NCBI RefSeq assembly: GCF_000143145.1
Contig: NC_014313.1
Location: 1,178,001-1,242,000, forward strand
DNA length: 64,000 nucleotides
Reading direction: 5' to 3'
Origin: Hyphomicrobium denitrificans ATCC 51888
Lineage (GTDB): Bacteria; Pseudomonadota; Alphaproteobacteria; Rhizobiales; Hyphomicrobiaceae
A program made the position numbers and the translations under genes. How positions within the stretch are numbered: position 1 is the stretch's first letter; each line of letters opens with the position of its first letter. The notes under the pieces are model-generated. The model did no database searches, was not told where the DNA came from, and worked only from the letters and a program-made list of their open reading frames with translations. Shown one piece after another: positions 1-64,000 of this stretch.

Positions 1-1
1 G

Positions 2-1492
2 CAAGACCCTGCGTTGGCGTTTCATCCGCCGTTTCTCTACACAGGCTACGTCGGCTTCTCGATCGCGTTTTCGTTTGCAATTGCCGCGCTGATCGAAGGC
101 CGCATCGACGCCGCATGGGCGCGCTGGGTCAGGCCGTGGACGCTCGCCGCGTGGATGTTTCTGACGATCGGCATTTCGATGGGGTCGTGGTGGGCGTATT
201 ACGAACTCGGTTGGGGCGGCTGGTGGTTCTGGGACCCGGTCGAGAACGCGTCCTTCATGCCTTGGCTCGCGGGGACCGCGCTGCTGCATTCCGCGCTCGT
301 GATGGAAAAACGCGAAGCACTGAAAGTATGGACGGTGCTGCTCGCGATCCTGACGTTCTCTCTGTCTCTGATGGGGACGTTCATCGTGCGCTCCGGCGTG
401 CTGACGTCGGTGCATTCGTTCGCGGTCGATCCAGCGCGCGGCGTGTTCATCCTCGCCATCCTGATTTTGTTCACGGGCGGCGGGCTGGCGCTATTTGCGT
501 TGCGCGCGAGCGAGATGCAGACCGGTGGCATCTTCCAGCCGATCAGCCGCGAGGGCAGCCTCGTACTGAACAACCTGCTGCTTGTTACCGCGACCGCGAC
601 CGTTCTCGTCGGCACGCTTTATCCGATGGCGCTCGAAGGTCTGACGGGTGAGAAAATTTCGGTCGGTCCGCCGTTCTTTGATTCGACGTTCGGTCCGCTG
701 ATGATTCCGCTGCTGCTGGCGCTTCCCATCGGTCCGATGCTCGCGTGGAAACGCGGCGATCTCGCAGGTGTCATGCAGCGTTTGGCTTTCGCCGTGCTGG
801 CCGCGATCATCGCGATCGTCGCCACCTATGCCGTGGGCCATCGCGGCCCGTGGCTGGCGCCGTTCGGCATCGGTCTCGGCGTTTACGTGATGATGGGCGC
901 GATTGCGGAATGGGCGAGCCGCATCAAGCTTGCTCAGGCGCCGGTGTCGGAAAGTTTCCGACGCGCTCGTAATCTCCCGCGCTCCGCCTACGGAACGCTG
1001 CTTGCGCATTTCGGCGTCGGCATGCTTGTCGTCGGCATCATCGCGACGAGCGCCTATCGCGAGGAACATATCCTCGTCATGAAGCCCGGCCAGACACTTT
1101 CAGTGGCTGGCTATGACGTGAAGTTCACAGGCTTCGAAAGCGGTCGCGGGCCGAACTATCGCGAAGACTTCGCGGACTTCGATGTCATGCGCAGCGGCAC
1201 ATCGATCGGACGTTTGCGTCCGTCAAAGCGGCTCTACGATGCTCCGCCGCAGCCGACAACGGAAGCCGGCATCCACGCGTCCTGGCGCGGCGATCTCTAT
1301 CTCGTCATCGGCGATTCACAGCCGGATGGAGGCTACGCGGTGCGCGCGTACTTCAATCCGCTGGTGCGCTTCATCTGGCTTGGTACGCTGATCATGTTCC
1401 TCGGCGGCGGCATTTCGCTTTCCGACCGGCGGCTGCGGATCGGCGTTCCGGCGGGTCGGGGACGGCGTGCGATCGCCGTTCCAGCGGAGTAA
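2..1492 (+). CDS. ccmF: Cytochrome c heme lyase subunit CcmF, C-terminal part (5' end outside window)
   Basis: CcmF works with CcmH in the inner membrane to ligate heme to apocytochrome c in the System I maturation pathway. The frame is open from base 2, so the true start lies left of the window; about 496 codons remain of a family usually near 650. Seen: a family motif HPPFLYTGYVG at the left edge, then the tryptophan-rich WWD heme-binding motif WGGWWFWDPVENASFMPWL, and many hydrophobic spans to the end, the last near LVRFIWLGTLIMFLGGGI. The TTG at 14 is an internal Leu codon, not a start. ccmH follows after 6 bases, so the two are co-transcribed. Identification is secure; only the upstream part is missing. 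Confidence 0.95.
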   Translation, partial: QDPALAFHPPFLYTGYVGFSIAFSFAIAALIEGRIDAAWARWVRPWTLAAWMFLTIGISMGSWWAYYELGWGGWWFWDPVENASFMPWLAGTALLHSALVMEKREALKVWTVLLAILTFSLSLMGTFIVRSGVLTSVHSFAVDPARGVFILAILILFTGGGLALFALRASEMQTGGIFQPISREGSLVLNNLLLVTATATVLVGTLYPMALEGLTGEKISVGPPFFDSTFGPLMIPLLLALPIGPMLAWKRGDLAGVMQRLAFAVLAAIIAIVATYAVGHRGPWLAPFGIGLGVYVMMGAIAEWASRIKLAQAPVSESFRRARNLPRSAYGTLLAHFGVGMLVVGIIATSAYREEHILVMKPGQTLSVAGYDVKFTGFESGRGPNYREDFADFDVMRSGTSIGRLRPSKRLYDAPPQPTTEAGIHASWRGDLYLVIGDSQPDGGYAVRAYFNPLVRFIWLGTLIMFLGGGISLSDRRLRIGVPAGRGRRAIAVPAE

Positions 1493-1498
1493 CGCGCG

Positions 1499-1969
1499 AT
1501 GCGGCGGCTATTTGCGATTGCGGTTTTTGCGATGGCGATCGTCGCCAACGCTGCGGGCGTGCTTGCCGTTCAACCTGGTGAAATGCTGTCCGACCCCGCG
1601 CTGGAAAAGCGGGCGCGAACGATTTCGTCCGAGTTGCGCTGCCTCGTCTGCCAAAATGAATCGATCGATGACAGCGATGCCCCACTCGCAGCGGATTTGC
1701 GCCGTCTCGTGCGCGAACGCCTCGTGGCTCACGATAGCGATGCACAAGTCATCGACTACGTCGTCGCTCGCTACGGCGAATTCGTGCTGTTGCGGCCGCG
1801 CTTTCAGTTGTCGACGCTGCTGCTCTGGCTGACGCCCATTCTGGTGTTCATCGCGGGGCTGACGTTGGCGGCGCGGGCCGCGGCGAGACCGAAGGCTGCT
1901 CCAAGTGCGGCGCTTTCGGATGACGAGAAAGACAAGCTCTCGAAAATCCTTTCCAGCGACCAAAGCTAG
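1499..1969 (+). CDS. ccmH: Cytochrome c maturation protein CcmH (CycL type)
   Basis: CcmH is a membrane-anchored periplasmic thiol-reductase component that holds apocytochrome c for heme attachment with CcmF. The 156-residue product has an N-terminal signal sequence (cleavage likely after VLA), the redox motif LRCLVCQN (CxxC) near residue 50, the conserved stretch DLRRLVRERL, and one C-terminal membrane helix (LLLWLTPILVFIAGLTLAA). This is the short single-domain form, without the TPR (CcmI) domain fused in some species. It starts 6 bases after the ccmF stop, so it belongs to the same operon. The family assignment is firm. Confidence 0.93.
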   Translation: MRRLFAIAVFAMAIVANAAGVLAVQPGEMLSDPALEKRARTISSELRCLVCQNESIDDSDAPLAADLRRLVRERLVAHDSDAQVIDYVVARYGEFVLLRPRFQLSTLLLWLTPILVFIAGLTLAARAAARPKAAPSAALSDDEKDKLSKILSSDQS

Positions 1970-2131
1970 CGAGCGCGATCCTCTCGCACTGTCGACGCTC
2001 GCAGCGGACAGCTTCGCTGGCTGGATGCAGATTACCAACTGTTAACGTGACTGACATCCTGCGGTAATCCCCGCTCCATTACCTGTAATCGCCAAGCCTA
2101 CAAGGGCCATTTCAGTTTGGAGACCCAAGGG

Positions 2132-3724
2132 ATGCTGTTCCCCAATCGCGCGCCAAAGATTGCTACCTCTCGTATTACGAAAATTGCTCCGTCTTTTGTG
2201 GCGCTCGCCGCCGTCGCAACGGCAGGATTTGGCTATTTCATTCCGTCCTACACGGTCCGGGCCGACACCAATGCCGCCCAAACCATCGAAACGCCGATGG
2301 GCCGCGCTCCGCTTTCCTTCGCGGATCTCATCGAGCGCGTGAAGCCGGCGGTCGTCTCGGTGTCGGTCGTCAATGACGGCGGCGCCTCGAAATTGGCCGA
2401 GAACAAGAAGAACGATAAATTCGACAAGCGTGGCGGCGGCAACTTCAATATGCCCGACCTCCCTCCGGATCATCCGCTGCACGATTTCTTCAAGAATCTG
2501 CCGAAGGATTTCGGTCAGCAGGAAGAGCGTCCGAAGATCGTTCAAGGCCAGGGTTCGGGATTTGTCATCTCGCCCGACGGTTATGTCGTGACGAATAATC
2601 ACGTGATCGATGGCGCGACGAAGATTGTCATTACCTTCGATAACGACGACACGAAGTATGAAGCGAAGCTCGTCGGCGCCGATCAGCGGACCGACGTTGC
2701 GCTTCTCAAAATCGACAGCACAAAGACGTTTCCTGCCGTGAAGTTCTCGACCAAGGCACCTCGCGTCGGCGATTGGGCACTGGCGGTCGGCAATCCCTTC
2801 GGTCTTGGCGGTACAGTGACGGCCGGTATCGTGTCGGCACTGGCGCGCGATATCGGATCGGGACCGTATGACTACATGCAGATCGACGCCGCCGTGAACC
2901 GCGGCAACTCGGGCGGTCCGACCTTCAACCTCGATGGCGACGTGATCGGCGTCAACACGGCGATCTTCTCTCCGTCGGGCGGCAACGTCGGCATCGCGTT
3001 CGACATTCCTGCCAAGACGGTGTCTGAGGTCGTGACGCAGCTCAAGGCGACCGGAACGGTCAAGCGCGGCTGGCTCGGCGTCAAGATTCAGAACGTCGAC
3101 GAAGATACGGCTTCGAGCCTTGGTCTGAACGAGGCACACGGCGCGCTGGTCAGCGAAGTCACCGCGAACGGCCCGGCCGCGGCTGCCGGCATCAAGACGC
3201 AGGATGCGATCCTGCAGGTCAACGATTCCAAAGTCGCCGATAGCCGTGACCTGGCACGCAAGATCGCAGAGCTGTCTCCGGACTCGCCCGTCAACATCAA
3301 GGTGTGGCGCAACAACGCCGAGAAGGTGATCAACGTCAAACTCGGTCTCTTCCCGAAGAACGCTGAAGCTTTGTTGAGCGGCGACAACGACCAGAACGAC
3401 AACAACAGCAACAAGGAAGACAGCAAGCCTGCGCAGACGGAGCTGAGCCAGCTTGGCGTGACGCTGATGCCGGCGCGCTCCGGCTCGAACCAGGAAGGTG
3501 TCGTCATCGCCGAGGTCGATCCTTCATCGGACGCCGCCGAGAAGGGGCTCAAGGCCGGTGACGTGATCCTCGAGGTCTCGGGCGAAACCGTTAAGACGCC
3601 TGACGACGTGTCGGCCGGGGTGAAGAAAGCCCAGGGTCTGCAGCGCAAAGCCGTGCTGCTGCACATCAAATCGTCTGATCAGAAACGGTTTGTGGCCGTT
3701 CAGCTGTCCACCAAGAAGGGCTGA
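2132..3724 (+). CDS. degP: Do/HtrA-family periplasmic serine endoprotease (DegP/MucD type)
   Basis: Periplasmic protease-chaperone that degrades or refolds damaged envelope proteins. The 530-residue protein has an N-terminal signal anchor, a trypsin-like domain with a visible catalytic triad (His157 in NNHVID, Asp188 in QRTDVALLKID, Ser260 in NRGNSGGP), and two PDZ domains (about 300-390 and 430-525) joined by an Asn/Asp-rich linker. The ATG at 2132 is preferred over the in-frame TTG at 2117 because GGAG at 2119-2122 is spaced correctly for it. It is followed by a strong hairpin, so it probably ends its own transcript, although a two-component pair lies directly downstream. That neighbourhood is common for alphaproteobacterial degP and suggests an envelope-stress role. 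Confidence 0.93.
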   Translation: MLFPNRAPKIATSRITKIAPSFVALAAVATAGFGYFIPSYTVRADTNAAQTIETPMGRAPLSFADLIERVKPAVVSVSVVNDGGASKLAENKKNDKFDKRGGGNFNMPDLPPDHPLHDFFKNLPKDFGQQEERPKIVQGQGSGFVISPDGYVVTNNHVIDGATKIVITFDNDDTKYEAKLVGADQRTDVALLKIDSTKTFPAVKFSTKAPRVGDWALAVGNPFGLGGTVTAGIVSALARDIGSGPYDYMQIDAAVNRGNSGGPTFNLDGDVIGVNTAIFSPSGGNVGIAFDIPAKTVSEVVTQLKATGTVKRGWLGVKIQNVDEDTASSLGLNEAHGALVSEVTANGPAAAAGIKTQDAILQVNDSKVADSRDLARKIAELSPDSPVNIKVWRNNAEKVINVKLGLFPKNAEALLSGDNDQNDNNSNKEDSKPAQTELSQLGVTLMPARSGSNQEGVVIAEVDPSSDAAEKGLKAGDVILEVSGETVKTPDDVSAGVKKAQGLQRKAVLLHIKSSDQKRFVAVQLSTKKG

Positions 3725-3746
3725 GGTTAACGCCATGGCAAGCTCG

Positions 3747-3778
3747 GGCAGCCCCGTCAACCACACGACGGGGCTGCC
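3747..3778 (+). terminator. Hairpin after degP
   Basis: Perfect 12-bp stem (GGCAGCCCCGTC at 3747-3758 pairing with GACGGGGCTGCC at 3767-3778) around an 8-base loop, 22 bases after the degP stop. There is no long T-tract after it, so it may be an RNA-stabilising 3' hairpin or a weak terminator. It also argues against the in-frame ATG at 3735 as the start of the next gene. Confidence 0.6.
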
Positions 3779-3842
3779 TCGACGTTTGGACGCCGCCCAG
3801 CTAAACAGTAGTTCGAGAGACGGCCAGGATCAGAAAAACGCC

Positions 3843-4523
3843 ATGCGCGTGCTCGTAATCGAAGACGACAGGGAAACGGCGCAGTTCCTTCAGAAGTCTT
3901 TGAAAGAGAATGGGCACACAGCCGATCTCGCCGGTGACGGCGAAGCGGGATTGGCGCTTGCGACGGACGGCGCCTACGACGTTCTGATCGTCGACCGCAT
4001 GCTGCCGCTTCTCGACGGACTCTCGGTCATCAAGTCTTTGCGCGCCGAGGGCAACCGCACGCCGGTTCTCATTCTTTCGGCGCTTGGCGAAGTCGACGAT
4101 CGCGTCAAAGGTCTGCGCGCTGGCGGCGACGATTATCTGACGAAGCCCTACGCCTATTCCGAATTGCTGGCACGCGTCGAGGCGCTTGGACGGCGCACGG
4201 CACCGGAAGAGCAGCAGACGCGCATCTCGGTCGGCGATCTTGTCCTCGACAGGCTGTCCCATCGCGTGACGCGCAGCGGCGAGCACATTCTTCTGCAGCC
4301 GCGCGAATATCGCCTGCTCGAATACCTGATGCAGCACGCGGGGCAGGTCGTGACGCGCACGATGCTGCTCGAGCATGTCTGGGACTATCACTTCGATCCG
4401 CAGACGAACGTCATCGACGTGCATGTCTCGCGCCTGCGCGCCAAGATCGACAAGAATTTCGACAAGCCGCTGCTGCATACGGTTCGGGGCGCAGGATATA
4501 CGATCCGTGACGGCCCTACTTGA
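3843..4523 (+). CDS. OmpR-family two-component response regulator
   Basis: DNA-binding response regulator of 226 residues. The receiver domain (about 1-115) shows the acidic pair in VLVIEDD, the phospho-acceptor Asp51 in VLIVDRMLPLLDG and the Lys in DDYLTKPYAY. The C-terminal winged helix (about 125-222) has the typical LQPREYRLLEYLM and DVHVSRLRAKI segments. The start at 3843 gives a canonical N-terminus; the upstream ATG at 3735 would translate through the degP hairpin. It overlaps the following kinase by 17 bases, so the pair is translationally coupled. Placement after degP suggests an envelope-stress regulon, but target genes cannot be read from the sequence. Confidence 0.93.
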   Translation: MRVLVIEDDRETAQFLQKSLKENGHTADLAGDGEAGLALATDGAYDVLIVDRMLPLLDGLSVIKSLRAEGNRTPVLILSALGEVDDRVKGLRAGGDDYLTKPYAYSELLARVEALGRRTAPEEQQTRISVGDLVLDRLSHRVTRSGEHILLQPREYRLLEYLMQHAGQVVTRTMLLEHVWDYHFDPQTNVIDVHVSRLRAKIDKNFDKPLLHTVRGAGYTIRDGPT

Positions 4524-5970
4524 ACGCGTCGCAAAGGCGGCGTCGACAACGGCATTCGGATTGAGCGCGGCGGCGGTTGCTTTTTTCCTTCTCGCAGCCG
4601 CCATCGTCGTCGGATTCCTGTTCTGGCAGACCAATAATCTCCTGACCAATCAAGTCCTCGGCGTGCTGACGGCAGAAGCCCGGATCATGGCGTCGGAGAT
4701 GAAAGCCGGTGGCCGGCCGAAGCTTGCCGAGACGGTCAGCGCGATGTCGCGACTGCAGGGCGCCGGGCTTTATTATCTCTCCGATGAGAACGGCGTGAAG
4801 ATCGCGGGCAACCTGAACCGCATACCGCCGGAACTGGTCGAAAACGCGCGCGGTGGCGTGTTCAACTATCAACCGGCAGGTGAAGCGGGCAACGCGCACG
4901 CACATCTCGCCGTCGCCATTCCGGTCGAACTCGGCCCTGAAGTCCGCCTGATCGTCGGGCGCGATATCGAAGATCAGCGCGCCTTCGCGGATTCGATCCG
5001 CGTGGCGTTTCTGCTCGGTTTCGGCATTCTGTCGGTTGCGGGATTGATTGGCGGATTGGCCGTCAGCCGTCTCATTCTCAACCGCATGGACGCGATCACG
5101 GCGACAAGCCGGTCGATCATCGACGGCGATCTCACGCGCCGCATTCCGACGAGCGGCGGAAACGGCGAACTCGATAAACTGGCCGGAAACCTCAACGAGA
5201 TGCTTGATCGCATCGAAGGCTTGATGAGCGGGCTGCGTGAAGTTTCTGACAACATCGCGCACGATCTCAAGACGCCGATCAATCGTCTTCGTAACTCGGC
5301 AGAGGCGGCGTTGCGCGATCCGCGTGGTGCGGAAGCCTACCGCGAGGGCCTGGAACGCACGATCGAGAAATCGGACGAGTTGATCAAAACGTTCAACGCG
5401 CTGCTTCTGATCGCGCGCCTGGAGGCGGGGCCGCTCGAGGACAGCGTCGAGACGTTCGATCTCGGGCGCTTCGTCGAGGACGTGACGGAACTCTACATGC
5501 CGGCCGCCGAGGAGGCGGGCTTCGCGTTATCGATCGAGGCTGAGAAGGGCGTTTGCGTTCGCGCCAACCGTCAGCTGATCGGGCAGGCGGTGGCCAATCT
5601 GATCGACAATGCGATTAAATATTCGCGTGCCGGTGAGCCGGGCAGCGCCATCACAGTTCGCGCCTATCGGCAGAACGGCAGGCCGGCGTTTTCCGTTGGC
5701 GATCATGGTCCCGGCATTGCGGCCGAGGACCGGGAACGGGCGCTCAAGCGGTTCGTGCGCCTTGAGGCCAGCCGCACGCAGCCGGGGACGGGTCTCGGCC
5801 TCAGCCTTGTCGCTGCGGTGGCGCGGCTGCATCATGGAGAAGTTCGGCTCGAGGACAATCATCCTGGCCTCAAGGTCGTGGTGCTGTTGTCCGGGAAATG
5901 CTTGACGTCAGTTTTGCCGGGCGGCGTCAGCACGCCTAGTGACGTGGCGGCCGGTGATGCGGCACAATAA
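4507..5970 (+). CDS. Two-component sensor histidine kinase
   Basis: Membrane sensor kinase of about 487 residues partnering the regulator just upstream. Seen in order: a first membrane helix (AVAFFLLAAAIVVGFLFW), a periplasmic sensor region of about 130 residues, a second helix (FLLGFGILSVAGLIGGLAV), a HAMP linker, the dimerisation/phosphotransfer box with His252 in DNIAHDLKTPINRLRN, and a complete ATPase with N-box (LIDNAIKYS), G1 (DHGPGIA) and G2 (GTGLGLSL). The GTG at 4507 overlaps the regulator's stop. The end overlaps the possible early starts of glnE, so the three genes may form one transcript. The sensed signal is unknown. Confidence 0.9.
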   Translation: MTALLERVAKAASTTAFGLSAAAVAFFLLAAAIVVGFLFWQTNNLLTNQVLGVLTAEARIMASEMKAGGRPKLAETVSAMSRLQGAGLYYLSDENGVKIAGNLNRIPPELVENARGGVFNYQPAGEAGNAHAHLAVAIPVELGPEVRLIVGRDIEDQRAFADSIRVAFLLGFGILSVAGLIGGLAVSRLILNRMDAITATSRSIIDGDLTRRIPTSGGNGELDKLAGNLNEMLDRIEGLMSGLREVSDNIAHDLKTPINRLRNSAEAALRDPRGAEAYREGLERTIEKSDELIKTFNALLLIARLEAGPLEDSVETFDLGRFVEDVTELYMPAAEEAGFALSIEAEKGVCVRANRQLIGQAVANLIDNAIKYSRAGEPGSAITVRAYRQNGRPAFSVGDHGPGIAAEDRERALKRFVRLEASRTQPGTGLGLSLVAAVARLHHGEVRLEDNHPGLKVVVLLSGKCLTSVLPGGVSTPSDVAAGDAAQ

Positions 5971-5974
5971 GCGC

Positions 5975-8929
5975 ATGGACCAGCCCATCGAATCGAGCCT
6001 CGCCTCCCGCATCGTCGAAGCCCCGGTTTCCGCGCCTGACGGGCGGGGAGCGGAACGCTTGAGTTCGCTCATGACGGAGGCGGAAGCCAATGCCCCGGCG
6101 CTCGCCGCGGTGCTTCGCGATCCGAAGGTCGCTGACTTGCTGCGCGGCACGTTCGATGGCTCGCTGTTTCTGACGATGCTGGCGACGTTCGATTTGGAAC
6201 GGCTCGGCCGCGTTCTGACACAGGTGCCTGAGGATCACTTCGCGGCGATGACGCGAGACCTCGCTCAGACCATGAGCGCGGTGCCAGACATGGCGGCGGC
6301 AAAAAAAGTTCTGCGGAAATACAAGACCGAAGTCGCGGTGCTGACGGCGCTTGCCGATCTCGGCGGCGTCTGGCCGGTGATGACGGTCACGCGTGTTCTG
6401 TCGGAATGCGCCGACGCAGCCGTCGCGGCCGCGGTTCGTTTCCTGTTTCGCAAGGCGACCGAGCAAGGCGTGTGGCAGCCGCCCGATGTTACCGCCCCTG
6501 AACAGGCGTCGGGTTACTTCGTCTTGGCGATGGGCAAGCTCGGAGCCTTCGAGCTCAACTATTCGAGCGACATCGACCTGATCGTTTTCTTCGACCGCGA
6601 GAAATCGCGCCTCGCAGGCTCCGGCGATCTGCAATCGTTTTTCGTTCGTCTGACGCGCGACCTCGTCGTGTTGCTCGATGAGCGGACGCCGGACGGCTAT
6701 GTGTTTCGTACGGACCTTCGCCTGCGGCCCGATGCTGGGGCAACGCAGGTTGCGCTTTCGACGGCTGCCGCGCACGGATACTACGAGACGGTTGGCCAGA
6801 ACTGGGAACGTGCCGCGATGATCAAGGCGCGGCCGATCGGTGGCGACATCGGCGCGGGCAACGATTTCCTAAGTGAATTGTCGCCGTTCATCTGGCGCAA
6901 ATATCTCGACTTCGCATCGATCTCCGACATCCATGCCATGAAGCGTCAGATTCATGCGTATCGCGAGATCGGCGGGATCACCGTTCCTGGGCAAAATCTG
7001 AAGCTTGGACGCGGCGGCATTCGCGAGATCGAATTCTTCGTCCAGACGCAGCAATTGATCGCGGGTGGTCGGCAACCGGATTTGCGCGTACGGGCGACAC
7101 TCGACGCGCTTGCGGCACTCGAGGAGCGAGGATGGGTAAAGGCTGGCTGTCGTGCCGAACTCGACGAAGCTTACCGATATCTGCGCCGTCTCGAACATCG
7201 TGTGCAGATGGTCGCCGACGAGCAGACGCACGAGTTGCCCGCGAACCCGGCGACGCTTGAGGCGTTCGCGCATTTCGCGGGCTATCCCAGCACGAACGAG
7301 CTGGCGGCCGAGTTGACGGCAAAACTCGAAACGGTGGAACGGCACTATTCCGAACTGTTCGAGGATGCTCCGGCATTGAGCGGAGAAAGCTCGAACATGG
7401 TCTTCAGCGGTGCCGAGGATGACCCCCAGACGGCGGCTGAATTGAAGCGCCTTGGCTATTCGCAGCCTGCTCAAGTCCTCGCCATCGTTCGTGGATGGCA
7501 TCACGGCCGGACTCCGTCGGTCAGGTCGCCGCGTGCCCGCGAACGCCTGACCGAAGTCCAGCCGCTGCTGATCGCGGCTCTCGCCGATACGGTCGATCCC
7601 GATGCCGCGATCGCGAGCTTCGATCGCTTCCTGTCGGAATTGCCGGGCGGCGTGCAGTTCTTTTCGCTGCTCAAGGCGCAGCCGGGTCTGATCCGGCTTT
7701 TCGCCGACATCATGGGATCGGCGCCGCGTCTCGCGCATATCCTGTCGAAGCGGCGGCGTCTGCTTGATGCCGTGCTCGATCCGCATGTCCTCGGTAGCCG
7801 CCTGGACGAGGATGCGATCGATGAACTGCTGATCCGGTCGTTCGCCACGGCACGCGAGACAAGCACCGGCGATCCGATGCAGGAGGTGCTCGACACAGCA
7901 CGCATCATCGGCAGCGAACAGAAGTTTCTAATCGGTGTCAGGGCGCTGACGGGAAGCATCTCGGCGGCGGGAGCGGGGCTCGCCTATGCCATCGTTGCGG
8001 AACGTCTGATCGCCGGGCTGCTGCGGGAAGTCGGCCGCCAGATGGAGGTCGAATACGGACGCGTGCCCGGCGGCTCCGCGGTCGTGATCGCGATGGGCAA
8101 GCTCGGCGGGCGCGAGATGACGGCGTCGTCCGATGTCGATCTCATACTCGTTTACGATTTCGAGCGAGGCGCGGAACAGTCGGACGGGCCGCGTCCGCTC
8201 GCGCCGCAGCATTACTACACGCGACTGACGCAGCGGTTGATCACGGCGCTCACCGCGCACACGGCGGAGGGTGCGCTCTATGACGTCGACATGCGTCTCC
8301 GGCCGTCGGGCCAGAAGGGTCCGGTCGCGACGCAGCTTTCGAGTTTTGCGAGCTATCAGGCGAATGAGGCGTGGACCTGGGAACACATGGCGCTGACGCG
8401 GGCGCGCGTGATCGCCGGTTCGCCGGAATTGTCAGCACGCGTTGAAACGGAAATCCGCAATGTGCTGACGGTGCCGCGCGATCGGGCGCGGATCGCGGCC
8501 GATATCCGCGACATGCGAAACCGGATCGAAGCTGAAAAGGCCACGAGCGACATCTGGGACTTGAAACAGGTGCGCGGCGGGCTCGTCGATCTGGAGTTCA
8601 TTGTTCAGCATCTGCAACTTGTGTTCGCCGCCGAGCATCCGCGCATCCTCGATCAGACGACGCTGGTGGCGCTGGATGTGGCTGCCTCCGAAGGTTTGAT
8701 CCCGGTCGAGGAGCATCGCCGGCTGTCGGCGGCCGGGCAGCTTTTGCATGATTTGACGCAAATTCTGCGCCTCACGCTCGAGGGGCCGTTCCATCCCGCT
8801 TCGGCTCCGAAAGGCTTGAAATCCCTGCTTGTACGGGCCGGCGAGGCCCAGTCTTTCGACGACTTGGAACGCAAGCTGAAAGACGCTCTCGCAGAGATCC
8901 GCGGTGCTTTCGACCGTCTGATCGTCTGA
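5975..8929 (+). CDS. glnE: Bifunctional glutamine synthetase adenylyltransferase/deadenylase GlnE
   Basis: GlnE adds or removes AMP on a tyrosine of glutamine synthetase under control of PII proteins, tuning nitrogen assimilation. The product is about 984 residues, normal for the family, and has two nucleotidyltransferase halves: an N-terminal deadenylase centred on SSDIDLIVFFD and a C-terminal adenylyltransferase centred on SSDVDLILVYD, each preceded by the GKLG motif. The reading frame is open from GTG 5939, and ATG 5957 and ATG 5975 are all possible. I chose ATG 5975 because it lies just beyond the kinase stop, but the start is uncertain by up to 12 codons. The frame is intact throughout. 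Confidence 0.93.
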   Translation: MDQPIESSLASRIVEAPVSAPDGRGAERLSSLMTEAEANAPALAAVLRDPKVADLLRGTFDGSLFLTMLATFDLERLGRVLTQVPEDHFAAMTRDLAQTMSAVPDMAAAKKVLRKYKTEVAVLTALADLGGVWPVMTVTRVLSECADAAVAAAVRFLFRKATEQGVWQPPDVTAPEQASGYFVLAMGKLGAFELNYSSDIDLIVFFDREKSRLAGSGDLQSFFVRLTRDLVVLLDERTPDGYVFRTDLRLRPDAGATQVALSTAAAHGYYETVGQNWERAAMIKARPIGGDIGAGNDFLSELSPFIWRKYLDFASISDIHAMKRQIHAYREIGGITVPGQNLKLGRGGIREIEFFVQTQQLIAGGRQPDLRVRATLDALAALEERGWVKAGCRAELDEAYRYLRRLEHRVQMVADEQTHELPANPATLEAFAHFAGYPSTNELAAELTAKLETVERHYSELFEDAPALSGESSNMVFSGAEDDPQTAAELKRLGYSQPAQVLAIVRGWHHGRTPSVRSPRARERLTEVQPLLIAALADTVDPDAAIASFDRFLSELPGGVQFFSLLKAQPGLIRLFADIMGSAPRLAHILSKRRRLLDAVLDPHVLGSRLDEDAIDELLIRSFATARETSTGDPMQEVLDTARIIGSEQKFLIGVRALTGSISAAGAGLAYAIVAERLIAGLLREVGRQMEVEYGRVPGGSAVVIAMGKLGGREMTASSDVDLILVYDFERGAEQSDGPRPLAPQHYYTRLTQRLITALTAHTAEGALYDVDMRLRPSGQKGPVATQLSSFASYQANEAWTWEHMALTRARVIAGSPELSARVETEIRNVLTVPRDRARIAADIRDMRNRIEAEKATSDIWDLKQVRGGLVDLEFIVQHLQLVFAAEHPRILDQTTLVALDVAASEGLIPVEEHRRLSAAGQLLHDLTQILRLTLEGPFHPASAPKGLKSLLVRAGEAQSFDDLERKLKDALAEIRGAFDRLIV

Positions 8930-9052
8930 GCGCCGCGGCAGCGACGGATCGCGCCGCCTATGGCGTTCCTATCATCGAATGATGCAAACTGGCGCCGGAC
9001 CTTAACCTTGTGCGCCGAGCGGCAGTCGAAAGCCAGGTAGGCAGCGAAAAGC

Positions 9053-9685
9053 ATGTCGAGGGGATACGTGGCGGCGATCAAGACCGACGGCAGCCCACCT
9101 CGTCCGCGACCTGCGGCCGAGACCCGAAACGACGAGGCTGTCCTTGTCGCCGGGGCCGGTCAGGGCGACAGCCAAGCGTTCGGTGTGCTGATGGAACGGC
9201 ATCTCGGAACGATGGTGTCGGTGGCGCGGCGGATGCTTCGCGACGATGCCGAAGCCGAAGATGTTGCGCAGGAGGCGTTCTTGCGGCTTTGGCGTTCGGG
9301 CGCGACGTTGGAGATCGGGCCGGCAGGCATCAGGCCGTGGCTGCGCCGTGTCGTTTCGAATTTGTGCCTTGACCGCGTTCGCGGACAGGGGCGCGTGAAG
9401 GTGGTTGATGAATTGCCGGAGGTGCCGGAGCCGGCCAAGCAATTGGCCGCTCTCGAAAGTCAGGACGTTCAGCATCGCGTCGGCGACGCCATGCAGAAGC
9501 TTCCCGAAAGGCAACGTCTGGCGCTGACGCTCTTTCACTTCGAAGGGCTCAGCCAGATCGAGATTGGAAATATCCTCGGCGTTTCGGATGAGGCGGTGGA
9601 ATCGCTGCTGAGCCGGGCACGCAGGCAATTGAAGGCGGATTTGAAATCGGATTGGGAATCGCTGCGCAATGACAGCGAGCCCTGA
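9053..9685 (+). CDS. ECF-type RNA polymerase sigma factor
   Basis: Sigma-70 family, extracytoplasmic-function type, 210 residues. Region 2 is visible as FGVLMERHLGTMVSVARRML and DAEDVAQEAFLRLW-like sequence; region 4 as KLPERQRLALTLFHFEGLSQ followed by an HTH (IEIGNILGVSDEAVESLLSRAR). It directs core polymerase to a small stress regulon. Two membrane-anchored genes follow in the same direction, 21 bases and then a 4-base overlap later, the usual layout for a sigma factor with its anti-sigma and sensor. The N-terminal ~25 residues are basic and poorly conserved, so a slightly later start cannot be excluded. Confidence 0.9.
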   Translation: MSRGYVAAIKTDGSPPRPRPAAETRNDEAVLVAGAGQGDSQAFGVLMERHLGTMVSVARRMLRDDAEAEDVAQEAFLRLWRSGATLEIGPAGIRPWLRRVVSNLCLDRVRGQGRVKVVDELPEVPEPAKQLAALESQDVQHRVGDAMQKLPERQRLALTLFHFEGLSQIEIGNILGVSDEAVESLLSRARRQLKADLKSDWESLRNDSEP

Positions 9686-9706
9686 TATGCGGGAGACGGT
9701 GAGACA

Positions 9707-10183
9707 ATGACACGGAACCTGAAGCCTGCAGGGCTTGACGGATTGGAGGCGGCGCTCGACACGTACGGCGCTGATCGCACGCGTTGGCCTGCGCCTCTCC
9801 GGCACGAATTGTCTGCCCTGATCGCCGACAGCAGCGAGGCACGAAAGATGCTTCGCGATGCGGAGCTTTTCGACACGCTCCTGGATCGCGCGCCGCAGTA
9901 TGATGCCTCGCGTCTCGACGGTCTCAAGCAGCGGATTGTTTCGGCTGCGGCGCATCAGCCGCGCCTGGTTGTCACCCAGCCTCAGGTGTCATTACCCCGG
10001 CCGGTTCCGCACCATCGTCAGGGTTGGGCCGTGACGGCGCTGGCGGCGTCGCTTGTTCTTGGCGTTCTGGCAGGACAGTCGAGTGTCGTCAGTTCGCTTC
10101 TTGGAACGAATTCAGCGTACGCGTCGCGTCAGGTCGCCCAAACCGATGATGCCGACTTCTTGCTCGACGAGGATATGCTGTGA
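9707..10183 (+). CDS. Putative membrane-bound anti-sigma factor
   Basis: 158-residue protein with an N-terminal cytoplasmic helical part (LDGLEAALDTYGADRTRW) and one membrane helix (about 108-130, AVTALAASLVLGVLAG), ending in a short acidic tail. It has no domain that I recognise with certainty. It lies between an ECF sigma gene and a CnrX-like gene and shares a 4-base GTGA overlap with the latter, so an anti-sigma role is inferred from position. The cytoplasmic N-terminus and single transmembrane span fit that role. Alternative: an accessory membrane protein of unrelated function. Confidence 0.75.
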   Translation: MTRNLKPAGLDGLEAALDTYGADRTRWPAPLRHELSALIADSSEARKMLRDAELFDTLLDRAPQYDASRLDGLKQRIVSAAAHQPRLVVTQPQVSLPRPVPHHRQGWAVTALAASLVLGVLAGQSSVVSSLLGTNSAYASRQVAQTDDADFLLDEDML

Positions 10184-10698
10184 CGGTCGACGGAAATGCG
10201 AGTGCTTCCAGACGTTCGCGTCTGGTCTATCCCGCGCTGATTGTATCGCTGGCGCTGAATCTGCTTTTCATTGGCGGAATGGCCGCGGCGGCCTGGCATT
10301 TCAATAAGCGCCACGTGCGCGGTGAATTCGGCCTGCTGGCTTTTGCGCGTCAGTTGCCGCCGGAGCACCAGGACGCTTTTCGTAAGCAAGTTCTGGAGGC
10401 TCGCGCCTCACTGAAGGACGAGCGCGAAGCCGTTCGAGGCGCCTGGCTCGACGTCAATGCCATTCTGACCAGCGAACCCTTCGACAAGGAAAAGCTGAAG
10501 ACTGCGTTGGTGAAGCTCAGGGAGACTGAAAGTCAGTTCAGAGCCGGCCTCAACAACTCGTTCGCAGAGATTGCCGAGAGCGTCACGCCCGAAGAACGCA
10601 AGCTCCTGCAGGCATGGCGCGACAAGCGCAAGCCCAACTTCCTCAGGCGCGGCGATGTCGAATCTCACAAGGCCGATGGCGACATAAAGCCTGACTGA
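10180..10698 (+). CDS. Periplasmic heavy-metal-sensor-like protein (CnrX/Spy-like)
   Basis: 172-residue membrane-anchored periplasmic protein. After one N-terminal membrane helix (LVYPALIVSLALNLLFIGGM) come long amphipathic helices with LPPEHQDAFRKQVLEAR and TPEERKLLQAW, the pattern of the metal-resistance/Spy-like helical hook family. Family members relay periplasmic metal or envelope signals to an anti-sigma factor. Start GTG 10180 overlaps the upstream stop, indicating coupled translation. No His/Met/Cys-rich metal site is obvious, so the ligand is open. Third gene of the sigma-factor operon. Confidence 0.8.
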   Translation: MTVDGNASASRRSRLVYPALIVSLALNLLFIGGMAAAAWHFNKRHVRGEFGLLAFARQLPPEHQDAFRKQVLEARASLKDEREAVRGAWLDVNAILTSEPFDKEKLKTALVKLRETESQFRAGLNNSFAEIAESVTPEERKLLQAWRDKRKPNFLRRGDVESHKADGDIKPD

Positions 10699-10741
10699 AA
10701 TCGCACTTAAGCGGACGCCGTCTCGAAGAGTTTGCGTGCGG

Positions 10742-11764
10742 TCAGACGCGTCCCGAGAACAGGTCATTCTGGGTCGCTGCAATGAATTGCACGGACCACG
10801 AGCGAACGCCTTCAGGCGTGTTGCCGACCCGAAGCTCGGCATTCGAAAGCTCGCACAGCGTCCGTGCGAGGATCATGGGAAAGTCTTCGTCGATCGCGGC
10901 GCAGGTGCATTCCTGACCAGACAATTTGATTGAGAGTTCGGCGGTGTCGTTCGTGGTTCGCACATCGATGCGGACGACGGCGCCCGAGCAGGCATTGCGC
11001 GATACTTGAGCCAAAAGGTTGATCAGCATCTGCCGAACAGCCTGAGGGTCGCCGATGATCGCGAGGTCGGCATTGACATCGCAATCGATCGTGATGGCGC
11101 GAGCTTCGAGATCGCAGGCGGCGAACGCGCAGGCCTCATCGACGATGCATTTGAGCTGGCAGGACTGCGGCGTTCCCTTGTGAGAGGGGGCCGTCAGGAG
11201 GGCTGTAATGGCCAGGGCGTCTTCCGCCGATTTCAACAGCACGCGGCCGCTGGCATGGATGTCGCGAGCATAGTCGCCGTAGGCGCTCGATCCGAGGGGG
11301 CCGAAGACTTCTTTCGACATCAGTTCGGAAAAGCCGAGAACCGCATTCAACGGGGTGCGAAGTTCGTGGCTCATGTGAGCGGTGAGTTTCGCCCAGGCAG
11401 CGCGGTCGATGCCTGCGCTTGACTGGGGCTTGGCAAGGAGTTCGGTGAATCGGGTAGCTTCGGGTTGGCGCGCGGCTTTGATCTGGCCCGTCGAGGCGTC
11501 CGAGTTCTCTCCCGAACACAGGATAAGAGCGCCAGCCAGCCCCGCGCCAGCTACGAGCAGTATCGTTCCCAACGATTGCGAATCAATATTCAGGACAGCA
11601 ATGCCGATCACCGTCAGCAGAGCGGACACCATCAGCAGCGGGGCGCGCCGGATATCGCGGCGGCTTGCCTGTAGCAGTGTCCGGGACAGCGCGTGTGCGC
11701 GCGTCCGGTCTGCGGTCAAGCTGGCAAAGTTCCCCCGTTGAGGAACGGACCAAGTCCGCGCCAT
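10742..11764 (-). CDS. Histidine-kinase-like protein with degenerate ATPase domain
   Basis: 340-residue protein: a basic N-terminus, two hydrophobic spans (LLMVSALLTVIGIAVLNI and LGTILLVAGAGLAGALIL), then a well-conserved HisKA box with His133 in AHMSHELRTPLNAVLGFSEL. The following ATPase-like part keeps a weak N-box (MLINLLAQVSRNA) but no recognisable DxGxG or GxGxGL boxes, so ATP binding is doubtful. The start at 11764 is supported by a purine-rich ribosome site; the frame stays open upstream to 11929. Such proteins can act as phosphatases, phosphotransfer platforms or pseudokinases. No partner regulator lies beside it. It is convergent with the sigma-factor operon. Confidence 0.8.
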   Translation of the reverse strand: MARTWSVPQRGNFASLTADRTRAHALSRTLLQASRRDIRRAPLLMVSALLTVIGIAVLNIDSQSLGTILLVAGAGLAGALILCSGENSDASTGQIKAARQPEATRFTELLAKPQSSAGIDRAAWAKLTAHMSHELRTPLNAVLGFSELMSKEVFGPLGSSAYGDYARDIHASGRVLLKSAEDALAITALLTAPSHKGTPQSCQLKCIVDEACAFAACDLEARAITIDCDVNADLAIIGDPQAVRQMLINLLAQVSRNACSGAVVRIDVRTTNDTAELSIKLSGQECTCAAIDEDFPMILARTLCELSNAELRVGNTPEGVRSWSVQFIAATQNDLFSGRV

Positions 11765-11952
11765 CTTCCAATTCCCCTGCCGAATTTTGTAAGTGCCCCA
11801 ATCCTGGCCGGAACCGAATCGGTGCCGCGTGCCATTGATTCGACAATCACCGATTTGCGACTCACCTGTCGAGGGAGAAAAAATCGGCAGAGAATCAAAT
11901 CTCGAAAGCGTGGCATTGAGCAAAATCATGACGCCATGTTTGGCGTCGCGAT

Positions 11953-14610
11953 TTAGTCTTCAAGCATGCGGGAGACGATCTCGCGGCAGTCACGCGAGAG
12001 GTGCGTGGCGTCTGCAACTCGTTTCAAGGCCGCTTTCGCCCGGTTTTTGCGTTTGGGCTCGAGCGAACGGTAGCTTCGGAATGCCCCGAGCATGCGCGAT
12101 GCGACCTGCGGATTGAGGGCGTCGATCGCCAAAACTTTCTCGGCGAGGAAATCGTATCCCGCGCCGTCGGCCCTGTTGAATTGCAACGGATTGCCCATCG
12201 CGAACGCGCCGATCAACGCTCTGACCTTGTTCGGGGTCGTGATCTTGAAAAGCGGATGTGTGCATAGCGCCTTGACGTCATCCAGCGTTTCGGCGCGGGG
12301 CGACTGCGCCTGCGCTGAGAACCACGTGTCGATCACGAGATGATCGTCTTTCCAGCGCTCGAAGAAGTGCTGAATGACGCTCTCGCGCGCCGGCGCGTCC
12401 ACCCCGGCGATGAGGACGAGAGCGTGCGCCGCGTCCGTCATGTTCGAGGATTTGCGATAGTGCGTTTCGAGGCGAGTGTAATCTTCGTCCATTCCGCGCA
12501 TCGTCATCAGCGACAGTGCAGCATTCCTCAGTGCACGCCGACCGGCACTTTTGGCGTCGGGTGAAAATTTTCGACCGTTCGAGGTGCGGGCGTAAACGTC
12601 GTCCAGCGTGTCGGCGAGCTTTTCGGCGACCGCGCCGCTGAAGGCGCGATGCGCTTCGAAAATCGCCGCATGATCGACGCGGACGGATTTCTCGCGCGAT
12701 ACGTCGGCAACGGAGGGGAGTTTCAGGAGCTCGGCCTTGTAGGCGTCGTCGAGGTCAGGATTGCGCAGCGCGTGCTCCAGCGCCGCGGCGAACTTCGCTG
12801 CCTTGGAGGCGACAAGCGGCTTTGGCCGTTTCGCGTCGAGCAAAGTCAGGATGCTGCGCGCGGCGTATTTGTTGCTCGCCTGCCAGCGATTGAAGAGGTC
12901 GCTGTCGTGATGCATCGTGAAAGCGAGATCGTCGTCCGAGAGCGCGATCGTGACATTGACCGGCGCCGAGAAATTCCTAAGCAGCGAAGGAACGGGCCGC
13001 GAGGTGACGTTGCCGAAACGGAACTTGGTCGTGCGGTCGGTGATGGCGAGAACGCCTGGACGAATTTCCTTACCCTCTTCGACGGTAAAATCCATTTCGT
13101 TGCCGTTTTCGCCGAGGAGGGCGATTGCCAGCGGCACGAACTGCGGCTGTTTCTTTGCCTTGCCGTGCGACGGCTTCAGCGTCTGATGCACGGTAAGTTC
13201 GGCGGCTTTCTTGCGGCGGTCGAACGTCAGATCGCAGACAAGTTCTGGCGTTCCGCTTTGCGTGTACCAGCGCATGAATTGTGAAAAGTCGAGGTCGCTC
13301 ACGTCGGCGAAGCACGCGACGAAATCTTCGATGGTGACGGCCTGTCCGTCGTGGCGCTCGAAATAGAGATCCATACCGGCGCGGAATTTTTCGCGCCCGA
13401 GGATCGTCTCGATCATGCGCACGACTTCGGCGCCTTTTTCGTAGACCGTCGCCGTATAGAAATTGTTGATCTCGATGTAGGTGTCCGGCCGCACGGGATG
13501 CGAGAGCGGGCCCTGATCCTCAGGGAATTGCAGGGCGCGCAGTTGGCGAACGTCGGTGATGCGTTGCACCGTGCGGCTGCGGCTTTCGGCGGAAAATTCC
13601 TGATCGCGATAGACGGTCAGACCTTCCTTGAGGCAGAGCTGGAACCAGTCGCGGCAGGTGATGCGATTGCCGGTCCAGTTGTGAAAATACTCGTGCGCGA
13701 CGACGCTTTCGATCGATTCGTAAGTTGTGTCGGTTGCCGTTTCGGCGGATGCGAGGATCAGGCGGTCGTTGAAGATGTTGAGCCCCTTGTTCTCCATCGC
13801 GCCCATGTTGAAATCGGACACGGCGACGATGTTGAAGACGTCGAGATCGTATTCGCGGCCGAAGCGGGTTTCATCCCACCGCATCGAGCGCTTGAGAGAA
13901 TCCATCGCCCAATGCGCGCGCGCTTCCTTGCCATGCTCGACGTAGATGCCGAGATCGACCTTGCGGCCCGACTTGGTCGTGAAGGTCGAATCCAAAAGAG
14001 CGAGATCGCCGCCGACGATCGCGAACAGATAGGACGGCTTCGGATGCGGATCGTGCCAAACGGCGTAGTGACGTTTGCGGCCGGGGAGCGTGGCTCGCGC
14101 CACGGGATTGCCGTTGGCGAGAAGGACAGGGGCTGTTGCGACGTCGGCTTCCAGGCGCACGGTGTAGCGCGCGAGAACATCCGGCCGGTCGAGGAAATAG
14201 GTGATGCGGCGGAAGCCCTGCGCTTCGCATTGCGAGCAATAGACACCGCGCGACAGATAGATTCCCTGGAGCGCCGTATTTTTCTCGGGATTTACGACCG
14301 TCGTCACTTCAAGCGTAAACGGCTCTTTCGGCGGCGACGCGATCGTCAGGCCGGTGTCGTCGATTGCATACGCGGGGCGACGCAGCTTCTTGCCGTTGAG
14401 CGAAATGCTTTCGAGATGCAGCAATTCGCCGTCGAGTCTCAGCGGCGCTTTAGCGGTGCTTTTCGACTGCGGATTGCGGCGGATCGACAGTTTCGAGACG
14501 ACGCGCGTTTTTGTCGGATCGAGCGCGATGTCGAGGTTGACGGTATCGATCAGGTATTCGGGCGCGCGGTAATCAGCGAGAAGAACTGGCTTAGGATGTT
14601 CTGATTTCAT
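11953..14610 (-). CDS. pepN: Aminopeptidase N
   Basis: M1-family zinc metallopeptidase that removes N-terminal residues from peptides in the cytoplasm. 885 residues, full length for the bacterial PepN branch. Seen: the exopeptidase motif MGAMENKGL, the zinc site HEYFHNW (His306 and His310) with the third ligand Glu in LKEGLTVYRD, and the family C-terminal helical domain. Start ATG at 14610 with the typical short N-terminus before the beta-sandwich domain. It is transcribed alone on the minus strand, followed by 94 bases to the polyamine genes upstream of it. Confidence 0.95.
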   Translation of the reverse strand: MKSEHPKPVLLADYRAPEYLIDTVNLDIALDPTKTRVVSKLSIRRNPQSKSTAKAPLRLDGELLHLESISLNGKKLRRPAYAIDDTGLTIASPPKEPFTLEVTTVVNPEKNTALQGIYLSRGVYCSQCEAQGFRRITYFLDRPDVLARYTVRLEADVATAPVLLANGNPVARATLPGRKRHYAVWHDPHPKPSYLFAIVGGDLALLDSTFTTKSGRKVDLGIYVEHGKEARAHWAMDSLKRSMRWDETRFGREYDLDVFNIVAVSDFNMGAMENKGLNIFNDRLILASAETATDTTYESIESVVAHEYFHNWTGNRITCRDWFQLCLKEGLTVYRDQEFSAESRSRTVQRITDVRQLRALQFPEDQGPLSHPVRPDTYIEINNFYTATVYEKGAEVVRMIETILGREKFRAGMDLYFERHDGQAVTIEDFVACFADVSDLDFSQFMRWYTQSGTPELVCDLTFDRRKKAAELTVHQTLKPSHGKAKKQPQFVPLAIALLGENGNEMDFTVEEGKEIRPGVLAITDRTTKFRFGNVTSRPVPSLLRNFSAPVNVTIALSDDDLAFTMHHDSDLFNRWQASNKYAARSILTLLDAKRPKPLVASKAAKFAAALEHALRNPDLDDAYKAELLKLPSVADVSREKSVRVDHAAIFEAHRAFSGAVAEKLADTLDDVYARTSNGRKFSPDAKSAGRRALRNAALSLMTMRGMDEDYTRLETHYRKSSNMTDAAHALVLIAGVDAPARESVIQHFFERWKDDHLVIDTWFSAQAQSPRAETLDDVKALCTHPLFKITTPNKVRALIGAFAMGNPLQFNRADGAGYDFLAEKVLAIDALNPQVASRMLGAFRSYRSLEPKRKNRAKAALKRVADATHLSRDCREIVSRMLED

Positions 14611-14704
14611 GTGCGCCCCGGCGCCGGCAATTGCTTCGGATTGGGTTCGCCGGACGATCGAGGCGACAATAACTAATCGTCCGGCGGATGGCTATCCCGC
14701 GAAC

Positions 14705-15886
14705 TCAGCCGAGGCGGCGACGGAATTCATCGTAGCCGAATGCGCGGAGCACGGTGCACGTGTTGTCTTCGTTCAGGACGGCGAGGTCCGGCAAAGGGAC
14801 GCCGTTGAACGTGTTATTCTTGACGAAGGAATATTGCATCATGTCGGTGAAGACGAGCCGATCGCCCGGCTTCAGCGGCCGGTCGAAGGAATATTCGCCG
14901 ATGATGTCTCCGGTCATGCAGGTTTTGCCGCCGAGAATATAGGAGTGCGGTTTTTCGCCGGGTGCACCGGCGCCGACGATCGAGGGTGTGTAGGGAACTT
15001 CGAGTACGTCCGGCATATGCGTTGACGCCGAAGCGTCGAGGATCGCGATGTCTTTCTCGTTGTGATGAAGATCGAGAACGGTCGCGACGAGATAGCCCGC
15101 ATCGACGACGTGACCCGCGCCGGGCTCCAGAATGACTTCGACATTGAATTCGCGCCGGAATGCCTTGATCGCCGCGATCAGTTTCTGGATGTCGTATCCC
15201 GGCTTGTTGATGAAATGGCCGCCGCCGAAGTTCACCGCATCGACACGGCGGATATAGTCCGGGAACGCGCGGGCGACGTGCTCGATGAGACCGACCGATC
15301 CGGCGTCGCCGGATTCGCAGAGCGAATGCGCGTGAAGGATACCGACGTGCTCCCACGGTACGCGGTCGAGCATCTCGCGCGTTGCGCCGAAGCGCGAGTA
15401 GGGCGCACACGGATCGTAAAGCGCGCCGCCGAGAGTCGCGTTGGAGTAGCCGGGATTGATGCGGAGGCCGACGCTGACGTTCGGATGCGCTTTCAAAGTC
15501 GCGAGATTTTTTTCGATCTGCTCCGGCGAGTTGAAATAGATGTGCTGCGCCAGCTTTGTCAGACGTTCGACTTCGCCCGGTGCATAGGCCGGCGAATAGA
15601 CGTGCACTTCCTTGCCGAATTCCTCGTGGCCGAGGCGGGCTTCGTACTCACCGCTGGCCGTCGTGCCGTCGAGCACTTCGCGCATCACGGGGAAGGCAGC
15701 GGGGAGCGCGAAGGCCTTCGTCGCGAGCAAAATCTTGCAACCGGCTTCGCGCTTGATCTCGGCCGCGCGCGCGAGGTTGCGCTTGAGCGCCGCCATGTCG
15801 AGCACGTACGAGGGCGTTGCGATGCTCTGCACCCAATCCGACGACTGCACCAGAATCTCTGAGGTCTCTGCCAATCCTGCCACCAA
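14705..15886 (-). CDS. nspC: Carboxynorspermidine decarboxylase
   Basis: Fold-III PLP-dependent decarboxylase that converts carboxynorspermidine or carboxyspermidine to the triamine, the last step of the carboxyspermidine route to polyamines. 393 residues. Seen: the PLP-lysine context LLATKAFALP, the phosphate-binding stretch NFGGGHFI, the EPGAGHVVDAGY segment and the CESGDAGS-like active-site region typical of this decarboxylase family. It is the most downstream gene of a minus-strand group with a membrane protein and carboxynorspermidine synthase, so the complete two-enzyme pathway is present. The N-terminal ~20 residues before IATPSYVLD are less conserved and the true start could be slightly later. 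Confidence 0.92.
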   Translation of the reverse strand: MVAGLAETSEILVQSSDWVQSIATPSYVLDMAALKRNLARAAEIKREAGCKILLATKAFALPAAFPVMREVLDGTTASGEYEARLGHEEFGKEVHVYSPAYAPGEVERLTKLAQHIYFNSPEQIEKNLATLKAHPNVSVGLRINPGYSNATLGGALYDPCAPYSRFGATREMLDRVPWEHVGILHAHSLCESGDAGSVGLIEHVARAFPDYIRRVDAVNFGGGHFINKPGYDIQKLIAAIKAFRREFNVEVILEPGAGHVVDAGYLVATVLDLHHNEKDIAILDASASTHMPDVLEVPYTPSIVGAGAPGEKPHSYILGGKTCMTGDIIGEYSFDRPLKPGDRLVFTDMMQYSFVKNNTFNGVPLPDLAVLNEDNTCTVLRAFGYDEFRRRLG

Positions 15887-15904
15887 TTCGAGTTCGAACT
15901 CGCG

Positions 15905-16342
15905 CTAATTCGTAACGCGAACGGGGCCGGCGGTCGTGCCGGGCCATTTGTAGACGAACGTCAGATACGCGAGCGCGATATAGATTGCGCCGAATGCCAA
16001 CGCACCGAGCCCGGCGGAAGCTTCGTAAAGACTGAAGCCATATAGCCAGGGCGGCCGGACATCGCCGAAATTGTCGATGTCCGTCGCGCGCGCCGTCAAC
16101 TTCGCCCAGGCGTGATCGGTGCCGATCAGGAGACCGTTCAAGCCTGCCGTCACGGCCCCCATGAAGGCCAAGCCGCACGACAGCAGCGCGAACGCGAGAA
16201 GCCGGAGCGAGAGCGGGGCCTCGCGCAGAAACAGCCAGAGCCCGGCAATATAAGCCGAAATCATTCCGAAGCTAACGGACACGACCGAGATGACGAGCCC
16301 GGTCAGGTCGTTGCGAACGCTGAGAATGTCGGCTTCGCTCAT
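15905..16342 (-). CDS. Small four-helix membrane protein inside the polyamine operon
   Basis: 145-residue hydrophobic protein with about four membrane spans (LVISVVSVSFGMISAYIAGL, LLAFALLSCGLAFMGAVTAG, a weaker one, and LGALAFGAIYIALAYLTFVY). The ATG at 16342 shares one base with the stop of the upstream synthase gene (TGATG), showing translational coupling; the longer open frame further upstream is a shadow of the synthase. I recognise no family. Its position between the two enzymes of carboxyspermidine synthesis suggests a membrane function linked to polyamines, but this is only context. Confidence 0.8.
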   Translation of the reverse strand: MSEADILSVRNDLTGLVISVVSVSFGMISAYIAGLWLFLREAPLSLRLLAFALLSCGLAFMGAVTAGLNGLLIGTDHAWAKLTARATDIDNFGDVRPPWLYGFSLYEASAGLGALAFGAIYIALAYLTFVYKWPGTTAGPVRVTN

Positions 16343-17556
16343 CAGGTCTCGACGGCAAAGAGCTTCTTCTGATCGGATTTCTCGATCTCTTCCACGTGCC
16401 ACGGCAGGCCCTGCTTGCCAAGCTCTTCGAGGAACGGGACGGGCGGCAACTGCTCGACGTTGAAGACGCCTTTGCCCTTCCATTCCTTGCGGAACATCAT
16501 GATGGCGCCGACGACGGGCGGCACGCCGGTCGTATACGACACGGCCTGCGCGCCGACTTCCTTGTTGGTCTCGGCGTGGTCGCAGACGTTCCAGATCATG
16601 TAGCGCTTTTTCTTGCCCTTCTTTTCGCCTTTCAGCACGACGCCGATCGACGTTTTTCCGGTGTAGTTCTCGGCAAGCGACGACGGCTCCGGCAGGAGCG
16701 ATTTCAGGAATTCCATCGGAATGACGGGGTTGCCCTTGTACATGACGGGATCGATGCGCGTCATGCCGACGTTTTCGAGCACTTCGAGGTGCTTGATGTA
16801 GTTGTCGGAGAACGTCATCCAGAAGCGGATCTGCTCCAGGCCCTTGATGTTCTCGACGAGGCTTTCCTCTTCCTCGTGATAGATCAGGTAGGACTTGACC
16901 GGCCCGACTTCCGGATAGTCGATCATCGTCGAAATCGACAGCGGGTCGATCTCGATCCATTCGCCGTTCTTCCAGTATTTGCCGCGCTGGGTCACTTCGC
17001 GGAGATTGATCTCCGGATTGAAATTGGTCGCGAAGGCTTTGCCGTGGCTGCCGGCGTTGCAGTCGATGATGTCGATGGTGTGAATCTCGTCGAAGAGCTT
17101 CTCCTGCGCATAGGAGCAGAAGATGTTCGTCACGCCGGGATCGAAACCGCAACCGAGAACGGCCATCAGGCCCTTGGCCTTGAACTTGTCGTGGTAAGGC
17201 CACTGGTATTTGTACGTGAACTTCGCTTCTTCGCGCGGCTCGTAGTTCGCCGTGTCCATGTAGTTGACGCCGGCTTCGAGGCAGGCGTCCATGATCGGCA
17301 GATCCTGGTACGGAAGCGCCATGTTGATGACGAGGTCGGGCTTGACCTTGTTGAGAAGCTCAACCGTCTCTGCGACGTTGTCGGCATCGACCTGCGAGAT
17401 ATCGATCGGCGAGACGCACTCGGCCTTGACCTTCTTGCAGCTTTCGATGCGGCGCGAGGCAAGATGGATCTTCTTGAAAACGTCGCGGTTCATCGCGCAT
17501 TTTTTCGCAACGACCGAACCCGCCGCGCCAGCCCCGATGATGAGTACGTTGTCCAC
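16342..17556 (-). CDS. Carboxynorspermidine/carboxyspermidine synthase (saccharopine dehydrogenase family)
   Basis: NADPH-dependent enzyme that reductively couples aspartate semialdehyde with a diamine to give carboxy(nor)spermidine. 404 residues. The N-terminus has the Rossmann motif VLIIGAGAAGSVV, followed by family stretches DLVINMALPYQDL, MDTANYEPREEA, GCGFDPGVTNIFC and SYTTGVPPVVGA. The decarboxylase two genes downstream confirms the pathway and argues against lysine/saccharopine metabolism. Unlike the classical spermidine synthase route it needs no decarboxylated S-adenosylmethionine. Start ATG 17556. Assignment is confident at family level; whether spermidine, norspermidine or homospermidine is made is not visible. 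Confidence 0.92.
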   Translation of the reverse strand: MDNVLIIGAGAAGSVVAKKCAMNRDVFKKIHLASRRIESCKKVKAECVSPIDISQVDADNVAETVELLNKVKPDLVINMALPYQDLPIMDACLEAGVNYMDTANYEPREEAKFTYKYQWPYHDKFKAKGLMAVLGCGFDPGVTNIFCSYAQEKLFDEIHTIDIIDCNAGSHGKAFATNFNPEINLREVTQRGKYWKNGEWIEIDPLSISTMIDYPEVGPVKSYLIYHEEEESLVENIKGLEQIRFWMTFSDNYIKHLEVLENVGMTRIDPVMYKGNPVIPMEFLKSLLPEPSSLAENYTGKTSIGVVLKGEKKGKKKRYMIWNVCDHAETNKEVGAQAVSYTTGVPPVVGAIMMFRKEWKGKGVFNVEQLPPVPFLEELGKQGLPWHVEEIEKSDQKKLFAVET

Positions 17557-17730
17557 TCGTCCGCTCCTGTTTTGATCCGCCGCCTGGGCGGCATCGCTGG
17601 GGGCCGGAAATAGGGCACGTCGGCGGGTATTTCAATACTAATTCAAAGACGTTAGCCGATTGGGCGAGAGCTGCGGGAGCGTTGCGGCGCGGCGGGCGCC
17701 GATTATGACAGTGCAAATGCTTTCGGCGGC

Positions 17731-18273
17731 TCACTTCTTGGCGTCGATGGGGACGAAACCATTTCGGTTCGGCATCTCAACCTTCGGTAAAGAGAGTGCG
17801 TCCATTTCATCGCTTTCTGAGATGATCTTGTTGGCCGCGAGAAGATAAGCCGTCAGTGCGTACAGTTCGTCGGACGACAGAGAGCCCGGCGCCGAAGGCG
17901 GCATCGCGCGCCGGAGATAATCGAAGATCGTCGTTGCGTAGGGCCAGTAGGATCCGATGGCCTTGTTCGGATGGCCAGCCGTCGGCGGCATTGGGCCGCT
18001 GACGAGGTCTTCCGCAGTTGCGCCTTGACCTTGGTCGCCGTGACAGCTTGCACATTTTTGCACGTAGATGGCTCGGCCCTCTTTCGCCGTGCCGTGGCCG
18101 GAAGGCAGGCCGCGACCATCCGGAAAGACCGTGATGTCCCATTTGGCAACGTCAGCCTTCGACATCGGCGTTCCGAGCTGCGGCGCTTGCGCGCGACTTT
18201 GAGCCTCCGCGTCGGTCGCGATGACCACGCATGCAAGACACATGAAGAGCTTTGTGAGCTTAGGCGTAGACAT
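17731..18273 (-). CDS. soxD: Monoheme cytochrome c, SoxD-like subunit of sulfite dehydrogenase
   Basis: 180-residue periplasmic c-type cytochrome: signal peptide (cleavage after AEA), a single heme site CASCHG near residue 77, and a distal Met candidate in YLRRAMPPSAPG. It overlaps the molybdenum subunit gene by 14 bases, so they are co-translated as an electron acceptor/enzyme pair. Classical SoxD (Paracoccus) is a longer diheme protein; this short monoheme form is closer to SorB-like or short SoxD proteins, so the symbol is used loosely. It would pass electrons from the Mo subunit to downstream cytochromes. Confidence 0.82.
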   Translation of the reverse strand: MSTPKLTKLFMCLACVVIATDAEAQSRAQAPQLGTPMSKADVAKWDITVFPDGRGLPSGHGTAKEGRAIYVQKCASCHGDQGQGATAEDLVSGPMPPTAGHPNKAIGSYWPYATTIFDYLRRAMPPSAPGSLSSDELYALTAYLLAANKIISESDEMDALSLPKVEMPNRNGFVPIDAKK

Positions 18274-19558
18274 GGGTGACTGCTCCGTCCTCGTCGACGG
18301 CCCAGCTTACGATGGCATTGTAGTGGAAGTATCCGTTGCGCCCGCGTTCCTTGATAAGAACGTCGCGTTCGGGCTGCACGTAGCCGGTTTCATCGGTTGC
18401 CCTGCTCTTGAGAATTGCGGGCTGTCCGCTCCAATGCCAAGGCATGCGGAAGCGCGTGAAGCAGCGTGTCATCACCGGCTCATCGAGAAGGGCATCCGCC
18501 CATGATTTGCCGGCGTCCGCCGAGACTTCGACTTTGACGATCTTGCCACGTCCGCTCCATGCGAAACCGCGGATCTGATAGACGTTCGGTCCCTCGAGGG
18601 TTTGGCCGTGCGACGGCGATGTGATCAGGGATTTCGCGTCCATCACGAACGTGAACATTCGCGCGATGCCCGAGGGAAGCAACTCGGTGTACTTCGCCGT
18701 TTCGTTGCGTGTCATGGAGGGTTGGTCGGTGACGTGTAATCGCCGAAGCCATTTGACATTCGTGATGCCCTCCCAACCCGGTACGATAAGACGGACAGGA
18801 TAGCCATTCTCTGGCCGCAGGCGCTCGCCGTTTTGATAGAGCCCGACGATGGCATCATCCATGAGTTTTGAGAGCGGCAGGCTGACGTTTAAAAGATTGG
18901 CATCGGCGCCCTCGGCGATGACCCAGGACGCGCCTTCATCGACGCCCGCTTCGTCAAGGAGAATGGAAAGCGGTACGCCCGTCCATTCCGAGCATGAGAC
19001 GAGACCGTGAAACGATCCGACGGAGCGCTGTATGGGTTCTTCGTGCCAGCCGGCGTTGCTGTTGCCTCCGCACTCGATGAACAAAAATTGCGACCGCATC
19101 GGATAACGGAGAAGGTTTTCGATCGTGAACATAAGTTCCCGACGGACGCGGCCGTGGATCACGAGGCGGTGCTGTTTCGGGTCGATATCAGGCACGCCGT
19201 TATGATGGCGCTCGAAATGCAATCCGCTCGGCGTGACGATGCCTTCGAGATCTTCGAGCGGCGTCCAAGAGACGCCATCGCCAGCGGGTTCGCGATTGCC
19301 GCCGATGTTGCGGACGACATATTTTTCATACTTCGAGGGCGTGCCGTAGCTGGTGAACGCGCCACCTGTCCGGTGCAGCCAAGCCGGATCGGCGAAGTCT
19401 TCAGCTTGCGCCGGTTTCGCGGCATCGCCTCGCGCGGGTTCGGCGGTCGCCGCCGCGGCGACCGCAAAGAGTGCGCCGCGCTTAAGCAAAAGGCGGCGGT
19501 CTAAAAGACCACCGCCTGCAATTGGCGTCAGATCACTGTCTGAAAATTTACCGGTCAT
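18260..19558 (-). CDS. soxC: Sulfite dehydrogenase molybdopterin subunit SoxC
   Basis: Sulfite-oxidase-family molybdenum enzyme, 432 residues, acting in the periplasm. The N-terminus has twin arginines (LDRRLLLKRGALF) as for Tat export of a cofactor-loaded protein. The Mo-ligand cysteine lies in LFIECGGNSNAGW, and the family stretches VMTRCFTRFRMPWHW and RLIVPGWEGITNVKWL are present. The cytochrome partner overlaps at its 3' end and a SoxYZ-like carrier gene lies immediately upstream, defining a small sulfur-oxidation cluster. soxB, soxXA and separate soxY/soxZ are not in the window, so only part of the Sox cycle is represented here. Confidence 0.9.
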   Translation of the reverse strand: MTGKFSDSDLTPIAGGGLLDRRLLLKRGALFAVAAAATAEPARGDAAKPAQAEDFADPAWLHRTGGAFTSYGTPSKYEKYVVRNIGGNREPAGDGVSWTPLEDLEGIVTPSGLHFERHHNGVPDIDPKQHRLVIHGRVRRELMFTIENLLRYPMRSQFLFIECGGNSNAGWHEEPIQRSVGSFHGLVSCSEWTGVPLSILLDEAGVDEGASWVIAEGADANLLNVSLPLSKLMDDAIVGLYQNGERLRPENGYPVRLIVPGWEGITNVKWLRRLHVTDQPSMTRNETAKYTELLPSGIARMFTFVMDAKSLITSPSHGQTLEGPNVYQIRGFAWSGRGKIVKVEVSADAGKSWADALLDEPVMTRCFTRFRMPWHWSGQPAILKSRATDETGYVQPERDVLIKERGRNGYFHYNAIVSWAVDEDGAVTHVYA

Positions 19559-19576
19559 GGACCGTGGGCGTGAAAG

Positions 19577-20392
19577 CTACGATTGGCTCGGTGTGGACTT
19601 GCCGTTGAAGGCCATGCCCTCAGAATCTTCCGCGTGCACGCTCATGACGTCGGTCGGATTGCCCTGATACGAAAACCGGAAGTGCGGATTTTCGCTGATC
19701 GAAATTCCGCCCGTCATCGCGAAGACGAGTTTGTCGCCGGTGCGAACCTCGATCTTGTCGACAAAATGCGCCGGCGTGTAGAGGCCGGTCACCTGATCCA
19801 TTTGCAGTCCGGAATTGTTGGGATGCCGGATCATGACCTCGGCTTCCTGGACGGCTGCTGCATCAGGATCTTTGAATGCCGTTCGGATTTTCATCTTGCC
19901 CATCGACTTGGCAGCTTCCTCGGCATCTTTCGAAGCCGGCGCCGAGCAGCCTCCCGAGGCTTTCACAAAGCTCGATGTCATGTAGAGCTTGCCGTCGGCC
20001 GTCTCGGCGATGGCGCGCACGTCGGAATATTGATCGATACGGACGCGCGTCGCGAGAACCCGTTCGCCGGTCCCGGCTGCATCGCCGTAGTTGAATGTCG
20101 CGACGATGGGCGAAGGATTCTTGTCGATGACCAACGTCAGCGATTTGACGTCCTTCGCGAACTCGGCGGGGAGGCGGATGGTGATCGGCACCGTCGAGGC
20201 GTCTTCGGCGCGATAAGGCGCCTCGAGCTTCACTTTTCCGGCGCCGTCCAAGAGATCGCGGCTGCCGAAGGTGGCGCTTTTGATTCCGTCCCAAATGGCT
20301 GTGTCGTCGGCAGCGCGCGAGTTCGGCGCTGCAAACGCCAACGCCATGCCAAGCAGTGCCAATGTTGCCGACCGGATCGCTATGCTGCGCAT
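19577..20392 (-). CDS. Quinoprotein-dehydrogenase-associated SoxYZ-like carrier (fused SoxY-SoxZ)
   Basis: 271-residue exported protein in which a SoxY-like domain (about 25-150) is followed by a SoxZ-like domain (about 170-265). The carrier cysteine sits in VKASGGCSAPA at the end of the SoxY half; in canonical SoxY the cysteine is near the C-terminus within GGCGG, so here it becomes internal because of the fusion. Start ATG 20392 is chosen because it gives a signal peptide ending AAPNSRA and has GAGG just upstream; the frame is open for 19 more codons. Known relatives occur next to methanol/quinoprotein dehydrogenase genes. Here it pairs with soxCD-like genes downstream. Confidence 0.88.
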   Translation of the reverse strand: MRSIAIRSATLALLGMALAFAAPNSRAADDTAIWDGIKSATFGSRDLLDGAGKVKLEAPYRAEDASTVPITIRLPAEFAKDVKSLTLVIDKNPSPIVATFNYGDAAGTGERVLATRVRIDQYSDVRAIAETADGKLYMTSSFVKASGGCSAPASKDAEEAAKSMGKMKIRTAFKDPDAAAVQEAEVMIRHPNNSGLQMDQVTGLYTPAHFVDKIEVRTGDKLVFAMTGGISISENPHFRFSYQGNPTDVMSVHAEDSEGMAFNGKSTPSQS

Positions 20393-20581
20393 GCTACCTC
20401 TTTGTCCAGGATAGAGATCGCCAAGCAAACGGTCCTTGGCGTTTGCCAAACCTTCCCGATGCTACACCAGCATGTCGTGCAAGTCATCCGCTACGCAAGA
20501 TGCGCGCGGCCTCATTGGAATATATAGGTGGTTGCTATACTTGTTCAAAATCAACGGGTTGTGAAATTGCGGCAGGTTTTC

Positions 20582-21229
20582 TCACGCAATCGTCGGGCTT
20601 CGGCGGACTTTTGACGCCGGAAGGCGAGGCGCTGCCGCCAGCAAATTGCGCAACATCCGGACGAGGCGCGAGGCTGGACCTTTCTTGCCGCACTGAATGT
20701 TGATCCGTGCGCCCTCGAACAGCAGAAACACTTCGTCGGCGAGAAGCTCGGGTTCGCGGTAGCGCGCGGACTTGAACAGTTTTACCAGATTGGCGCGCTT
20801 GCGGCTCTTATAAGCCTCGATCACGGCCCGCGCGGGATGCTCGGCGTCGAGTTCGACGGCTGCATTGGCGATGGCGCAGCCGCGTTCGAGCTTATTGGTC
20901 AGGACGTCCTCGACGTAATCGACCCACGCATCGAGGCACTTTTCGGGGTTTCCGGAGTTCTCGGAAATAATGCGCTCCCAGACCTCGTCGCCTTCGTCTG
21001 CGAGCCGTTTGATGTAGGCGACGATCAAATCGTCCTTTGATTTGAAATGCCTATAGAGCGTCATTTTATTGGTAAGAGCGGTCTCGGCGATGGCATCGAC
21101 CCCAACGGGGTGGAGGCCGTACCGGTAAAAAAGGTCGCGTGCCGCAACCATGATACGCTCTCGCGGCGGCAGTTCCGCGAGCTCCGGAGAGCCGTCCATG
21201 CGCAATCTGTTGATCTGCAGTGTGTTCAT
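20582..21229 (-). CDS. TetR-family transcriptional repressor
   Basis: 215-residue regulator with an N-terminal TetR DNA-binding domain (RERIMVAARDLFYRYGLHPV, then VDAIAETALTNKMTLYRHF) and an all-helical ligand domain with a long C-terminal tail. It is transcribed divergently from an RND efflux pump. The intervening 183 bases hold two palindromic operator-like sites starting 17 bases from its ATG, so it very probably represses itself and the pump and is released by a pump substrate. Ligand unknown. Confidence 0.9.
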   Translation of the reverse strand: MNTLQINRLRMDGSPELAELPPRERIMVAARDLFYRYGLHPVGVDAIAETALTNKMTLYRHFKSKDDLIVAYIKRLADEGDEVWERIISENSGNPEKCLDAWVDYVEDVLTNKLERGCAIANAAVELDAEHPARAVIEAYKSRKRANLVKLFKSARYREPELLADEVFLLFEGARINIQCGKKGPASRLVRMLRNLLAAAPRLPASKVRRSPTIA

Positions 21230-21246
21230 GGCCCCTTGACGAGGAT

Positions 21247-21283
21247 GTTACCGGTCGGTACCTACGCGTTACCGATCGGTAAC
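21247..21283. promoter_or_regulatory. Paired TetR operator sites
   Basis: Two related 16-bp palindromes: GTTACCGGTCGGTACC at 21247-21262 (one mismatch) and GTTACCGATCGGTAAC at 21268-21283 (perfect). Their centres are 21 bp apart, two helical turns, so two repressor dimers would bind the same face of DNA. They lie between the tetR start and the efflux operon, the expected operator position. Confidence 0.8.
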
Positions 21284-21412
21284 AAGTATCATGACTCGCA
21301 GTTCCTTGTCATTTGCTTCTTTGGCAATGCAGCTCTCGGCCTGCGAGACGTCACGCGATGCGGCGATGCGTATGGGGCGCCGTCAACAAAAAACGCATCT
21401 GGTGCTCCGGCA

Positions 21413-22648
21413 ATGATGCAGCCACCGGCAAAGTCAGACAGACGGAGATTCAAGCTGTTTACCAGATCCGCCATCATCGCAACGTCGACGCTGCTGGTCG
21501 CCTTCGGTCTGTCCGGATGTGGCGAGGAGAAGTCGAATGCGCAGACGGCCGCCGCTCCCCCCGCGCCCGTCGTGACAGTTGCCAAGCCCGTTAAGAAGCT
21601 CGTTTCGGATTACGACGAGTATGTCGGCCGTTTCATTGCTGTCGATTTCGTCGAGGTTCGTGCGCGCGTCTCGGGCTATCTCGATAAGATTCATTTCACC
21701 GACGGCCAGATGGTGAAAGCGGGCGACCCGTTGTTCACGATCGATCGGCGCCCATTTCAGGCTGCGCTCGATCAATCGAAAGCCGCGGTTTCGCAGGCGC
21801 AGGCGAACCTCGCCTTCGCGGAAGCCGATTTGAAGCGCGGCGAAAGTCTCGTGCGCGGCACGACGATCACGCAACAGACCTTGGATCAGCGCGTGCAGAC
21901 GATGCGCGTTGCGGAAGCCAATGTGACGGCGCAGGAGGCGGCAACGCGCCAGGCGCAGCTCGATCTCGATTTCACCGAACTCGCAGCACCGGTTTCCGGC
22001 CGTATCGGCGATCGCCGCGTTTCCACGGGCAATCTCGTCAGCGGAGGTTCCGCGGGTACGACGACGCTTCTCGCGACGATCGTTTCCGTCGATCCGATCC
22101 GGTTCGAATTCACGATGGATGAGCAGTCCTATCTCCGTTATTTGCGCGCAGCGTCGGGATCGCAGGCGAACTCCGTTGATCGCGGCATGACGCTTCCCGT
22201 GTCGCTGAAGCTCATCGACGAGCAGGATTTCAAGCACAACGGCAAGATTGATTTCGTCGACAACGTCATCGATCGAGCGTCGGGGACAATCCGTGGGCGC
22301 GCCGTCTTCGCAAACGCCGACGGCAAGCTGACGCCCGGAATGTTCGGCCGCATCCGGCTTTCGGCATCTCCGCCGGCCGAGGCTCTGCTCGTGCCTGATA
22401 CCGCGATCGGCACCGAGCAGGTGCGCAAGTATGTTCTCGCTGTCGGCAAGGATGATGTCGCGACGCCGAAGTACGTGACGCTCGGTCCGGTCGTCGATGG
22501 CCTCAGGGTCATCACCGCAGGCCTTGCGGCCGATGATACCGTCATCGTCAATGGCCTGATGCGCGTGCGCCCGGGCGTCAAGGTTGCTCCTCAGCAGGCG
22601 ACAGCCGAAGCAGCGACGGCGAAGGACCAGTCGGTCCGCACCAACTGA
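21413..22648 (+). CDS. RND efflux periplasmic adaptor (membrane fusion protein)
   Basis: 411-residue adaptor linking an RND pump to an outer-membrane channel. It starts with a lipoprotein signal (LLVAFGLSGC, lipobox Cys), then a barrel-sandwich/lipoyl half (SGYLDKIHFTDGQMVKAGDP), a helical hairpin with the QANLAFAEADLKRGE pattern, the second lipoyl half (FTELAAPVSGRIGDRR) and the membrane-proximal domain. ATG 21413 (or 21416) is chosen as it precedes the basic n-region of the signal. The permease follows 13 bases after the stop. No outer-membrane factor gene is in the window, so a TolC-like protein from elsewhere must complete the pump. Confidence 0.92.
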   Translation: MMQPPAKSDRRRFKLFTRSAIIATSTLLVAFGLSGCGEEKSNAQTAAAPPAPVVTVAKPVKKLVSDYDEYVGRFIAVDFVEVRARVSGYLDKIHFTDGQMVKAGDPLFTIDRRPFQAALDQSKAAVSQAQANLAFAEADLKRGESLVRGTTITQQTLDQRVQTMRVAEANVTAQEAATRQAQLDLDFTELAAPVSGRIGDRRVSTGNLVSGGSAGTTTLLATIVSVDPIRFEFTMDEQSYLRYLRAASGSQANSVDRGMTLPVSLKLIDEQDFKHNGKIDFVDNVIDRASGTIRGRAVFANADGKLTPGMFGRIRLSASPPAEALLVPDTAIGTEQVRKYVLAVGKDDVATPKYVTLGPVVDGLRVITAGLAADDTVIVNGLMRVRPGVKVAPQQATAEAATAKDQSVRTN

Positions 22649-22661
22649 ACAGGCAGACCGA

Positions 22662-25600
22662 ATGCGCATCTCGCATTTCTTCATCGACCGCCCGATCTTT
22701 GCGGCCGTCGTCTCGATCGTGATCATGATCCTCGGCGCGGTTTCCGTGACGCGCCTGCCGATCGCGCAGTATCCCGATATCGCGCCGCCCGTCGTAAACG
22801 TCACCGGTCAGTATCCCGGCGCCAGCGCCGAGGTGGTGGCCGCGACGGTTGCGACGCCGCTCGAACAGCAGATCAACGGCGTCGAGCGCATGCTGTTCAT
22901 CTCGTCGAACTCGACGAATGACGGACGCTTCTCGATCTCGGTTACGTTCGATATTGGCACCAACCTCGATATTGCGCAGGTGCAGGTTCAGAACCGCGTG
23001 GCCATCGCGCAGCCGCGCTTGCCAGCCGATGTTCGCAACATCGGCGTCACGGTGGCGAAGGCATCCCCGGACCTGATGATGGTCGTGCATCTGCTATCGC
23101 CGGATAATTCGCGCGATACGCTGTTCATTTCGAACTACGCCAACGTCAACCTCGTCGACACCTTGAGCCGTATTCAGGGTATTGGTTCGATCACGGTGTT
23201 CGGTGGCCGCGACTACTCGATGCGCGTCTGGCTCGATCCCGACCGCCTGCAATCCCTGGCGATGACGGCCGGGGATGTCGTGACAGCGTTGCAAGGGCAG
23301 AACGTGCAGGTTGCGGCCGGCATCCTCAATCAGCCGCCGATGAAAGATCCGGGTGCATTTCAAATCACGGTCCAGACGCTCGGCCGTCTCGCCGATCCGA
23401 AACAGTTCGGCGAAATCATCGTCAAGAGAAGCGGTGATGCCGTCGTGCGGCTGAAGGATGTCGCGCGAACCGAGCTCGCCGGCCTCGACTACGGCGTGAA
23501 CTCCTATCTTGATAAAACGGCGGCCGTCGGCCTCGGCGTCTTCCAGCTGCCGGGTTCGAACGCCATCGATACGGCGCAGAAGATCAAGGATACGATGGAG
23601 GAAATTTCGAAGAATTTCCCGCCGGGTATCAAGTACGACATCATCTACAATCCGACCGATTACATTCAGCAGTCCGTCAACGCGGTCGTCGAAACGATCC
23701 TGGAAGCGATCGTTCTGGTCGTCCTTGTCGTCGTTCTCTTTCTACAGACATGGCGTGCCGCAATCATCCCAATTGTTGCCATTCCCGTGTCGCTCGTCGG
23801 AACGTTCTTCATCATGGCGATGTTCGGCTTCTCGCTGAACAACCTGTCCCTGTTCGGTCTGGTGCTCGCAATCGGCATCGTCGTCGACGACGCGATCGTG
23901 GTTGTCGAGAACGTCGAGCGCAATATCGCGAACGGATTGAGCCCGCGCGAGGCGTCCTATCGCACGATGGAAGAGGTCGGCACCGCGCTGATCGCCATCG
24001 CGCTCGTGCTGACGGCGGTGTTCGTGCCGTCGGCGTTCATCACGGGTATTTCAGGCCAGTTCTATCGTCAGTTCGCGCTGACGATCGCCGGCGCGACGGT
24101 CATCTCGCTGATCGTTTCACTGACTCTGTCTCCAGCGCTGTGCGCGCTGTTGCTGAAACCTCATGCCGAGACGCATCGCTCCAGTCTGATCATGTGGCCG
24201 GTGCATGCATTCTTCCGGCTATTCAACTGGAGCTTTGACAAGCTTTCGTCGGGCTACAGCTGGTTTGTCGGCAAGATCGTCCGCTTCGCGGTCATCATGC
24301 TGGTCGTATATGTCGGCTTGATCGCGTTCGGTTTGAACGAGTTCCGTAAGACGCCGATCGGGTTCATTCCCGACCAGGACGGCGGCTATCTCATTACTGT
24401 CGTGCAATTGCCGCCGGCTGCGGCGCTCGATCGGACGGATGCCGTCAACAGGCGCATCGTCGATCTCGCGCTGACAGTACCTGGCGTCGCCCACGCTGTC
24501 AGCATCGTCGGCTTCTCCGGCGCCACGCGTGTCAACGCTTCGAACGCCGGCGCCGTGTTCATCGTGCTGAAGCCATTTGAAGAGCGCTCGCGCGATCCGG
24601 CGCAGTCGGCAAAAGGAATTCAGAGCGCGCTGCTGGCGAAATTCTCGGCGATTCAGGAAGGCATGGTTCTCGTCGTCTCGCCGCCGCCGGTTCGCGGGCT
24701 CGGCAGTGCGGGCGGTTTCCGCATGATGGTCGAAAACCGTTCCGGCGCATCGTCCACCGTGCTGCAGGATGCGGTCAACGCGATGATGGGTAAAGCGGCG
24801 CAGACGCCGGGCGTGATGCAGGTGTTCTCGCTCTTCGAAACAGCGACGCCACAGCTTTATCTCGACATCGACCGCGTCAAGGCAGAGATGCTCGGGATCA
24901 ATATTCCTGAAGTGTTCGCGGCGTTGCAGTCGTATCTCGGCTCGATCTACGTCAACGACTTCAACATCATCGGCCGAACGTATCGCGTGACCGCGCAGGC
25001 GGACAGCGCCTATCGTCTGACGAGCAAGGATGCGCTCAACATCAGGGTCAGGAACGCCAACGGCGATGCCGTGCCGCTCGGTTCGTTCACGACCATCAGC
25101 GACGTCTCCGGCCCGTCACGCGTTCCTCGATACAACCTGTATCCGGCAGCAGAACTCGATGGTTCTGCGGCGCCCGGATTTTCGCAGGGGCAAGCGATCG
25201 ACATCATGCAGAAGCTTGCGGCCGAAACGCTGCCTCCCGGCTTCAGCTATGAATGGACGGATCTGGCGTTCCAGCAAATTCGCGCCGGCAACACGGCGAT
25301 ATTTGCATTCGCGCTGGGCGTTGCATTCGTATTCCTGGTTCTTGCGGCTCAGTTTGAAAGTCTGACGTTACCGCTTGCCGTCATTCTGATCGTCCCGATG
25401 AGTCTCATCGCGTCGATCACGGGCGTCATCCTGCGCGGCATGGACAACAATATCCTGACGCAGGTCGGCTTCATCGTGCTCATAGGCCTCGCCGCGAAGA
25501 ATGCGATTCTGATCGTCGAATTCGCGGAGCAACTCGAGGCGCAAGGACGGGATCGGTTCGCGGCCGCAACGGAAGCCGCGCGACTCAGAATGCGACCGAT

Positions 25601-25826
25601 TCTCATGACGTCGCTGGCGTTCATTCTCGGCGTCGTGCCGCTGGTTTGGGCGGTCGGCGCGGGTGCCGAGCTTCGTCAGGCGCTTGGAACGGCGGTGTTC
25701 TCGGGCATGATCGGCGTCACGGTGTTCGGCTTGATCTTTACGCCCGTGTTCTACGTGATCTGCCGCTGGCTCGCGGGCCTCGGCCGGCGTCGGCGGGCAG
25801 AGCCTGAACTCCACCCCGCAGAATAG
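22662..25826 (+). CDS. RND multidrug efflux permease (AcrB/HAE1 type)
   Basis: 1054-residue inner-membrane proton/drug antiporter, full length for the hydrophobe/amphiphile efflux family. Seen: the N-terminus MRISHFFIDRPIFAAVVSIV, two large periplasmic loops, and TM4 LVLAIGIVVDDAIVVVENVE with the proton-relay Asp pair. TM10-TM12 with GLAAKNAILIVEFAE complete the second half. It follows the adaptor gene in a two-gene operon controlled by the divergent TetR gene. Substrates cannot be told from sequence; typical are dyes, detergents, antibiotics or solvents. Confidence 0.94.
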   Translation: MRISHFFIDRPIFAAVVSIVIMILGAVSVTRLPIAQYPDIAPPVVNVTGQYPGASAEVVAATVATPLEQQINGVERMLFISSNSTNDGRFSISVTFDIGTNLDIAQVQVQNRVAIAQPRLPADVRNIGVTVAKASPDLMMVVHLLSPDNSRDTLFISNYANVNLVDTLSRIQGIGSITVFGGRDYSMRVWLDPDRLQSLAMTAGDVVTALQGQNVQVAAGILNQPPMKDPGAFQITVQTLGRLADPKQFGEIIVKRSGDAVVRLKDVARTELAGLDYGVNSYLDKTAAVGLGVFQLPGSNAIDTAQKIKDTMEEISKNFPPGIKYDIIYNPTDYIQQSVNAVVETILEAIVLVVLVVVLFLQTWRAAIIPIVAIPVSLVGTFFIMAMFGFSLNNLSLFGLVLAIGIVVDDAIVVVENVERNIANGLSPREASYRTMEEVGTALIAIALVLTAVFVPSAFITGISGQFYRQFALTIAGATVISLIVSLTLSPALCALLLKPHAETHRSSLIMWPVHAFFRLFNWSFDKLSSGYSWFVGKIVRFAVIMLVVYVGLIAFGLNEFRKTPIGFIPDQDGGYLITVVQLPPAAALDRTDAVNRRIVDLALTVPGVAHAVSIVGFSGATRVNASNAGAVFIVLKPFEERSRDPAQSAKGIQSALLAKFSAIQEGMVLVVSPPPVRGLGSAGGFRMMVENRSGASSTVLQDAVNAMMGKAAQTPGVMQVFSLFETATPQLYLDIDRVKAEMLGINIPEVFAALQSYLGSIYVNDFNIIGRTYRVTAQADSAYRLTSKDALNIRVRNANGDAVPLGSFTTISDVSGPSRVPRYNLYPAAELDGSAAPGFSQGQAIDIMQKLAAETLPPGFSYEWTDLAFQQIRAGNTAIFAFALGVAFVFLVLAAQFESLTLPLAVILIVPMSLIASITGVILRGMDNNILTQVGFIVLIGLAAKNAILIVEFAEQLEAQGRDRFAAATEAARLRMRPILMTSLAFILGVVPLVWAVGAGAELRQALGTAVFSGMIGVTVFGLIFTPVFYVICRWLAGLGRRRRAEPELHPAE

Positions 25827-25951
25827 CGAAGTCTCTCCGGCGACGCATTCGCCGGAGCTTGGTCACTGCCTTAGGCTCGCAAGCTCCGTGCACGCTGGCG
25901 GAGTCATGTCTGATCCTCGATTGTGCCGAAACGGCTATCATCGAGTGAGCC

Positions 25952-28408
25952 ATGAATCGCAAAGAGCGACGGCGTGCGCAGGCGACGGCCAGCGTAGCGC
26001 CGCATCAGATCGATCCCGCGATCGCCGCCGATTATCGCGAGGCGGTGAACTATCTTCAGGCCGGCGAATGGCTGAAATCAGAAACGGCGCACCGGCGCGT
26101 TTTGGCGAAAGCGCCCGGCCATCCGCCGACCCTGCATCACCTCGGACTGATCGCATTCAAGTGCAACGACGGCGCGCGTGCGGTCGACTATATTCGCCAA
26201 AGCCTCGCGTCTGATCCGAAATATCATCAGGCATGGCTGAACCTCGCGATCATTCTTGCCGATCTCAAACGCTCGCAGGAAGCCATTGAAGCCTGCAAGC
26301 AGTGCGTCGGCCTGCAGCCTGAAAACTCGGCGGCCTTTGAAGTGCTCGGCAACCTGCTGCGAGTCGCCGAGAGCAACGCGGAGGCGATCGACGCCTATCT
26401 GACGTCGCTCCGCTTGAAGCCGGAGCAGCCGCGCGTGCTGGCGCGGCTTGCCGAAATGATGCTGCAAAGTGGCAAGTGTTCCGAGGCGCTGACGTATTGC
26501 CGGCGGGCGCTCGTGATCGATCCTTCGCTCGACGAGTTGCGGCGGCTGGAGCAGCGGATACTCGCTGCTTCAGGTTCGATCAACGAAATCGAAGCGACGC
26601 TTTCGGAGCAGACAAAAAGCCCTGAAGAGATCGCCCAAAACTTGAACGAGCTCGGCGACTATCTGCGGACGCAATGGCGATACGAGGAGGCCATCGACGT
26701 CTACAGCCGCGCCGCGCTCACGGACCCGAGTTCGGCGGATGCGCTGCTCAACATGGCGCTCGCGTTCACGAGCCTCGGCCGTAAAGAGGAAGCGCTTGCG
26801 AGCTATCAAGCGGGCCTCGCGATCGATCCCGATCGTGCCGAAGCTTACGCCAGCGTCGGCAATCTGCTTCGCGGCATGGGCATGGCGGACGGCGCGATCC
26901 AAGCCTACGAAAAGGCGATCGATCTCAATTCGACGCTCGCGCTCGCGCATTACAATCTTGCGGTAACGCTCAAGGAGCGCGAGCGCTATGACGAGGCCCT
27001 TGCTGCATTTTCCAGATCCGTCGAGCATGCGCCGGACTCGGTCGCAAACCGCTTCGAGCGGATGAACCTGCGCCGCGTTCTGTGCGACTGGGAGGGGCTT
27101 GATCGCGAGGAAGCGGATTGCCTCGATCAGTTCCGCCAGCGCAAGGAACTCGTCGCCCCTTTCCAGTTGATCTCTATTCCATCGACGCGTGCCGATCAGT
27201 TGCAAGCCGGACGAAAAAACGCCGCGACGCTGTCGGCTCCGGTTGCGTTGCGCTTCACGCAGCATCGCAACGGCCTCGGAGTCGGGCAGCGCATTCGCGT
27301 CGGATTTCTGTCGGCTGACTTTTTCAATCATGCGACGGCGATGCTGCTCGTCGAGGTTCTGGAGAACATCGACCGCAGCCGCTTCGAGCTTTTCGGGTAC
27401 TGCTTCAGCCCGGACGATGGCAGCGATCTGCGCCGTCGGGTCGTGGCGGCGTTCGATCACTATGTGCCGATCGGCAATATGACCGACCGCAACGCGGCGC
27501 GCGCGATCCACGACGACGGCATCGATATCCTCGTCGATCTCAAAGGCTATACGCGCGATGGGCGGCCGGAAATTCTCAGCTATCGGCCAGCACCCATTCA
27601 GGTGAACTATCTCGGCTATCCGGGCTCGATGGGCATGGACGGCATCGACTACATCGTAGCCGATCCGATCGTCGCGCCGATGGCGCATCAGGGAGATTAT
27701 TCCGAGCGCATCGTTCATCTGCCGGATTGCTATCAGCCGAACGATCGCAAGCGAACGATTTCAGAGTTGCCCGTGACGCGGGCCGATGCCGGTTTGCCCG
27801 AGGATGCCTTTGTCTTCTGTTCGTTCAACAACAGCTACAAGCTAAACGCGACGATGTTCGACGTCTGGATGTCGCTATTGCGGAACGTTGACGGCTCCGT
27901 GCTTTGGCTTCTCGTCCCGACAGCCACATGCCGCGAAAATCTTCGGCGCGAGGCGGCTCAGCGTGGAGTCGATCCAGACCGGCTCGTGTTCGCAAGCCGC
28001 AAGCCGATTGCGGAGCATCTCGCGCGGCATCGGTTGGCCGACCTCTTTCTCGATGCGCTTCCCTGCAACGCCCACACGACCGCGAGCGACGCATTGTGGG
28101 CGGGACTGCCGGTCATTACCGCGACGGGCGAAACGTTCTCCGGGCGCGTTGCGGCGAGCCTGTTGACGGCAGTGGGATTGCCGGAGCTTGTCACGAAAAA
28201 CCTCGACGACTATGCCGAGCTTGCACTCGCCTTGGCGCGAGATAAATCCAAGCTTGCTGATCTCAATGCGAAACTTTCAAGGCAGCGGGAAACCGCTCCG
28301 TTGTTCGACAGCATGCGCTACACGAAGAACTTCGAGCGCGCGCTTTCCATGATGTGCGACATCGCACGCGCCGGCGAGCCACCGCGCGCGTTCGCCGTTG
28401 TAGACTAA
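25952..28408 (+). CDS. TPR-repeat O-GlcNAc-transferase-like glycosyltransferase (SPINDLY family)
   Basis: 818-residue protein. The N-terminal ~390 residues are tetratricopeptide repeats, for example HHLGLIAFKCNDGARAVDYI and ALLNMALAFTSLGRKEEALA; the C-terminal ~420 residues are a GT41-type catalytic domain with RVGFLSADFFNHATA, QVNYLGYPGSMGMDGIDY, FCSFNNSYKLNATMFDVW and the LPCNAHTTASDALWAGLPV segment. In bacteria such enzymes glycosylate proteins, often flagellin or surface proteins, or build exopolysaccharide. No acceptor or polysaccharide genes sit beside it. Start ATG 25952 follows a 125-base gap after the pump operon, so it is probably monocistronic. Confidence 0.9.
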   Translation: MNRKERRRAQATASVAPHQIDPAIAADYREAVNYLQAGEWLKSETAHRRVLAKAPGHPPTLHHLGLIAFKCNDGARAVDYIRQSLASDPKYHQAWLNLAIILADLKRSQEAIEACKQCVGLQPENSAAFEVLGNLLRVAESNAEAIDAYLTSLRLKPEQPRVLARLAEMMLQSGKCSEALTYCRRALVIDPSLDELRRLEQRILAASGSINEIEATLSEQTKSPEEIAQNLNELGDYLRTQWRYEEAIDVYSRAALTDPSSADALLNMALAFTSLGRKEEALASYQAGLAIDPDRAEAYASVGNLLRGMGMADGAIQAYEKAIDLNSTLALAHYNLAVTLKERERYDEALAAFSRSVEHAPDSVANRFERMNLRRVLCDWEGLDREEADCLDQFRQRKELVAPFQLISIPSTRADQLQAGRKNAATLSAPVALRFTQHRNGLGVGQRIRVGFLSADFFNHATAMLLVEVLENIDRSRFELFGYCFSPDDGSDLRRRVVAAFDHYVPIGNMTDRNAARAIHDDGIDILVDLKGYTRDGRPEILSYRPAPIQVNYLGYPGSMGMDGIDYIVADPIVAPMAHQGDYSERIVHLPDCYQPNDRKRTISELPVTRADAGLPEDAFVFCSFNNSYKLNATMFDVWMSLLRNVDGSVLWLLVPTATCRENLRREAAQRGVDPDRLVFASRKPIAEHLARHRLADLFLDALPCNAHTTASDALWAGLPVITATGETFSGRVAASLLTAVGLPELVTKNLDDYAELALALARDKSKLADLNAKLSRQRETAPLFDSMRYTKNFERALSMMCDIARAGEPPRAFAVVD

Positions 28409-28411
28409 CGG

Positions 28412-29533
28412 CTAATGGCAGATCGAACGGTACTTCCGTTCTTTCATGTCGAGATGGAAGTGATCGCGGTGCGCCGCGTTGGCGTCGGGGCCGAGGACGG
28501 TTCCGAATATTTCGCACGCTTCGTTGTGGGCCACATGTAGGAATTCGGACGTCGGGTCTTTTTCCGGCTTTTTGGTTTCGTCCGGCTTGGTCTTCGATTT
28601 GTCGGTTTCGTCGGTTGCGGCAACCTTTGATGCAGCAATCCGAACCGCGACGACGGTCACTGTTTTCGCGTGGGCCCCGTGAGTGCTTGCTGGCTTCTTG
28701 GCGTCAGCGACCGGTTCCTCCTTGGGCGCGGCCCAAGATTTCGAAATCCGGATGACTTTGCCGTTCTCGAGCACGAAACCCGAGATATCGATCGCGTTCA
28801 TATACGCGTGCTCGCTGATGGGTGCGCGTGCCAGCCCATAGCGATTGCGACATGAATACGAACCAGCCAGAACGCGCGCGATGGGCGAGCCGAAGCTTTT
28901 CTTGGCAGCGGGCTGCAGCTTGTCGGAAATCCATGTGTTGAGCGCGGCGATCATCGGACAGCGGAGCGTTGCCGGGGGCTGGAACTTTACCTTGCTCGCG
29001 CCGAGGCTCTGAAGCTCACGCGGCGCCGGCGCTCCGCAGGCGCCCTCACGCGCAGGCGGAAGTGGCTCGGTGACGATTGTCACCTTATCGAGCAATCGCT
29101 CGCACTCGGATTTGGCGTCCGCGATTTCGGTCTCGGTCCACTCGGGAACTTTTTGTAGGGCGGGTGGAACGGGAGCGGCAACTTTTGGATCCGTTGCCGG
29201 GGAGGATGGCGCCGCCGGATCCACTGCCGCTTCCTTTGCTCCGGAGGGAGCACCGGCGTCCGGTTCGTGGGCATCCGGGGCGAGCGGATGCGTCCGAACG
29301 ATTTCGATCGAGGGCGCGGTTGGCCCGCGCTCGGTCAGGTAGGCATGCAACACGGCGAGAAGAACCAGCCCGATGAAAACGGCGCGCGACAGGTTGATCG
29401 AAGCGCGAATGAAAAAGTGCACCGCTCTGGCGACGGCAAGAGTCCGCAGCGCTTCGGCGCGCGCCTGCAGCACCTTTGCGCGCGCTTGCAGCGCCCGTGC
29501 GCGGATCAGAACTTCGTGCCGGGCGCTCACCAT
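28412..29533 (-). CDS. Extensin-like C-terminal domain protein, membrane anchored
   Basis: About 373 residues. After a basic N-terminus there is one membrane helix (AVFIGLVLLAVLHAY), a Pro/Ala-rich linker, and a C-terminal extensin-like domain of about 170 residues. The latter shows YSCRNRYGLARAPISEHAY, NAIDISGFVLENG and the metal-type motif NAAHRDHFHLD, resembling M15/DUF882-like peptidoglycan enzymes. A cell-wall role is therefore likely but the reaction is not established for the family. Start 29533 is preferred (GGAG four bases upstream); the frame is open to 29560. A 70-residue insertion rich in Lys, Thr and Asp splits the domain before the terminal motif. Confidence 0.85.
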   Translation of the reverse strand: MVSARHEVLIRARALQARAKVLQARAEALRTLAVARAVHFFIRASINLSRAVFIGLVLLAVLHAYLTERGPTAPSIEIVRTHPLAPDAHEPDAGAPSGAKEAAVDPAAPSSPATDPKVAAPVPPALQKVPEWTETEIADAKSECERLLDKVTIVTEPLPPAREGACGAPAPRELQSLGASKVKFQPPATLRCPMIAALNTWISDKLQPAAKKSFGSPIARVLAGSYSCRNRYGLARAPISEHAYMNAIDISGFVLENGKVIRISKSWAAPKEEPVADAKKPASTHGAHAKTVTVVAVRIAASKVAATDETDKSKTKPDETKKPEKDPTSEFLHVAHNEACEIFGTVLGPDANAAHRDHFHLDMKERKYRSICH

Positions 29534-29730
29534 AAGCTCCAACAAAAATCTGGCGGGCATCGCGCCAGCATCGCATATCCTGGTTACGTTTCGATTAGGG
29601 CGAGAGGTGGCCGCTCAAGCAATTTCGCCATCGCGGAGCATATGATGCGGGTGCTGATGAAAACGACGACGCTCGGCCGCTGGTTCCGGGGTGCGGGAGT
29701 GGTCCGGCGTATGTGCAAGATAAAGAGCTG

Positions 29731-30762
29731 TTAAACTCTTGCGCCTGGGTTCTGCGCCTGCACCCGGTAACTCCTGGGAGTAAGACCCGTCGTGCTTTTG
29801 AAAAGGCGGCCGAAATGCGAGACGTCGCCGAATCCCCACGAGTAAGCAATGTCGCTGATTTGCCGATGCGCCTGAGCAGGGTCGGAAAGCGCATCCTGGC
29901 ATTTTTCAAGTCTGCGGGTGAACAGCAGACGTTGTAGCGATGTTTCCTCGGCTTCGAGAAGCTGGTTGGCGTAGCGTACCGAAATGCCCGCAGCCGCGGC
30001 GAGTTCGTCGCACGTTACGTTCGGGTTGGTGAGATTGGCGTCAACGACGGCCCTGAGCCGCAGAAGCGAGATCAGTCGTCCTGACGAGCGCGCCGTCGAT
30101 CTGCCGTCGCCTTCAGTAAGCGCCAAGGCGACGAGATCCGTCAGCTGATACGAAATCTGTTTCTGGGCAGTGTCACTGAGCAGCGCCAATTGCACCGGAA
30201 GCAGCTGGATGAAGTTCGAGACCAGCGCGCCGGCGCCGCTCGACCCATCGATGCGCCGCGTGGTGAGTTGTCCGATGCGGCCGAGGCGGGCTTCGCAATT
30301 GCGCCGCTCGATCTCGAGCAAGAATTCTTTGCACCCTGTCGAACACTCGAAGGTGCTTGCGGCGGCATTATCGACGAGGGTCAAATCGCCGGCCTTCAGA
30401 ACCACGTCGCGGCCGTTCTGACTGATCCTCGTGGATCCGGAAATCTGCGCACAGATGAAGACGGAGTTCTTCGACTGCGCGAGCTGGCGGGAGGTGCGCC
30501 AGGTGCTCAGACCGTTGTTGCTGGCGATTGTGAGAAACGCACCGGCGAACGGCAGGGCCGTGATCTCGCCCTCGAAGGTGGAGAGATCACGCGGCCTACA
30601 GTCAAACGGAACCATGGCCTTGCAGGCCGCTTCATGCCAGTAGTCGAAGCGGTCTCGCGGATGTACGGAGGCGGTCGATACGAGAGCCGTCTCAGAGGCG
30701 CGGCGCTTCACGATATCACCGGGAGATTTGACGCAATGGGGGCGTGCTCGACATAGGGTCAC
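29731..30762 (-). CDS. AraC-family transcriptional regulator
   Basis: 343-residue activator-type regulator. The N-terminal ~200 residues form the AraC-like ligand/dimerisation domain (CAQISGSTRISQNGRDVVL, LKAGDLTLVDNA). The C-terminal ~100 residues contain the double HTH, with VTCDELAAAAGISVRYANQL and the signature ISDIAYSWGFGDVSHFGRLF followed by GLTPRSYR. No likely target operon adjoins it. Divergent or downstream genes are the extensin-like gene and a MarR regulator on the same strand, so the regulon is unknown. Confidence 0.9.
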   Translation of the reverse strand: MTLCRARPHCVKSPGDIVKRRASETALVSTASVHPRDRFDYWHEAACKAMVPFDCRPRDLSTFEGEITALPFAGAFLTIASNNGLSTWRTSRQLAQSKNSVFICAQISGSTRISQNGRDVVLKAGDLTLVDNAAASTFECSTGCKEFLLEIERRNCEARLGRIGQLTTRRIDGSSGAGALVSNFIQLLPVQLALLSDTAQKQISYQLTDLVALALTEGDGRSTARSSGRLISLLRLRAVVDANLTNPNVTCDELAAAAGISVRYANQLLEAEETSLQRLLFTRRLEKCQDALSDPAQAHRQISDIAYSWGFGDVSHFGRLFKSTTGLTPRSYRVQAQNPGARV

Positions 30763-30874
30763 CGTGCGGATAACGCACGGAATGATAAATTCTATGCTGA
30801 GCCGGTCAAATGCAAATTCGGGATATCTGTTGGTATTTTATGTCTTAAAGCGCACATTAAGGGCTTGAGTATAA

Positions 30875-31315
30875 TTAGGCCGTTTGCGAGCCGAGAATAC
30901 TTTTAAGAGTCGATACGAATTGAGCCGCTTCCGCCGAAGAAACTCCGGACAGCAGTTTTTTCTCGATGCGCGAGTATAGGCGATCGGCGCCGGCAACGGC
31001 TTTGAGGCCGCGTTTCGTCAATCTCACGCAATACGCGCGGCCGTCGACCGGAGAGCGGCGACGTTCCAGAAGCCCCTTGCGGATCAGCCTGCTGACGATT
31101 CCGGCAACCGTCGAGCGGTCGATGCCGGTAATGGCGACGAGATCGGTCTGGCTAAGGTCATCCTCGCGCGAAATCGCCGTCATGATCGCCAGCTGCCTGA
31201 GGGTCAGGTCGCTATCGCCTGTTTCGTCAGAGTAAAGTTGCGTCGCGCACTGATCGACCCGGCGGAGCAGATGCAAGATTGATCGCTGAAAGTGTGCGGA
31301 ATTGTTCTGACTCAT
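30875..31315 (-). CDS. MarR-family transcriptional regulator
   Basis: 146-residue winged-helix regulator. Typical features: the helical N-terminus FQRSILHLLRRVDQCATQLY, the HTH SQTDLVAITGIDRSTVAGIV, and the wing RKGLLERRRSPVDGRAYCVR. ATG 31315 with GGGAG upstream is preferred over the longer frame to 31342. It lies upstream of the AraC gene on the same strand but 112 bases separate them. Related proteins respond to aromatic compounds or peroxides; nothing adjacent indicates the ligand. Confidence 0.88.
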   Translation of the reverse strand: MSQNNSAHFQRSILHLLRRVDQCATQLYSDETGDSDLTLRQLAIMTAISREDDLSQTDLVAITGIDRSTVAGIVSRLIRKGLLERRRSPVDGRAYCVRLTKRGLKAVAGADRLYSRIEKKLLSGVSSAEAAQFVSTLKSILGSQTA

Positions 31316-31342
31316 GTCGCGTCTCCCAGCCCTGAAGGGCAT

Positions 31343-31767
31343 TCATCAGCATGCAAACACTTGCCGAGAAAGCACGAGCCGCCGCATCAAGTCTCGATTA
31401 CCGGGGCTCTGAAAATAGAACCAAGAGGAGATGGCTTGTTCTGTATCGGCGCGGAGTTTGCGCGATCGCTTCGGCGCCAACATGCGGCGCAGGTCCAGAT
31501 CGTGGCGATAAAGACATTTTCCTGGGTTTGCACGGTTGGCCGGAATTTGTGCTCCTCGAAGCGGAAGGCCGCGGTTTTAGGGCCACATCCGGAGACATTC
31601 GGACCCTTATTCGGCCGTCTGTAATGCCAGGACCGGCTTAGTTGCGGCATCATCCCGTCACCGTCCGGCGTCACGGTATTCCGCGCGGGATAAGGCCGGT
31701 TCGCGCTGCCATTCAACTAGAAGGTTGGTGATCGCAGGGTGAGAAGGATGCGGGCAACGAGGGGATT
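31343..31767. other. Intergenic stretch without a supported gene
   Basis: 425 bases between the divergent MarR and lipase-like genes. An open frame of 96 codons on the plus strand (31351-31641) starts without a ribosome site and shows no domain, signal peptide or conserved-looking segment; I do not call it. The region should contain the promoters of both neighbours. Confidence 0.5.
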
Positions 31768-33699
31768 ATGGCGACCATCATTACAGTGCACGGCACGTTT
31801 GCGAAGCCGACGGAGGCGAATGCCGATGGCGGCCCGCAGCCGGACCTCCAATGGTGGGAATCGCAGAGCACGTTTGAGAAGGATCTCAATCAACTCGTCG
31901 AGGGACGCGACGGCAAGCTCGACGTGAAACCGTTCGTCTGGTCAGGGGATAACAGCGAGGTCGAGCGCCGCGAGGCCGGTGCGAAGCTTGCGAGGATGAT
32001 GCACGATCTCGAGGTTCGCAGCGAGCCGTACTGCGTCATCGGCCATAGCCACGGCGGCTCGGTTGTCTCGGCCGCTTTGTTGGAATGCGCGGCGCGCAAG
32101 CGGTCGCTCCCCAACATGAAACGCTGGATCACGGTCGGCACGCCCTTCATCAACCTGCGGAAAGAACTGTGGCTGCTGACGCGCCTGAGCCTCGTTCGCA
32201 AGGTTATATTCGTCGCGTCTATGATGCTCCTGCTGATGCTGCTCATTTATCAGGCAGCAACGATCCTCACCGGCGATCGCCTGTTGTTCGGGGGACTGTT
32301 TCCGCGCGTTCAGTATTGGACGATCGCCTTCATGAGCATTCCCGCATTCCTGATTTATTTTCTTTTCAAATATCTCGACGTTCGCTCGATGCTCGATCAT
32401 CGCCGCCGCGTGACGAAGCGGGCGCGGAAAAGTTTCGGCGATCGGTGGCGGGCTTTAGCGCACCCGGACGATGAAGCCATTCAGGGTCTGGCTTTGCTGC
32501 CGGAGGCGCGGTTATCGTTTTTCGACCGGTCGTTCGCCATTTCGACGATCACGCTGACGTCCGTCATTGCGCTGCCGCTGATCTATCTCGCGGTCCTGTT
32601 CTCGCCTCCGACGATCGTTGGGCTGTCGAACTGGCTCTACACGCACGTTTACGAGGTGAACCTCACGCCCGAGGCCGAAGCCGACGTGAAGGCGCTGCGA
32701 GAAGAGATGCGCGCCATTCGTCGAAACCGCGAGACCGAAGCGGCCACTTCGGCCGCTGCGGCGGCGCCGACCGAGCGAACGCAGCAGGAGCGGTCTGCGC
32801 TTTGGAAGCAGTTCCGCGAAAAGCGTGGCGCGCTAGAGGCCAAGTATCCCAATTTTTCCGAGATCGAGCGCGCCATGCGGTTTCGTCAGCGCTTTCTCGA
32901 GACCAAGGACGGGCAGCCGTGCGAAGGCGGCGTCATCTGCGGCGGTGGCCGCGACTTGACGTACAATAGCGGGCTTCTGCTGCATCTCGTGACGGACGAG
33001 CTTTCGTGGTTCCTGGGGGCGAACAACGCGCGCGGCATGAGCAGTCAGCGCTGGATCTGGTCGCTGGCGGTGCCCATGGTCGTGACGCCGCTGATCTTCG
33101 GCATCATCGCGCTCGTGCTGATGGCGACGATTCAGGCGCTGGCGTCGGTGATCAGCGGGGTGTCGAGCAAATTCCTGAACAGCATCACGAACGCGGAGGT
33201 GAAGCGCGCCGGGTTCGGCAACGACACCGAAGGCGAGGTCGTGTCGGGTGCGGCCGACCGTCCAGCGTGGCTTGATCGGTCGCAACCGCGTCTGCCCGCT
33301 GCTGTCGCCGATCTGGTCACTGACTACAGCAATATGGCGGCAAGCCTTTCGATCGCGAAATTCCGGCAGGCGATCGGTCAGATCCGGTTCGCCGTTCCGC
33401 CGCATAGCGCAGACTCCGCGATCAGCACGTATTTCACCTGGAAGGAACTGGTGCACGCCTCGTATTTCGATGTGCCGGAATTCCGCAAGCTCGTGGCGCA
33501 GGCCGTCAGCCGGGCCGATGGGTTTGCTCCGAGCGAACGCTTCCTGGCCGATCCGGATTTCGCGCGCACCGAGCAGTGGCTGACGGCAATCGAGCAATCG
33601 CCCGGAACGACAGCGGTGCCGGGTGACCGAGAGCCGACAGCCAAGGACGCCAAGGCCGTCGCGGCGGTGGTGACCTCGACGGTGAAAGCAGAGCCTTGA
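31768..33699 (+). CDS. Polytopic membrane protein with N-terminal lipase-like (GHSHGG) domain
   Basis: 643 residues. The first ~140 resemble an alpha/beta hydrolase: an oxyanion-hole-like TIITVHGTFAKP at the very N-terminus and the nucleophile elbow YCVIGHSHGGSVVSAALL. After it come membrane spans (KVIFVASMMLLLMLLIYQAA, YWTIAFMSIPAFLIYFLF, ITLTSVIALPLIYLAVLF), a charged coiled-coil region rich in Arg/Glu (about 305-375), a further span (MVVTPLIFGIIALVLMATI) and a soluble C-terminal part. I know no characterised family with this layout. A membrane-tethered lipase or esterase is plausible; the acid/His of the triad cannot be assigned. Confidence 0.75.
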   Translation: MATIITVHGTFAKPTEANADGGPQPDLQWWESQSTFEKDLNQLVEGRDGKLDVKPFVWSGDNSEVERREAGAKLARMMHDLEVRSEPYCVIGHSHGGSVVSAALLECAARKRSLPNMKRWITVGTPFINLRKELWLLTRLSLVRKVIFVASMMLLLMLLIYQAATILTGDRLLFGGLFPRVQYWTIAFMSIPAFLIYFLFKYLDVRSMLDHRRRVTKRARKSFGDRWRALAHPDDEAIQGLALLPEARLSFFDRSFAISTITLTSVIALPLIYLAVLFSPPTIVGLSNWLYTHVYEVNLTPEAEADVKALREEMRAIRRNRETEAATSAAAAAPTERTQQERSALWKQFREKRGALEAKYPNFSEIERAMRFRQRFLETKDGQPCEGGVICGGGRDLTYNSGLLLHLVTDELSWFLGANNARGMSSQRWIWSLAVPMVVTPLIFGIIALVLMATIQALASVISGVSSKFLNSITNAEVKRAGFGNDTEGEVVSGAADRPAWLDRSQPRLPAAVADLVTDYSNMAASLSIAKFRQAIGQIRFAVPPHSADSAISTYFTWKELVHASYFDVPEFRKLVAQAVSRADGFAPSERFLADPDFARTEQWLTAIEQSPGTTAVPGDREPTAKDAKAVAAVVTSTVKAEP

Positions 33700-33730
33700 A
33701 GCACCGCAGCCGGCCTTGATCCGCCGCTCT

Positions 33731-34033
33731 CTACTTCGGCTTCGAGTTCTTGGGATCGGATTGCACGGACGGCTGCACAGTCGGGTTCGGGAGCGCAGGT
33801 GAAATCCTGTCGGGTGTTGCGCCGTCGCCTGCGGAGCCGCCGGTATCGCGATGATGGGCATTGCCGCGATCGATCGGAACGACGGGCTTCTGCGAGTAGG
33901 CTTTCTTGGCTTTCTGTTCGAGCCTGAGACTTTCAGGGACATCGTCGGCAACCGCTGGAATCGAAAGGCCAGCGGTTGACAGGGTGAGAACTGCAAAGAT
34001 CAGGCTTGCCGAATTGCGAGAGTGTGATGCCAT
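33731..34033 (-). CDS. Small exported hypothetical protein
   Basis: 100 residues beginning with a signal peptide (SASLIFAVLTLSTAGLSIPAVA) and ending in a Pro/Asp-rich, apparently unstructured tail. ATG 34033 is chosen because GGAGG lies seven bases upstream; the longer frame to 34120 lacks such a site. It is convergent with the lipase-like gene. No family recognised. Confidence 0.7.
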   Translation of the reverse strand: MASHSRNSASLIFAVLTLSTAGLSIPAVADDVPESLRLEQKAKKAYSQKPVVPIDRGNAHHRDTGGSAGDGATPDRISPALPNPTVQPSVQSDPKNSKPK

Positions 34034-34477
34034 CGTCGCCTCCGAGTGAACCTCCGGCGCGCCGCCCAAAGCGTTCACATGATGAGATTCAGTAATTGGC
34101 CGGCGTCTGTCAGCAAGCAAACAACGGTCACAATATTAATAATGGCTGATCAACGGTTATCGCACTTTTCGGATTGATTCAGATAAATGTTTTTCGCGTG
34201 CTTTGTGAAAGCAACCATAGCATTTTTGCGGATTGTCTGAACATCGCGATTCATCAATTAATTCGAGATTGAGCCAGATCAGAGATGTCTACCGTTTTGA
34301 AGAGCGGCGGTCGCGCATGTCAGAGAGACTGGATCGCTGGTGGACCGCGATGCTTAACGTCGCTATTCGCGCGATGCGCGACAAACAAAAAGCCGTTCAG
34401 TTGAAAAACACGGGTGCGCACAAAGGAACCTCGAATTGCTCGAAGCGTTGCGCTTCGGTTAGCAGAGGATATTTCCA
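34034..34477. other. AT-richer intergenic stretch
   Basis: 444 bases with clearly lower GC around 34110-34270 than the flanks, as expected for promoters of the divergent small genes. A short stem (CGAAGCG-TTG-CGCTTCG at 34441-34457) lies in the leader of the micropeptide. An 82-codon plus-strand frame (34233-34481) has no convincing start site or recognisable sequence and is not called. Confidence 0.45.
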
Positions 34478-34597
34478 ATGAAAAAAGCAATCATGTCTCT
34501 CATTGCATTGAGCTTCGCATTCGGAATCCCGCTGTCAATGATGTCTGCATCTCCGGCTAGCGCATGCTGGTGGAAAGACCGGCGCGGTGAACCGTAG
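34478..34597 (+). CDS. 39-residue secreted micropeptide
   Basis: Very short gene with its own ribosome site (AGAGGAT, 34464-34470) and a textbook signal peptide: MKKAIMSLIALSF at the start, cleavage after SASPASA, leaving a mature peptide of about ten residues (CWWKDRRGEP). A strong rho-independent terminator begins 20 bases after the stop, so this is a complete transcription unit of about 150 bases. Lys-start, hydrophobic core and AxA site are all in place, which makes a chance frame unlikely. Function unknown; small envelope or stress peptides look like this. Confidence 0.65.
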   Translation: MKKAIMSLIALSFAFGIPLSMMSASPASACWWKDRRGEP

Positions 34598-34616
34598 GAT
34601 CGCTGCGTTTCCTGCG

Positions 34617-34647
34617 AGACCCCCGGATCCCGATCCGGGGGTCTTTT
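34617..34647 (+). terminator. Rho-independent terminator
   Basis: Perfect 13-bp GC-rich stem (AGACCCCCGGATC / GATCCGGGGGTCT) with a 2-base loop followed by TTTT, directly after the micropeptide gene. It also lies between convergent genes and may serve the FAD oxidoreductase from the other side. Confidence 0.85.
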
Positions 34648-34680
34648 CGCAAGCATCGGAATTTCAATCGATTTTTTCTT

Positions 34681-35817
34681 TCAATTCGCGTCGAGCAGCG
34701 CCTTGCAATATTTTGCAATGGCGAGGCTGGATGTCAGGCCGGGGCTTTCGATGCCGTAAAGCGCGACGAGACGCTGGATGCCGTGCTCGGTTGACGCGTG
34801 TATCGCAAAATCCTCCGCAATTGCGCTTCCCCGCGCAATCTTCGGGCGAATGCCGGTATAGCCCGGGCTGAGTGCGCCATCCGGGAGCCCAGGCCAATAG
34901 CGGCGGATCGAGCGTTCAAATTCCGCCGTCCGCGAGCCGTGCCGATCGTCGAACCGATAATCGATGCTTTCGATCCACTCCACATCCGGCCCGAAGCGCA
35001 CGTTGCCTTCAAGGTCCAGCGTGAGATGCGTGCCGAGTCCGCCCTCGACCGGTACGGGATAAATCAAATGCTGAAATTCTGATTTGCCGCGATAAGTGAA
35101 ATAGTGACCCCGGGCGAATTGGAGCGCCGGCGGGAGATATCGCATTTCGCGCGGCAACAGGGGGCCGAGTTTGGTCATCCCAAGGCCAGCCGCCGCAATC
35201 AGGTTTCGAGCCGTAATTCTCGCTGGCGCACCGCTACTCACCATATCGATTTCGAAAAGTCCGTCCGCACGGCGAATGACATTCTGAACGTCCGTCTGCA
35301 GGACGATAGCGCCGCTACGGTTTTCGATGTCGCTTGCAAGGGCTTGCATCAGGCCGTGGCTATCGACGATCCCGGTCGATGGAGACAACAGAGCTTTGAC
35401 GCTACTGATCGCGGGTTCGAGTTTCCGTACGTCGCTCGTGCCAAGCCACTGGAGATCATCGACGCCGCTGGCTTTCGCGCGCTGCGCGATGACGTCGAGA
35501 ACTGCGGTTTCTGCTTCCGACGTCGCGACGACGAGTTTCCCGACGCGCCGGGCGGCGACGCCGTGGTCTCTGGCGTAAGCGTAGAGCAGGCTTTTGCCTT
35601 CAACGCACAGCCGCGCCTTCAGCGAACCCGGCGGGTAATAGATCCCGGCGTGAATCACCTCGCTCGATCGCGAACTGGTTTCCTGTCCGATGGCGGCCTG
35701 GCGTTCCAGCACGTAGGTCTGCTGTCCCGCCTCCGCGCATTCAGCAGCGATTGCGAGACCGATCACGCCTGCGCCGATCACAACTGTTTCGATGTCGGGG
35801 GTAGCGGATGTGCCCAT
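34681..35817 (-). CDS. FAD-dependent oxidoreductase, L-2-hydroxyglutarate dehydrogenase-like
   Basis: 378-residue DAO-family flavoprotein. The N-terminal dinucleotide motif is VVIGAGVIGLAIAAECAEAG, followed by VLERQAAIGQETSSRSSEVI and GIYYPPGSLKARLCVEG, a sequence typical of the LhgO / L-2-hydroxyglutarate dehydrogenase branch. The C-terminal GYTGIRPKI and GIESPGLTSSLAIA also fit. The probable reaction is oxidation of L-2-hydroxyglutarate or a related hydroxy acid with electrons passed to the quinone pool. It is the last chromosomal gene before the prophage. The frame is intact, so insertion did not break it. Confidence 0.87.
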   Translation of the reverse strand: MGTSATPDIETVVIGAGVIGLAIAAECAEAGQQTYVLERQAAIGQETSSRSSEVIHAGIYYPPGSLKARLCVEGKSLLYAYARDHGVAARRVGKLVVATSEAETAVLDVIAQRAKASGVDDLQWLGTSDVRKLEPAISSVKALLSPSTGIVDSHGLMQALASDIENRSGAIVLQTDVQNVIRRADGLFEIDMVSSGAPARITARNLIAAAGLGMTKLGPLLPREMRYLPPALQFARGHYFTYRGKSEFQHLIYPVPVEGGLGTHLTLDLEGNVRFGPDVEWIESIDYRFDDRHGSRTAEFERSIRRYWPGLPDGALSPGYTGIRPKIARGSAIAEDFAIHASTEHGIQRLVALYGIESPGLTSSLAIAKYCKALLDAN

Positions 35818-36017
35818 GCACGGACCAGAGCGAAAAACGACGGCGTCGTGCAGCCATCTTAAGCCATCAGACGCCGATTATTGAGCGAAACCGCGCGAGG
35901 TCACGCGCAAACTCAATCTGATGGGAATTTGGGAATGTTCCGGCATTGCATCATGGCTCCGCGGGTAGGATTCCAGAGCCAACAACGCCATTGATTTTTA
36001 ACGCTTTTTTCTGTTTC

Positions 36018-36050
36018 TGTGTAGCAAACCGTGTAGCATATTGTGTAGCA
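36018..36050 (+). repeat. Three GTGTAGCA direct repeats next to the integrase
   Basis: The octamer GTGTAGCA occurs at 36019-36026, 36031-36038 and 36043-36050, exactly 12 bp apart, ending 28 bases before the integrase ATG. Equal spacing close to one helical turn beside an integrase gene is typical of arm-type integrase binding sites or an integrase operator. The core attachment site cannot be named because the right prophage end is outside the window. Confidence 0.65.
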
Positions 36051-36078
36051 GGGAGCCAACCTTTACGGTCGCTGCAGC

Positions 36079-37383
36079 ATGATAAGCGAATATCTTTTTC
36101 AACGAAATGGCGTTTGGCATTTCCGTCGTCGCGTCCCCGCTGACGTGAGTTCGCTTGATCGTCGACGCGAGATCTGGCGATCGACGAAAACTGACAACTT
36201 TGCAACGGCGATTATTGTCGCCACAAAGGTGAACGACGAGCTCGAGGCGTTTTGGTGCGCGCTTCGTGATGGCAAGGGCCGACCTGGTGCGGCTCTGGAT
36301 CCAGGCAAGGAATTTGAGAGGTCCGTCCGCATGGCGCGGACGCTTGGTGTATCGTACCGCGCCGTCAACGAGCTTGCGGAAGGCGACTTATCGGAAATCG
36401 TTCGTCGGGTCGCGCTGCTTGAGGAAAAGAATTTGACCGACTCGCCGCCGGCTGCAGCCGCGGTTCTAGGCGCAGCAAAGAAACCATCGATTTTGATTTC
36501 GCAGCTGTTCGAAAAATTCGAGGAACATGGTCGCGACCGGCTGCGCGGAAAATCTGTCGATCAGGTGCGGAAATGGAAAAATCCGAGAATCCGCGCTGTC
36601 AATAATTTCGTTGAGGTCGTTGGTGACAAGACGCTCGAGTCGATATCGCGCGACGACGGCCTCGATTTCCGCGCTTGGTGGCTCGATCGCGTCCTTGAGG
36701 AAGATTATGACCCAGGCAGCGCGAATAAGGACCTGGGGCATTTGAAAGCGATGTTCCAGGAACTCGATCTGGCTTGGCGGCTGAAGCTAGATAATCCGTT
36801 CGCGGGCCTGCGCGTTTCGGGAGAGAAGCACAACAAGCGCACTGCATATTCTGCGAAGTTTGTTCGCGAGAACTTTCTCGCCGGCGATCGGCTGTCCAAT
36901 TTGAATGCGGAGGCTCGAGCCATAACCGTTATGGTCGCAATGACAGGCATGCGCCCGTCAGAGGTTGCCGCGCTGTCTGAGAATCGGGTCTTTCTGCAGG
37001 CGAACATTCCCTACGTGAGTATCAAGCCGGAAGCCCGGCAACTGAAAACCAGGCACAGCGAGAGAGATATGCCGCTCGTCGGCCTGGCGCTCGAGACAAT
37101 GAGAGAATTCAAAGCAGGTTTCCCGCGCTATCGCGATGCACCGGACACATTGAGCGCGACGGTCAACAAAGCATTATCAGAGTCAGGACTACGGCCGACA
37201 CCGGAATATACACTCTACTCTCTGCGGCACACGTTCAAGGATCGGCTAATCGCTCTCGAGGCACCACAGCGCGTGCAGGATGCGCTTATGGGACACGCTG
37301 TTCGCGAGGTTGAATATGGTAGTGGGCCGTCTTTAGAACAGCGCGCGACCTGGATTGCGCGCGTTTGGGGCGCTGCGGTCTGA
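36079..37383 (+). CDS. int: Tyrosine-type site-specific integrase
   Basis: 434-residue phage integrase. The N-terminus (YLFQRNGVWHFRRRVPADV) is the short arm-binding-like domain common in alphaproteobacterial prophages, followed by a SAM-like core-binding domain (about 125-245) and the catalytic domain. Catalytic residues visible: Arg292 in MTGMRPSEVAAL, Arg383 in YSLRHTF (the usual HxxR His is replaced by Tyr380, as in relatives), His406 in LMGHAV and the nucleophile Tyr413 in VEYGSG. It catalyses insertion and excision of the prophage and sits at its left end behind three direct repeats. Convergent with the leftward early operon. Confidence 0.92.
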   Translation: MISEYLFQRNGVWHFRRRVPADVSSLDRRREIWRSTKTDNFATAIIVATKVNDELEAFWCALRDGKGRPGAALDPGKEFERSVRMARTLGVSYRAVNELAEGDLSEIVRRVALLEEKNLTDSPPAAAAVLGAAKKPSILISQLFEKFEEHGRDRLRGKSVDQVRKWKNPRIRAVNNFVEVVGDKTLESISRDDGLDFRAWWLDRVLEEDYDPGSANKDLGHLKAMFQELDLAWRLKLDNPFAGLRVSGEKHNKRTAYSAKFVRENFLAGDRLSNLNAEARAITVMVAMTGMRPSEVAALSENRVFLQANIPYVSIKPEARQLKTRHSERDMPLVGLALETMREFKAGFPRYRDAPDTLSATVNKALSESGLRPTPEYTLYSLRHTFKDRLIALEAPQRVQDALMGHAVREVEYGSGPSLEQRATWIARVWGAAV

Positions 37384-37438
37384 TGACATGGTCAGCGCCC
37401 TTGCTTTCGCGAATGCTGGCCTGCAGAGGGTTTCAATG

Positions 37439-37771
37439 TCAGTCATGGAACAGTCCCTCGGGGCATCTGAACGCGACGCGAGCGGCTGGGTTATCGAGCC
37501 AAATCTGATGCAGGTTGCGGAAGAATTCGTTGCTCACACCGAAAGCGCGCGCTAAGCCCGCAATCAGTTCGTCGTCGATGATTAGATGTTCGTCCTGAAC
37601 CGCTAGTAGGATCTCAATGCGGAAACAGTCCAAGCTATAGCCGCTCGGTGTCTGCATCCGCTTGGCAACATCCGAGCACGTCCAGTTGCGCGCCTCCATT
37701 TCCTCCGCGAGATACTGCGCGAGCGGGAAAACCTCTGCGGGCGTCATTGTTTCGATGCGGTCTGATGACAT
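37439..37771 (-). CDS. HTH/antitoxin-like protein (HigA-like)
   Basis: 110 residues, last gene of the leftward early operon. The segment FPLAQYLAEEMEARNWTCSD with VAKRM and a later LIAGLARAFGVSNEFFRNLH resembles the XRE-type fold of HigA antitoxins. No HigB-like toxin gene sits beside it, so it is more likely a stand-alone regulator, perhaps acting on integrase or excision since it faces the integrase gene. Separated by 19 bases from the preceding gene. Confidence 0.7.
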   Translation of the reverse strand: MSSDRIETMTPAEVFPLAQYLAEEMEARNWTCSDVAKRMQTPSGYSLDCFRIEILLAVQDEHLIIDDELIAGLARAFGVSNEFFRNLHQIWLDNPAARVAFRCPEGLFHD

Positions 37772-37790
37772 GGCTAGGCGTCCTTCGCTT

Positions 37791-38147
37791 TCAGCGGTAA
37801 TGCGTTAAAACCAGCCACTCGACGTCGGCGTGGAGGTCGATCAACTCCCAGATTTTCTGTTCGAGCACGTGATCCTTGTTGGCACCGAATGCCCCGTCCG
37901 CGAAGCCGTGCACTTCCTCGAAACCCTGACCGTTCTCGGTCTTGGCGATCACTTGCCCGACGGCGACGTACTTGCCGTTCATGCCGTCTGAGAGCACGCA
38001 GATGCCATTGTGATGCTCGATGCCCTTGAAGGCGCTATCCTCGTACGGTCTGAGCCGGTCGTGCATCTCGTTGCCGAGATGCTGCTTCACCTCGTCGTAG
38101 GTGAACAGCGCCCCGCGCATGATGTAGGTGTTGGCTTGGGTACTCAT
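37791..38147 (-). CDS. Hypothetical phage protein
   Basis: 118 residues, soluble, acidic, no recognised family. It has a strong ribosome site (AAGGAAGG and AGAGG just before the ATG). The sequence mixes beta-like stretches (GKYVAVGQVIAKT) with a helical C-terminus (KIWELIDLHADVEWLVLTHY). It lies three bases after the previous gene's stop, in the leftward early operon, so an early phage function is expected but undefined. Confidence 0.7.
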   Translation of the reverse strand: MSTQANTYIMRGALFTYDEVKQHLGNEMHDRLRPYEDSAFKGIEHHNGICVLSDGMNGKYVAVGQVIAKTENGQGFEEVHGFADGAFGANKDHVLEQKIWELIDLHADVEWLVLTHYR

Positions 38148-38150
38148 CCT

Positions 38151-38372
38151 CTATCCTTCCTTTGTCGTAGATGCGGCGCGGTCGAGACGTTCGATTTCGG
38201 CGTATGCAGCGCGGGCCTTGCGGAGATCGCCAACGGTCAGTTTGGTGCCCGGAACTAGATTGTAGTCGTCTCGCTCGAATACCGGCCAAGCGAACATTTC
38301 CGCCGCGTCTGCAAACGGTTTTAGAGCGTCACGAATTGCCGCCGTCCTATCCATTGCTTCAGCTTCGCTCAT
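38151..38372 (-). CDS. Small hypothetical phage protein
   Basis: 73 residues, mostly helical (IRDALKPFADAAEMFA and LRKARAAYAEIERLDRA). Its ATG overlaps the stop of the preceding zinc-protein gene by four bases (ATGA), so translation is coupled. Such DALKPFA-type small helical proteins recur in alphaproteobacterial prophages, without a known function. Confidence 0.7.
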   Translation of the reverse strand: MSEAEAMDRTAAIRDALKPFADAAEMFAWPVFERDDYNLVPGTKLTVGDLRKARAAYAEIERLDRAASTTKEG

Positions 38373-38620
38373 TTTGTCCTCACTCGCTCATTCCAACTCG
38401 AATGAAGCGTTTCCTTGAAACCAAAGACGACAGCCGTTGAAACGTGACATTGCGTGCAGGATATGCAGGAGCCGCCGAAGTTATCGGGTTCGACTTCCTC
38501 ATCTTGAAAATCAATGCGCTCTGCCGTCCCGCCGCAGAATGGGCACGGTAAAAGTTCGCCGGGTTCTAGGGTGTCGAGCGCGTCCAACCGCGCTAACATT
38601 TTATCGTCAGCTTCGCTCAT
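38369..38620 (-). CDS. Lar-like zinc-binding protein (restriction-alleviation-like)
   Basis: 83 residues. Two CxxC knuckles, LLPCPFCGGTAERI and SCTQCHVSTAV, followed by a terminal SSWNERV, match the small Lar-family layout (CPFCGG ... CxxC ... W-N-x-R). Lar of phage Rac alleviates host type I restriction; whether this protein does so is unproven. ATG 38620 is chosen over the longer frame because it has GAGGACAAA upstream and overlaps the previous stop (ATGA). It lies in the early operon, the expected time for anti-restriction. Confidence 0.75.
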   Translation of the reverse strand: MSEADDKMLARLDALDTLEPGELLPCPFCGGTAERIDFQDEEVEPDNFGGSCISCTQCHVSTAVVFGFKETLHSSWNERVRTK

Positions 38621-38835
38621 TTTGTCCTCGTATCTGATGCGGCAAGGATGACATTCAACGCGTTCGTCCAGGGACAATTGAGGTTCGAATGCTCCCCAAC
38701 ATCACTACCGAAATAATCGGCTATGGCGTGCGCAAGCTCGTCGGCCGCGTTTTCAGCGCGGTCGCGTTCATCGATAAGCTGCGAACAATCTCGGCACGTA
38801 TCCGCCGTCCGTTCTGGCGCTGCTGTGTCTGTCAT
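38617..38835 (-). CDS. Small hypothetical phage protein
   Basis: 72 residues with a heptad-like acidic helix (CSQLIDERDRAENAADELAH) and two Cys near the N-terminus (TCRDC). Coupled by 4-base overlaps at both ends. No known family; the short segment DERDRAENAADELA is a pattern frequent in tiny phage early proteins. Confidence 0.65.
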   Translation of the reverse strand: MTDTAAPERTADTCRDCSQLIDERDRAENAADELAHAIADYFGSDVGEHSNLNCPWTNALNVILAASDTRTK

Positions 38836-39590
38836 GGTGTGGGTGCCTCAGAAAATTCTTGCTCTGCGATGTGGCAAAGGAAGTCGCAAGCAGGTTGAAT
38901 GGGATTGATCGTAGGGTAGTCGTCGGGGATCTCGTCGATGAACCGGCGCTCGCCGTCGATGCGCGTCAGGCGCACGTCTAGTTGTCGCGAGAGTTCCGAC
39001 ATGCGCTCGAACTCGGCCGGGAAATGCTTGCGAACGAGCGCCCAATACGCCGGGCTGGTCGCTTTAACGCATGGGATGCAGTTGTTGTTCTGGAAGCCTA
39101 GCGCGTACATCGGCGGAGGCGTGATGCCAGCGCGATCGATGATCGCTAGACACGCCTCTTTGGTCAGCCCGCGCTCGATAAGCGGCGTTTTGATCGTCAA
39201 TTCAAAGTAGTTGTCACGGAGGCGCTGAGCGCGCTTCTCGTCAGGCGCGTCGGCGGTGTAGCCAAATACATGAATATCGGTCGGTTGTTGCCACGCCAAA
39301 CGCGGCATTATCTTAAGTTCAACCGTGCAGGGCGCGCCATCGTTTCCCGCGAGATAGCGCCGCCTTTCGAAGACGTCCCATGTATCGGCGTAACGATCCG
39401 ATTTTAACCGCTCAATGGGCCGATTGAACCAGCGCACGCAATCGGCGATGAAGCGTTCGTTGTCCGGGTGCTCAGATCCGGTTTCGCAATAAGCGATGAC
39501 GGCGTCGGGATGCTCGCGCAGCATCATTCGCGTCGCCACAGCGGACGCCGCTCCAGCGCTGAACCAGCAAACTATACGCCGGTCAGTCAT
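38832..39590 (-). CDS. PAPS-reductase/N-type ATP-pyrophosphatase family protein
   Basis: 252 residues. The N-terminus IVCWFSAGAASAVATRM carries the PP-loop (SxGxxS-like) of the adenine-nucleotide alpha-hydrolase superfamily; AYCETGSEHPDN fits the next strand of PAPS-reductase-type proteins. Cysteines in NNCIPCVKATSPAYW and CDFLCHIAEQE may bind a metal or cluster. Relatives encoded by phages are thought to modify nucleic acid or to supply sulfur, but roles are mostly unproven. ATG 39590 is chosen; a TTG at 39596 overlapping the upstream stop is also possible. Mid-operon position in the leftward early transcript. Confidence 0.8.
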   Translation of the reverse strand: MTDRRIVCWFSAGAASAVATRMMLREHPDAVIAYCETGSEHPDNERFIADCVRWFNRPIERLKSDRYADTWDVFERRRYLAGNDGAPCTVELKIMPRLAWQQPTDIHVFGYTADAPDEKRAQRLRDNYFELTIKTPLIERGLTKEACLAIIDRAGITPPPMYALGFQNNNCIPCVKATSPAYWALVRKHFPAEFERMSELSRQLDVRLTRIDGERRFIDEIPDDYPTINPIQPACDFLCHIAEQEFSEAPTP

Positions 39591-39592
39591 CC

Positions 39593-40057
39593 TCAAGTTT
39601 CCTTCTTGTTCTGTGATGCGCCGAACAATTCTTCGACCATGTCATCCAGCCGTCCTATGAGAGATCCCCACATGGGAACCGCCCCCATGATCGCGAGCAT
39701 GTTGAGTTCGTCCCTTATCTCTTGGATGCGGGCGCGAACCTTCGTTTCGAGATTTGGCAGCGGCGCGTCGTTCTCCGCCATCATCTCGCGCCACGTAGCA
39801 GGATCGCTGTAACGGCAATCAGGATGCTCAGCATCGCCGCGCCAACCGGCGTTGCAATCGGGGCAGTCCGCCGTGCCGAAATCGACTTCCTTTTCACCTG
39901 AGCCACCGCAAGTCGGGCAGCACTTCGGATGGCACTGGCACGGCCGATAGATGACGTCGGGCTCATAGCCTTCAAAATAGGTGTCGTCGTCCATCGCGAC
40001 GCCCGCGTGGCAACCTTCCTTGCCGCATCCTGATTGCTTGCTGACGATAAACGTCAT
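39593..40057 (-). CDS. Zinc-finger phage protein (DnaJ-like CxxC repeats)
   Basis: 154 residues with many cysteines: CGKEGC, PCQCHPKCCPTCGGSG and ADCPDCNAGW, a pattern like DnaJ zinc repeats (CxxCxGxG). A helical C-terminus follows (VRARIQEIRDELNMLAIMG). Zinc binding is very likely; the role is unknown. ATG 40057 is preferred to the longer frame to 40099 because it overlaps the upstream stop by four bases, like its neighbours. Confidence 0.72.
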   Translation of the reverse strand: MTFIVSKQSGCGKEGCHAGVAMDDDTYFEGYEPDVIYRPCQCHPKCCPTCGGSGEKEVDFGTADCPDCNAGWRGDAEHPDCRYSDPATWREMMAENDAPLPNLETKVRARIQEIRDELNMLAIMGAVPMWGSLIGRLDDMVEELFGASQNKKET

Positions 40058-40236
40058 CGTTCCTGTCCCTCTGACTGTGATGCGCGGTAATTGCCCCATC
40101 GAATTGCGGCCAACGCGTCCACTGCGATCTGCCGCATGACAACAACGTCCGTATGCGCACCGTCTCCGCTTGCGCCGGTTGCAATCTTCTCAAGTGCACG
40201 CACGAGATCCAATTCTCGAATGGTGAGGACCGTCAT
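40054..40236 (-). CDS. Small hypothetical phage protein
   Basis: 60 residues, helical (IRELDLVRALEKIATGAS, MRQIAVDALAAIRWG). Both ends overlap neighbouring genes by four bases. No known domain; supported mainly by operon structure. Confidence 0.6.
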   Translation of the reverse strand: MTVLTIRELDLVRALEKIATGASGDGAHTDVVVMRQIAVDALAAIRWGNYRASQSEGQER

Positions 40237-40451
40237 CGTCCCTCACTATCAGACAAAGCGGCGCGGCCTTTGTCGGTGATTTCGAACTCGTCGCTGCCGT
40301 GGACGTAACGGCGCATCAGCCCTTCTTCACAAAGTCGCTGCGCCATAGCTCGACGTGACCGGCGTGCGTAACCGCATGTGTTGAACAGCTTTGCGACGCC
40401 AAGATAGTTTGAGGCCGCTTCGCTTAGGAATTTGCGGTGCGCCGGGGACAT
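40233..40451 (-). CDS. Small winged-helix-like phage protein
   Basis: 72 residues whose layout (SRRAMAQRLCEEGLMRRYVH followed by FEITDKGRAAL) resembles a minimal winged helix with a terminal wing, as in small DNA-binding regulators. DNA binding is an inference only. Coupled to the next gene by overlap. Confidence 0.62.
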   Translation of the reverse strand: MSPAHRKFLSEAASNYLGVAKLFNTCGYARRSRRAMAQRLCEEGLMRRYVHGSDEFEITDKGRAALSDSEGR

Positions 40452-40651
40452 TAAATTGCTTGCTCCTGCTGCAGCAGAGCACGCGCTCTTGACCGGGCGT
40501 CGCTTGATGCGCGCCTGGCCTTGAGTTCGTCCTCGATGCGCACAAATAGCGGGACATAGTCACCGCCCCCATTGCTGGCGACGAGCTTCGCTAGGACCCG
40601 AAGCGTTTGCTCGAGCTCTTGCGTGCTGACCTGGTCGCCGCGCTGGGTCAT
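40451..40651 (-). CDS. Small hypothetical phage protein
   Basis: 66 residues, predicted two helices (VSTQELEQTLRVLAKLVASN and LFVRIEDELKARRASS) joined by a Gly-rich turn. It shares one base with the following gene and overlaps the preceding gene by four. No family recognised. Confidence 0.62.
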   Translation of the reverse strand: MTQRGDQVSTQELEQTLRVLAKLVASNGGGDYVPLFVRIEDELKARRASSDARSRARALLQQEQAI

Positions 40652-40812
40652 TTTGCGGGCTCAGATCCCGATGCCGCAGAGAAATAATCGCAAGAGTGTG
40701 CGGTATCGTGCACCTGGTCGTCGATTTCGCACTTGATTTTTCCGGCAAGTGGAGCGCCTCGAGCGTCGAGCTCGAGGAATGCGCTATTGCAATGTTTGCA
40801 GCGAGGCTTCAC
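40648..40812 (-). CDS. 54-residue zinc-knuckle phage protein, GTG start
   Basis: Very short gene supported by structure: a strong ribosome site (GGGGAGGA) before the GTG at 40812, a 4-base GTGA overlap with the upstream HNH-like gene, and an ATGA overlap with the downstream gene. The product starts KPRCKHCNSAFLELD, a CxxC knuckle, with two later cysteines (KCEIDD, HSCDY) that could complete a zinc site. Function unknown. Confidence 0.65.
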   Translation of the reverse strand: MKPRCKHCNSAFLELDARGAPLAGKIKCEIDDQVHDTAHSCDYFSAASGSEPAK

Positions 40813-41285
40813 GATTGGTCCTCCCCGCGATTTTGGCGAAGAAGCCCTTTATGAGTCAGGATAATGCGAGCCATGGCGGATGCGTTAGGGCTCGCCGACC
40901 AGAGAGCCGCCGCGATTTCTATCGGTTCAGCGATGCCTTGGTCTCGAAACCATTTCGGCTCGGTTCGTGCCGTTCTGCCGTCGATTTCGACGCCGTTGAT
41001 ATGATGGTTGTGACAGAGAGGCAGCAGCCAGCGGTCGGTTGCTTTCCTGCCGACAGATCGTTCTCTCGCAGCTGGACCGTGTTTTAAATGATGCGGCTCA
41101 ACGCCGACGACAGTGCAGCCAGGAATGAGGCACGGTAGTTTGCAAATCGCAGCTTTGTGCGCGTCGCTATTTCCCGTCCGGCTTTCTCGCCGTTTTTTTG
41201 GCGCGGCGCGCTTTGTTTTTTCCTTTTGGACTTGGCTCGGTTTAAAGTTTCCATAGACGTGCGGGCGGAAAATTTGCTGCGCCAT
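40809..41285 (-). CDS. HNH-like zinc nuclease-type phage protein
   Basis: 158 residues: a basic N-terminus (KEKTKRAAPKKRRESR), then CKLPCLIPGCTVVGVEPHHL and GRKATDRWLLPLCHNHHING. The Cys pair plus the EPHHLK ... LCHNHH arrangement is that of HNH-type endonucleases or Ref-like recombination nucleases of phages. A role in DNA processing or recombination is likely. Starts two bases after the stop of the first gene in the leftward operon. Confidence 0.75.
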   Translation of the reverse strand: MAQQIFRPHVYGNFKPSQVQKEKTKRAAPKKRRESRTGNSDAHKAAICKLPCLIPGCTVVGVEPHHLKHGPAARERSVGRKATDRWLLPLCHNHHINGVEIDGRTARTEPKWFRDQGIAEPIEIAAALWSASPNASAMARIILTHKGLLRQNRGEDQS

Positions 41286-41287
41286 TG

Positions 41288-41764
41288 CTATTCCTCACTG
41301 TCGCTACTTTCGCCGGCGGCGCAGAACTGAGATCCAATTCGGCGAAACTCCACCTTGCCATTCGGGAACGCCTCGACGAGTGCGCGCACTGCCGGCTGGC
41401 GCAGCATGTCCTCGGCCTCGCTATCGGAAATGATTGTATCGTCGCTCGCCGGTCCGAACCGTTTGACGCGCTGCAGAACCTTGATGACTAGGCGTATGCC
41501 CTCGGCGTATTGGGCTAGAAAGGCGAGCGAGGCATGTGCCGCTCGGATATCGCGGATCTTTTTGTCGGCCGTCTCTGGCTTATAGCGGCCTTTCTGAACC
41601 CATTCGGGATAGAGCCGCTCGCGTTGGCGGATTTCTCTCGCAACCTCGTCGCGCTGATCTTCGATCGTCGGTCTGGGCAGCGTTGCTGCAGAGGACATAG
41701 AGGCGCCGACCTCTGGATCCGCTGCAGCAACATCGGCGTGCCCCACTGCCGCGACCGCGTTCAT
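41288..41764 (-). CDS. First gene of the leftward early operon, hypothetical
   Basis: 158 residues. The central helix has EVAREIRQRERLYPEWVQKG followed by TADKKIRDIRAAHASLAFLA, a segment often seen in small phage early proteins; the rest is unassigned. ATG 41764 is selected because GAGG lies just upstream and because the longer frame (to 41929) would run into the promoter region. It lies about 210 bases downstream of the leftward operator-promoter. Confidence 0.68.
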   Translation of the reverse strand: MNAVAAVGHADVAAADPEVGASMSSAATLPRPTIEDQRDEVAREIRQRERLYPEWVQKGRYKPETADKKIRDIRAAHASLAFLAQYAEGIRLVIKVLQRVKRFGPASDDTIISDSEAEDMLRQPAVRALVEAFPNGKVEFRRIGSQFCAAGESSDSEE

Positions 41765-41971
41765 TAGCAGGCCTCGCCTGAAGCAGTGACGGCGAGCGAC
41801 CAAGATGGAGGTTCCGGCGCTCGCCGCCGAATGCCGTCGAGAGCGTCCGGGAGAAGACGGGAATCCCTCTCTGATAGCTCGGCGGCAAAAAATTCGGGCC
41901 GAGCCGGTGCTTTTAACCGTGAAGTGCACATCGGCCGCCCCCGAAGCAAATCAATCGCAATGAGGGTGCAG

Positions 41972-41998
41972 CGTCGGATATTTCCGACGACATGTCAA
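41972..41998 (-). promoter_or_regulatory. Leftward early promoter with repressor operator (OL-like)
   Basis: On the minus strand a consensus -35 TTGACA (41998-41993) is followed three bases later by the palindrome CGTCGGA-N4-TCCGACG (41989-41972), which would sit between -35 and -10. The predicted -10 position is not a good match, so the promoter itself is less certain than the operator. The same palindrome occurs at 42723-42740. A further half-site lies within ATCGTCCGACGAT at 42001-42013. Confidence 0.7.
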
Positions 41999-42035
41999 CT
42001 ATCGTCCGACGATCAAAATCGAATTATGGCAGAAA

Positions 42036-42656
42036 TCAGGGTCGACGCAGTGGCAAATATTGGTGGTGGACTACGCCAACGACTTCGAATCGGAATTCGT
42101 TGTCGGGATCGTTGAGCGCCATAATCTCATTGGGGCCGCTGCTTGTGGTGGCTAGGAAATCTGGCGGAATGAATTCTCGAAGAACGGTTGCGTATGGATC
42201 TGGGTGTGCCCGGTCATAGACATATGCGATGATGATATCTCCTCGGGCTAGCTGCCGGGAGGATGGTTCGTCCATGTTTACGATGAGGATCTCGCCAGGA
42301 AGAATCCGCTTGGGATGGCTCTTGTCGAGGACATTCGTCAGTACTCGAAAGGGGGCCATGTTTGCGGACATATGCGCGAATTCGGCCACGTCGACGACGG
42401 GCTCCACGTCGCTAGCGCGACCCGATGGGCGCGGAAAATTTGCGAAACTGACCCCGAGCCTGTGAGGCGGAATTTTTAATTCTGTAGCAAGTCTGATCTT
42501 GAGGTCGACCGGCATCGCTTTGGGTGAACCGCGCTCTAGATAATCATGCAAATATCCGCGCTTCTTTCCCAAGCGCTTAGAGAGGTCCGCGAGCTCAAGA
42601 TCGAGTTCTCGCGCGCGTTCCTTAATCAACTCTTTGATAGCGTTCGAATCTTGCAT
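42036..42656 (-). CDS. Phage repressor (CI/LexA-like layout)
   Basis: 206 residues. The N-terminus has a helix-turn-helix of the XRE/CI kind (LELADLSKRLGKKRGYLHDY); the C-terminal half follows the LexA/S24 fold (RILPGEILIVNMDE, LARGDIIIAYVYD, VVGVVHHQYL). The usual catalytic Lys position reads Arg (ATVLREF) and the nucleophile Ser is not in a DSM context, so self-cleavage is doubtful. It diverges from a Cro-like gene with a perfect palindrome between them, and the same palindrome lies beyond its own 3' end in the leftward promoter, as expected for the lysogeny repressor. Confidence 0.85.
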   Translation of the reverse strand: MQDSNAIKELIKERARELDLELADLSKRLGKKRGYLHDYLERGSPKAMPVDLKIRLATELKIPPHRLGVSFANFPRPSGRASDVEPVVDVAEFAHMSANMAPFRVLTNVLDKSHPKRILPGEILIVNMDEPSSRQLARGDIIIAYVYDRAHPDPYATVLREFIPPDFLATTSSGPNEIMALNDPDNEFRFEVVGVVHHQYLPLRRP

Positions 42657-42716
42657 GCTGGAACGCTACCCGTCGGTTAACGAAAAGACACTCGTTTTGG
42701 TTTCCGATCAATGGGG

Positions 42717-42745
42717 TTGACGCGTCGGAAGAATCCGACGATAAG
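42717..42745 (+). promoter_or_regulatory. Rightward early promoter with repressor operator (OR-like)
   Basis: -35 TTGACG (42717-42722), a 17-bp spacer and -10 GATAAG (42740-42745). The 18-bp palindrome CGTCGGA-N4-TCCGACG (42723-42740) fills the spacer exactly, so a bound repressor would block polymerase. The ATG of the Cro-like gene follows only eight bases after the -10, implying a leaderless or nearly leaderless mRNA. A lone CGTCGG half-site is at 42671-42676. Confidence 0.8.
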
Positions 42746-42753
42746 TTTTCCCC

Positions 42754-43005
42754 ATGACTCACAGCCTCGCCGATGACTTCAAAGATCGCATCAACGGATT
42801 CCTCGAGCGGACAGGCATGTCGCCGTCTGCATTCGGAAGGCAGGCCGTGAACGACGGTTCTTTCGTCGCCGACCTTAATTCGGGCGAGCGAGAGTTCCGG
42901 CTCTCTACGATCGAGAAAGTCGACAAGTTTATCGCGGACTTTGACGCTGATTTAGCGCACGCCGCGACCGTACCGCACGACGTTCAAAGAAATTGTTTAA
43001 CGTAG
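42754..43005 (+). CDS. Cro-like small regulator
   Basis: 83 residues with one HTH-like segment (ERTGMSPSAFGRQAVNDGSF, then LSTIEKVDKFI). First gene of the rightward operon and divergent from the repressor, the position of Cro. There is no Shine-Dalgarno sequence and the -10 hexamer ends eight bases upstream, so it is probably translated from a leaderless transcript. Cro function is inferred from position and fold-like pattern. Confidence 0.75.
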   Translation: MTHSLADDFKDRINGFLERTGMSPSAFGRQAVNDGSFVADLNSGEREFRLSTIEKVDKFIADFDADLAHAATVPHDVQRNCLT

Positions 43006-43019
43006 GTTCGAGGGTGGGA

Positions 43020-43913
43020 ATGGTCCTCGATTTGCTATCGCCAGCCGTCATTGTCACTGCGAGCACAACACTCGCAGCGACGTCAGCATGGCGCTGGGTC
43101 GTTGACTGGCGGCAAGCGCGCATTCTTGGGATATCGATCTACGATTTTCGGCACGGAGCGGAACGAAGGCGTAGGACATTGTCGCGAGTCCGCGCGCGCG
43201 TCCGCCGCGAGTCCTCGATCCGAGTCCCGGCCCAATCGGCATTGATCCGGGACGAGTACCACGGTCGGGCCTCGGTGCAGTCGGCCGAGGGACCTGGGTC
43301 ATTGTCGAGGTCTGATGAAGGGCCTGCGGCGGCGGAGACTACGCAAAACGAGCCAGAAAACAGGCCTTTGGCAGAGTCCCAGGTAACGAGTCCTGATATG
43401 GTTTCCGCCGATAACGTGCGGCTGCTGATGGTCCCGCGCGATCAAATCAACGAATTTCTCGCTTTCGAGATCGCGCATGCCGTAGGAGCGAGCCTCAAGC
43501 GATCGGCTACCGATTGGGTTTCCGCGTATCGGCATTGGGCTTCTGTGCATGCGGTAGGCGCAATGCCAGAAAGCATATTTCTCAATCTGCTCGGAAACGC
43601 GCCGGGGATTCGAAAAACGCGGGAGAGGAGGAAGGATCCTCGCTCAGGACGGGTTCTCAAGAATTCCGCTGGAACGCCGCTACGCGATTACTTCTATGCG
43701 CTTGGCGATATCGACGACGGCGCATCGAAGAAGCCGAAAGGCAAGCGAGAGACGAAGGCAGAGCGGAGTGCACGCGAAGCCGCTCAGATGGCCGAACGAA
43801 GGCGTCTCGCAGAGGCCATGCCACAACTCACATGGGCCGAATACCTCGCCTCTATGTCCGTCGAAGATCGAGAGAAATTTGATTTGCAACATCGGCCACT
43901 AAAAGCGGCCTGA
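43020..43913 (+). CDS. Hypothetical phage protein with disordered basic middle
   Basis: 297 residues from ATG 43020 (GAGGGTGGG upstream). The N-terminus has a hydrophobic stretch (LLSPAVIVTASTTLAATSAW), then a CcrM/GcrA-like spaced basic region rich in Arg and Ser. A C-terminal helical half follows (LLMVPRDQINEFLAFEIAHA, TDWVSAYRHWASVH), then a Lys/Glu/Arg-rich tail (AERSAREAAQMAERRRLAEA). No firm family. Located between cro and the replication initiator, where phages place replication or antitermination factors. Confidence 0.65.
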   Translation: MVLDLLSPAVIVTASTTLAATSAWRWVVDWRQARILGISIYDFRHGAERRRRTLSRVRARVRRESSIRVPAQSALIRDEYHGRASVQSAEGPGSLSRSDEGPAAAETTQNEPENRPLAESQVTSPDMVSADNVRLLMVPRDQINEFLAFEIAHAVGASLKRSATDWVSAYRHWASVHAVGAMPESIFLNLLGNAPGIRKTRERRKDPRSGRVLKNSAGTPLRDYFYALGDIDDGASKKPKGKRETKAERSAREAAQMAERRRLAEAMPQLTWAEYLASMSVEDREKFDLQHRPLKAA

Positions 43914-44152
43914 GCTTTTTGCGTCCGAGGGAAGTTGCGTTTGTAGCGTGGCGTAACGGTTGCTGATCTCCGGGGGGAGCTTCATCGGCATCGCGTCAGT
44001 CATCTGCCGCCGGTAGCGGTTTCGCGTGTTCGAGCCGTTGCCGGCGTGCAGTGTGTGCGGCGTTGAGTTTCCAACAGAGTACGAAATGCAATCGCGGAAT
44101 AGCGCCAGCTTTTCCGCGCGAGGTTTGTCGCGAAATTTTGAGGGGATTTTCC

Positions 44153-44977
44153 TTGTCCGTCGAGGCGCTCGCCTACGTGAAAATGCTTGAGCTTGGAGAG
44201 CGCGAGAGTACCGCGACGCGTTTCGTTATGTACGTGCTCGGCGAAAACACGTTCAATGACAGTTTTCGCTGCCGTCTCAGTCAAGATCAGATTGCTTTCG
44301 AGGCTGGGCGCATGTCTGTGCGCACGCTTCGGCGGCACCTAGATACGCTTTCAGGTATTGAGCGCGCTGCTGACGGCTCGCAGAGCGTCGTAGAGCCTGT
44401 TTTCATCAAGCGTCATCCTCAATTCGATAGCACTGGCGCTCGGATCGAGGATGCGATCGAGATTGTCGGTTTTGACGTCTGGTATCTTGACCGTACGCGG
44501 AACCGAAAGGGTCGTTCAAAAAATGACTCACAACCGGACAAAATGTCCGGGGGGGCAGACTCAACTACCACCGGACAAAATGACCTGGGGGGTCGGCCAG
44601 ATTGTCCGGGGGCACCGGACACAGCTTTGTCCGGGGGCACCGGACAACAGGAGTCCGGGCATATAGAAGACCGTACTAAGAACCGTACAAGTGAAGATGC
44701 GCGTCTAAGCGCGCGAGAAGATTCAATTTCTGCTTTTGAAGTGAAGGTTAGCCAAGCTCTGCGAGCCGAGCTCGGGGAGAAGGTTTTCGAGTCGTGGTTT
44801 TCGAAGGTCAGATTTGAAACGACCGGCGACATTGTTCGCGTGCAAGCGCCGCTGCCATTCGTCTGCAATTGGATCCGGCAGCACTACGGCGACCTCGTTC
44901 GCCGCGTCTGTCAGGCGATCCAGTCCAACATAACCAGCGTCGATTTCATCGCACAAACACAGGGGGCGACACGATGA
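44153..44977 (+). CDS. Phage replication initiator-like protein (wHTH plus DnaA-N-like domain)
   Basis: 274 residues from TTG 44153, chosen because GAGGGG lies seven bases upstream; a GTG at 44051 is the alternative. The N-terminal part (VKMLELGERESTATRFVMYV, then LSQDQIAFEAGRMSVRTLRR) is a winged-helix domain typical of phage O-like initiators. A Gly/Pro/Asp-rich linker follows, encoded by repeated CCGGACA sequences. The C-terminal ~80 residues (GEKVFESWFSKVRFE, APLPFVCNWIRQHYGDLV) resemble the helicase-loading N-terminal domain of DnaA. Binding of origin repeats by one end and helicase recruitment by the other is the inferred role. Confidence 0.8.
   Translation: MSVEALAYVKMLELGERESTATRFVMYVLGENTFNDSFRCRLSQDQIAFEAGRMSVRTLRRHLDTLSGIERAADGSQSVVEPVFIKRHPQFDSTGARIEDAIEIVGFDVWYLDRTRNRKGRSKNDSQPDKMSGGADSTTTGQNDLGGRPDCPGAPDTALSGGTGQQESGHIEDRTKNRTSEDARLSAREDSISAFEVKVSQALRAELGEKVFESWFSKVRFETTGDIVRVQAPLPFVCNWIRQHYGDLVRRVCQAIQSNITSVDFIAQTQGATR
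44534..44658. repeat. Iteron-like CCGGACA repeats (candidate phage origin)
   Basis: Seven exact copies of CCGGACA (in either orientation) plus one 6/7 copy in 125 bp: starts 44534(+), 44544(-), 44571(+), 44603(-), 44615(+), 44628(-), 44640(+), 44652(-, imperfect). The first two form the palindrome CCGGACA-AAA-TGTCCGG; the last five are spaced 12-13 bp apart. They lie inside the initiator gene in its linker-coding part, as lambda ori lies inside gene O. Confidence 0.7.
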
Positions 44978-45381
44978 GCGCCGTTGCGCACGCGATCGAC
45001 CGTGAATCGATCGCCGATCAGGATCCTCGGAATGCGGTCCTCGGAATGCTTAGAACCATGCTCGAGAGCGCGATCGCGTTCGCGAAAAGCCAGGACTGCG
45101 AGCCGCAACTGTTGGCAATCGTCAAAGGCCTGCTTCCCGACCTCGTCCCGCCACCCGCGGCCGACTTGTTCGGCGAACCGTTCGGCAAAGCGCTGCCGGA
45201 TCTCGTTTCTCGCGCAGCTGCGGCCGACGACAAGCTCACCGATCTATTTCTCACGATGGTTCGCAATGCGCCAGCGCGCCTCACACAGCGCCGTCTGACG
45301 GCTGCTGAGCACGAAGCACACAAAGCCCTAGCCGAGCTCGCAAACGTCCTGCTCGAGCTCCGTAAGCAAACGAGGAAGTAG
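44974..45381 (+). CDS. Hypothetical phage protein
   Basis: 135 residues, helical and acidic (NAVLGMLRTMLESAIAFAKS, LTAAEHEAHKALAELANVLL). The ATG overlaps the initiator's stop by four bases, so it is co-translated with it and could be a replication partner such as a helicase loader, but no P-loop is present. Longer frame to 44869 rejected because it overlaps the initiator. Family unknown. Confidence 0.68.
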   Translation: MSAVAHAIDRESIADQDPRNAVLGMLRTMLESAIAFAKSQDCEPQLLAIVKGLLPDLVPPPAADLFGEPFGKALPDLVSRAAAADDKLTDLFLTMVRNAPARLTQRRLTAAEHEAHKALAELANVLLELRKQTRK

Positions 45382-45534
45382 ATGGACGTTACATATCCGA
45401 CCACACAGACGAACGTTTCACGCATCCGCTCGCTCAGGCAGCGCGGCTGGTCAGATCGCGGCATTGCTCGACAGCTTCTGCTGCCGTTGTCGCTTGTGCG
45501 GAAAATTATCGCCGATCTCGAGGTGTCACGATGA
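45382..45534 (+). CDS. 50-residue HTH-like phage protein
   Basis: Starts at the base after the previous stop and overlaps the next ATG by four bases (ATGA), so it fits the operon exactly. The sequence RIRSLRQRGWSDRGIARQL followed by LPLSLVRKIIADLE reads like a minimal helix-turn-helix, as in resolvase or DUF-type small regulators. Function unknown. Confidence 0.6.
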   Translation: MDVTYPTTQTNVSRIRSLRQRGWSDRGIARQLLLPLSLVRKIIADLEVSR

Positions 45535-46298
45535 AAGCAGTTGCAATCAAAGCCTCGAAAAAAGCTCTCGGTAAAGACAAGGCTAAAAAGCCGAAAGCCA
45601 TGCCGAAAAATCATCGCGCAGTCATGGCCTCGCGTCGGGAGCCGCCAGACTCGCTCGAGTTTTTCCCCACAGGCCCGTGGGCGACCAGGGCGTTTTGCGT
45701 ACACGTCCTGATGAACCATTGCGGCATCGATCTTTCGACGAAAAAATATTGGGAGCCGGCTGCAGGCGAAGGTCATATGCATGAAGTGCTCGGCGAATTT
45801 TTCGCTGAGGGGTACGCATCCGATGTGTTCGATTACGGTCGAGGCTACGCGCAAGGGGCGTTCGTTGTCGAGAAAACAGGCCTAGTCGACGATTTGGCGC
45901 GGTGCCCGTTTCGGCCTCACTGGATCGTGACGAACCCGCCTTTCAGTTTAGCGGAACAATTTGTCATTCGCGCGCTGCAGGAAGCGACCGAAGGCGTGGC
46001 GATTGTCATGCCGATGCGCTGGCTCGAGGGTATCGGGCGTTACGAAAACATTTTCAGCGTCATTCCGCCGACGCTAATCGCGATCTCCGTTGAACGCATT
46101 CCCATGCATAAGGGCGTCTGGCTGCCCGACGGCGATACCGCAACCAGCTATATCTGGTTTGTCTGGGAAAAGCGCCGCGGCGGCCGGACCGATACGATTT
46201 GGATTCCGCCGGGACAGCGCAACAGCCTCGAGCATCCAGACGATCGCAGACGCTTTGGCCCTCCGGTGGGCGCCGATATGTTTCAGGAGGCGCCATGA
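45531..46298 (+). CDS. Putative N6-adenine DNA methyltransferase (NPPF type)
   Basis: 255 residues. After a Lys-rich N-terminus (KKALGKDKAKKPKAMPKNHR) the SAM-binding motif I reads YWEPAAGEGHMHE and the catalytic motif IV reads WIVTNPPFSLAEQF; motif order I then IV and the terminal ~100 residues fit the phage N4-gp/adenine methyltransferase families. It would methylate phage DNA, protecting it or marking it. No cognate restriction gene of standard type is adjacent, though a small PD-(D/E)XK nuclease follows directly with an ATGA overlap. Confidence 0.8.
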   Translation: MKAVAIKASKKALGKDKAKKPKAMPKNHRAVMASRREPPDSLEFFPTGPWATRAFCVHVLMNHCGIDLSTKKYWEPAAGEGHMHEVLGEFFAEGYASDVFDYGRGYAQGAFVVEKTGLVDDLARCPFRPHWIVTNPPFSLAEQFVIRALQEATEGVAIVMPMRWLEGIGRYENIFSVIPPTLIAISVERIPMHKGVWLPDGDTATSYIWFVWEKRRGGRTDTIWIPPGQRNSLEHPDDRRRFGPPVGADMFQEAP

Positions 46299-46648
46299 CA
46301 CTGCTCATGCGCGAAATTATGGTGGCGCTGACCGGCAAGCGCTTCCCGCTCGAGGATGAGAAGGCGACGCAGTCCGCTATCTGGGACGTGTTTCGTTTTC
46401 AGACGGTGTACGGCGCATCGCGTGAGGTTCGCGTCGCGGGCGGAATTATCGACTTCCTGATTGATGATGTTGGCATCGAGGTAAAAATAAAAGGTCAGGC
46501 CGCATCGATTATGCGCCAGCTGAGAGCCTATGCCGACGAGCCAGCAATCTCTGGTCTAATTCTCGTAACGTCGAAGCCGGTCGCTCTTGGTCCGACGATA
46601 GGCGGGAAACCGGTCGCCGTATTCGACATGGCGAGGGCGTGGCTGTGA
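46295..46648 (+). CDS. Small PD-(D/E)XK nuclease-like protein
   Basis: 117 residues from ATG 46295 (CAGGAGG just upstream). The core GGIIDFLIDDVGIEVKIKG has Asp, then Glu-x-Lys, the signature of the PD-(D/E)XK nuclease fold, preceded by the helix EDEKATQSAIWDVF carrying the usual first Glu and followed by a QLRAYADE helix. Size is like VRR-NUC or minimal phage nucleases. It sits between a DNA methyltransferase and a SNF2 helicase with coupled reading frames, suggesting a nuclease-helicase functional unit in phage recombination or replication. Confidence 0.75.
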   Translation: MTLLMREIMVALTGKRFPLEDEKATQSAIWDVFRFQTVYGASREVRVAGGIIDFLIDDVGIEVKIKGQAASIMRQLRAYADEPAISGLILVTSKPVALGPTIGGKPVAVFDMARAWL

Positions 46649-48399
46649 AAACGCTCCTTGATCATCAGCGGACCTATGGTGCGATCGAGCACGACGGGAA
46701 TGCTTGGAAAATTACCGAGCTCGAGCCGCACGTCGCGATCATGCTCAAGGCGAATTTCCCGCGCATCCCTAAGACGGCTAAGCCGCCGTTCACGATTTCC
46801 GGGGGCGCGCACGTCGACGCGACGCTTGCCTGGTTTCTCTTGCGCTTTCCACTCCGGATTTCTGACGCCGATAAGACTCGGATGGACGAGCAGAAAACGC
46901 TTTTTGAAGTCGGGCAGAAAGAGCTCGGAGCAATTCTTGCGCCGGGCTGGATGCCTTCAAAAATAGTCGGTTTCAAAGGCAATCAGCGGCCTTGGAACTA
47001 TCAGAGCGCCGCTGCTGAGCTTGCGCGTCGCACTGGCCGCTTGCTGCTTATGGACGAGCTTGGCCTTGGAAAGACAGTCTCGGCCATAGCGGCAATTGTA
47101 GCTCCGGATTATCTGCCGGCTATGGTGGTTCCGCAGACCCACTTGCCTGAACAATGGGCAATCGAAATCGGTGAATTCACGACGCTGACGACGCATATCA
47201 TCAAGCGCACGAAGCCCTATGAATTACCGCGCGCCGACGTCTACATTAATCCTTATTCGAAGCTCGCGGGCTGGATCGACTATGCCCCCACGGCTGGTTT
47301 CAAGTCGATCGTGTTCGACGAGATTCAAGAACTTCGCAACGGCATCGAAACGTCAAAAGGCATTTCCGCAAAACGGTTCTGTGAGCAGGCAAGCCTAATC
47401 ATCGGCTTGTCGGGAACGCCAATTTATAATTACGCCTCAGAAACCTGGCAAATCTGCAATTTTCTTGAGGAAGGCGTTCTCGGGACTTTCGACGAATTTA
47501 AAACCGAATGGTGCGAAATGGGTCCGGGCGGCAAGTGGATCGTCACCGATCCCCAGGCGCTCGGTACGCACCTGCGCGAGATCCACCTGTCCTTGCGCCG
47601 GACGCGGGCGGATATTGGCGACGAGCGGCGATATCCGAACAAGATCATTCACGAAATACCGTTCGATGCGCAATCGTTCGCCGCGGACGCCGGCGCAATC
47701 AGAGCTCTCGCGGAACGAGTGACGGCGACTGCACCACTCGCGCGTGGCGAAGCAGGTAACGCGGCGCGAGAATTTGATCTCAGGATGCGGCATGCGACCG
47801 GCGTCGCGAAAGCGCCACAGGTCGCAGCGTTCGTCAAAATTCTACTCGAGGCCCGGCAGCCCGTCGTGCTCTGCGGCTGGCACCGTGACGTTTATGAAAT
47901 TTGGGCACGCGAGCTCGCCGACTTCAATCCCGTTTTTTATACCGGCACTGAGACCCCGCGGCAGAAAAAGAAATCGGTTCAGATGTTCTGCGAAGGGCAT
48001 TCGAACCTTTTCATACTTTCGCTGCGTTCCGGAGCGGGGCTCAACGGGCTGCAGCATCGTTGCCGGACGATCGTATTCGGTGAGCTCGACTGGTCGCCGA
48101 AAGTCCATGAGCAATGCACGGGTCGGCTCGATCGACCCGGCCAGGAGCAGCAGGTCGACGAAATATATCTTCACGCGGATGGAGGTAGCGACCCGTCGAT
48201 GATTGGAGTCCTGGCGCTCAAGTCGTCCCAAAGTCAGGGCATCGTCGACCCGTTCAGCGCGCCTCGTGATCAGATCTCTGACGTCTCACGAATTCGAGAG
48301 CTCGCCGAACTCTATCTGCAGGGCAACAGCCATCTTGCGGCACCGGCTCCGAAGCCGAAACGAATGTCAGTTGCGTCTGAACAGAACAGTCTTTTTTGA
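46645..48399 (+). CDS. SNF2-family DNA helicase/translocase
   Basis: 584 residues. Motifs: Walker A LLMDELGLGKTVSA, motif Ia PQTHLPEQW, Walker B IVFDEIQEL (DEIQ variant), motif III GLSGTPIYN, and motif VI HEQCTGRLDRPGQEQQV. These define a superfamily 2, SNF2-type ATPase that moves along duplex DNA. The N-terminal ~110 residues are a HARP/SMARCAL1-like accessory region. Coupled GTG start overlaps the nuclease stop (a GTG two codons earlier is possible). Phages use such proteins in replication fork remodelling or recombination. Confidence 0.9.
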   Translation: MKTLLDHQRTYGAIEHDGNAWKITELEPHVAIMLKANFPRIPKTAKPPFTISGGAHVDATLAWFLLRFPLRISDADKTRMDEQKTLFEVGQKELGAILAPGWMPSKIVGFKGNQRPWNYQSAAAELARRTGRLLLMDELGLGKTVSAIAAIVAPDYLPAMVVPQTHLPEQWAIEIGEFTTLTTHIIKRTKPYELPRADVYINPYSKLAGWIDYAPTAGFKSIVFDEIQELRNGIETSKGISAKRFCEQASLIIGLSGTPIYNYASETWQICNFLEEGVLGTFDEFKTEWCEMGPGGKWIVTDPQALGTHLREIHLSLRRTRADIGDERRYPNKIIHEIPFDAQSFAADAGAIRALAERVTATAPLARGEAGNAAREFDLRMRHATGVAKAPQVAAFVKILLEARQPVVLCGWHRDVYEIWARELADFNPVFYTGTETPRQKKKSVQMFCEGHSNLFILSLRSGAGLNGLQHRCRTIVFGELDWSPKVHEQCTGRLDRPGQEQQVDEIYLHADGGSDPSMIGVLALKSSQSQGIVDPFSAPRDQISDVSRIRELAELYLQGNSHLAAPAPKPKRMSVASEQNSLF

Positions 48400-48409
48400 G
48401 GGGGAATAA

Positions 48410-48637
48410 ATGCACATCAGCCAAGTTAAACCTGGTGACACGCTCATAGCGGACGATGGTTTCTCGTGTCTCGACCCCGATCAGCGCGTCACCGTCCATT
48501 CCGACGATTGCGGACTGTTCGTGCCCTGTCGTTGTGGCCAGCACTATCTCGACGGTCAGCTGAATGCTGTCGGTGATCTTGTCGGCCTTTATCCGCCGGT
48601 AGAATTCAAAACCATTCAAACGGGGGCGAGCACATGA
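48410..48637 (+). CDS. Small hypothetical phage protein
   Basis: 75 residues, acidic beta-rich (VKPGDTLIADDGFSC), with CRCGQHYLDGQL containing a CxC pair. Strong site GAGGGGGAATAA before the ATG. Many tailed phages carry a similar short protein after the helicase; function unknown. Confidence 0.7.
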   Translation: MHISQVKPGDTLIADDGFSCLDPDQRVTVHSDDCGLFVPCRCGQHYLDGQLNAVGDLVGLYPPVEFKTIQTGAST

Positions 48638-49158
48638 CGCCAGAACAACGCGCAAATTTTGTCGCGAACGTTACTGATGCTGAGCAGCGCCGGTCCGCGG
48701 AAAAGCTTTGGCAGGCTGCGCACGTTGCCGAGGTCGCGCTCACGCAGGCCTGCGTGTCGCGTGGTATCGCAGCAGTGCGGCCTGGCGAAGATAGGACGGA
48801 GGAAGATCGCGAAGCGGAGATTAACGCAGCCGTCGCCGCAGACCCCGATCTGAAGGCTCTGCATGCTGCAGCCGAACAAGCGTTGCAGCCGTGGCTCACC
48901 TGTACAGAGTACGGTGAGCCTCTTGAAAGTTATGATGGTGAAATAATTCGCTGCGTGCTGACTGGTTTTCTCGTCCATGAGAACGATAAATATCTAATCG
49001 ATCTCGGTACGCACGAATGCGTGTTGAAATCTGCGCTCGGTGTCCCGCTCGGCTTTATTCTGGGTGATTTTCTATCGGATGACGCGCCGCCGATCGCGAT
49101 CGGCGACGACGCGCTCTCGGTAGCGCAAGCCGTTGCGCAGGATCGCGTCAATGTCTGA
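48634..49158 (+). CDS. Hypothetical phage protein
   Basis: 174 residues. N-terminal helical half (TDAEQRRSAEKLWQAAHVAE) with an acidic loop, C-terminal beta-like half (EIIRCVLTGFLVHENDKYL). No recognised domain. Overlaps its neighbours by four and eight bases, so it belongs to the same coupled series as the helicase and the GapR-like gene. Confidence 0.68.
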   Translation: MTPEQRANFVANVTDAEQRRSAEKLWQAAHVAEVALTQACVSRGIAAVRPGEDRTEEDREAEINAAVAADPDLKALHAAAEQALQPWLTCTEYGEPLESYDGEIIRCVLTGFLVHENDKYLIDLGTHECVLKSALGVPLGFILGDFLSDDAPPIAIGDDALSVAQAVAQDRVNV

Positions 49159-49537
49159 TGAGCCAGAAATCCTCGGCGGCAATCAGAGCGCGGATCTGAA
49201 CAGCCGGGCCGATCAAATTATCGCCGTTATGGATGAGATCGATGACGCGAAGGTCCGTCTCGCCGACATAAAGGCTAACGCAAAGGCCAGCGGTTACGAT
49301 CTTAAAGCGCTTAGCCAAGTCGTAAAGGAAAAGCGCAAAGGCGCTGGGTTCCAAGCTCAGCAGCTTGAGCTCGAAATGGTCCTCGACAGCTACCGCAAGG
49401 CTGTCGGCAATGCGACTGACCTCGAGAAAGCGCAGGAACGCGCTCGCCGGGAAGCCTCCGAGGATCCCGACGAGAAGAAAGCCAAACGCAAGAAATCGAG
49501 CAAGGTCGTTCAGTTCCCCGGCGGCAAACCGAACTGA
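49151..49537 (+). CDS. GapR-like DNA-binding protein (DUF2312)
   Basis: 128 residues. The segment NSRADQIIAVMDEIDDAKVR, then ADIKANAKASGYDLKALSQV and VKEKRKG, matches the DUF2312 helical core of GapR, the nucleoid protein of alphaproteobacteria that clamps overtwisted DNA and supports topoisomerases during replication. The C-terminus is Lys/Arg-rich with KKAKRKKSSKVVQFPGG, longer than in chromosomal GapR. A phage copy amid replication genes suggests a role in phage DNA topology or competition with host GapR. ATG 49151 overlaps the previous stop. Confidence 0.82.
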   Translation: MSDEPEILGGNQSADLNSRADQIIAVMDEIDDAKVRLADIKANAKASGYDLKALSQVVKEKRKGAGFQAQQLELEMVLDSYRKAVGNATDLEKAQERARREASEDPDEKKAKRKKSSKVVQFPGGKPN

Positions 49538-49546
49538 GGTCGCGCC

Positions 49547-49882
49547 ATGAGCCTAGATCCTATCTTGGCCGAGTGCGAGCTCGAGCCGTCTATTGCCGAG
49601 ATTGTTAGCGCCGAACGCGCTGCCATATCTTCGTTAGAAAAGCTGCGGCGCGGCCCGGTGTTGATCGATAGCGGCAACTCGCGCTCGATCTGGCTGCGGA
49701 CTGCGGTCGAGCCGCCGCTCGATCTCGATATCGAACTGCTGCTCGGCCGCCGTTGGGGCGTCGAGGTCGTTTATCTCGGCTGGGCCTCGCGCCGTTTTCT
49801 TAACGGTGCGCTTACATTCTGGGTTTGGCACAACGGTCGCTCTCGTCTCGTCCGGCCGAAGGGATGGAGGGCCTCGGCGTGA
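49547..49882 (+). CDS. Hypothetical phage protein
   Basis: 111 residues, no recognised domain. Helical start (LEPSIAEIVSAERAAISSLE), then a beta-like half (LLGRRWGVEVVYLGWASRRF, TFWVWHNGRSRLV). Nine bases after the GapR-like gene, and its stop shares a base with the next start (TGATG), so it is in the same coupled series. Confidence 0.65.
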   Translation: MSLDPILAECELEPSIAEIVSAERAAISSLEKLRRGPVLIDSGNSRSIWLRTAVEPPLDLDIELLLGRRWGVEVVYLGWASRRFLNGALTFWVWHNGRSRLVRPKGWRASA

Positions 49883-51036
49883 TGCTTTCGCCGCCATTTC
49901 CAGAACGGACGGGCGATGTTATCCGTCATCGCGAGTGGATCAGGCAGCTGCAGGCGCCGATGCCTGAGCGCGTCGGAGACGCAATTCGCGAGCGCAGACG
50001 AGTTCGCCGCGAAAGATTGCTCGCAAAGATTGCCGAAAGGGCAATTACTCTCGGTGTTCTTCGGCTGCGCCAGGTCAAGGGCCACGAATGGCGAGACTCG
50101 CGAATCCCGCCGCCGCGCAAACCTGCGCCGATCGAGGCGATTTCTGCTCCGGCGAAAAAGGAACCTCTCGAGGCCGAGCGCATGCCGATCGGCGCGCATC
50201 CTATCAAGAGCCTCGCAGAGGGCGCGATCGGCTTGCTCGCGCTTCCTACGCGCGATGTGCGTGGTTTTTGGCGTTGGCAAGCCTCAAGGGGATCGAAAAA
50301 TAAGCGCGTGTTTTACGAGCTAGCCGGCGGCAAGGAAATTCCGATTCCCTACCATGATCGTCCTAAATACTTTTTCCCTGCGCGCCCCCTCATTGCTGAA
50401 CCTGTGAAATTCGAACGTCCGCTCGCAATCGACGCCAGGCCGCCGGCGCAGGAAATGCCGGACGAGCTCATGCCGGCGAGTTCGGGAGAGTTGACAGAGG
50501 ACGAGGTCAGAAACCGGCTTTATTGGGCGATCAAGACGCTGCAGGCGTTGCGCGATCCCGAATGGAAATTCCTGACCGCCGGCAATCGCGTCAACTGGCC
50601 GACGACAGTCGCCGAATATGCCGACCTCGTCGCGCGTGATGAAAATCACGACAATAAAGATTCAGCGTTGCGTAAGTCCAAGTTCGAGCCGTCGCGCGCG
50701 CATCTGCGCGACATGGACGAGCCGCTCGAATGGTTTCTGGTTCTGAACCTGAAACCAGCAGAGCGCATGGCGCTCATTCGCAAGGGGAAGCTGCCGCTAT
50801 CACCTGAGCAGTGGCTCGTTTGGTGGCGGGCTCGCGACATTTCTTATTCGACCGTAGCAAAGCACATTGGGGGCAATAATGAAGCCGCACGACGCGGGAC
50901 AGACGCCGTCTTTAAACGGCTCACGGCAATTGCAAACGAGCCCGCAAGGGTTGAAGCCCGGCGGGTTCGTGCCACCGCCATCGATCCTCGAGCTCAAGCC
51001 GAAGGGAAATCAGAAATATTTGAAATCTGCGCGTGA
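49882..51036 (+). CDS. Phage regulatory/replication-associated protein
   Basis: 384 residues from ATG 49882, which is coupled to the preceding stop. The middle part is basic; the C-terminal half has YWAIKTLQALRDPEWKFLTA followed by NRVNWPTTVAEYADL, a motif shared with small phage proteins of the DUF6362 kind, and then WLVWWRARDISYSTVAKHI, an HTH-like segment. A DNA-related role is likely but undefined. The last ~50 codons overlap the next frame. Confidence 0.7.
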   Translation: MLSPPFPERTGDVIRHREWIRQLQAPMPERVGDAIRERRRVRRERLLAKIAERAITLGVLRLRQVKGHEWRDSRIPPPRKPAPIEAISAPAKKEPLEAERMPIGAHPIKSLAEGAIGLLALPTRDVRGFWRWQASRGSKNKRVFYELAGGKEIPIPYHDRPKYFFPARPLIAEPVKFERPLAIDARPPAQEMPDELMPASSGELTEDEVRNRLYWAIKTLQALRDPEWKFLTAGNRVNWPTTVAEYADLVARDENHDNKDSALRKSKFEPSRAHLRDMDEPLEWFLVLNLKPAERMALIRKGKLPLSPEQWLVWWRARDISYSTVAKHIGGNNEAARRGTDAVFKRLTAIANEPARVEARRVRATAIDPRAQAEGKSEIFEICA

Positions 51037-51412
51037 GGATCTCGAGGAAAGGCGCGACCTAACAGCGATTGTCGCGATCGGGCTCTGGCCGTCTGGACCC
51101 TGGCAGCTGTCGCTCACCGGAACGCAGCCGAACAAGGTTGCCAACGATGCAAGCAAGTGGGCCGGCCTCATGGCGATGACGCCGAGGCTCGGCGCGCTGA
51201 TCTTTGTCGAGGGTCGCGGGAAGGCTGAGCGGATCCGTCAGGCGGTCCTCGGCGATCAGCGAACGATCATCCTGGGAACTGCAGACGACGTGCAGGCGGC
51301 GCTCGAGGTCGCAGCAAAGCAGGAAAGCGTCACGTACTGGGATTGGCCGGCGCACGTCGAGCGTTTGGAAGGCCTCGCCGAGATCAAAGAGAAAGAGGAC
51401 ATGCGCCGATGA
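50879..51412 (+). CDS. Hypothetical phage protein overlapping its neighbour
   Basis: 177 residues if ATG 50879 is used (GGGGG upstream), giving a 158-base overlap with the preceding gene. A TTG at 51020 would give a shorter 130-residue form with almost no overlap. The part after 51020 (LTAIVAIGLWPSGPWQLSLT, MTPRLGALIFVEGRGKAERI) looks like the real domain; the upstream part is Pro/Gly-rich. Function unknown. Confidence 0.6.
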   Translation: MKPHDAGQTPSLNGSRQLQTSPQGLKPGGFVPPPSILELKPKGNQKYLKSAREDLEERRDLTAIVAIGLWPSGPWQLSLTGTQPNKVANDASKWAGLMAMTPRLGALIFVEGRGKAERIRQAVLGDQRTIILGTADDVQAALEVAAKQESVTYWDWPAHVERLEGLAEIKEKEDMRR

Positions 51413-51948
51413 GCTTTCACGGGGCCAACGACGACCAGCCGCTTTATCGGCCGCTGCGTTTCCGAGTCCTCTCGCAAGAGGAAAAGCTTGCGTTCAACAA
51501 CATGGCTCCCGGTGCCATTTGGCTAGCCGGTCCTCTGCGCGGCGCGATCCCGCGCGGATGGGGCGATAACCGCGGAGGTTGGCCGATCAAAATCAGCTGC
51601 ACTGCGTACTGGGGCATGCGTAAGGACGAAAAGCTCGAGGGCCGCGACGCGCTACCCTGGGATGACATGGATTTTATCGGCCGCTGGTGGTTCGACAGTT
51701 ACGACATGGCCGACCGCGTCCGCTGCGATCTGCTTAACGAACTCATGCGCCGGGAAATCTACGAGGACGCCAAAGGCGCATGGCTGTCGTTTGATCCAGA
51801 TTTCGGCCTCGATCTGATCGACGCGGAGATCCGGAGAATTTCGATCTCGAAAAAGTATGAAGTGCTTACCGATCGAGAGTTGCTGCGCAGTCTCACTTGG
51901 CAGTTGGAGCTTGCCCGCAAGGTATCTGAAACAATGGGTTTGACATGA
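51409..51948 (+). CDS. Hypothetical phage protein
   Basis: 179 residues, Trp-rich (WPIKISCTAYWGMRKDEKLE, MDFIGRWWFDSYDMADRVRC) with a helical C-terminus. No family recognised. Coupled by 4-base overlaps with both neighbours; lies directly before the Dam-type methylase. Confidence 0.66.
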   Translation: MSFHGANDDQPLYRPLRFRVLSQEEKLAFNNMAPGAIWLAGPLRGAIPRGWGDNRGGWPIKISCTAYWGMRKDEKLEGRDALPWDDMDFIGRWWFDSYDMADRVRCDLLNELMRREIYEDAKGAWLSFDPDFGLDLIDAEIRRISISKKYEVLTDRELLRSLTWQLELARKVSETMGLT

Positions 51949-52826
51949 GCGAACGCGGACCATCGCGGCCTGTACTCAGGTATCACGGCGGGAAGTGGCG
52001 GCTCGCGCCCTGGATTATTTCGCATTTCCCGCCTCATAGGATCTACGTCGAACCATATGGCGGTGCGGCCTCTGTTCTTTTGCGGAAGCCTCGAGCCTAT
52101 TGCGAGATATACAACGATCTCGACGACGAAATTGTCTCGTTGTTTCGTCTCTTGCGTGACCCGGCGAAAGCTGAGCGGCTGCGCGACCTGGTTGCGATGA
52201 CGCCTTACGCCAGGGCCGAGTTTGAAGAAGCATACGGCGAAACGGCGGACGAGTTCGAGCGCAGCCGCAGAACGCTCGTCCGATCATGGATGGGGCACGG
52301 ATCGTCCGGCCTCCGCGGGCATAAAACCGGTTTCCGCCTCGGGTCTAAGCGAGAGCATACAACGTCGTCTATTGATTGGGCGAACTGGCCGAAAGCGCTT
52401 CCGGCAATTGTCGATCGTCTGCAAGGCGTAATGATCGAGAAGCGACCGGCGCTCTCGCTGCTCGAGCGGCACGACGAGCCTGACACACTGTTTTACGTCG
52501 ACCCGCCATATGTCTTTTCAACCCGTTCTCAGAAGCGCCTCGGGGGCGATCTATATCACGGCTATCGCCATGAGATGAGCGATGACGATCACGGCCAGCT
52601 TTTGGATTGCTTGAGCTCGCGTGTCGGTATGGTCGTTCTGTCCGGTTACCGAAGCAAAATTTATGACGATGCGCTGGGTCGTTGGCATCGCATCGATTTG
52701 CAAGCGCGCGCCGATCGTGGGGAAAAGCGAACCGAGAGCCTCTGGATGAATGAGGCTGCAGTCGAACGTGGTGCGGTTCGTCAGCCGTCAATGGTCGCAA
52801 TGATGCAGGCCGAGGTTGGTGCTTAG
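51945..52826 (+). CDS. Dam-type (D12 class) adenine DNA methylase
   Basis: 293 residues. Typical D12 motifs: LRYHGGKWRLAPWI at the N-terminus, SAM motif YVEPYGGAASVLL, and catalytic DTLFYVDPPYVFST (DPPY). Transfers a methyl group from SAM to N6 of adenine in DNA. Second methyltransferase of this prophage. No restriction partner is adjacent, so it is an orphan; likely roles are escape from host restriction or timing of phage expression. Recognition sequence cannot be read from the gene. Confidence 0.9.
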   Translation: MSERGPSRPVLRYHGGKWRLAPWIISHFPPHRIYVEPYGGAASVLLRKPRAYCEIYNDLDDEIVSLFRLLRDPAKAERLRDLVAMTPYARAEFEEAYGETADEFERSRRTLVRSWMGHGSSGLRGHKTGFRLGSKREHTTSSIDWANWPKALPAIVDRLQGVMIEKRPALSLLERHDEPDTLFYVDPPYVFSTRSQKRLGGDLYHGYRHEMSDDDHGQLLDCLSSRVGMVVLSGYRSKIYDDALGRWHRIDLQARADRGEKRTESLWMNEAAVERGAVRQPSMVAMMQAEVGA

Positions 52827-52850
52827 AGTTTAACAACGGGGGACTTAGCA

Positions 52851-53255
52851 ATGCCGAGAACAGTACCTGAGAAAATGGATTCCGCAGAACGTTCTGCATA
52901 CCTCGGAATTAGCGCTGCCATGGGGCTAGCGCACACGACGGCAGAAAATGCCGGATGGTACCGGAATCCTGAAACGGGCGAGCCGGTAAAGCGGAATTTC
53001 GGTGAAGTCGTTGCGCTGATGCACTCGGAGCTTTCGGAAGCGCTCGAGGCCGATCGCAAAAATCTGATGGACGACAAGCTGCCTCACCGCAGCGGGATCG
53101 AGGTCGAATTCGCTGACTGCATTATCCGAATTTTCGACACCGCGCAGGCGCTCGGCTTGGACCTTCCCGGCGCGATCATTGAAAAGAACCGCTTCAACCA
53201 ACAGCGCGCCGATCACAAGCTCGAGGCCCGCGCCGCCGGCGGCAAGAGGTATTGA
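52851..53255 (+). CDS. MazG-like nucleotide pyrophosphohydrolase
   Basis: 134 residues. The helix FGEVVALMHSELSEALEADR and the later EVEFADCIIRIFDTAQALGL give the ExxE ... D pattern of the all-alpha NTP pyrophosphatase (MazG/dUTPase-like) superfamily. Such phage enzymes clean the nucleotide pool or counter ppGpp-linked responses. The metal-binding acidic residues appear intact. Starts 24 bases after the methylase. Confidence 0.75.
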   Translation: MPRTVPEKMDSAERSAYLGISAAMGLAHTTAENAGWYRNPETGEPVKRNFGEVVALMHSELSEALEADRKNLMDDKLPHRSGIEVEFADCIIRIFDTAQALGLDLPGAIIEKNRFNQQRADHKLEARAAGGKRY

Positions 53256-53258
53256 GCG

Positions 53259-53405
53259 ATGAAGCACTGGCGGCGCTTCCTTGATTGGCTCGGCTGGAAA
53301 TTCAATTCGGCGGCTCACTGGTGTTTCGAGCATTCCGACGAAACGCCGAAATGGATCGTTGAAGCCAGCCGGCCGCCGGAACGGTACGAAAACGGGGAAT
53401 TCTGA
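53259..53405 (+). CDS. 48-residue Trp-rich hypothetical protein
   Basis: Starts three bases after the MazG-like stop and shares a base with the next start (TGATG). The product is rich in aromatic residues (WRRFLDWLGWKFN, HWCFEH). Too short for domain recognition; supported by tight coupling and by lack of any other frame in this gap. Confidence 0.55.
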   Translation: MKHWRRFLDWLGWKFNSAAHWCFEHSDETPKWIVEASRPPERYENGEF

Positions 53406-53725
53406 TGATGGGGGTTCAAATGTCATTCGCGGTTCAAGTCTTCATCGCTGCAGTAATCCTGTATGCGGCGGCTCTCGCTATGTTAGTTGCGGCCCGAATT
53501 GAGCGTCGCGCTGCGCTTTACGATCGACAGCAAGCGGCCGAGGATTTTGCGACCGTGCAAAAGGCGCTGGTGCTCTTTAATTGCGGGGCAAAAGAGGAAG
53601 CAATGTCGACAATCACTCGTCTCGGAGTACGACCGGATGGGTTGAGAGCGGGTACGACCGCGAGGGACTTCATCGCGTCGAAATCGAGAATCCCGCCGCC
53701 CAACATCAGCCGCCGATTACTGTGA
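53405..53725 (+). CDS. Single-span membrane protein, hypothetical
   Basis: 106 residues with one N-terminal membrane helix (VQVFIAAVILYAAALAMLVA) then an amphipathic cytoplasmic part (LYDRQQAAEDFATVQKALVL). ATG 53405 is coupled to the previous stop; starts at 53408 or 53420 are possible. Function unknown. Confidence 0.62.
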   Translation: MMGVQMSFAVQVFIAAVILYAAALAMLVAARIERRAALYDRQQAAEDFATVQKALVLFNCGAKEEAMSTITRLGVRPDGLRAGTTARDFIASKSRIPPPNISRRLL

Positions 53726-53732
53726 GGCCGCC

Positions 53733-53948
53733 ATGCAGAGAATTGCGGTCACAGAGGCAGAGATCGAGCGCCATCGATCGAGAGAGACGGACGCTGCAGA
53801 GACGGCCTGCAGGCATCTAAACGACCAGGTCGCCGATTGGTATTGGCTGCCGGCGGATCCGGCAACGCTGGTCCCGTCAATGTTCTGTTGTCGGAGTTGC
53901 ATCGAAGCGTGTTTGAGCGAAGGCGCCAAACCGAGGGAGCACGCCTAA
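53733..53948 (+). CDS. Small Cys-rich hypothetical protein
   Basis: 71 residues: helical start (VTEAEIERHRSRETDAAETA) and a C-terminal FCCRSCIEAC motif that could bind zinc. Seven bases after the previous stop. No known family. Confidence 0.58.
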   Translation: MQRIAVTEAEIERHRSRETDAAETACRHLNDQVADWYWLPADPATLVPSMFCCRSCIEACLSEGAKPREHA

Positions 53949-54025
53949 GTCGGGATATTGCTCGGCTTGGCAGGTTTATCTAAAACGAGATATGGGTATG
54001 GTGAGCAAATTGGGGGTGGTTTGGA

Positions 54026-54298
54026 ATGGAAGTCAGCATTCGAATTGAAAAGCCCGACACGTCGCCCTGGCCGCAATGGGATGACGCACAACACGAAAAC
54101 GATATGGAATTCGGTGACATGGTGTTTGAATTGCCTCACCACACGGCACCGTCTAATGAGGACCTTGTCCGACCGTCATCGTTTGACAAATGGGAAGCTG
54201 CAATAATCGAGCGTCGATGGCCTAACGAGCAGCGGTATCTCGAATTGCTTCGTATTCTCGCAACCGAGCCCGCTTATTGGATCAACGTTATTCACTGA
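54026..54298 (+). CDS. Hypothetical phage protein
   Basis: 90 residues, acidic, with conserved-looking WPQWDDAQHENDMEFGD and a helical C-terminus (EQRYLELLRILATEPAYW). GGGGGTGG precedes the ATG. It lies 77 bases after the previous gene. Function unknown. Confidence 0.6.
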   Translation: MEVSIRIEKPDTSPWPQWDDAQHENDMEFGDMVFELPHHTAPSNEDLVRPSSFDKWEAAIIERRWPNEQRYLELLRILATEPAYWINVIH

Positions 54299-54306
54299 TA
54301 ACGCGC

Positions 54307-54723
54307 ATGGATGAGAAGCGCCTAACCCTCCGCGAGATGGTAGATGCTGACATTCGCGTCCGCTTGCACTGCTCTGATTGCTATCGGGACCGAACCGTGC
54401 CGCTGGTGACGTTGGTCTCCGATCGTGACATCGCGGCAAATCTATCATCCCGGCAAATGGAGCGGCGCATAAGATGCAGCCGCTGCAACGGCACGCACGT
54501 AATTATGATGGCGCCATCGCATCACGTCGGACCGCTAAAAGACGAGCGTGCCCTGCGGCTGGAAACCAACGTGAAGGGCGTGCGGTGTCCCGAGTGCAGA
54601 TCGCAGGCTGTGAGCCGGTCAGGCCCATTAAAGCGGGACATGCAGAAGCGTCCGAGAACCATTCATGGCATGGTCTATCAGTATGAGTGCGAGGATTGCT
54701 GGAATTGGTGGTCGGCGAACTGA
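54307..54723 (+). CDS. Double zinc-ribbon phage protein
   Basis: 138 residues. Two CxxC pairs in the first half (LHCSDCYRDR and IRCSRCNGTH) and two in the second (VRCPECRSQA and YECEDCWNWW) make two zinc ribbons, like small transcription or nucleic-acid-binding proteins. Last gene of the rightward operon before the convergent hairpin. ATG 54307 chosen over upstream in-frame sequence because that part overlaps the previous gene. Confidence 0.7.
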   Translation: MDEKRLTLREMVDADIRVRLHCSDCYRDRTVPLVTLVSDRDIAANLSSRQMERRIRCSRCNGTHVIMMAPSHHVGPLKDERALRLETNVKGVRCPECRSQAVSRSGPLKRDMQKRPRTIHGMVYQYECEDCWNWWSAN

Positions 54724-54795
54724 CGGCGCGCTGCCACGCTTTAGTTTTTCGCCGGAATCGACGTCATGCTTTATGGGCTGCACCCTTAAAGCGAA

Positions 54796-54822
54796 AGCCC
54801 CGGCGCTGGGTGCGCCGGGGCT
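54796..54822. terminator. Bidirectional terminator between convergent phage operons
   Basis: Perfect 11-bp stem AGCCCCGGCGC / GCGCCGGGGCT with a 5-base loop, located 73 bases after the rightward operon's last stop and 37 bases beyond the leftward cassette's last stop. Flanking AAA on one side and GATTT on the other permit use in both directions. Confidence 0.78.
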
Positions 54823-54838
54823 GATTTACACTAGGTGG

Positions 54839-54861
54839 AATTGGGGAAATTCTCCCCAATT
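54839..54861. repeat. Palindrome at the 3' end of the membrane-HTH gene
   Basis: AATTGGGGA and TCCCCAATT arms around AATTC, overlapping the stop codon of the leftward gene. The same arms recur in a longer perfect palindrome at 56224-56254, about 1.4 kb away, upstream of the same gene. Confidence 0.8.
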
Positions 54862-56128
54862 AGCCGCCGGCCACAGCCTTGCATCGTCCGACGGACATGC
54901 GCGGCGGGATCAGGCCGGACCGTTCCCACTCGCCGAGCCATTCGGACATTGTCGAAGGGGCGACGTCGTATCGATCGGCGAGTTCAACCTGCGCGCCGAA
55001 CCGTTCGCCCGCCGCGATCCGCCCCTGCAGGTCGACGAGCGCGGCCTCTTTTGCCGCTGTGCGCGCACGGTTGCCGGGCTTCGGACCATTCGGCGAACCG
55101 TTCGGCGAACTGTTCGGCGGGGGAAATGCCAGGATTTCCGCCGACGGACCGTTCGGGCCGAGCAACGCCGCCTTGGCTTCGGCGAACCGTTCGGGGCCAT
55201 CGAGCGCCACGAAATCGGACTGTTCGGCAGCGACAGACGGTTCGGACTTCACTTTTTCGACCTTCGGGAAGGTCGACTTTCGGAAGTTGTTACCGCGACC
55301 CCGCTTCGCACTGGCATAGACAGCCCAGGCGAGGGGAGACGAGATCTCGAGGCCGAGGCCGATCATCAGGTTTGTGAAGGCCTGAATGCTGTCGATCCCG
55401 TGCAGTTTTGTGAAAAGCGACAGCAGCCAAGCGATCGTTGACGCCTGGGCATCGGCAGACGCTGGCTTGCCCTCCGACATAACGGTTTCTGCAGCGTCAC
55501 GCTTGGCCGTCAGCACCTCGATCTCGCCGGCGGTAGCAGCGACGGCCTTTGCTTCGATCCAGGGCTGGCACGCCTCGCGATTGGCGGCAACCTGGCGCGG
55601 TCCGTTGCTCTTAGGCGCGAGCTCGGTGCAGCCGCCGGTCCGCCTGGAGATCGACAGATCGACTTTGCTCAGCAGATCCGCAGCCTTTGCCTCGGCCTGA
55701 GATCTCGAGAGCTTGACGGATCCGAGCTCGGCGAGGCGCTTGTCGGCAGAATCACGCGTCCGCCTGGCGCTCTCATACCGCTCGATTGCTGCCGCTTTCG
55801 GATCCGAGGCCGCTTGCTTGCCGCTGGAGGCGGCGCCGATCGCCGCCAGGCACGAAATGCACAAGGCGATAAGCGAGAGGATCCCGGCAGCCATGCGGCC
55901 GTATTCACCGCGGGCCGACCAGGCGTAAGACATGGCGCCGTCTTTCACGACCGCGAAACCGAGAAAGCCGACGCAGAGGCCGAAACCGGCCTCGCGATAG
56001 CCGTAGGATCCGTTGAAGTAGAGCACCGTGCCGGAAAGCAGCGCGGCGCCGAGGCCGATAATATTTACGTGGTTAGAGCCGTGCGCTGGGCTTGCCTCGC
56101 CATCGCTCCGAGGTTTAGTTCTAAACAT
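54860..56128 (-). CDS. Multi-pass membrane protein with coiled coil and C-terminal HTH
   Basis: 422 residues. Membrane spans: NIIGLGAALLSGTVLYF, AGFGLCVGFLGFAVV and GILSLIALCISCLAAIGAAS near the N-terminus; a ~140-residue Ala/Glu/Lys helical region containing two cysteines (GGCTEL, REACQPW); then IQAFTNLMIGLGLEISSPLA. The cytoplasmic tail has a Pro/Asn/Gly repeat (12-bp tandem repeats at 55086-55121) and ends with an HTH-like QVELADRYDVAPSTMSEWLG. The layout suggests a membrane-bound sensor-regulator, which I infer; no family known. ATG 56128 chosen (AAGGA upstream). Largest gene of a leftward cassette. Confidence 0.75.
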   Translation of the reverse strand: MFRTKPRSDGEASPAHGSNHVNIIGLGAALLSGTVLYFNGSYGYREAGFGLCVGFLGFAVVKDGAMSYAWSARGEYGRMAAGILSLIALCISCLAAIGAASSGKQAASDPKAAAIERYESARRTRDSADKRLAELGSVKLSRSQAEAKAADLLSKVDLSISRRTGGCTELAPKSNGPRQVAANREACQPWIEAKAVAATAGEIEVLTAKRDAAETVMSEGKPASADAQASTIAWLLSLFTKLHGIDSIQAFTNLMIGLGLEISSPLAWAVYASAKRGRGNNFRKSTFPKVEKVKSEPSVAAEQSDFVALDGPERFAEAKAALLGPNGPSAEILAFPPPNSSPNGSPNGPKPGNRARTAAKEAALVDLQGRIAAGERFGAQVELADRYDVAPSTMSEWLGEWERSGLIPPRMSVGRCKAVAGG

Positions 56129-56223
56129 GGGTTTCAATCCTTCTAGGTAAGGTTTGAGATCAAGAGCCTCGCCGCGGTGGCTGCCGTTGCGGGGCTCGCT
56201 CGTTTCCTGCATGGCGCAGGGTG

Positions 56224-56254
56224 CGGGAATTGGGGAAAATTTCCCCAATTCCCG
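56224..56254. repeat. 31-bp perfect palindrome upstream of the membrane-HTH gene
   Basis: CGGGAATTGGGGAAA (56224-56238), central A, TTTCCCCAATTCCCG (56240-56254): every base pairs. It lies 96 bases before the start of the leftward 422-residue gene and 10 bases beyond the stop of the 85-residue gene. Shares AATTGGGGAAA/TTCCCCAATT with the palindrome at 54839-54861. It could be an operator or, as RNA, a terminator hairpin. Confidence 0.82.
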
Positions 56255-56263
56255 AACGCCGCG

Positions 56264-56521
56264 TCATGCTGCGATGGATGCGAAATAGTTCGGCATATGC
56301 CGGCGATCACGGATAACGACAAATTCGAAGTCGGCGCCGTTGTCCCATTTGCGGGCAGCCTGCCGGCAGATCTCGGCGGCTTTCTTCGCGCCGGCCTTGG
56401 ACGCATAGAGCGCTGCACGATGAGCGCCGAGCATGAACACCGGCTGAGCGTCTGCCGGATCGAAATGCAGCAGCCAATCCCGTTTGAAGCGGCCGAAGCG
56501 ACGTTCGATCATGTAGGACAT
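56264..56521 (-). CDS. Small hypothetical protein of the leftward cassette
   Basis: 85 residues with a very good ribosome site (AAGGGGG) before ATG 56521. Contains RFGRFKRDWLLHFD, a helix AALYASKAGAKKAAEICRQA and an FEFVVIRDRR strand. No family recognised. Second gene of the leftward cassette. Confidence 0.66.
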   Translation of the reverse strand: MSYMIERRFGRFKRDWLLHFDPADAQPVFMLGAHRAALYASKAGAKKAAEICRQAARKWDNGADFEFVVIRDRRHMPNYFASIAA

Positions 56522-56531
56522 GGTTTCCCCC

Positions 56532-56747
56532 TTACTGAGCGCGAAGAACGGGCGACATGGAATAGGAGCCGTGCGGCTCGATGCACTCGACGCCGTCGGA
56601 AACGCGGACCTTGCGGCGCGTTACCTTGCCGCTCGAGTTGCGGATCGAGACGAACGCGGCCGAGCGGCCAACGACCGTGAAGGAAAAAACGCAGTCATAG
56701 TCGCAGATCGAGCGGCAGCTGTAGGTTTTTCCGATTTCGAATTTCAT
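56532..56747 (-). CDS. Small SH3-like hypothetical protein of the leftward cassette
   Basis: 71 residues, all-beta looking: FEIGKTYSCRSICDYDCVF, FTVVGRSAAFVSI and GKVTRRKVRVSDGVECIEP. Such compact beta proteins with a C-terminal SYSMSPVLRA appear in many phages without a known role. ATG 56747 is used; the upstream TTG at 56765 is less likely. First gene after the leftward promoter at 56792-56820. Confidence 0.66.
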   Translation of the reverse strand: MKFEIGKTYSCRSICDYDCVFSFTVVGRSAAFVSIRNSSGKVTRRKVRVSDGVECIEPHGSYSMSPVLRAQ

Positions 56748-56791
56748 AACATGAGCTCCAAGCAAGGGGTTTTCAGCTGGTCGGTTCTGTT

Positions 56792-56856
56792 ACGTTATTA
56801 AAATAACCTGGCATAGTCAAGCCCCTTGACCAAGTTTTTCAAATATAATAACCTAA
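56792..56856. promoter_or_regulatory. Divergent promoters with AATAACCT repeats
   Basis: Leftward: TTGACT (56820-56815), 17-bp spacer, TAACGT (56797-56792). Rightward: TTGACC (56826-56831), 17-bp spacer, TAACCT (56849-56854). The 14-bp palindrome GTTATTAAAATAAC (56794-56807) covers the leftward -10, and AATAACCT occurs in both promoters (56802-56809 and 56847-56854). This points to one regulator, plausibly the ribbon-helix-helix protein encoded next to it. Confidence 0.68.
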
Positions 56857-56879
56857 CCCCCTAAACCGGAGTAAACGTG

Positions 56880-57086
56880 ATGGATGCACTCGCCATGGCT
56901 GAACCGCCTAAGAATCTTGGGGGAAGGCCACGCACTGGCCGTAAAACGGTCTTTCAGGCGGCGTTTGATGATAAGGACGCCGAGGCGATTACAAAGCTCG
57001 CCGAGCGAGAGGGGAAGGGCATCAGCGCCACGCTTCGCGACCTGGCTCTCGCGGGCCTGGCGCTGCAGAAAGGTAAGCGGAAATGA
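56880..57086 (+). CDS. Ribbon-helix-helix regulator
   Basis: 68 residues from ATG 56880 (GGAG upstream; an in-frame GTG directly precedes it). After a basic arm (LGGRPRTGRKTVFQAAFDD) comes AEAITKLAEREGKGISATLR and LALAGLALQ, the beta-strand/two-helix pattern of Arc/MetJ-type proteins. It is the first gene of the rightward small-gene run and diverges from the membrane-HTH cassette, so it is the obvious candidate for control of both promoters. Confidence 0.75.
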   Translation: MDALAMAEPPKNLGGRPRTGRKTVFQAAFDDKDAEAITKLAEREGKGISATLRDLALAGLALQKGKRK

Positions 57087-57301
57087 CCGTGGAAGCGACA
57101 GAACGACAGATCGAGGACGCGACAATGCACGCGACCGTCTGGGACCAGGTGTGTCGCGAATGCCGCGAAATGTCCGACGGCACACGCGGAGTGGCGATTT
57201 CGAAACTTGATCGGGATTTGTTCGGGCAATTCGCCTGGTTCGCGTTGACGATCGCCAGTGCTTATCGAACCGTTGCGAACACCAAGAACATTGAGGATTG
57301 A
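57083..57301 (+). CDS. Small hypothetical phage protein
   Basis: 72 residues overlapping the RHH gene by four bases. Helical N-terminus (EATERQIEDATMHATVWDQV) with CRECREM, then a hydrophobic helix (GQFAWFALTIASAYRTVA). No known family. Confidence 0.62.
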   Translation: MTVEATERQIEDATMHATVWDQVCRECREMSDGTRGVAISKLDRDLFGQFAWFALTIASAYRTVANTKNIED

Positions 57302-57304
57302 AAA

Positions 57305-57463
57305 ATGTTCACTCTCACACAATGGCTACAGCTTGCCGGCGTTATCAGCCTGCCATGCATCGCAGCTTGGCTGGTGACGGGTGGAGCAAAGTCGATGGTC
57401 GACCGGGATATCCGGCGGTATCGTGAAATCGACAAGGTGCTTGAGATCAAGGGCGATCGATGA
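57305..57463 (+). CDS. 52-residue single-span membrane protein
   Basis: Four bases after the previous stop and overlapping the next ATG by four (ATGA). One membrane helix (WLQLAGVISLPCIAAWLV) then a basic, amphipathic tail (MVDRDIRRYREIDKVLEI). Holin- or spanin-like small proteins have this topology, but nothing specific supports lysis. Confidence 0.6.
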   Translation: MFTLTQWLQLAGVISLPCIAAWLVTGGAKSMVDRDIRRYREIDKVLEIKGDR

Positions 57464-57717
57464 CGGCAATTAAAGATGAGCAGCAGCAGCGCGAGGAGCA
57501 CGATCGCGACCTCGCCGTTCGTGTTGCGACGCTGATACTAGATGAGGACGTCATTGTCTCACGCCTGAATGCCGAGAACAAATCTCGGATGGTTGATCGC
57601 ATGATAGCGGCAATGGGCATCGCGCGCATGCATGAGAGGGCGATCAAGGCCGGCCCGGTCATTGACGCTCTGAATGAAGCGCGTCGCATGATAGAGAACT
57701 ATCAAAATGCAAAATGA
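57460..57717 (+). CDS. Small hypothetical phage protein
   Basis: 85 residues, highly helical and charged (KDEQQQREEHDRDLAVRVAT, KSRMVDRMIAAMGIARMHER). No recognised family. Overlaps the next gene by 11 bases. Confidence 0.62.
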   Translation: MTAIKDEQQQREEHDRDLAVRVATLILDEDVIVSRLNAENKSRMVDRMIAAMGIARMHERAIKAGPVIDALNEARRMIENYQNAK

Positions 57718-57913
57718 TCCGCACCTATCAGAGCTCAAAAAGCAAACCCGCATGATGGCGGAAAAGGAAGCGGCGAGAATGGCTGCAGGCGGGTTGCTCG
57801 TTGGGCTTGTGATGGGCGGCTGGTTTTGGGGAGTGCCGGGCGCACTGATTTTGCCGGTGCCTTTGGCGATCGCGCTCTACTGGTCGACGTTCCGGAAACA
57901 CACAAATGGCTGA
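57707..57913 (+). CDS. Small two-helix membrane protein
   Basis: 68 residues. Charged N-terminus (HLSELKKQTRMMAEKEAARM) then two close hydrophobic stretches (GGLLVGLVMGGWFWGVPGAL and ILPVPLAIALYW). Holin-like size and topology, but no lysis partner is visible nearby. Overlaps the next gene by eight bases. Confidence 0.6.
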   Translation: MQNDPHLSELKKQTRMMAEKEAARMAAGGLLVGLVMGGWFWGVPGALILPVPLAIALYWSTFRKHTNG

Positions 57914-58280
57914 GGCAATTGATTCGATCCACACCAGTGATGATAAGCCTCTAGGGGATTACGCCCAGGAATACGCCCGGCAAATCGTGGTGGCACGAGA
58001 CGATGAGACTCGCATCCAATTGCTGAGAGAATTCGCTGCAAAGGCTTATGCTAAGGGCTGGAAAGCGGCAACGGACAGCGTCCGCGCGTATTTAGATAGC
58101 GGTGGCGATCGAAGAGCGCTCCAGTGTATCGGCTCGTCTCCTTGCCAAGCGAGACAGACAATTGGGTTAGGCGGCGGTTCATCGAGCAGGATGAGCCGAC
58201 GCGGTTTTTCGCTTGTGACCCCGGCATTGGCGAATACTGCTCGGAGGTCGAATGCGCGTTCGACGACGCCGGCAATCTGA
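57906..58280 (+). CDS. Hypothetical phage protein with doubtful C-terminus
   Basis: 124 codons as read. The first ~70 (GDYAQEYARQIVVARDDETR, EFAAKAYAKGWKAATDSVRA) look coding and helical. The remaining ~50, Ser/Arg/Gly-rich, overlap the next frame by 157 bases and look like an out-of-frame reading. Either the gene simply runs on, or a frameshift joins or has separated the two frames. Confidence 0.5.
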   Translation: MAEAIDSIHTSDDKPLGDYAQEYARQIVVARDDETRIQLLREFAAKAYAKGWKAATDSVRAYLDSGGDRRALQCIGSSPCQARQTIGLGGGSSSRMSRRGFSLVTPALANTARRSNARSTTPAI

Positions 58281-58351
58281 TCGTTCGCGATCGGCGCACC
58301 TGGAAACACGAGATCGAGCTCAAGGCGAACGAGGATCCGGAAAACCAATGA
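58124..58351 (+). CDS. Small hypothetical phage protein, GTG start
   Basis: 75 residues: TDNWVRRRFIEQDEPTRFFA, then a beta-like half (CAFDDAGNLIVRDRRTWKHE). Its composition is more protein-like than the overlapping end of the previous frame. GTG 58124 has GAAGAG upstream. The stop overlaps the next ATG by four bases. Could be the second part of a frameshifted gene. Confidence 0.6.
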   Translation: MYRLVSLPSETDNWVRRRFIEQDEPTRFFACDPGIGEYCSEVECAFDDAGNLIVRDRRTWKHEIELKANEDPENQ

Positions 58352-58623
58352 CAGACGACGTTGTCGAAAAATTCCGCGCCATGGCGAAAGATCCTGCCGC
58401 CTGGTTGCCAGGGTTGATCGAAAAATATCTCGCCGACAGCATTGCATCGTCCGCCGACGCAAAGCCACTCGAGGCCATGACCGCGGCCGAGGTAAAGGCG
58501 ATTGCGCTCCAACAGCTGATAACGCATTTTTTTCCCTACGAGGTCGAGGTTTTGTCAATCGACATCGAGAATCGAGAGGTTCATTACACCGTAAAACTGC
58601 CGCCGCCGATCGAAAGAATCTAA
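58348..58623 (+). CDS. Small hypothetical phage protein
   Basis: 91 residues. Helical first half (DVVEKFRAMAKDPAAWLPGL, TAAEVKAIALQQLITHFF) and a beta hairpin-like end (EVEVLSIDIENREVHYTVKL). Coupled to the previous gene by ATGA overlap. No family recognised. Confidence 0.62.
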   Translation: MTDDVVEKFRAMAKDPAAWLPGLIEKYLADSIASSADAKPLEAMTAAEVKAIALQQLITHFFPYEVEVLSIDIENREVHYTVKLPPPIERI

Positions 58624-58668
58624 ATCGGAAAGGTTCTGCGGTTCTAGCTGCGGCTGAATCGAAACGAA

Positions 58669-58704
58669 TTGCCGACGTGGCAACGATCCCGTACCGTATT
58701 GGTA
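58669..58704. promoter_or_regulatory. Two small palindromes before an XRE gene
   Basis: TTGCC-GACGT-GGCAA (58669-58683) and TACC-GTATT-GGTA (58692-58704) lie in the 103-base gap just upstream of a helix-turn-helix gene. Position suggests autoregulatory operators; promoter hexamers are not clear. Confidence 0.45.
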
Positions 58705-58726
58705 ATTTTTAACGGGGCGTTGAAAA

Positions 58727-59008
58727 ATGGCGATCATGCGACTGACGCAGGCGCAGATCTGGCTGCGGCAAGAAATCAAAACCAGCGGCAAGTCTCAGGC
58801 CGGTCTGGCGCGGCACATGAAGAAAGCCGGGCTGCAGGCATCCGAGCCCATGATCAGCAAAATCGTGAACGGCAAGCGCAAGATCCGCGATGACGAGCTC
58901 GAGGCCATGATTGCGTATTTCGGTAATTCGCCCTACGAGCCAGGCGCCGGCGCCGCTAAAAAGGCCGTTCGCGACCTGCTCGAGAACCTCTTAAAGGCGG
59001 TGGGATGA
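58727..59008 (+). CDS. XRE-type helix-turn-helix regulator
   Basis: 93 residues. IWLRQEIKTSGKSQAGLARH followed by MISKIVNGKRKIRDDELEAM is a clear XRE HTH; the C-terminus is a short helix (AKKAVRDLLENLLKAV). It sits at the head of a short unit after a 103-base gap holding two palindromes. Probably a local regulator of late or accessory phage genes. Confidence 0.78.
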   Translation: MAIMRLTQAQIWLRQEIKTSGKSQAGLARHMKKAGLQASEPMISKIVNGKRKIRDDELEAMIAYFGNSPYEPGAGAAKKAVRDLLENLLKAVG

Positions 59009-59250
59009 TGGAAATTGAAACCTCTATCCGTTGGACGTCCAAAGAAGCAAAGGCACACTACGACGAGATACAGCGGAAAATCACAGAGCGCGGGAATGAG
59101 ATATTCGGTGGCCAGTACATTGCGCACATGAGCGGCCAATATCAGGAACTGCAGAAACGATTTCTCGACGAAACCGCCGTTCTGCGGCAGCAGGCCGTCG
59201 ATTTATACGCGAAATTCACGACGCCTGAGATGACCGTTCGCAAGGAATAG
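59005..59250 (+). CDS. Small hypothetical phage protein
   Basis: 81 residues (or 80 from the next ATG), helical throughout: SKEAKAHYDEIQRKITERGN and SGQYQELQKRFLDETAVLRQ. Coupled to the XRE gene by ATGA overlap. Ends its transcription unit; a terminator follows at 59391. Confidence 0.6.
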   Translation: MMEIETSIRWTSKEAKAHYDEIQRKITERGNEIFGGQYIAHMSGQYQELQKRFLDETAVLRQQAVDLYAKFTTPEMTVRKE

Positions 59251-59390
59251 GCGGTACAAGTATCGTTGCAATTCTGACTCACTTTCGCCATTGGTCCGCA
59301 AAATTTCCACTTAGCGCGAAATCGGTGTTTTAAGAATCGATGATTCAGGGCATGTAACAGATACCGTCGCGATAGATGTGCACGAGACTG

Positions 59391-59418
59391 AAACCCGGTT
59401 CGAAAGAGCCGGGTTTTT
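59391..59418 (+). terminator. Rho-independent terminator
   Basis: Stem AAACCCGGTTC / GAGCCGGGTTT (11 bp including one G-U) closed by a GAAA tetraloop and followed by T residues (TTTTT in total). It ends the 58.7-59.25 kb unit. Confidence 0.85.
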
Positions 59419-59619
59419 GCGTTGGTCTGCAGAACACGCCCGGTTCGGAATATCTGACAGAGCCCTTGCAACTCTAGGCCGCGCCACTCTCTGACAAAGG
59501 GGGCCGCCATGTAACCGCCAGATCAGCGTCAGGCGTTTTGAAGAAAGCGTTAGGTGTAGATCAGTACCGATCTCGCCAGGTCCTAATCTGCGATCCCGCC
59601 CGCACCGGGAGCGCTGCAC

Positions 59620-59667
59620 AACGGCCGAGATCGGCAGTTGAGGGCCTGCCCGTCTCGGCCGTTTCTT
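59620..59667 (+). terminator. Long hairpin, probable terminator
   Basis: Outer stem AACGGCCGAGA / TCTCGGCCGTT (11 bp, perfect) with an inner stem GGCAG / CTGCC and an 8-base apical loop; TTTCTTCGCTT follows. Long stem and downstream T-richness fit a terminator or the 3' end of a small RNA. Confidence 0.7.
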
Positions 59668-59915
59668 CGCTTGGGCTTGAATACCCTGCGAGCGAAAGGG
59701 GATCGGTATCGCGTTCCCCGCTCGATCGCACAAGAAATTCCCGCTGCCATTTGCGGCTAATACATCGCGCAACCCTCATGGGACCGATTGACTCTGCCGC
59801 GTAGCAGGCAGGGGGCGGGAAGCAATTCGCACAACGACATTTCAGCGGGTCTCTGGTCGGCGCATCCGCTGGGATAAGCAACCGAGCGTCGATCGTTTTT
59901 CGGAGATAGAACCCG

Positions 59916-60056
59916 ATGACACAAGCAACGACAATCGAGAGCATGATCGACAAAGCGGCGGCTGCGGAGAAATCAGACGACGCTCTCAAATTCTCGCAAG
60001 CCGCGCTTAATGCTGCGAACGCCATGCGCACAATGGCGGACATGCCAAAGGAATAG
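59916..60056 (+). CDS. 46-residue helical phage protein
   Basis: Has a good ribosome site (CGGAG) before ATG 59916. Product is Ala-rich and helical: TTIESMIDKAAAAEKSDDAL and KFSQAALNAANAMRTMAD. Similar short helical proteins are found among phage late-region genes; function unknown. First gene after the non-coding stretch. Confidence 0.58.
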   Translation: MTQATTIESMIDKAAAAEKSDDALKFSQAALNAANAMRTMADMPKE

Positions 60057-60145
60057 CGCCCGGTTTGCGTATTTCCGTCCGCAATCTCGCGGCGCTGGGC
60101 CGGCGGGCCTGCATCCGTCGGCCCAAAAATTCAAAAGGTGCAGCA

Positions 60146-60298
60146 ATGTTCAAAAACCGAGACTTGCTCCGGATCTTGGTGACGCATCTGGCCGTCCTGG
60201 TCGCGATCGTAACAGGGCTCGGCGTCGTGGCGCTGCTCAAAGGCGCACAGGACCAGATCAATGCCTCTCGGTATGCGGAACGAGCGCTCGAGCGATGA
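60146..60298 (+). CDS. 50-residue single-span membrane protein
   Basis: ATG 60146 with AAGGTG upstream, followed by KNRDLLRILVTHLAVLVAIV and GLGVVALLKGAQDQI: one membrane helix and a short cytoplasmic tail. The frame is open further upstream but without a start signal. Its stop overlaps the next ATG (ATGA). A holin or spanin-like role is conceivable but unproven. Confidence 0.6.
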   Translation: MFKNRDLLRILVTHLAVLVAIVTGLGVVALLKGAQDQINASRYAERALER

Positions 60299-60492
60299 TG
60301 GACGGCTATATCGACTCGAGATCCGATCTCGAGGCGCTGGAGGACACTGTCCGCGAAAGCGACCAGTCTCGGGAGCTCGGCGGCCATTTCAAGCGATCGC
60401 AATTCAAGCGCGCCCGGAAGCATAAATTTTATGTAGCAAGCCGGACCAACCGAAAGCCGTCGCTGCCGCCGATCAAATGTCTGGGGGCTTGA
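60295..60492 (+). CDS. Small basic hypothetical protein
   Basis: 65 residues: acidic helix (SRSDLEALEDTVRESDQSRE) then a very basic tail (KRSQFKRARKHKFYVASRTN). Coupled at both ends. Could bind nucleic acid; family unknown. Confidence 0.58.
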   Translation: MMDGYIDSRSDLEALEDTVRESDQSRELGGHFKRSQFKRARKHKFYVASRTNRKPSLPPIKCLGA

Positions 60493-60707
60493 TGCCTGAC
60501 CGTGATGCGATCAAGTTGAAAGCCGGACTGAGCGTGCTCTCGACATACATAGATGCGCTATGCCCGAGCGAACGTCTTTTGCTCGCTGTCCTGTTGGCTA
60601 GCCTGAGCGACGACGACGCGCAGATCTCCGACGTTTCGATTTCTTGGACTGATATCGAAGGCGGGCGTCAGCACCGCGCTGTTGCAACGGCTCCGGTGTC
60701 GAATTGA
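60492..60707 (+). CDS. Small hypothetical phage protein
   Basis: 71 residues from ATG 60492, which shares a base with the previous stop and has GGGGG upstream (an earlier in-frame ATG at 60477 is possible). Hydrophobic centre (LCPSERLLLAVLLASLSDDD) and beta-like end. No family recognised. Confidence 0.58.
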   Translation: MPDRDAIKLKAGLSVLSTYIDALCPSERLLLAVLLASLSDDDAQISDVSISWTDIEGGRQHRAVATAPVSN

Positions 60708-60886
60708 ACATTAAGCGATGGCGCCGGCCGATAAAAATCGGTCCGCCACGTCGCCGACAAACGCGAAAAGCGATCAAGGTTTTGTCTGCGCACCGGGATC
60801 GCGTTCAAGATCGCGAGCGACAAAGATTGCTCCGGCGCTGGGCCGAATTTCGCTTATGGCGGTTGTCGATATTCGGGGTGCGATGA
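60704..60886 (+). CDS. 60-residue Arg-rich protein, TTG start
   Basis: Not obvious, but TTG 60704 overlaps the upstream stop by four bases and its own stop overlaps the next ATG at 60883 by four, the same coupling as its neighbours. The product is about one third Arg/Lys (KRWRRPIKIGPPRRRQTRKA, RDRVQDRERQRLLRRWAEF), suggesting nucleic-acid binding. A competing frame (60718-61134) covers the same bases. Confidence 0.45.
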   Translation: MNIKRWRRPIKIGPPRRRQTRKAIKVLSAHRDRVQDRERQRLLRRWAEFRLWRLSIFGVR

Positions 60887-61134
60887 AACACGGTTTAGTC
60901 GATATCGCTGTCAAACAAATCAGCGACGAGATCCTCGCGCGGCTCCGATCAAAGTTCCCGGGCGATAAGGCGCGGTTCAACGAAATTCGCGAGACTATCG
61001 CCGACCTCTGTAAGGAATTCGGCCATCCCGGCGCTGTGAGCGTTAGGGAAGAAAATGGACGCGCCATTTTTGTAATGACCGATCCAGTGAAACTGCTGCT
61101 CATGGCGGCAAAGATGAAATCGGAAAAGCCGTAA
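60883..61134 (+). CDS. Hypothetical phage protein
   Basis: 83 residues from ATG 60883 (GGGGTG upstream): LVDIAVKQISDEILARLRSK, NEIRETIADLCKEF and a beta-like end (AVSVREENGRAIFVMTD). Longer in-frame starts at 60718 or 60856 exist; the chosen start keeps the operon's overlap pattern and begins where the sequence becomes regular. Function unknown. Confidence 0.6.
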   Translation: MKHGLVDIAVKQISDEILARLRSKFPGDKARFNEIRETIADLCKEFGHPGAVSVREENGRAIFVMTDPVKLLLMAAKMKSEKP

Positions 61135-61146
61135 GGATCTCGAGAC

Positions 61147-62457
61147 ATGGCCGACCAGAAAGCCGACGTCCGGCATATTCAGGAAATGCTGCGCGCCGCT
61201 GGCTATGACGTCAATGTCGACGGCAACGATGGGCCTCAGACGCAGAACGCGCTGCGCCAATACAAGGCCTCGCAGAATGCGGTTGATGCAAAAAAGGCAG
61301 ATGCAGCAGCGGCCGAGGCGAACGCGAAAGCCGAGGAAGCGAAGGCGAACGCGGAAAGGACTCGCGCAGAGACGGAAAAGACGCGCCTTGACGCTGACAC
61401 GAAGAAACGTGCCGATGATGCGGCAGCGGAAACGAGTAAGCGGATTTTCGATACATCGATAACGGCAACGTCATATGCCGCTGGCGTCGCCGTTGGCACA
61501 AAAACCGCCAAGACGATCGACGCGAAAGTTGCGGAGGGCTTGGCGAATAAAAACAAAGAGCTCAAAAAGGTCGCCAAGGAACTGACGCCGCTTATCGGCA
61601 AGGTCGACGCCGCAGCCGGCGCCAAAAAATCCGCGAACCTGGTGCAGCGGACGCTAACGAAAATCGACGCGCTCGTAACGACAGCCGATAAAATCGGCTT
61701 GACGAAAGTCGCTCGAGGACCTGCAGGGCCGGTTGCGGCCGTCGGTATGCTCGCAATTGGCGCTGTCAGCCGCACAGCTGCCTCGCAAACGGACAACGAG
61801 ACGATTAAGACCGTGCTCAATGCGTCTGGCACTGCCGAAATGGTGGCCGGTGCAGTTGTCGGCGTTAAGGACCTTGCGAACCGTGCAGCACCGACAAAAA
61901 CGGTCGACGCTAAAGCTCTGGGGCTCGTCGAGCAGGGCCGCGCCATGGTGCGCGAGGCTGGCATTGCCGCCGAGGTCGCAACGAAAGCGCCGTCGCTAGC
62001 ATCCCGAGTGCTGAGCGTCGCCGGCAAGGTCGGTGGTAAGATTGCTTTGCCGGTCGCAGCAGTCGTTGCCACCGTTGAGTCCGTCAAAGGCTACAAAGAG
62101 GACGGGATTCGCGGCGCAGTTCGAGAGGGCGTTAACGCGCTCGATCCGAGTTCCCTCGTGATGCCGGAAGGCAAGGGCCTGGTCGAACGCCTGTTCGATC
62201 GCTTTGCGGGATCGGCCAAGCGTGACGCTGCGAGCGTCTCGTCTGATCGCAAAGCAGCTGGCCGCCAGGCTGCGGCGCGTGAGCATACGCTCGAATTGAC
62301 GCCGTTGGCACAGACGCCGCCAGCCGTGACGCCTAACAAGCAGGCGCCGCACCAAGCGGCCGAGAGCGTTGCTCATATCAACCACGGTTGGACGGACGCG
62401 GCTCGAGCAGCCTCGCAACGAGTCCGCGGCGTCAACGTCACAATTCAGGGCAAGTAA
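61147..62457 (+). CDS. Peptidoglycan-binding-domain virion-type protein
   Basis: 436 residues. The N-terminus VRHIQEMLRAAGYDVNVDG with GPQTQNALRQYKAS is a peptidoglycan-binding (PG_binding_1) domain. It is followed by an Ala/Lys/Glu coiled coil (about 50-105), several Gly/Ala-rich amphipathic or membrane-prone helices (VAAVGMLAIGAVSRTAA, IALPVAAVVATVESVKGY) and a polar C-terminus. An internal virion protein or tail-associated wall-binding protein used during DNA entry is plausible; endolysin is unlikely as no catalytic domain is visible. Starts the structural gene group. Confidence 0.68.
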   Translation: MADQKADVRHIQEMLRAAGYDVNVDGNDGPQTQNALRQYKASQNAVDAKKADAAAAEANAKAEEAKANAERTRAETEKTRLDADTKKRADDAAAETSKRIFDTSITATSYAAGVAVGTKTAKTIDAKVAEGLANKNKELKKVAKELTPLIGKVDAAAGAKKSANLVQRTLTKIDALVTTADKIGLTKVARGPAGPVAAVGMLAIGAVSRTAASQTDNETIKTVLNASGTAEMVAGAVVGVKDLANRAAPTKTVDAKALGLVEQGRAMVREAGIAAEVATKAPSLASRVLSVAGKVGGKIALPVAAVVATVESVKGYKEDGIRGAVREGVNALDPSSLVMPEGKGLVERLFDRFAGSAKRDAASVSSDRKAAGRQAAAREHTLELTPLAQTPPAVTPNKQAPHQAAESVAHINHGWTDAARAASQRVRGVNVTIQGK

Positions 62458-62643
62458 ATGGCCTGCGGAGGTTGTCAAAAGCGAGCCGAAGCGATCCGAG
62501 CCGGCATGGTCGCAATCGCAAACGGCGATAAGGATGCGCTGCAGGCCGCCACAGCCGATTTCGCGGCTGCTACCCGTGCAGACGTCGGTCGGATCAAAAC
62601 GGCCGCTGTTGCGCGCCTGGCTGCGAATAGGGGTAAACGATGA
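62458..62643 (+). CDS. 61-residue hypothetical protein with CGGCQ motif
   Basis: Begins directly after the previous stop. MACGGCQKRAEAIRAG then Ala-rich helices (KDALQAATADFAAATRADVG). The CxxC at the very N-terminus recurs in small phage proteins next to tail genes. Function unknown. Confidence 0.62.
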   Translation: MACGGCQKRAEAIRAGMVAIANGDKDALQAATADFAAATRADVGRIKTAAVARLAANRGKR

Positions 62644-62828
62644 AAAAGCCGCTTATGGGAGTGTCCGAGGGCGCCTGGTCGTTCAATGCCGAGGCAGAGG
62701 ATCGCAAGGTGTTTCTCACAGTGGCGACGTCCACGGGATCGACTGAGATCGCGCTGCATTCGGATGAGGCGCTCTGCTTGGCTCGCGCTATCCTGGTCGA
62801 AATGAGCGATTTCGCAATCGATGGCTAA
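62640..62828 (+). CDS. Small hypothetical phage protein
   Basis: 62 residues, beta-like (GVSEGAWSFNAEAEDRKVFL, TVATSTGSTEIALH) with a short C-terminal helix. Overlaps the genes on both sides by four and eight bases. No family recognised. Confidence 0.6.
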   Translation: MKKPLMGVSEGAWSFNAEAEDRKVFLTVATSTGSTEIALHSDEALCLARAILVEMSDFAIDG

Positions 62829-63726
62829 TCGCCAGATCATCAATACGGCCTCGCCGATCGCCCGCGGGCGGATCTCGGCGCCGCTCAATCTCAAAACGGC
62901 GCCGGTTGGCTCTGGACCGTTGGCGCTGCCGACGGCCAATCCGACGCCTAACGTCAGCATGACGGCGAAGGGCGGGTTTCTGATCCAAACCGGAACAGAG
63001 ACGCTGCGATCCGCACAAGCGGCCGGCATGCCCACAGCGCCCGTCGCGGCCTCAATGGCATCGCTCCGGAGAATGGCGAAGGCCGGCTATCTCGGCAGCG
63101 GCGCGGGCGTTCAGAACATGGCGCGCAAGGCTGAGGCGAGTATGGTTGGCGGTGCGGGAATCGAGATCATTATCGACACGCGCGATATTCTGAAAATCTC
63201 GGAAGGCCTCGCCGCTGCCGGTATTATCCTCGCCGAGGGTCATGCGATCCTGTCGAAGGCAATCAACGACGGCGCGCGCAAATACAATACGACCATCAAG
63301 CGCAAACTGCAGGCTTGGACCGGGTTGCGGGACCAGGCGCGCATCGTGCGAGCTATATCGACCGTCTATTCAACGCCGGCGACGCTCGCCGCTGTTATCC
63401 GCGTCCGCGATAGGTTTGTGCGCATCACGGCCGACTATTTCGGAGCATCCTGGTCGAGGGCCAATCCGGGGGCGGTTCATTCCGCCTGGAATCGAAGGCA
63501 GTTAGCGGTCCATGCGTTTATGATCCCTGGCAAGGCGCCGGTATTTAAGCGGGTCGGATCGAGTAAGTATCCTATCGCGCCGATATGGGGGCCGGCCTTG
63601 CCGCGCGAAATTGATCGGCATCGCGGCGAAGTCGAAGCCGAAGTTAATGCGATCGTTCGAACGCGTGTTTTGGCAACCGGCGAGCGGCTGCTCGCGATGG
63701 CCGTCGCGCGCGCCGCGCGCCGCTGA
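62821..63726 (+). CDS. Phage tail-completion/minor tail protein (gpZ-like)
   Basis: 301 residues. The C-terminal ~180 residues (YNTTIKRKLQAWTGLRDQAR, AVHAFMIPGKAPVFKRVG, YPIAPIWGPALPREI) match the pattern of minor tail protein Z / tail-completion proteins that join tail tube to head. The N-terminal ~115 residues are Pro/Ala/Gly-rich and unlike known Z proteins, so they may be a phage-specific extension. Last complete gene in the window; indicates a long-tailed phage. Confidence 0.75.
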   Translation: MANRQIINTASPIARGRISAPLNLKTAPVGSGPLALPTANPTPNVSMTAKGGFLIQTGTETLRSAQAAGMPTAPVAASMASLRRMAKAGYLGSGAGVQNMARKAEASMVGGAGIEIIIDTRDILKISEGLAAAGIILAEGHAILSKAINDGARKYNTTIKRKLQAWTGLRDQARIVRAISTVYSTPATLAAVIRVRDRFVRITADYFGASWSRANPGAVHSAWNRRQLAVHAFMIPGKAPVFKRVGSSKYPIAPIWGPALPREIDRHRGEVEAEVNAIVRTRVLATGERLLAMAVARAARR

Positions 63727-63754
63727 TTGGTCGATGCAACGCGAGCAATGGCGC

Positions 63755-63840
63755 CCATGCAACCCGTACCCCGCCACGGGTCCCTGCTGGGTCGATTTTG
63801 CCTCTGCGGGCCACGCAGCCCCGAAACCGTGCTAGGTGCG
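63755..63840. other. Possible cos/packaging-site region
   Basis: Non-coding GC-rich stretch after the tail gene with CTGCG-GGCCA-CGCAG (63804-63818) inverted repeat and CCACGGGTCCCTGCTGGGTC before it, followed by a T8 run at 63843-63850. Its look resembles sequence preceding terminase genes in many siphophages. This is pattern memory only. Confidence 0.35.
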
Positions 63841-63854
63841 AATTTTTTTTGTGA

Positions 63855-63977
63855 GTTGCACCCCTTTGAGTTTCAAGGGCTTAAACCAACAAAGTTAGAG
63901 TCTTTGGAATCGGTTAGAGCCTAAAACCTCACAAGTGCAACGGGGGGTGCAATAGGGGGTTGCAAATGGGGTTGCAC
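63855..63977. repeat. TTGCAC/GTGCAA repeats at the window edge
   Basis: GTTGCAC at 63855-63861 and 63971-63977, GTGCAA at 63935-63940 and 63947-63952, and TTGCAA at 63960-63965: five related elements, the last four within 43 bases and separated by G-runs. Candidates for regulator or terminase binding sites. Confidence 0.55.
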
Positions 63978-63978
63978 T

Positions 63979-64000
63979 ATGGGGGACGTTTTGACCATCG
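63979..64000 (+). CDS. Possible gene start at the right edge (truncated)
   Basis: ATG 63979 opens a frame (MGDVLTI) that continues past the window, preceded by GGGG ten bases upstream. Only seven codons are visible, so this is a guess based on position after a non-coding gap; a terminase small subunit would be a reasonable expectation. Confidence 0.25.

Follow-up and report, generated by a model that had tools for sequence, protein, structure and literature searches.

A candidate replication origin was found within the coding sequence of a prophage initiator gene. The gene lies at 44153..44977 of the window, which is the whole 64,000-nt stretch analysed, and below it is called the window gene and its product the window protein. 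Codons of its interdomain linker contain an array of CCGGACA half-sites arranged as about five inverted repeats and adjoined by the least stable DNA of the gene. It is highly probable that these linker codons harbour the replication origin of the prophage, on the plan of lambda gene O.

The following prophage genes are found around the window gene.
36079..37380, plus strand: prophage integrase (phrog_1, phrog_216).
42036..42656, minus strand: putative repressor of the prophage, oriented divergently to the early operon (weak match to phrog_8 transcriptional regulator, E 0.003).
46639..48399, plus strand: SNF2-type helicase of the early region (Pfam, PHROG).
Methyltransferases are also encoded in this region. 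Downstream, past the window end, there are genes for terminase, portal, protease, major head protein and tail sheath. Since the tail sheath is present, the prophage is of the myovirus type. The 44 prophage ORFs include one Lar restriction alleviation protein (PF14354) and one GapR-like DNA-binding domain (PF10073); the placement of Lar at 38369-38677 on the minus strand is a guess from its Cys-rich sequence. No sigma-70-like promoter was observed in 42600-45000, no structured RNA family in 43900-45600 (Rfam at gathering score), and no tRNA in the window. DnaA boxes were considered and rejected: TTATNCACA with at most one mismatch occurs 7 times in the window against 14.5 expected, and is absent from 40331-54288.

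The window protein is predicted to consist of three parts.
44153..44977, plus strand: initiator gene with a TTG start, 274 aa, encoding a winged helix, a disordered linker and DnaA domain I (ORF, Pfam, AlphaFold2, Foldseek).
44153..44482, plus strand: codons of the winged-helix domain, the putative dyad binder (AlphaFold2 model, structural matches).
44714..44956, plus strand: codons of DnaA domain I, PF11638 (Pfam DnaA_N).
A longer version of the ORF starts at an upstream GTG. An earlier reading of the sequence alone (below, the sequence-only reading) had proposed a protein with wHTH and DnaA-N-like ends and repeats in the linker-coding part. The C-terminal end indeed matches PF11638 at 46.5 bits with a cut-off of 24.6. 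The N-terminal winged helix is supported by the AlphaFold2 model, where residues 1-110 have pLDDT 83-91 by ten-residue block, and by wHTH chains among the Foldseek matches of this model. Pfam yields no HTH match for the window protein, and HTH_36 is found in distant relatives. The array encodes residues 128-169, which fall inside the stretch 125-189 modelled with pLDDT under 50, so that the repeats are placed in the predicted linker. AAA+ and domain IV, which a full DnaA initiator would have, were not found, PF11638 being the sole Pfam family in the 308-aa ORF. A PHROG search with the window protein gave no replication family at E up to 1, O-like families included; the replication-initiation and O-like families do match distant relatives, and a paralogue from the same genome (L006) matches phrog_678 at 4.3e-4.

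The array and its sites are as follows (strand is not applicable).
44534..44658: eight half-sites of the type CCGGACA forming an array of alternating orientation; one of them carries a mismatch and the rest are exact (motif scan).
44534..44550: dyad site 1, CCGGACAAAATGTCCGG, both arms exact (dyad scan).
44571..44588: dyad site 2, CCGGACAAAATGACCTGG, exact left arm and imperfect right arm (by eye).
44593..44609: dyad site 3, TCGGCCAGATTGTCCGG, imperfect left arm and exact right arm (by eye).
44615..44634: dyad site 4, CCGGACACAGCTTTGTCCGG, both arms exact (dyad scan).
44640..44658: dyad site 5, CCGGACAACAGGAGTCCGG, arms differing at one position.
The motif scan of the window bears out the eight elements, seven of them exact, that had been noted within 125 bp. 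Exact copies start at 44534(+), 44544(-), 44571(+), 44603(-), 44615(+), 44628(-) and 44640(+), and the eighth copy is AGTCCGG at 44652(-), with one mismatch to CCGGACA. Successive starts of the last five are separated by 12, 13, 12 and 12 bp, in agreement with the 12-13 bp given earlier. The repeats noted earlier as an iteron array stand, but their orientation was not stressed in the sequence-only reading. The half-sites alternate in orientation along 44534-44658, hence the natural units are dyads, and a set of about five dyad sites describes the array better than head-to-tail iterons. Between the centres of sites 2-5 the spacing is 21.5, 23.5 and 24.5 bp, and site 1 is 37.5 bp off. In a homologue from the same genus (L011), the counterpart of site 5 is exact.

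Exact CCGGACA occurs 17 times in the window against 8.45 expected from dinucleotide shuffles, and 7 of these 17 copies are within the 125 bp. It is the only 7-mer of the window that reaches seven copies per 125 bp; the runners-up reach five. Full dyads CCGGACA(3-6)TGTCCGG occur twice in the window, both times inside the array, with the mean expectation of 0.00. Under the strict dyad count, the window gene scores two sites over the stretch scanned, which is no more than codon shuffles give (12 of 60). This count is low because one arm is degenerate in site 2 and likewise in site 3, and because site 5 is outside the scan.

Repeated DNA in a linker might simply reflect a repeated peptide, that is, a low-complexity Gly/Pro/Asp linker with codons alike by accident. 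Indeed, the linker is biased in composition and predicted at low confidence. However, when synonymous codons of the window gene were shuffled with the protein and the codon pool of the gene fixed, the number of CCGGACA copies in 44520-44670 averaged 1.23 with a maximum of 5, and none of the 20000 shuffles reached the observed 7. Moreover, the half-sites of the window gene use two codon phases. Since no shuffle reaches seven copies and the same word occurs in more than one phase, the array is kept at the DNA level and is not a by-product of the peptide.

A motif-free test, which scores the best 150 bp of a gene for repeated 8-mer pairs on either strand and compares the score with synonymous shuffles, was applied to two sets of genes. 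In the first set, no shuffle out of 400 was as repetitive in eight of nine genes (the window gene, L011, L048, L042, L044, L046, L047 and L008), and the paralogue L006 was weakly repetitive (13/400). L043, where the stop codon had been included, was left out of this set and tested in the second one. The latter comprised 18 initiators: lambda O as a positive control, L043, and 16 phages chosen for variety, with linkers unseen, from 133 records matching the L046 protein. Fourteen of the 18, lambda O among them, gave 0/500; the exceptions were Parlo (3), D173 (44), LASTA (77) and SI8 (186 of 500). None of the 19 neighbour genes used as a control gave 0/500, the lowest value being 3. The commonest word occurs in at least two phases on one strand in 6/9 genes of the first set and 8/18 of the second. 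In the remaining genes it keeps to one phase per strand, for example in L042, L046, S1249 and S137, which pass the motif-free test, and these single-phase relatives speak for a peptide repeat.

The conservation of the protein parts bears on the same question. In a ten-row protein alignment (A1), the mean pairwise identity is 0.33 for the linker, 0.54 for the wHTH, 0.41 for DnaA_N and 0.58 for the stretch after the array. The linker residues are thus the least conserved of the parts compared, which again argues against selection of a repeated peptide. Overall, a peptide repeat as the sole explanation is extremely improbable. For the window gene it is refuted by the synonymous shuffles and the motif-free test; chance or a codon by-product is ruled out by these and by the full-dyad count. 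The comparison of homologues suggested in the sequence-only reading therefore came out in favour of DNA repeats: the linker residues vary, whereas the DNA exceeds synonymous shuffles in repetitiveness in the 8/9 and 14/18 genes. The opposite result, with amino acids kept and DNA repeats lost, did not occur among the relatives examined, because the array persists in the linker while both the peptide and the repeat sequence change. The stretch just past the array (residues 170-190 in P0001) exceeds the other three parts in conservation, though it is linker-coding, and one possibility is that it serves as a recombination joint.

The repeat words found at the same place of the linker vary by lineage and include CCGGACA, CCGGCCA, CCGGCAA, TGTCCAC and others, and they often occur in two or three codon phases. 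Some related phages have a common word (LASTA and Pavtok; BZS1 and S137). Both near relatives with DNA available for reading have an array in the same linker, L011 clearly and L006 weakly. L011 contains four strict dyads with a pitch of 24, 24.5 and 24.5 bp (0/60 shuffles). Four ACCGGCA dyads with a pitch of 23, 24 and 24.5 bp (1/60 shuffles) were observed in L047, an IMG/VR sequence without DnaA_N. The paralogue L006 has three strict dyads with a pitch of 27 and 25.5 bp, L048 from a Hyphomicrobium MAG has CCGGCCA dyads with a pitch of 33, 34 and 25 bp plus one doubtful site, and L042 has TGTCCAC dyads with a pitch of 21 and 45.5 bp. The strict count finds two sites 23.5 bp apart in the lambda control, and one or none in 13 of 27 genes.

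L006 comes from a second prophage of the same genome, where the paralogous initiator occupies C1:3099477-3100319 on the minus strand (L009 9477-10319) and contains a degenerate CCGGACA array. The integrase of this prophage is probably of the serine type (phrog_95 integrase, phrog_125 DNA invertase). A lone exact CCGGACA dyad (L003, C1:3097272-3097293) is situated about 2.2 kb from the paralogue, in an ORF of the second prophage matching DNA methyltransferase (L009 6037-7680).

The two ends of the protein seem to be inherited separately. DnaA_N is present in three of the eight relatives scanned (L046, L006, L008), and in L046 and L008 the repeats are quite different. There is no correlation between the wHTH and DnaA_N identities (r 0.03, 55 pairs, 11 initiators). 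P0003 shares 72% of the wHTH and 26% of DnaA_N with the window protein and keeps the CCGGACA-coding words, whereas P0006 shares 83% of DnaA_N and 33% of the wHTH and has no excess of such words in the linker; in this pair the comparison was made on protein words coding for CCGGACA, not on DNA. Thus the repeats appear to go with the winged helix, as would be expected if the wHTH reads them. In the accessible part of PMC10684548, two Gordonia phages are described whose initiators have near-identical C-ends and differing wHTH.

Next to the array there are two further features.
44660..44699, strand not applicable: least stable 40 bp of the gene, candidate unwinding element, adjoining the array (nearest-neighbour scan of the gene, without shuffle control).
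44670..44688, plus strand: second element ACCGTAC(5)ACCGTAC, two exact copies 12 bp apart.
With at most two mismatches, the ACCGTAC pair occurs twice in the window against 0.05 expected, the other occurrence (two mismatches) being at 44490. A pair at the 12-bp pitch is present also in L011 and L047, and related pairs in two phases were found in L006 (11 bp) and L048 (13 bp). In a survey of 27 genes, with array ends set automatically and without shuffle control, the post-array stretch contains DNA that ranks among the least stable 2.2% of its gene in 15 cases and not in the others (0.70 for L043). As single-stranded DNA, 44520-44720 folds strongly (z -6.1); this was not used as evidence, as inverted repeats of any use give it.

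Among the 256 tetramers, AACC ranks first for coding-strand pairs at 11-13 bp, occurring in 16/27 initiators, with GGTT in 1/27, and such AACC pairs were observed in 0/19 neighbour genes. In single genes these pairs are often reproduced by codon shuffles (lowest 11/500), and the 27 genes are partly related. The pair is absent in 11/27 genes, among them lambda, the window gene and L011; in the latter two, the first copy is GACC in place of AACC. The AACC tandem is kept as a lead. A tentative and rather doubtful generalization is that O-like phage origins have a two-part code: a changing array of dyads or repeats that follows the winged helix, and a near-constant strand-specific tandem of the AACC or ACCGTAC type with the 11-13 bp pitch in the unwinding region, perhaps read in single-stranded form by a factor of the host or at some conserved step. 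As the array and the tandem are both in linker codons, the origin in such a code might also be the joint at which DNA-binding and helicase-recruiting domains are swapped without origin loss.

The proposed mechanism is as follows. About five CCGGACA dyads would be bound by the N-terminal winged helix, which probably acts as a dimer. The complex of the initiator with the dyads would strain and open the adjoining unstable 40 bp with the tandem ACCGTAC. The C-terminal DnaA domain I would then help to bring the host DnaB, or another domain-I partner, to the bubble. Binding of the dyads by the wHTH is very probable, and we have the same high confidence that the array region functions as an origin; unwinding at 44660-44699 is likely, with less certainty.

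Dyads bound by a winged helix also have the look of operators, and the gene belongs to an early operon that has a repressor-like gene next to it. The protein could thus repress or time its own transcript from within the gene, the origin being elsewhere. On the other hand, no exact CCGGACA was found between 39467 and 44534, hence the 5 kb preceding the array are free of copies. Further, the same layout is seen in genes that match, or are named as, O-like replication initiation genes, and in the lambda origin (PMC5043065 and PMC3349717, in the portions available). We consider the operator function improbable.

Plasmid iterons act in partition, incompatibility and copy control. The array could similarly be a site for titration or handcuffing, with synthesis starting elsewhere; the accessible text of PMC3349717 describes inhibition of the phage by plasmid-borne lambda ori iterons in combination with oop transcription. 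However, the unstable DNA and the second tandem element beside the array rather fit strand opening, and none of the 13 Pfam families in the 44 prophage ORFs is of the parA/parB type. Such a role in place of an origin is as improbable as that of operators, and an origin in the array region is the preferred explanation.

The helicase step is less clear. The window family's DnaA_N domains group in a separate clade (support 100/99), distinct from the DnaA domains of 25 host loci (three more of the 28 tried were missed by the script), and so the window domain is not a recent copy of that of the host. Its identity with DnaA of its own host is 47% over 51 aa. In E. coli DnaA domain I, Glu21 and Phe46 touch DnaB (PMC5448010, accessible part). 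The residues at these positions are V and F in the window protein and I and F in the host DnaA. Of the nine other A1 rows, six lack Phe46 as read from the alignment (P0002, P0003, P0004, P0008, P0009, P0010), and conservation of a DnaB contact is thus not evident. Recruitment of the host DnaB by this domain is plausible, the chances being about even, and a domain-I partner other than DnaB is possible. The helicase-loading module proposed in the sequence-only reading is a guess, because the C-terminal part lacks AAA+ and consists of DnaA domain I only. As judged by Pfam at E 0.001, the 44 prophage ORFs (36079-63723) contain 13 families, none of them DnaB-, DnaC- or P-like.

We also searched for such genes by the repeats only. 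A DNA scan of IMG/VR with the pattern CCGGACA(3-6)TGTCCGG(2-20)CCGGACA yielded 68 stretches; in 67 of them an ORF of 100 aa or more spans the match, and these form 39 clusters. The cluster representatives match phrog_270 "replication initiation protein" in 12 cases, HTH_36 in nine and DnaA_N in one (E 0.001). The 27 clusters without phrog_270 include some that are clearly other genes (portal, head proteins) or have no listed family. A regular CCGGACA dyad array was observed in a 380-aa ORF of the IMG/VR sequence L077 (6316-6438), where it is read as CPETGQGVRKPDSG repeats. In L057 (11192-11506), a 105-aa ORF with one match to the dyad pattern encodes PDRTAGQDSRTGQ-type peptide repeats in tandem; this is probably a simple repeat, not an initiator.

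Protein searches retrieved few relatives. The window protein gave two stretches and no confirmed match in viral contigs, and no match at 1e-5 in phages. The A1 alignment gave 51 stretches with one confirmed (L008) in viral contigs, and 85 stretches with none confirmed in genome contigs. Among 150 relatives it matched 143 genomes, mostly through host DnaA, and therefore the wHTH alone (A2) was used in later searches. At 1e-5, A2 matched 5/397 and 2/385 genomes, the own genome being included in each. It gave 43 stretches in viral contigs with one confirmed (L047) and 67 in genome contigs with one confirmed (L048). The ACCGTAC pair pattern yielded six stretches in viral contigs, of which the sole initiator by reading is L052, on the contig of L047.

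If the proposed origin is real, phage proteins labelled "helix-turn-helix" or left unannotated would become predicted initiators, and the origin and its binding sequence could be read from such genes alone. The family would form a natural series with the recognition domain and the DNA site changing together, and a DnaA-related domain could make a separate helicase loader dispensable. With the second tandem element, the way in which such origins open could be tested directly.

The closest known system is the lambda origin. Inverted repeats within gene O are bound there by O dimers, and opening occurs in an A+T-rich region of 40 bp that comes after them (PMC5043065, PMC3349717, available text). 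The lambda repeats have a pitch of 20-24 bp (same sources and the accessible part of PMC7466680). The window gene likewise has inverted repeats, the putative initiator sites, inside the initiator gene and unstable DNA next to them; a comparable pitch is clear in L011 and L047. Lambda O also gives the same signature in the repeat and shuffle tests. The parallel with lambda ori drawn in the sequence-only reading is therefore close, given the 24-bp-pitch dyads of L011 and L047 and the unstable DNA beside the array. The repeat is unrelated, as was also stated there: the lambda arms are of the GAGGGAT type, as opposed to CCGGACA. Lambda has a separate P gene beside O, whereas the window protein has DnaA domain I at its C-end; P is a helicase loader that brings DnaB. 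The window protein has no sequence match to O-like PHROGs. Thus it most likely works like lambda O, and is not said to be a member of the lambda O family.

The families PHROG 270, 391, 678 and 1032 ("replication initiation", "O-like") resemble the window protein in the N-terminal wHTH and, in relatives, the repeat-bearing linker, but the window protein matches none of them. In repABC plasmids of Alphaproteobacteria, oriV similarly lies within the repC coding sequence and has an A+T-rich central region; the accessible text of PMC3155836 reports no iterons in repC, whereas the dyad array is the main feature of the window gene. The RP-C model of Pfam matches the relative L046 at 25.6 bits with a cut-off of 24.4. 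Bacterial DnaA, unlike the window protein, has the AAA+ module and domain IV. Phage proteins annotated with a DnaA N-terminal domain already exist, for example BFVD A0A6J5SN45 of an uncultured Caudovirales phage (structural match, E 0.018); internal repeats of phage genes with DnaA_N were examined here for L046 and L008. An origin inside the initiator gene has been suspected for repA of a mycobacterial prophage (PMC7157519, in the part available). In the literature within our scope, from which subscription papers were excluded, neither a phage initiator combining internal dyads with DnaA domain I nor the AACC tandem was found in the accessible texts. The principle of an origin within the initiator gene is already known, and what is new here is the lambda plan with another dyad and with DnaA domain I as the C-end.
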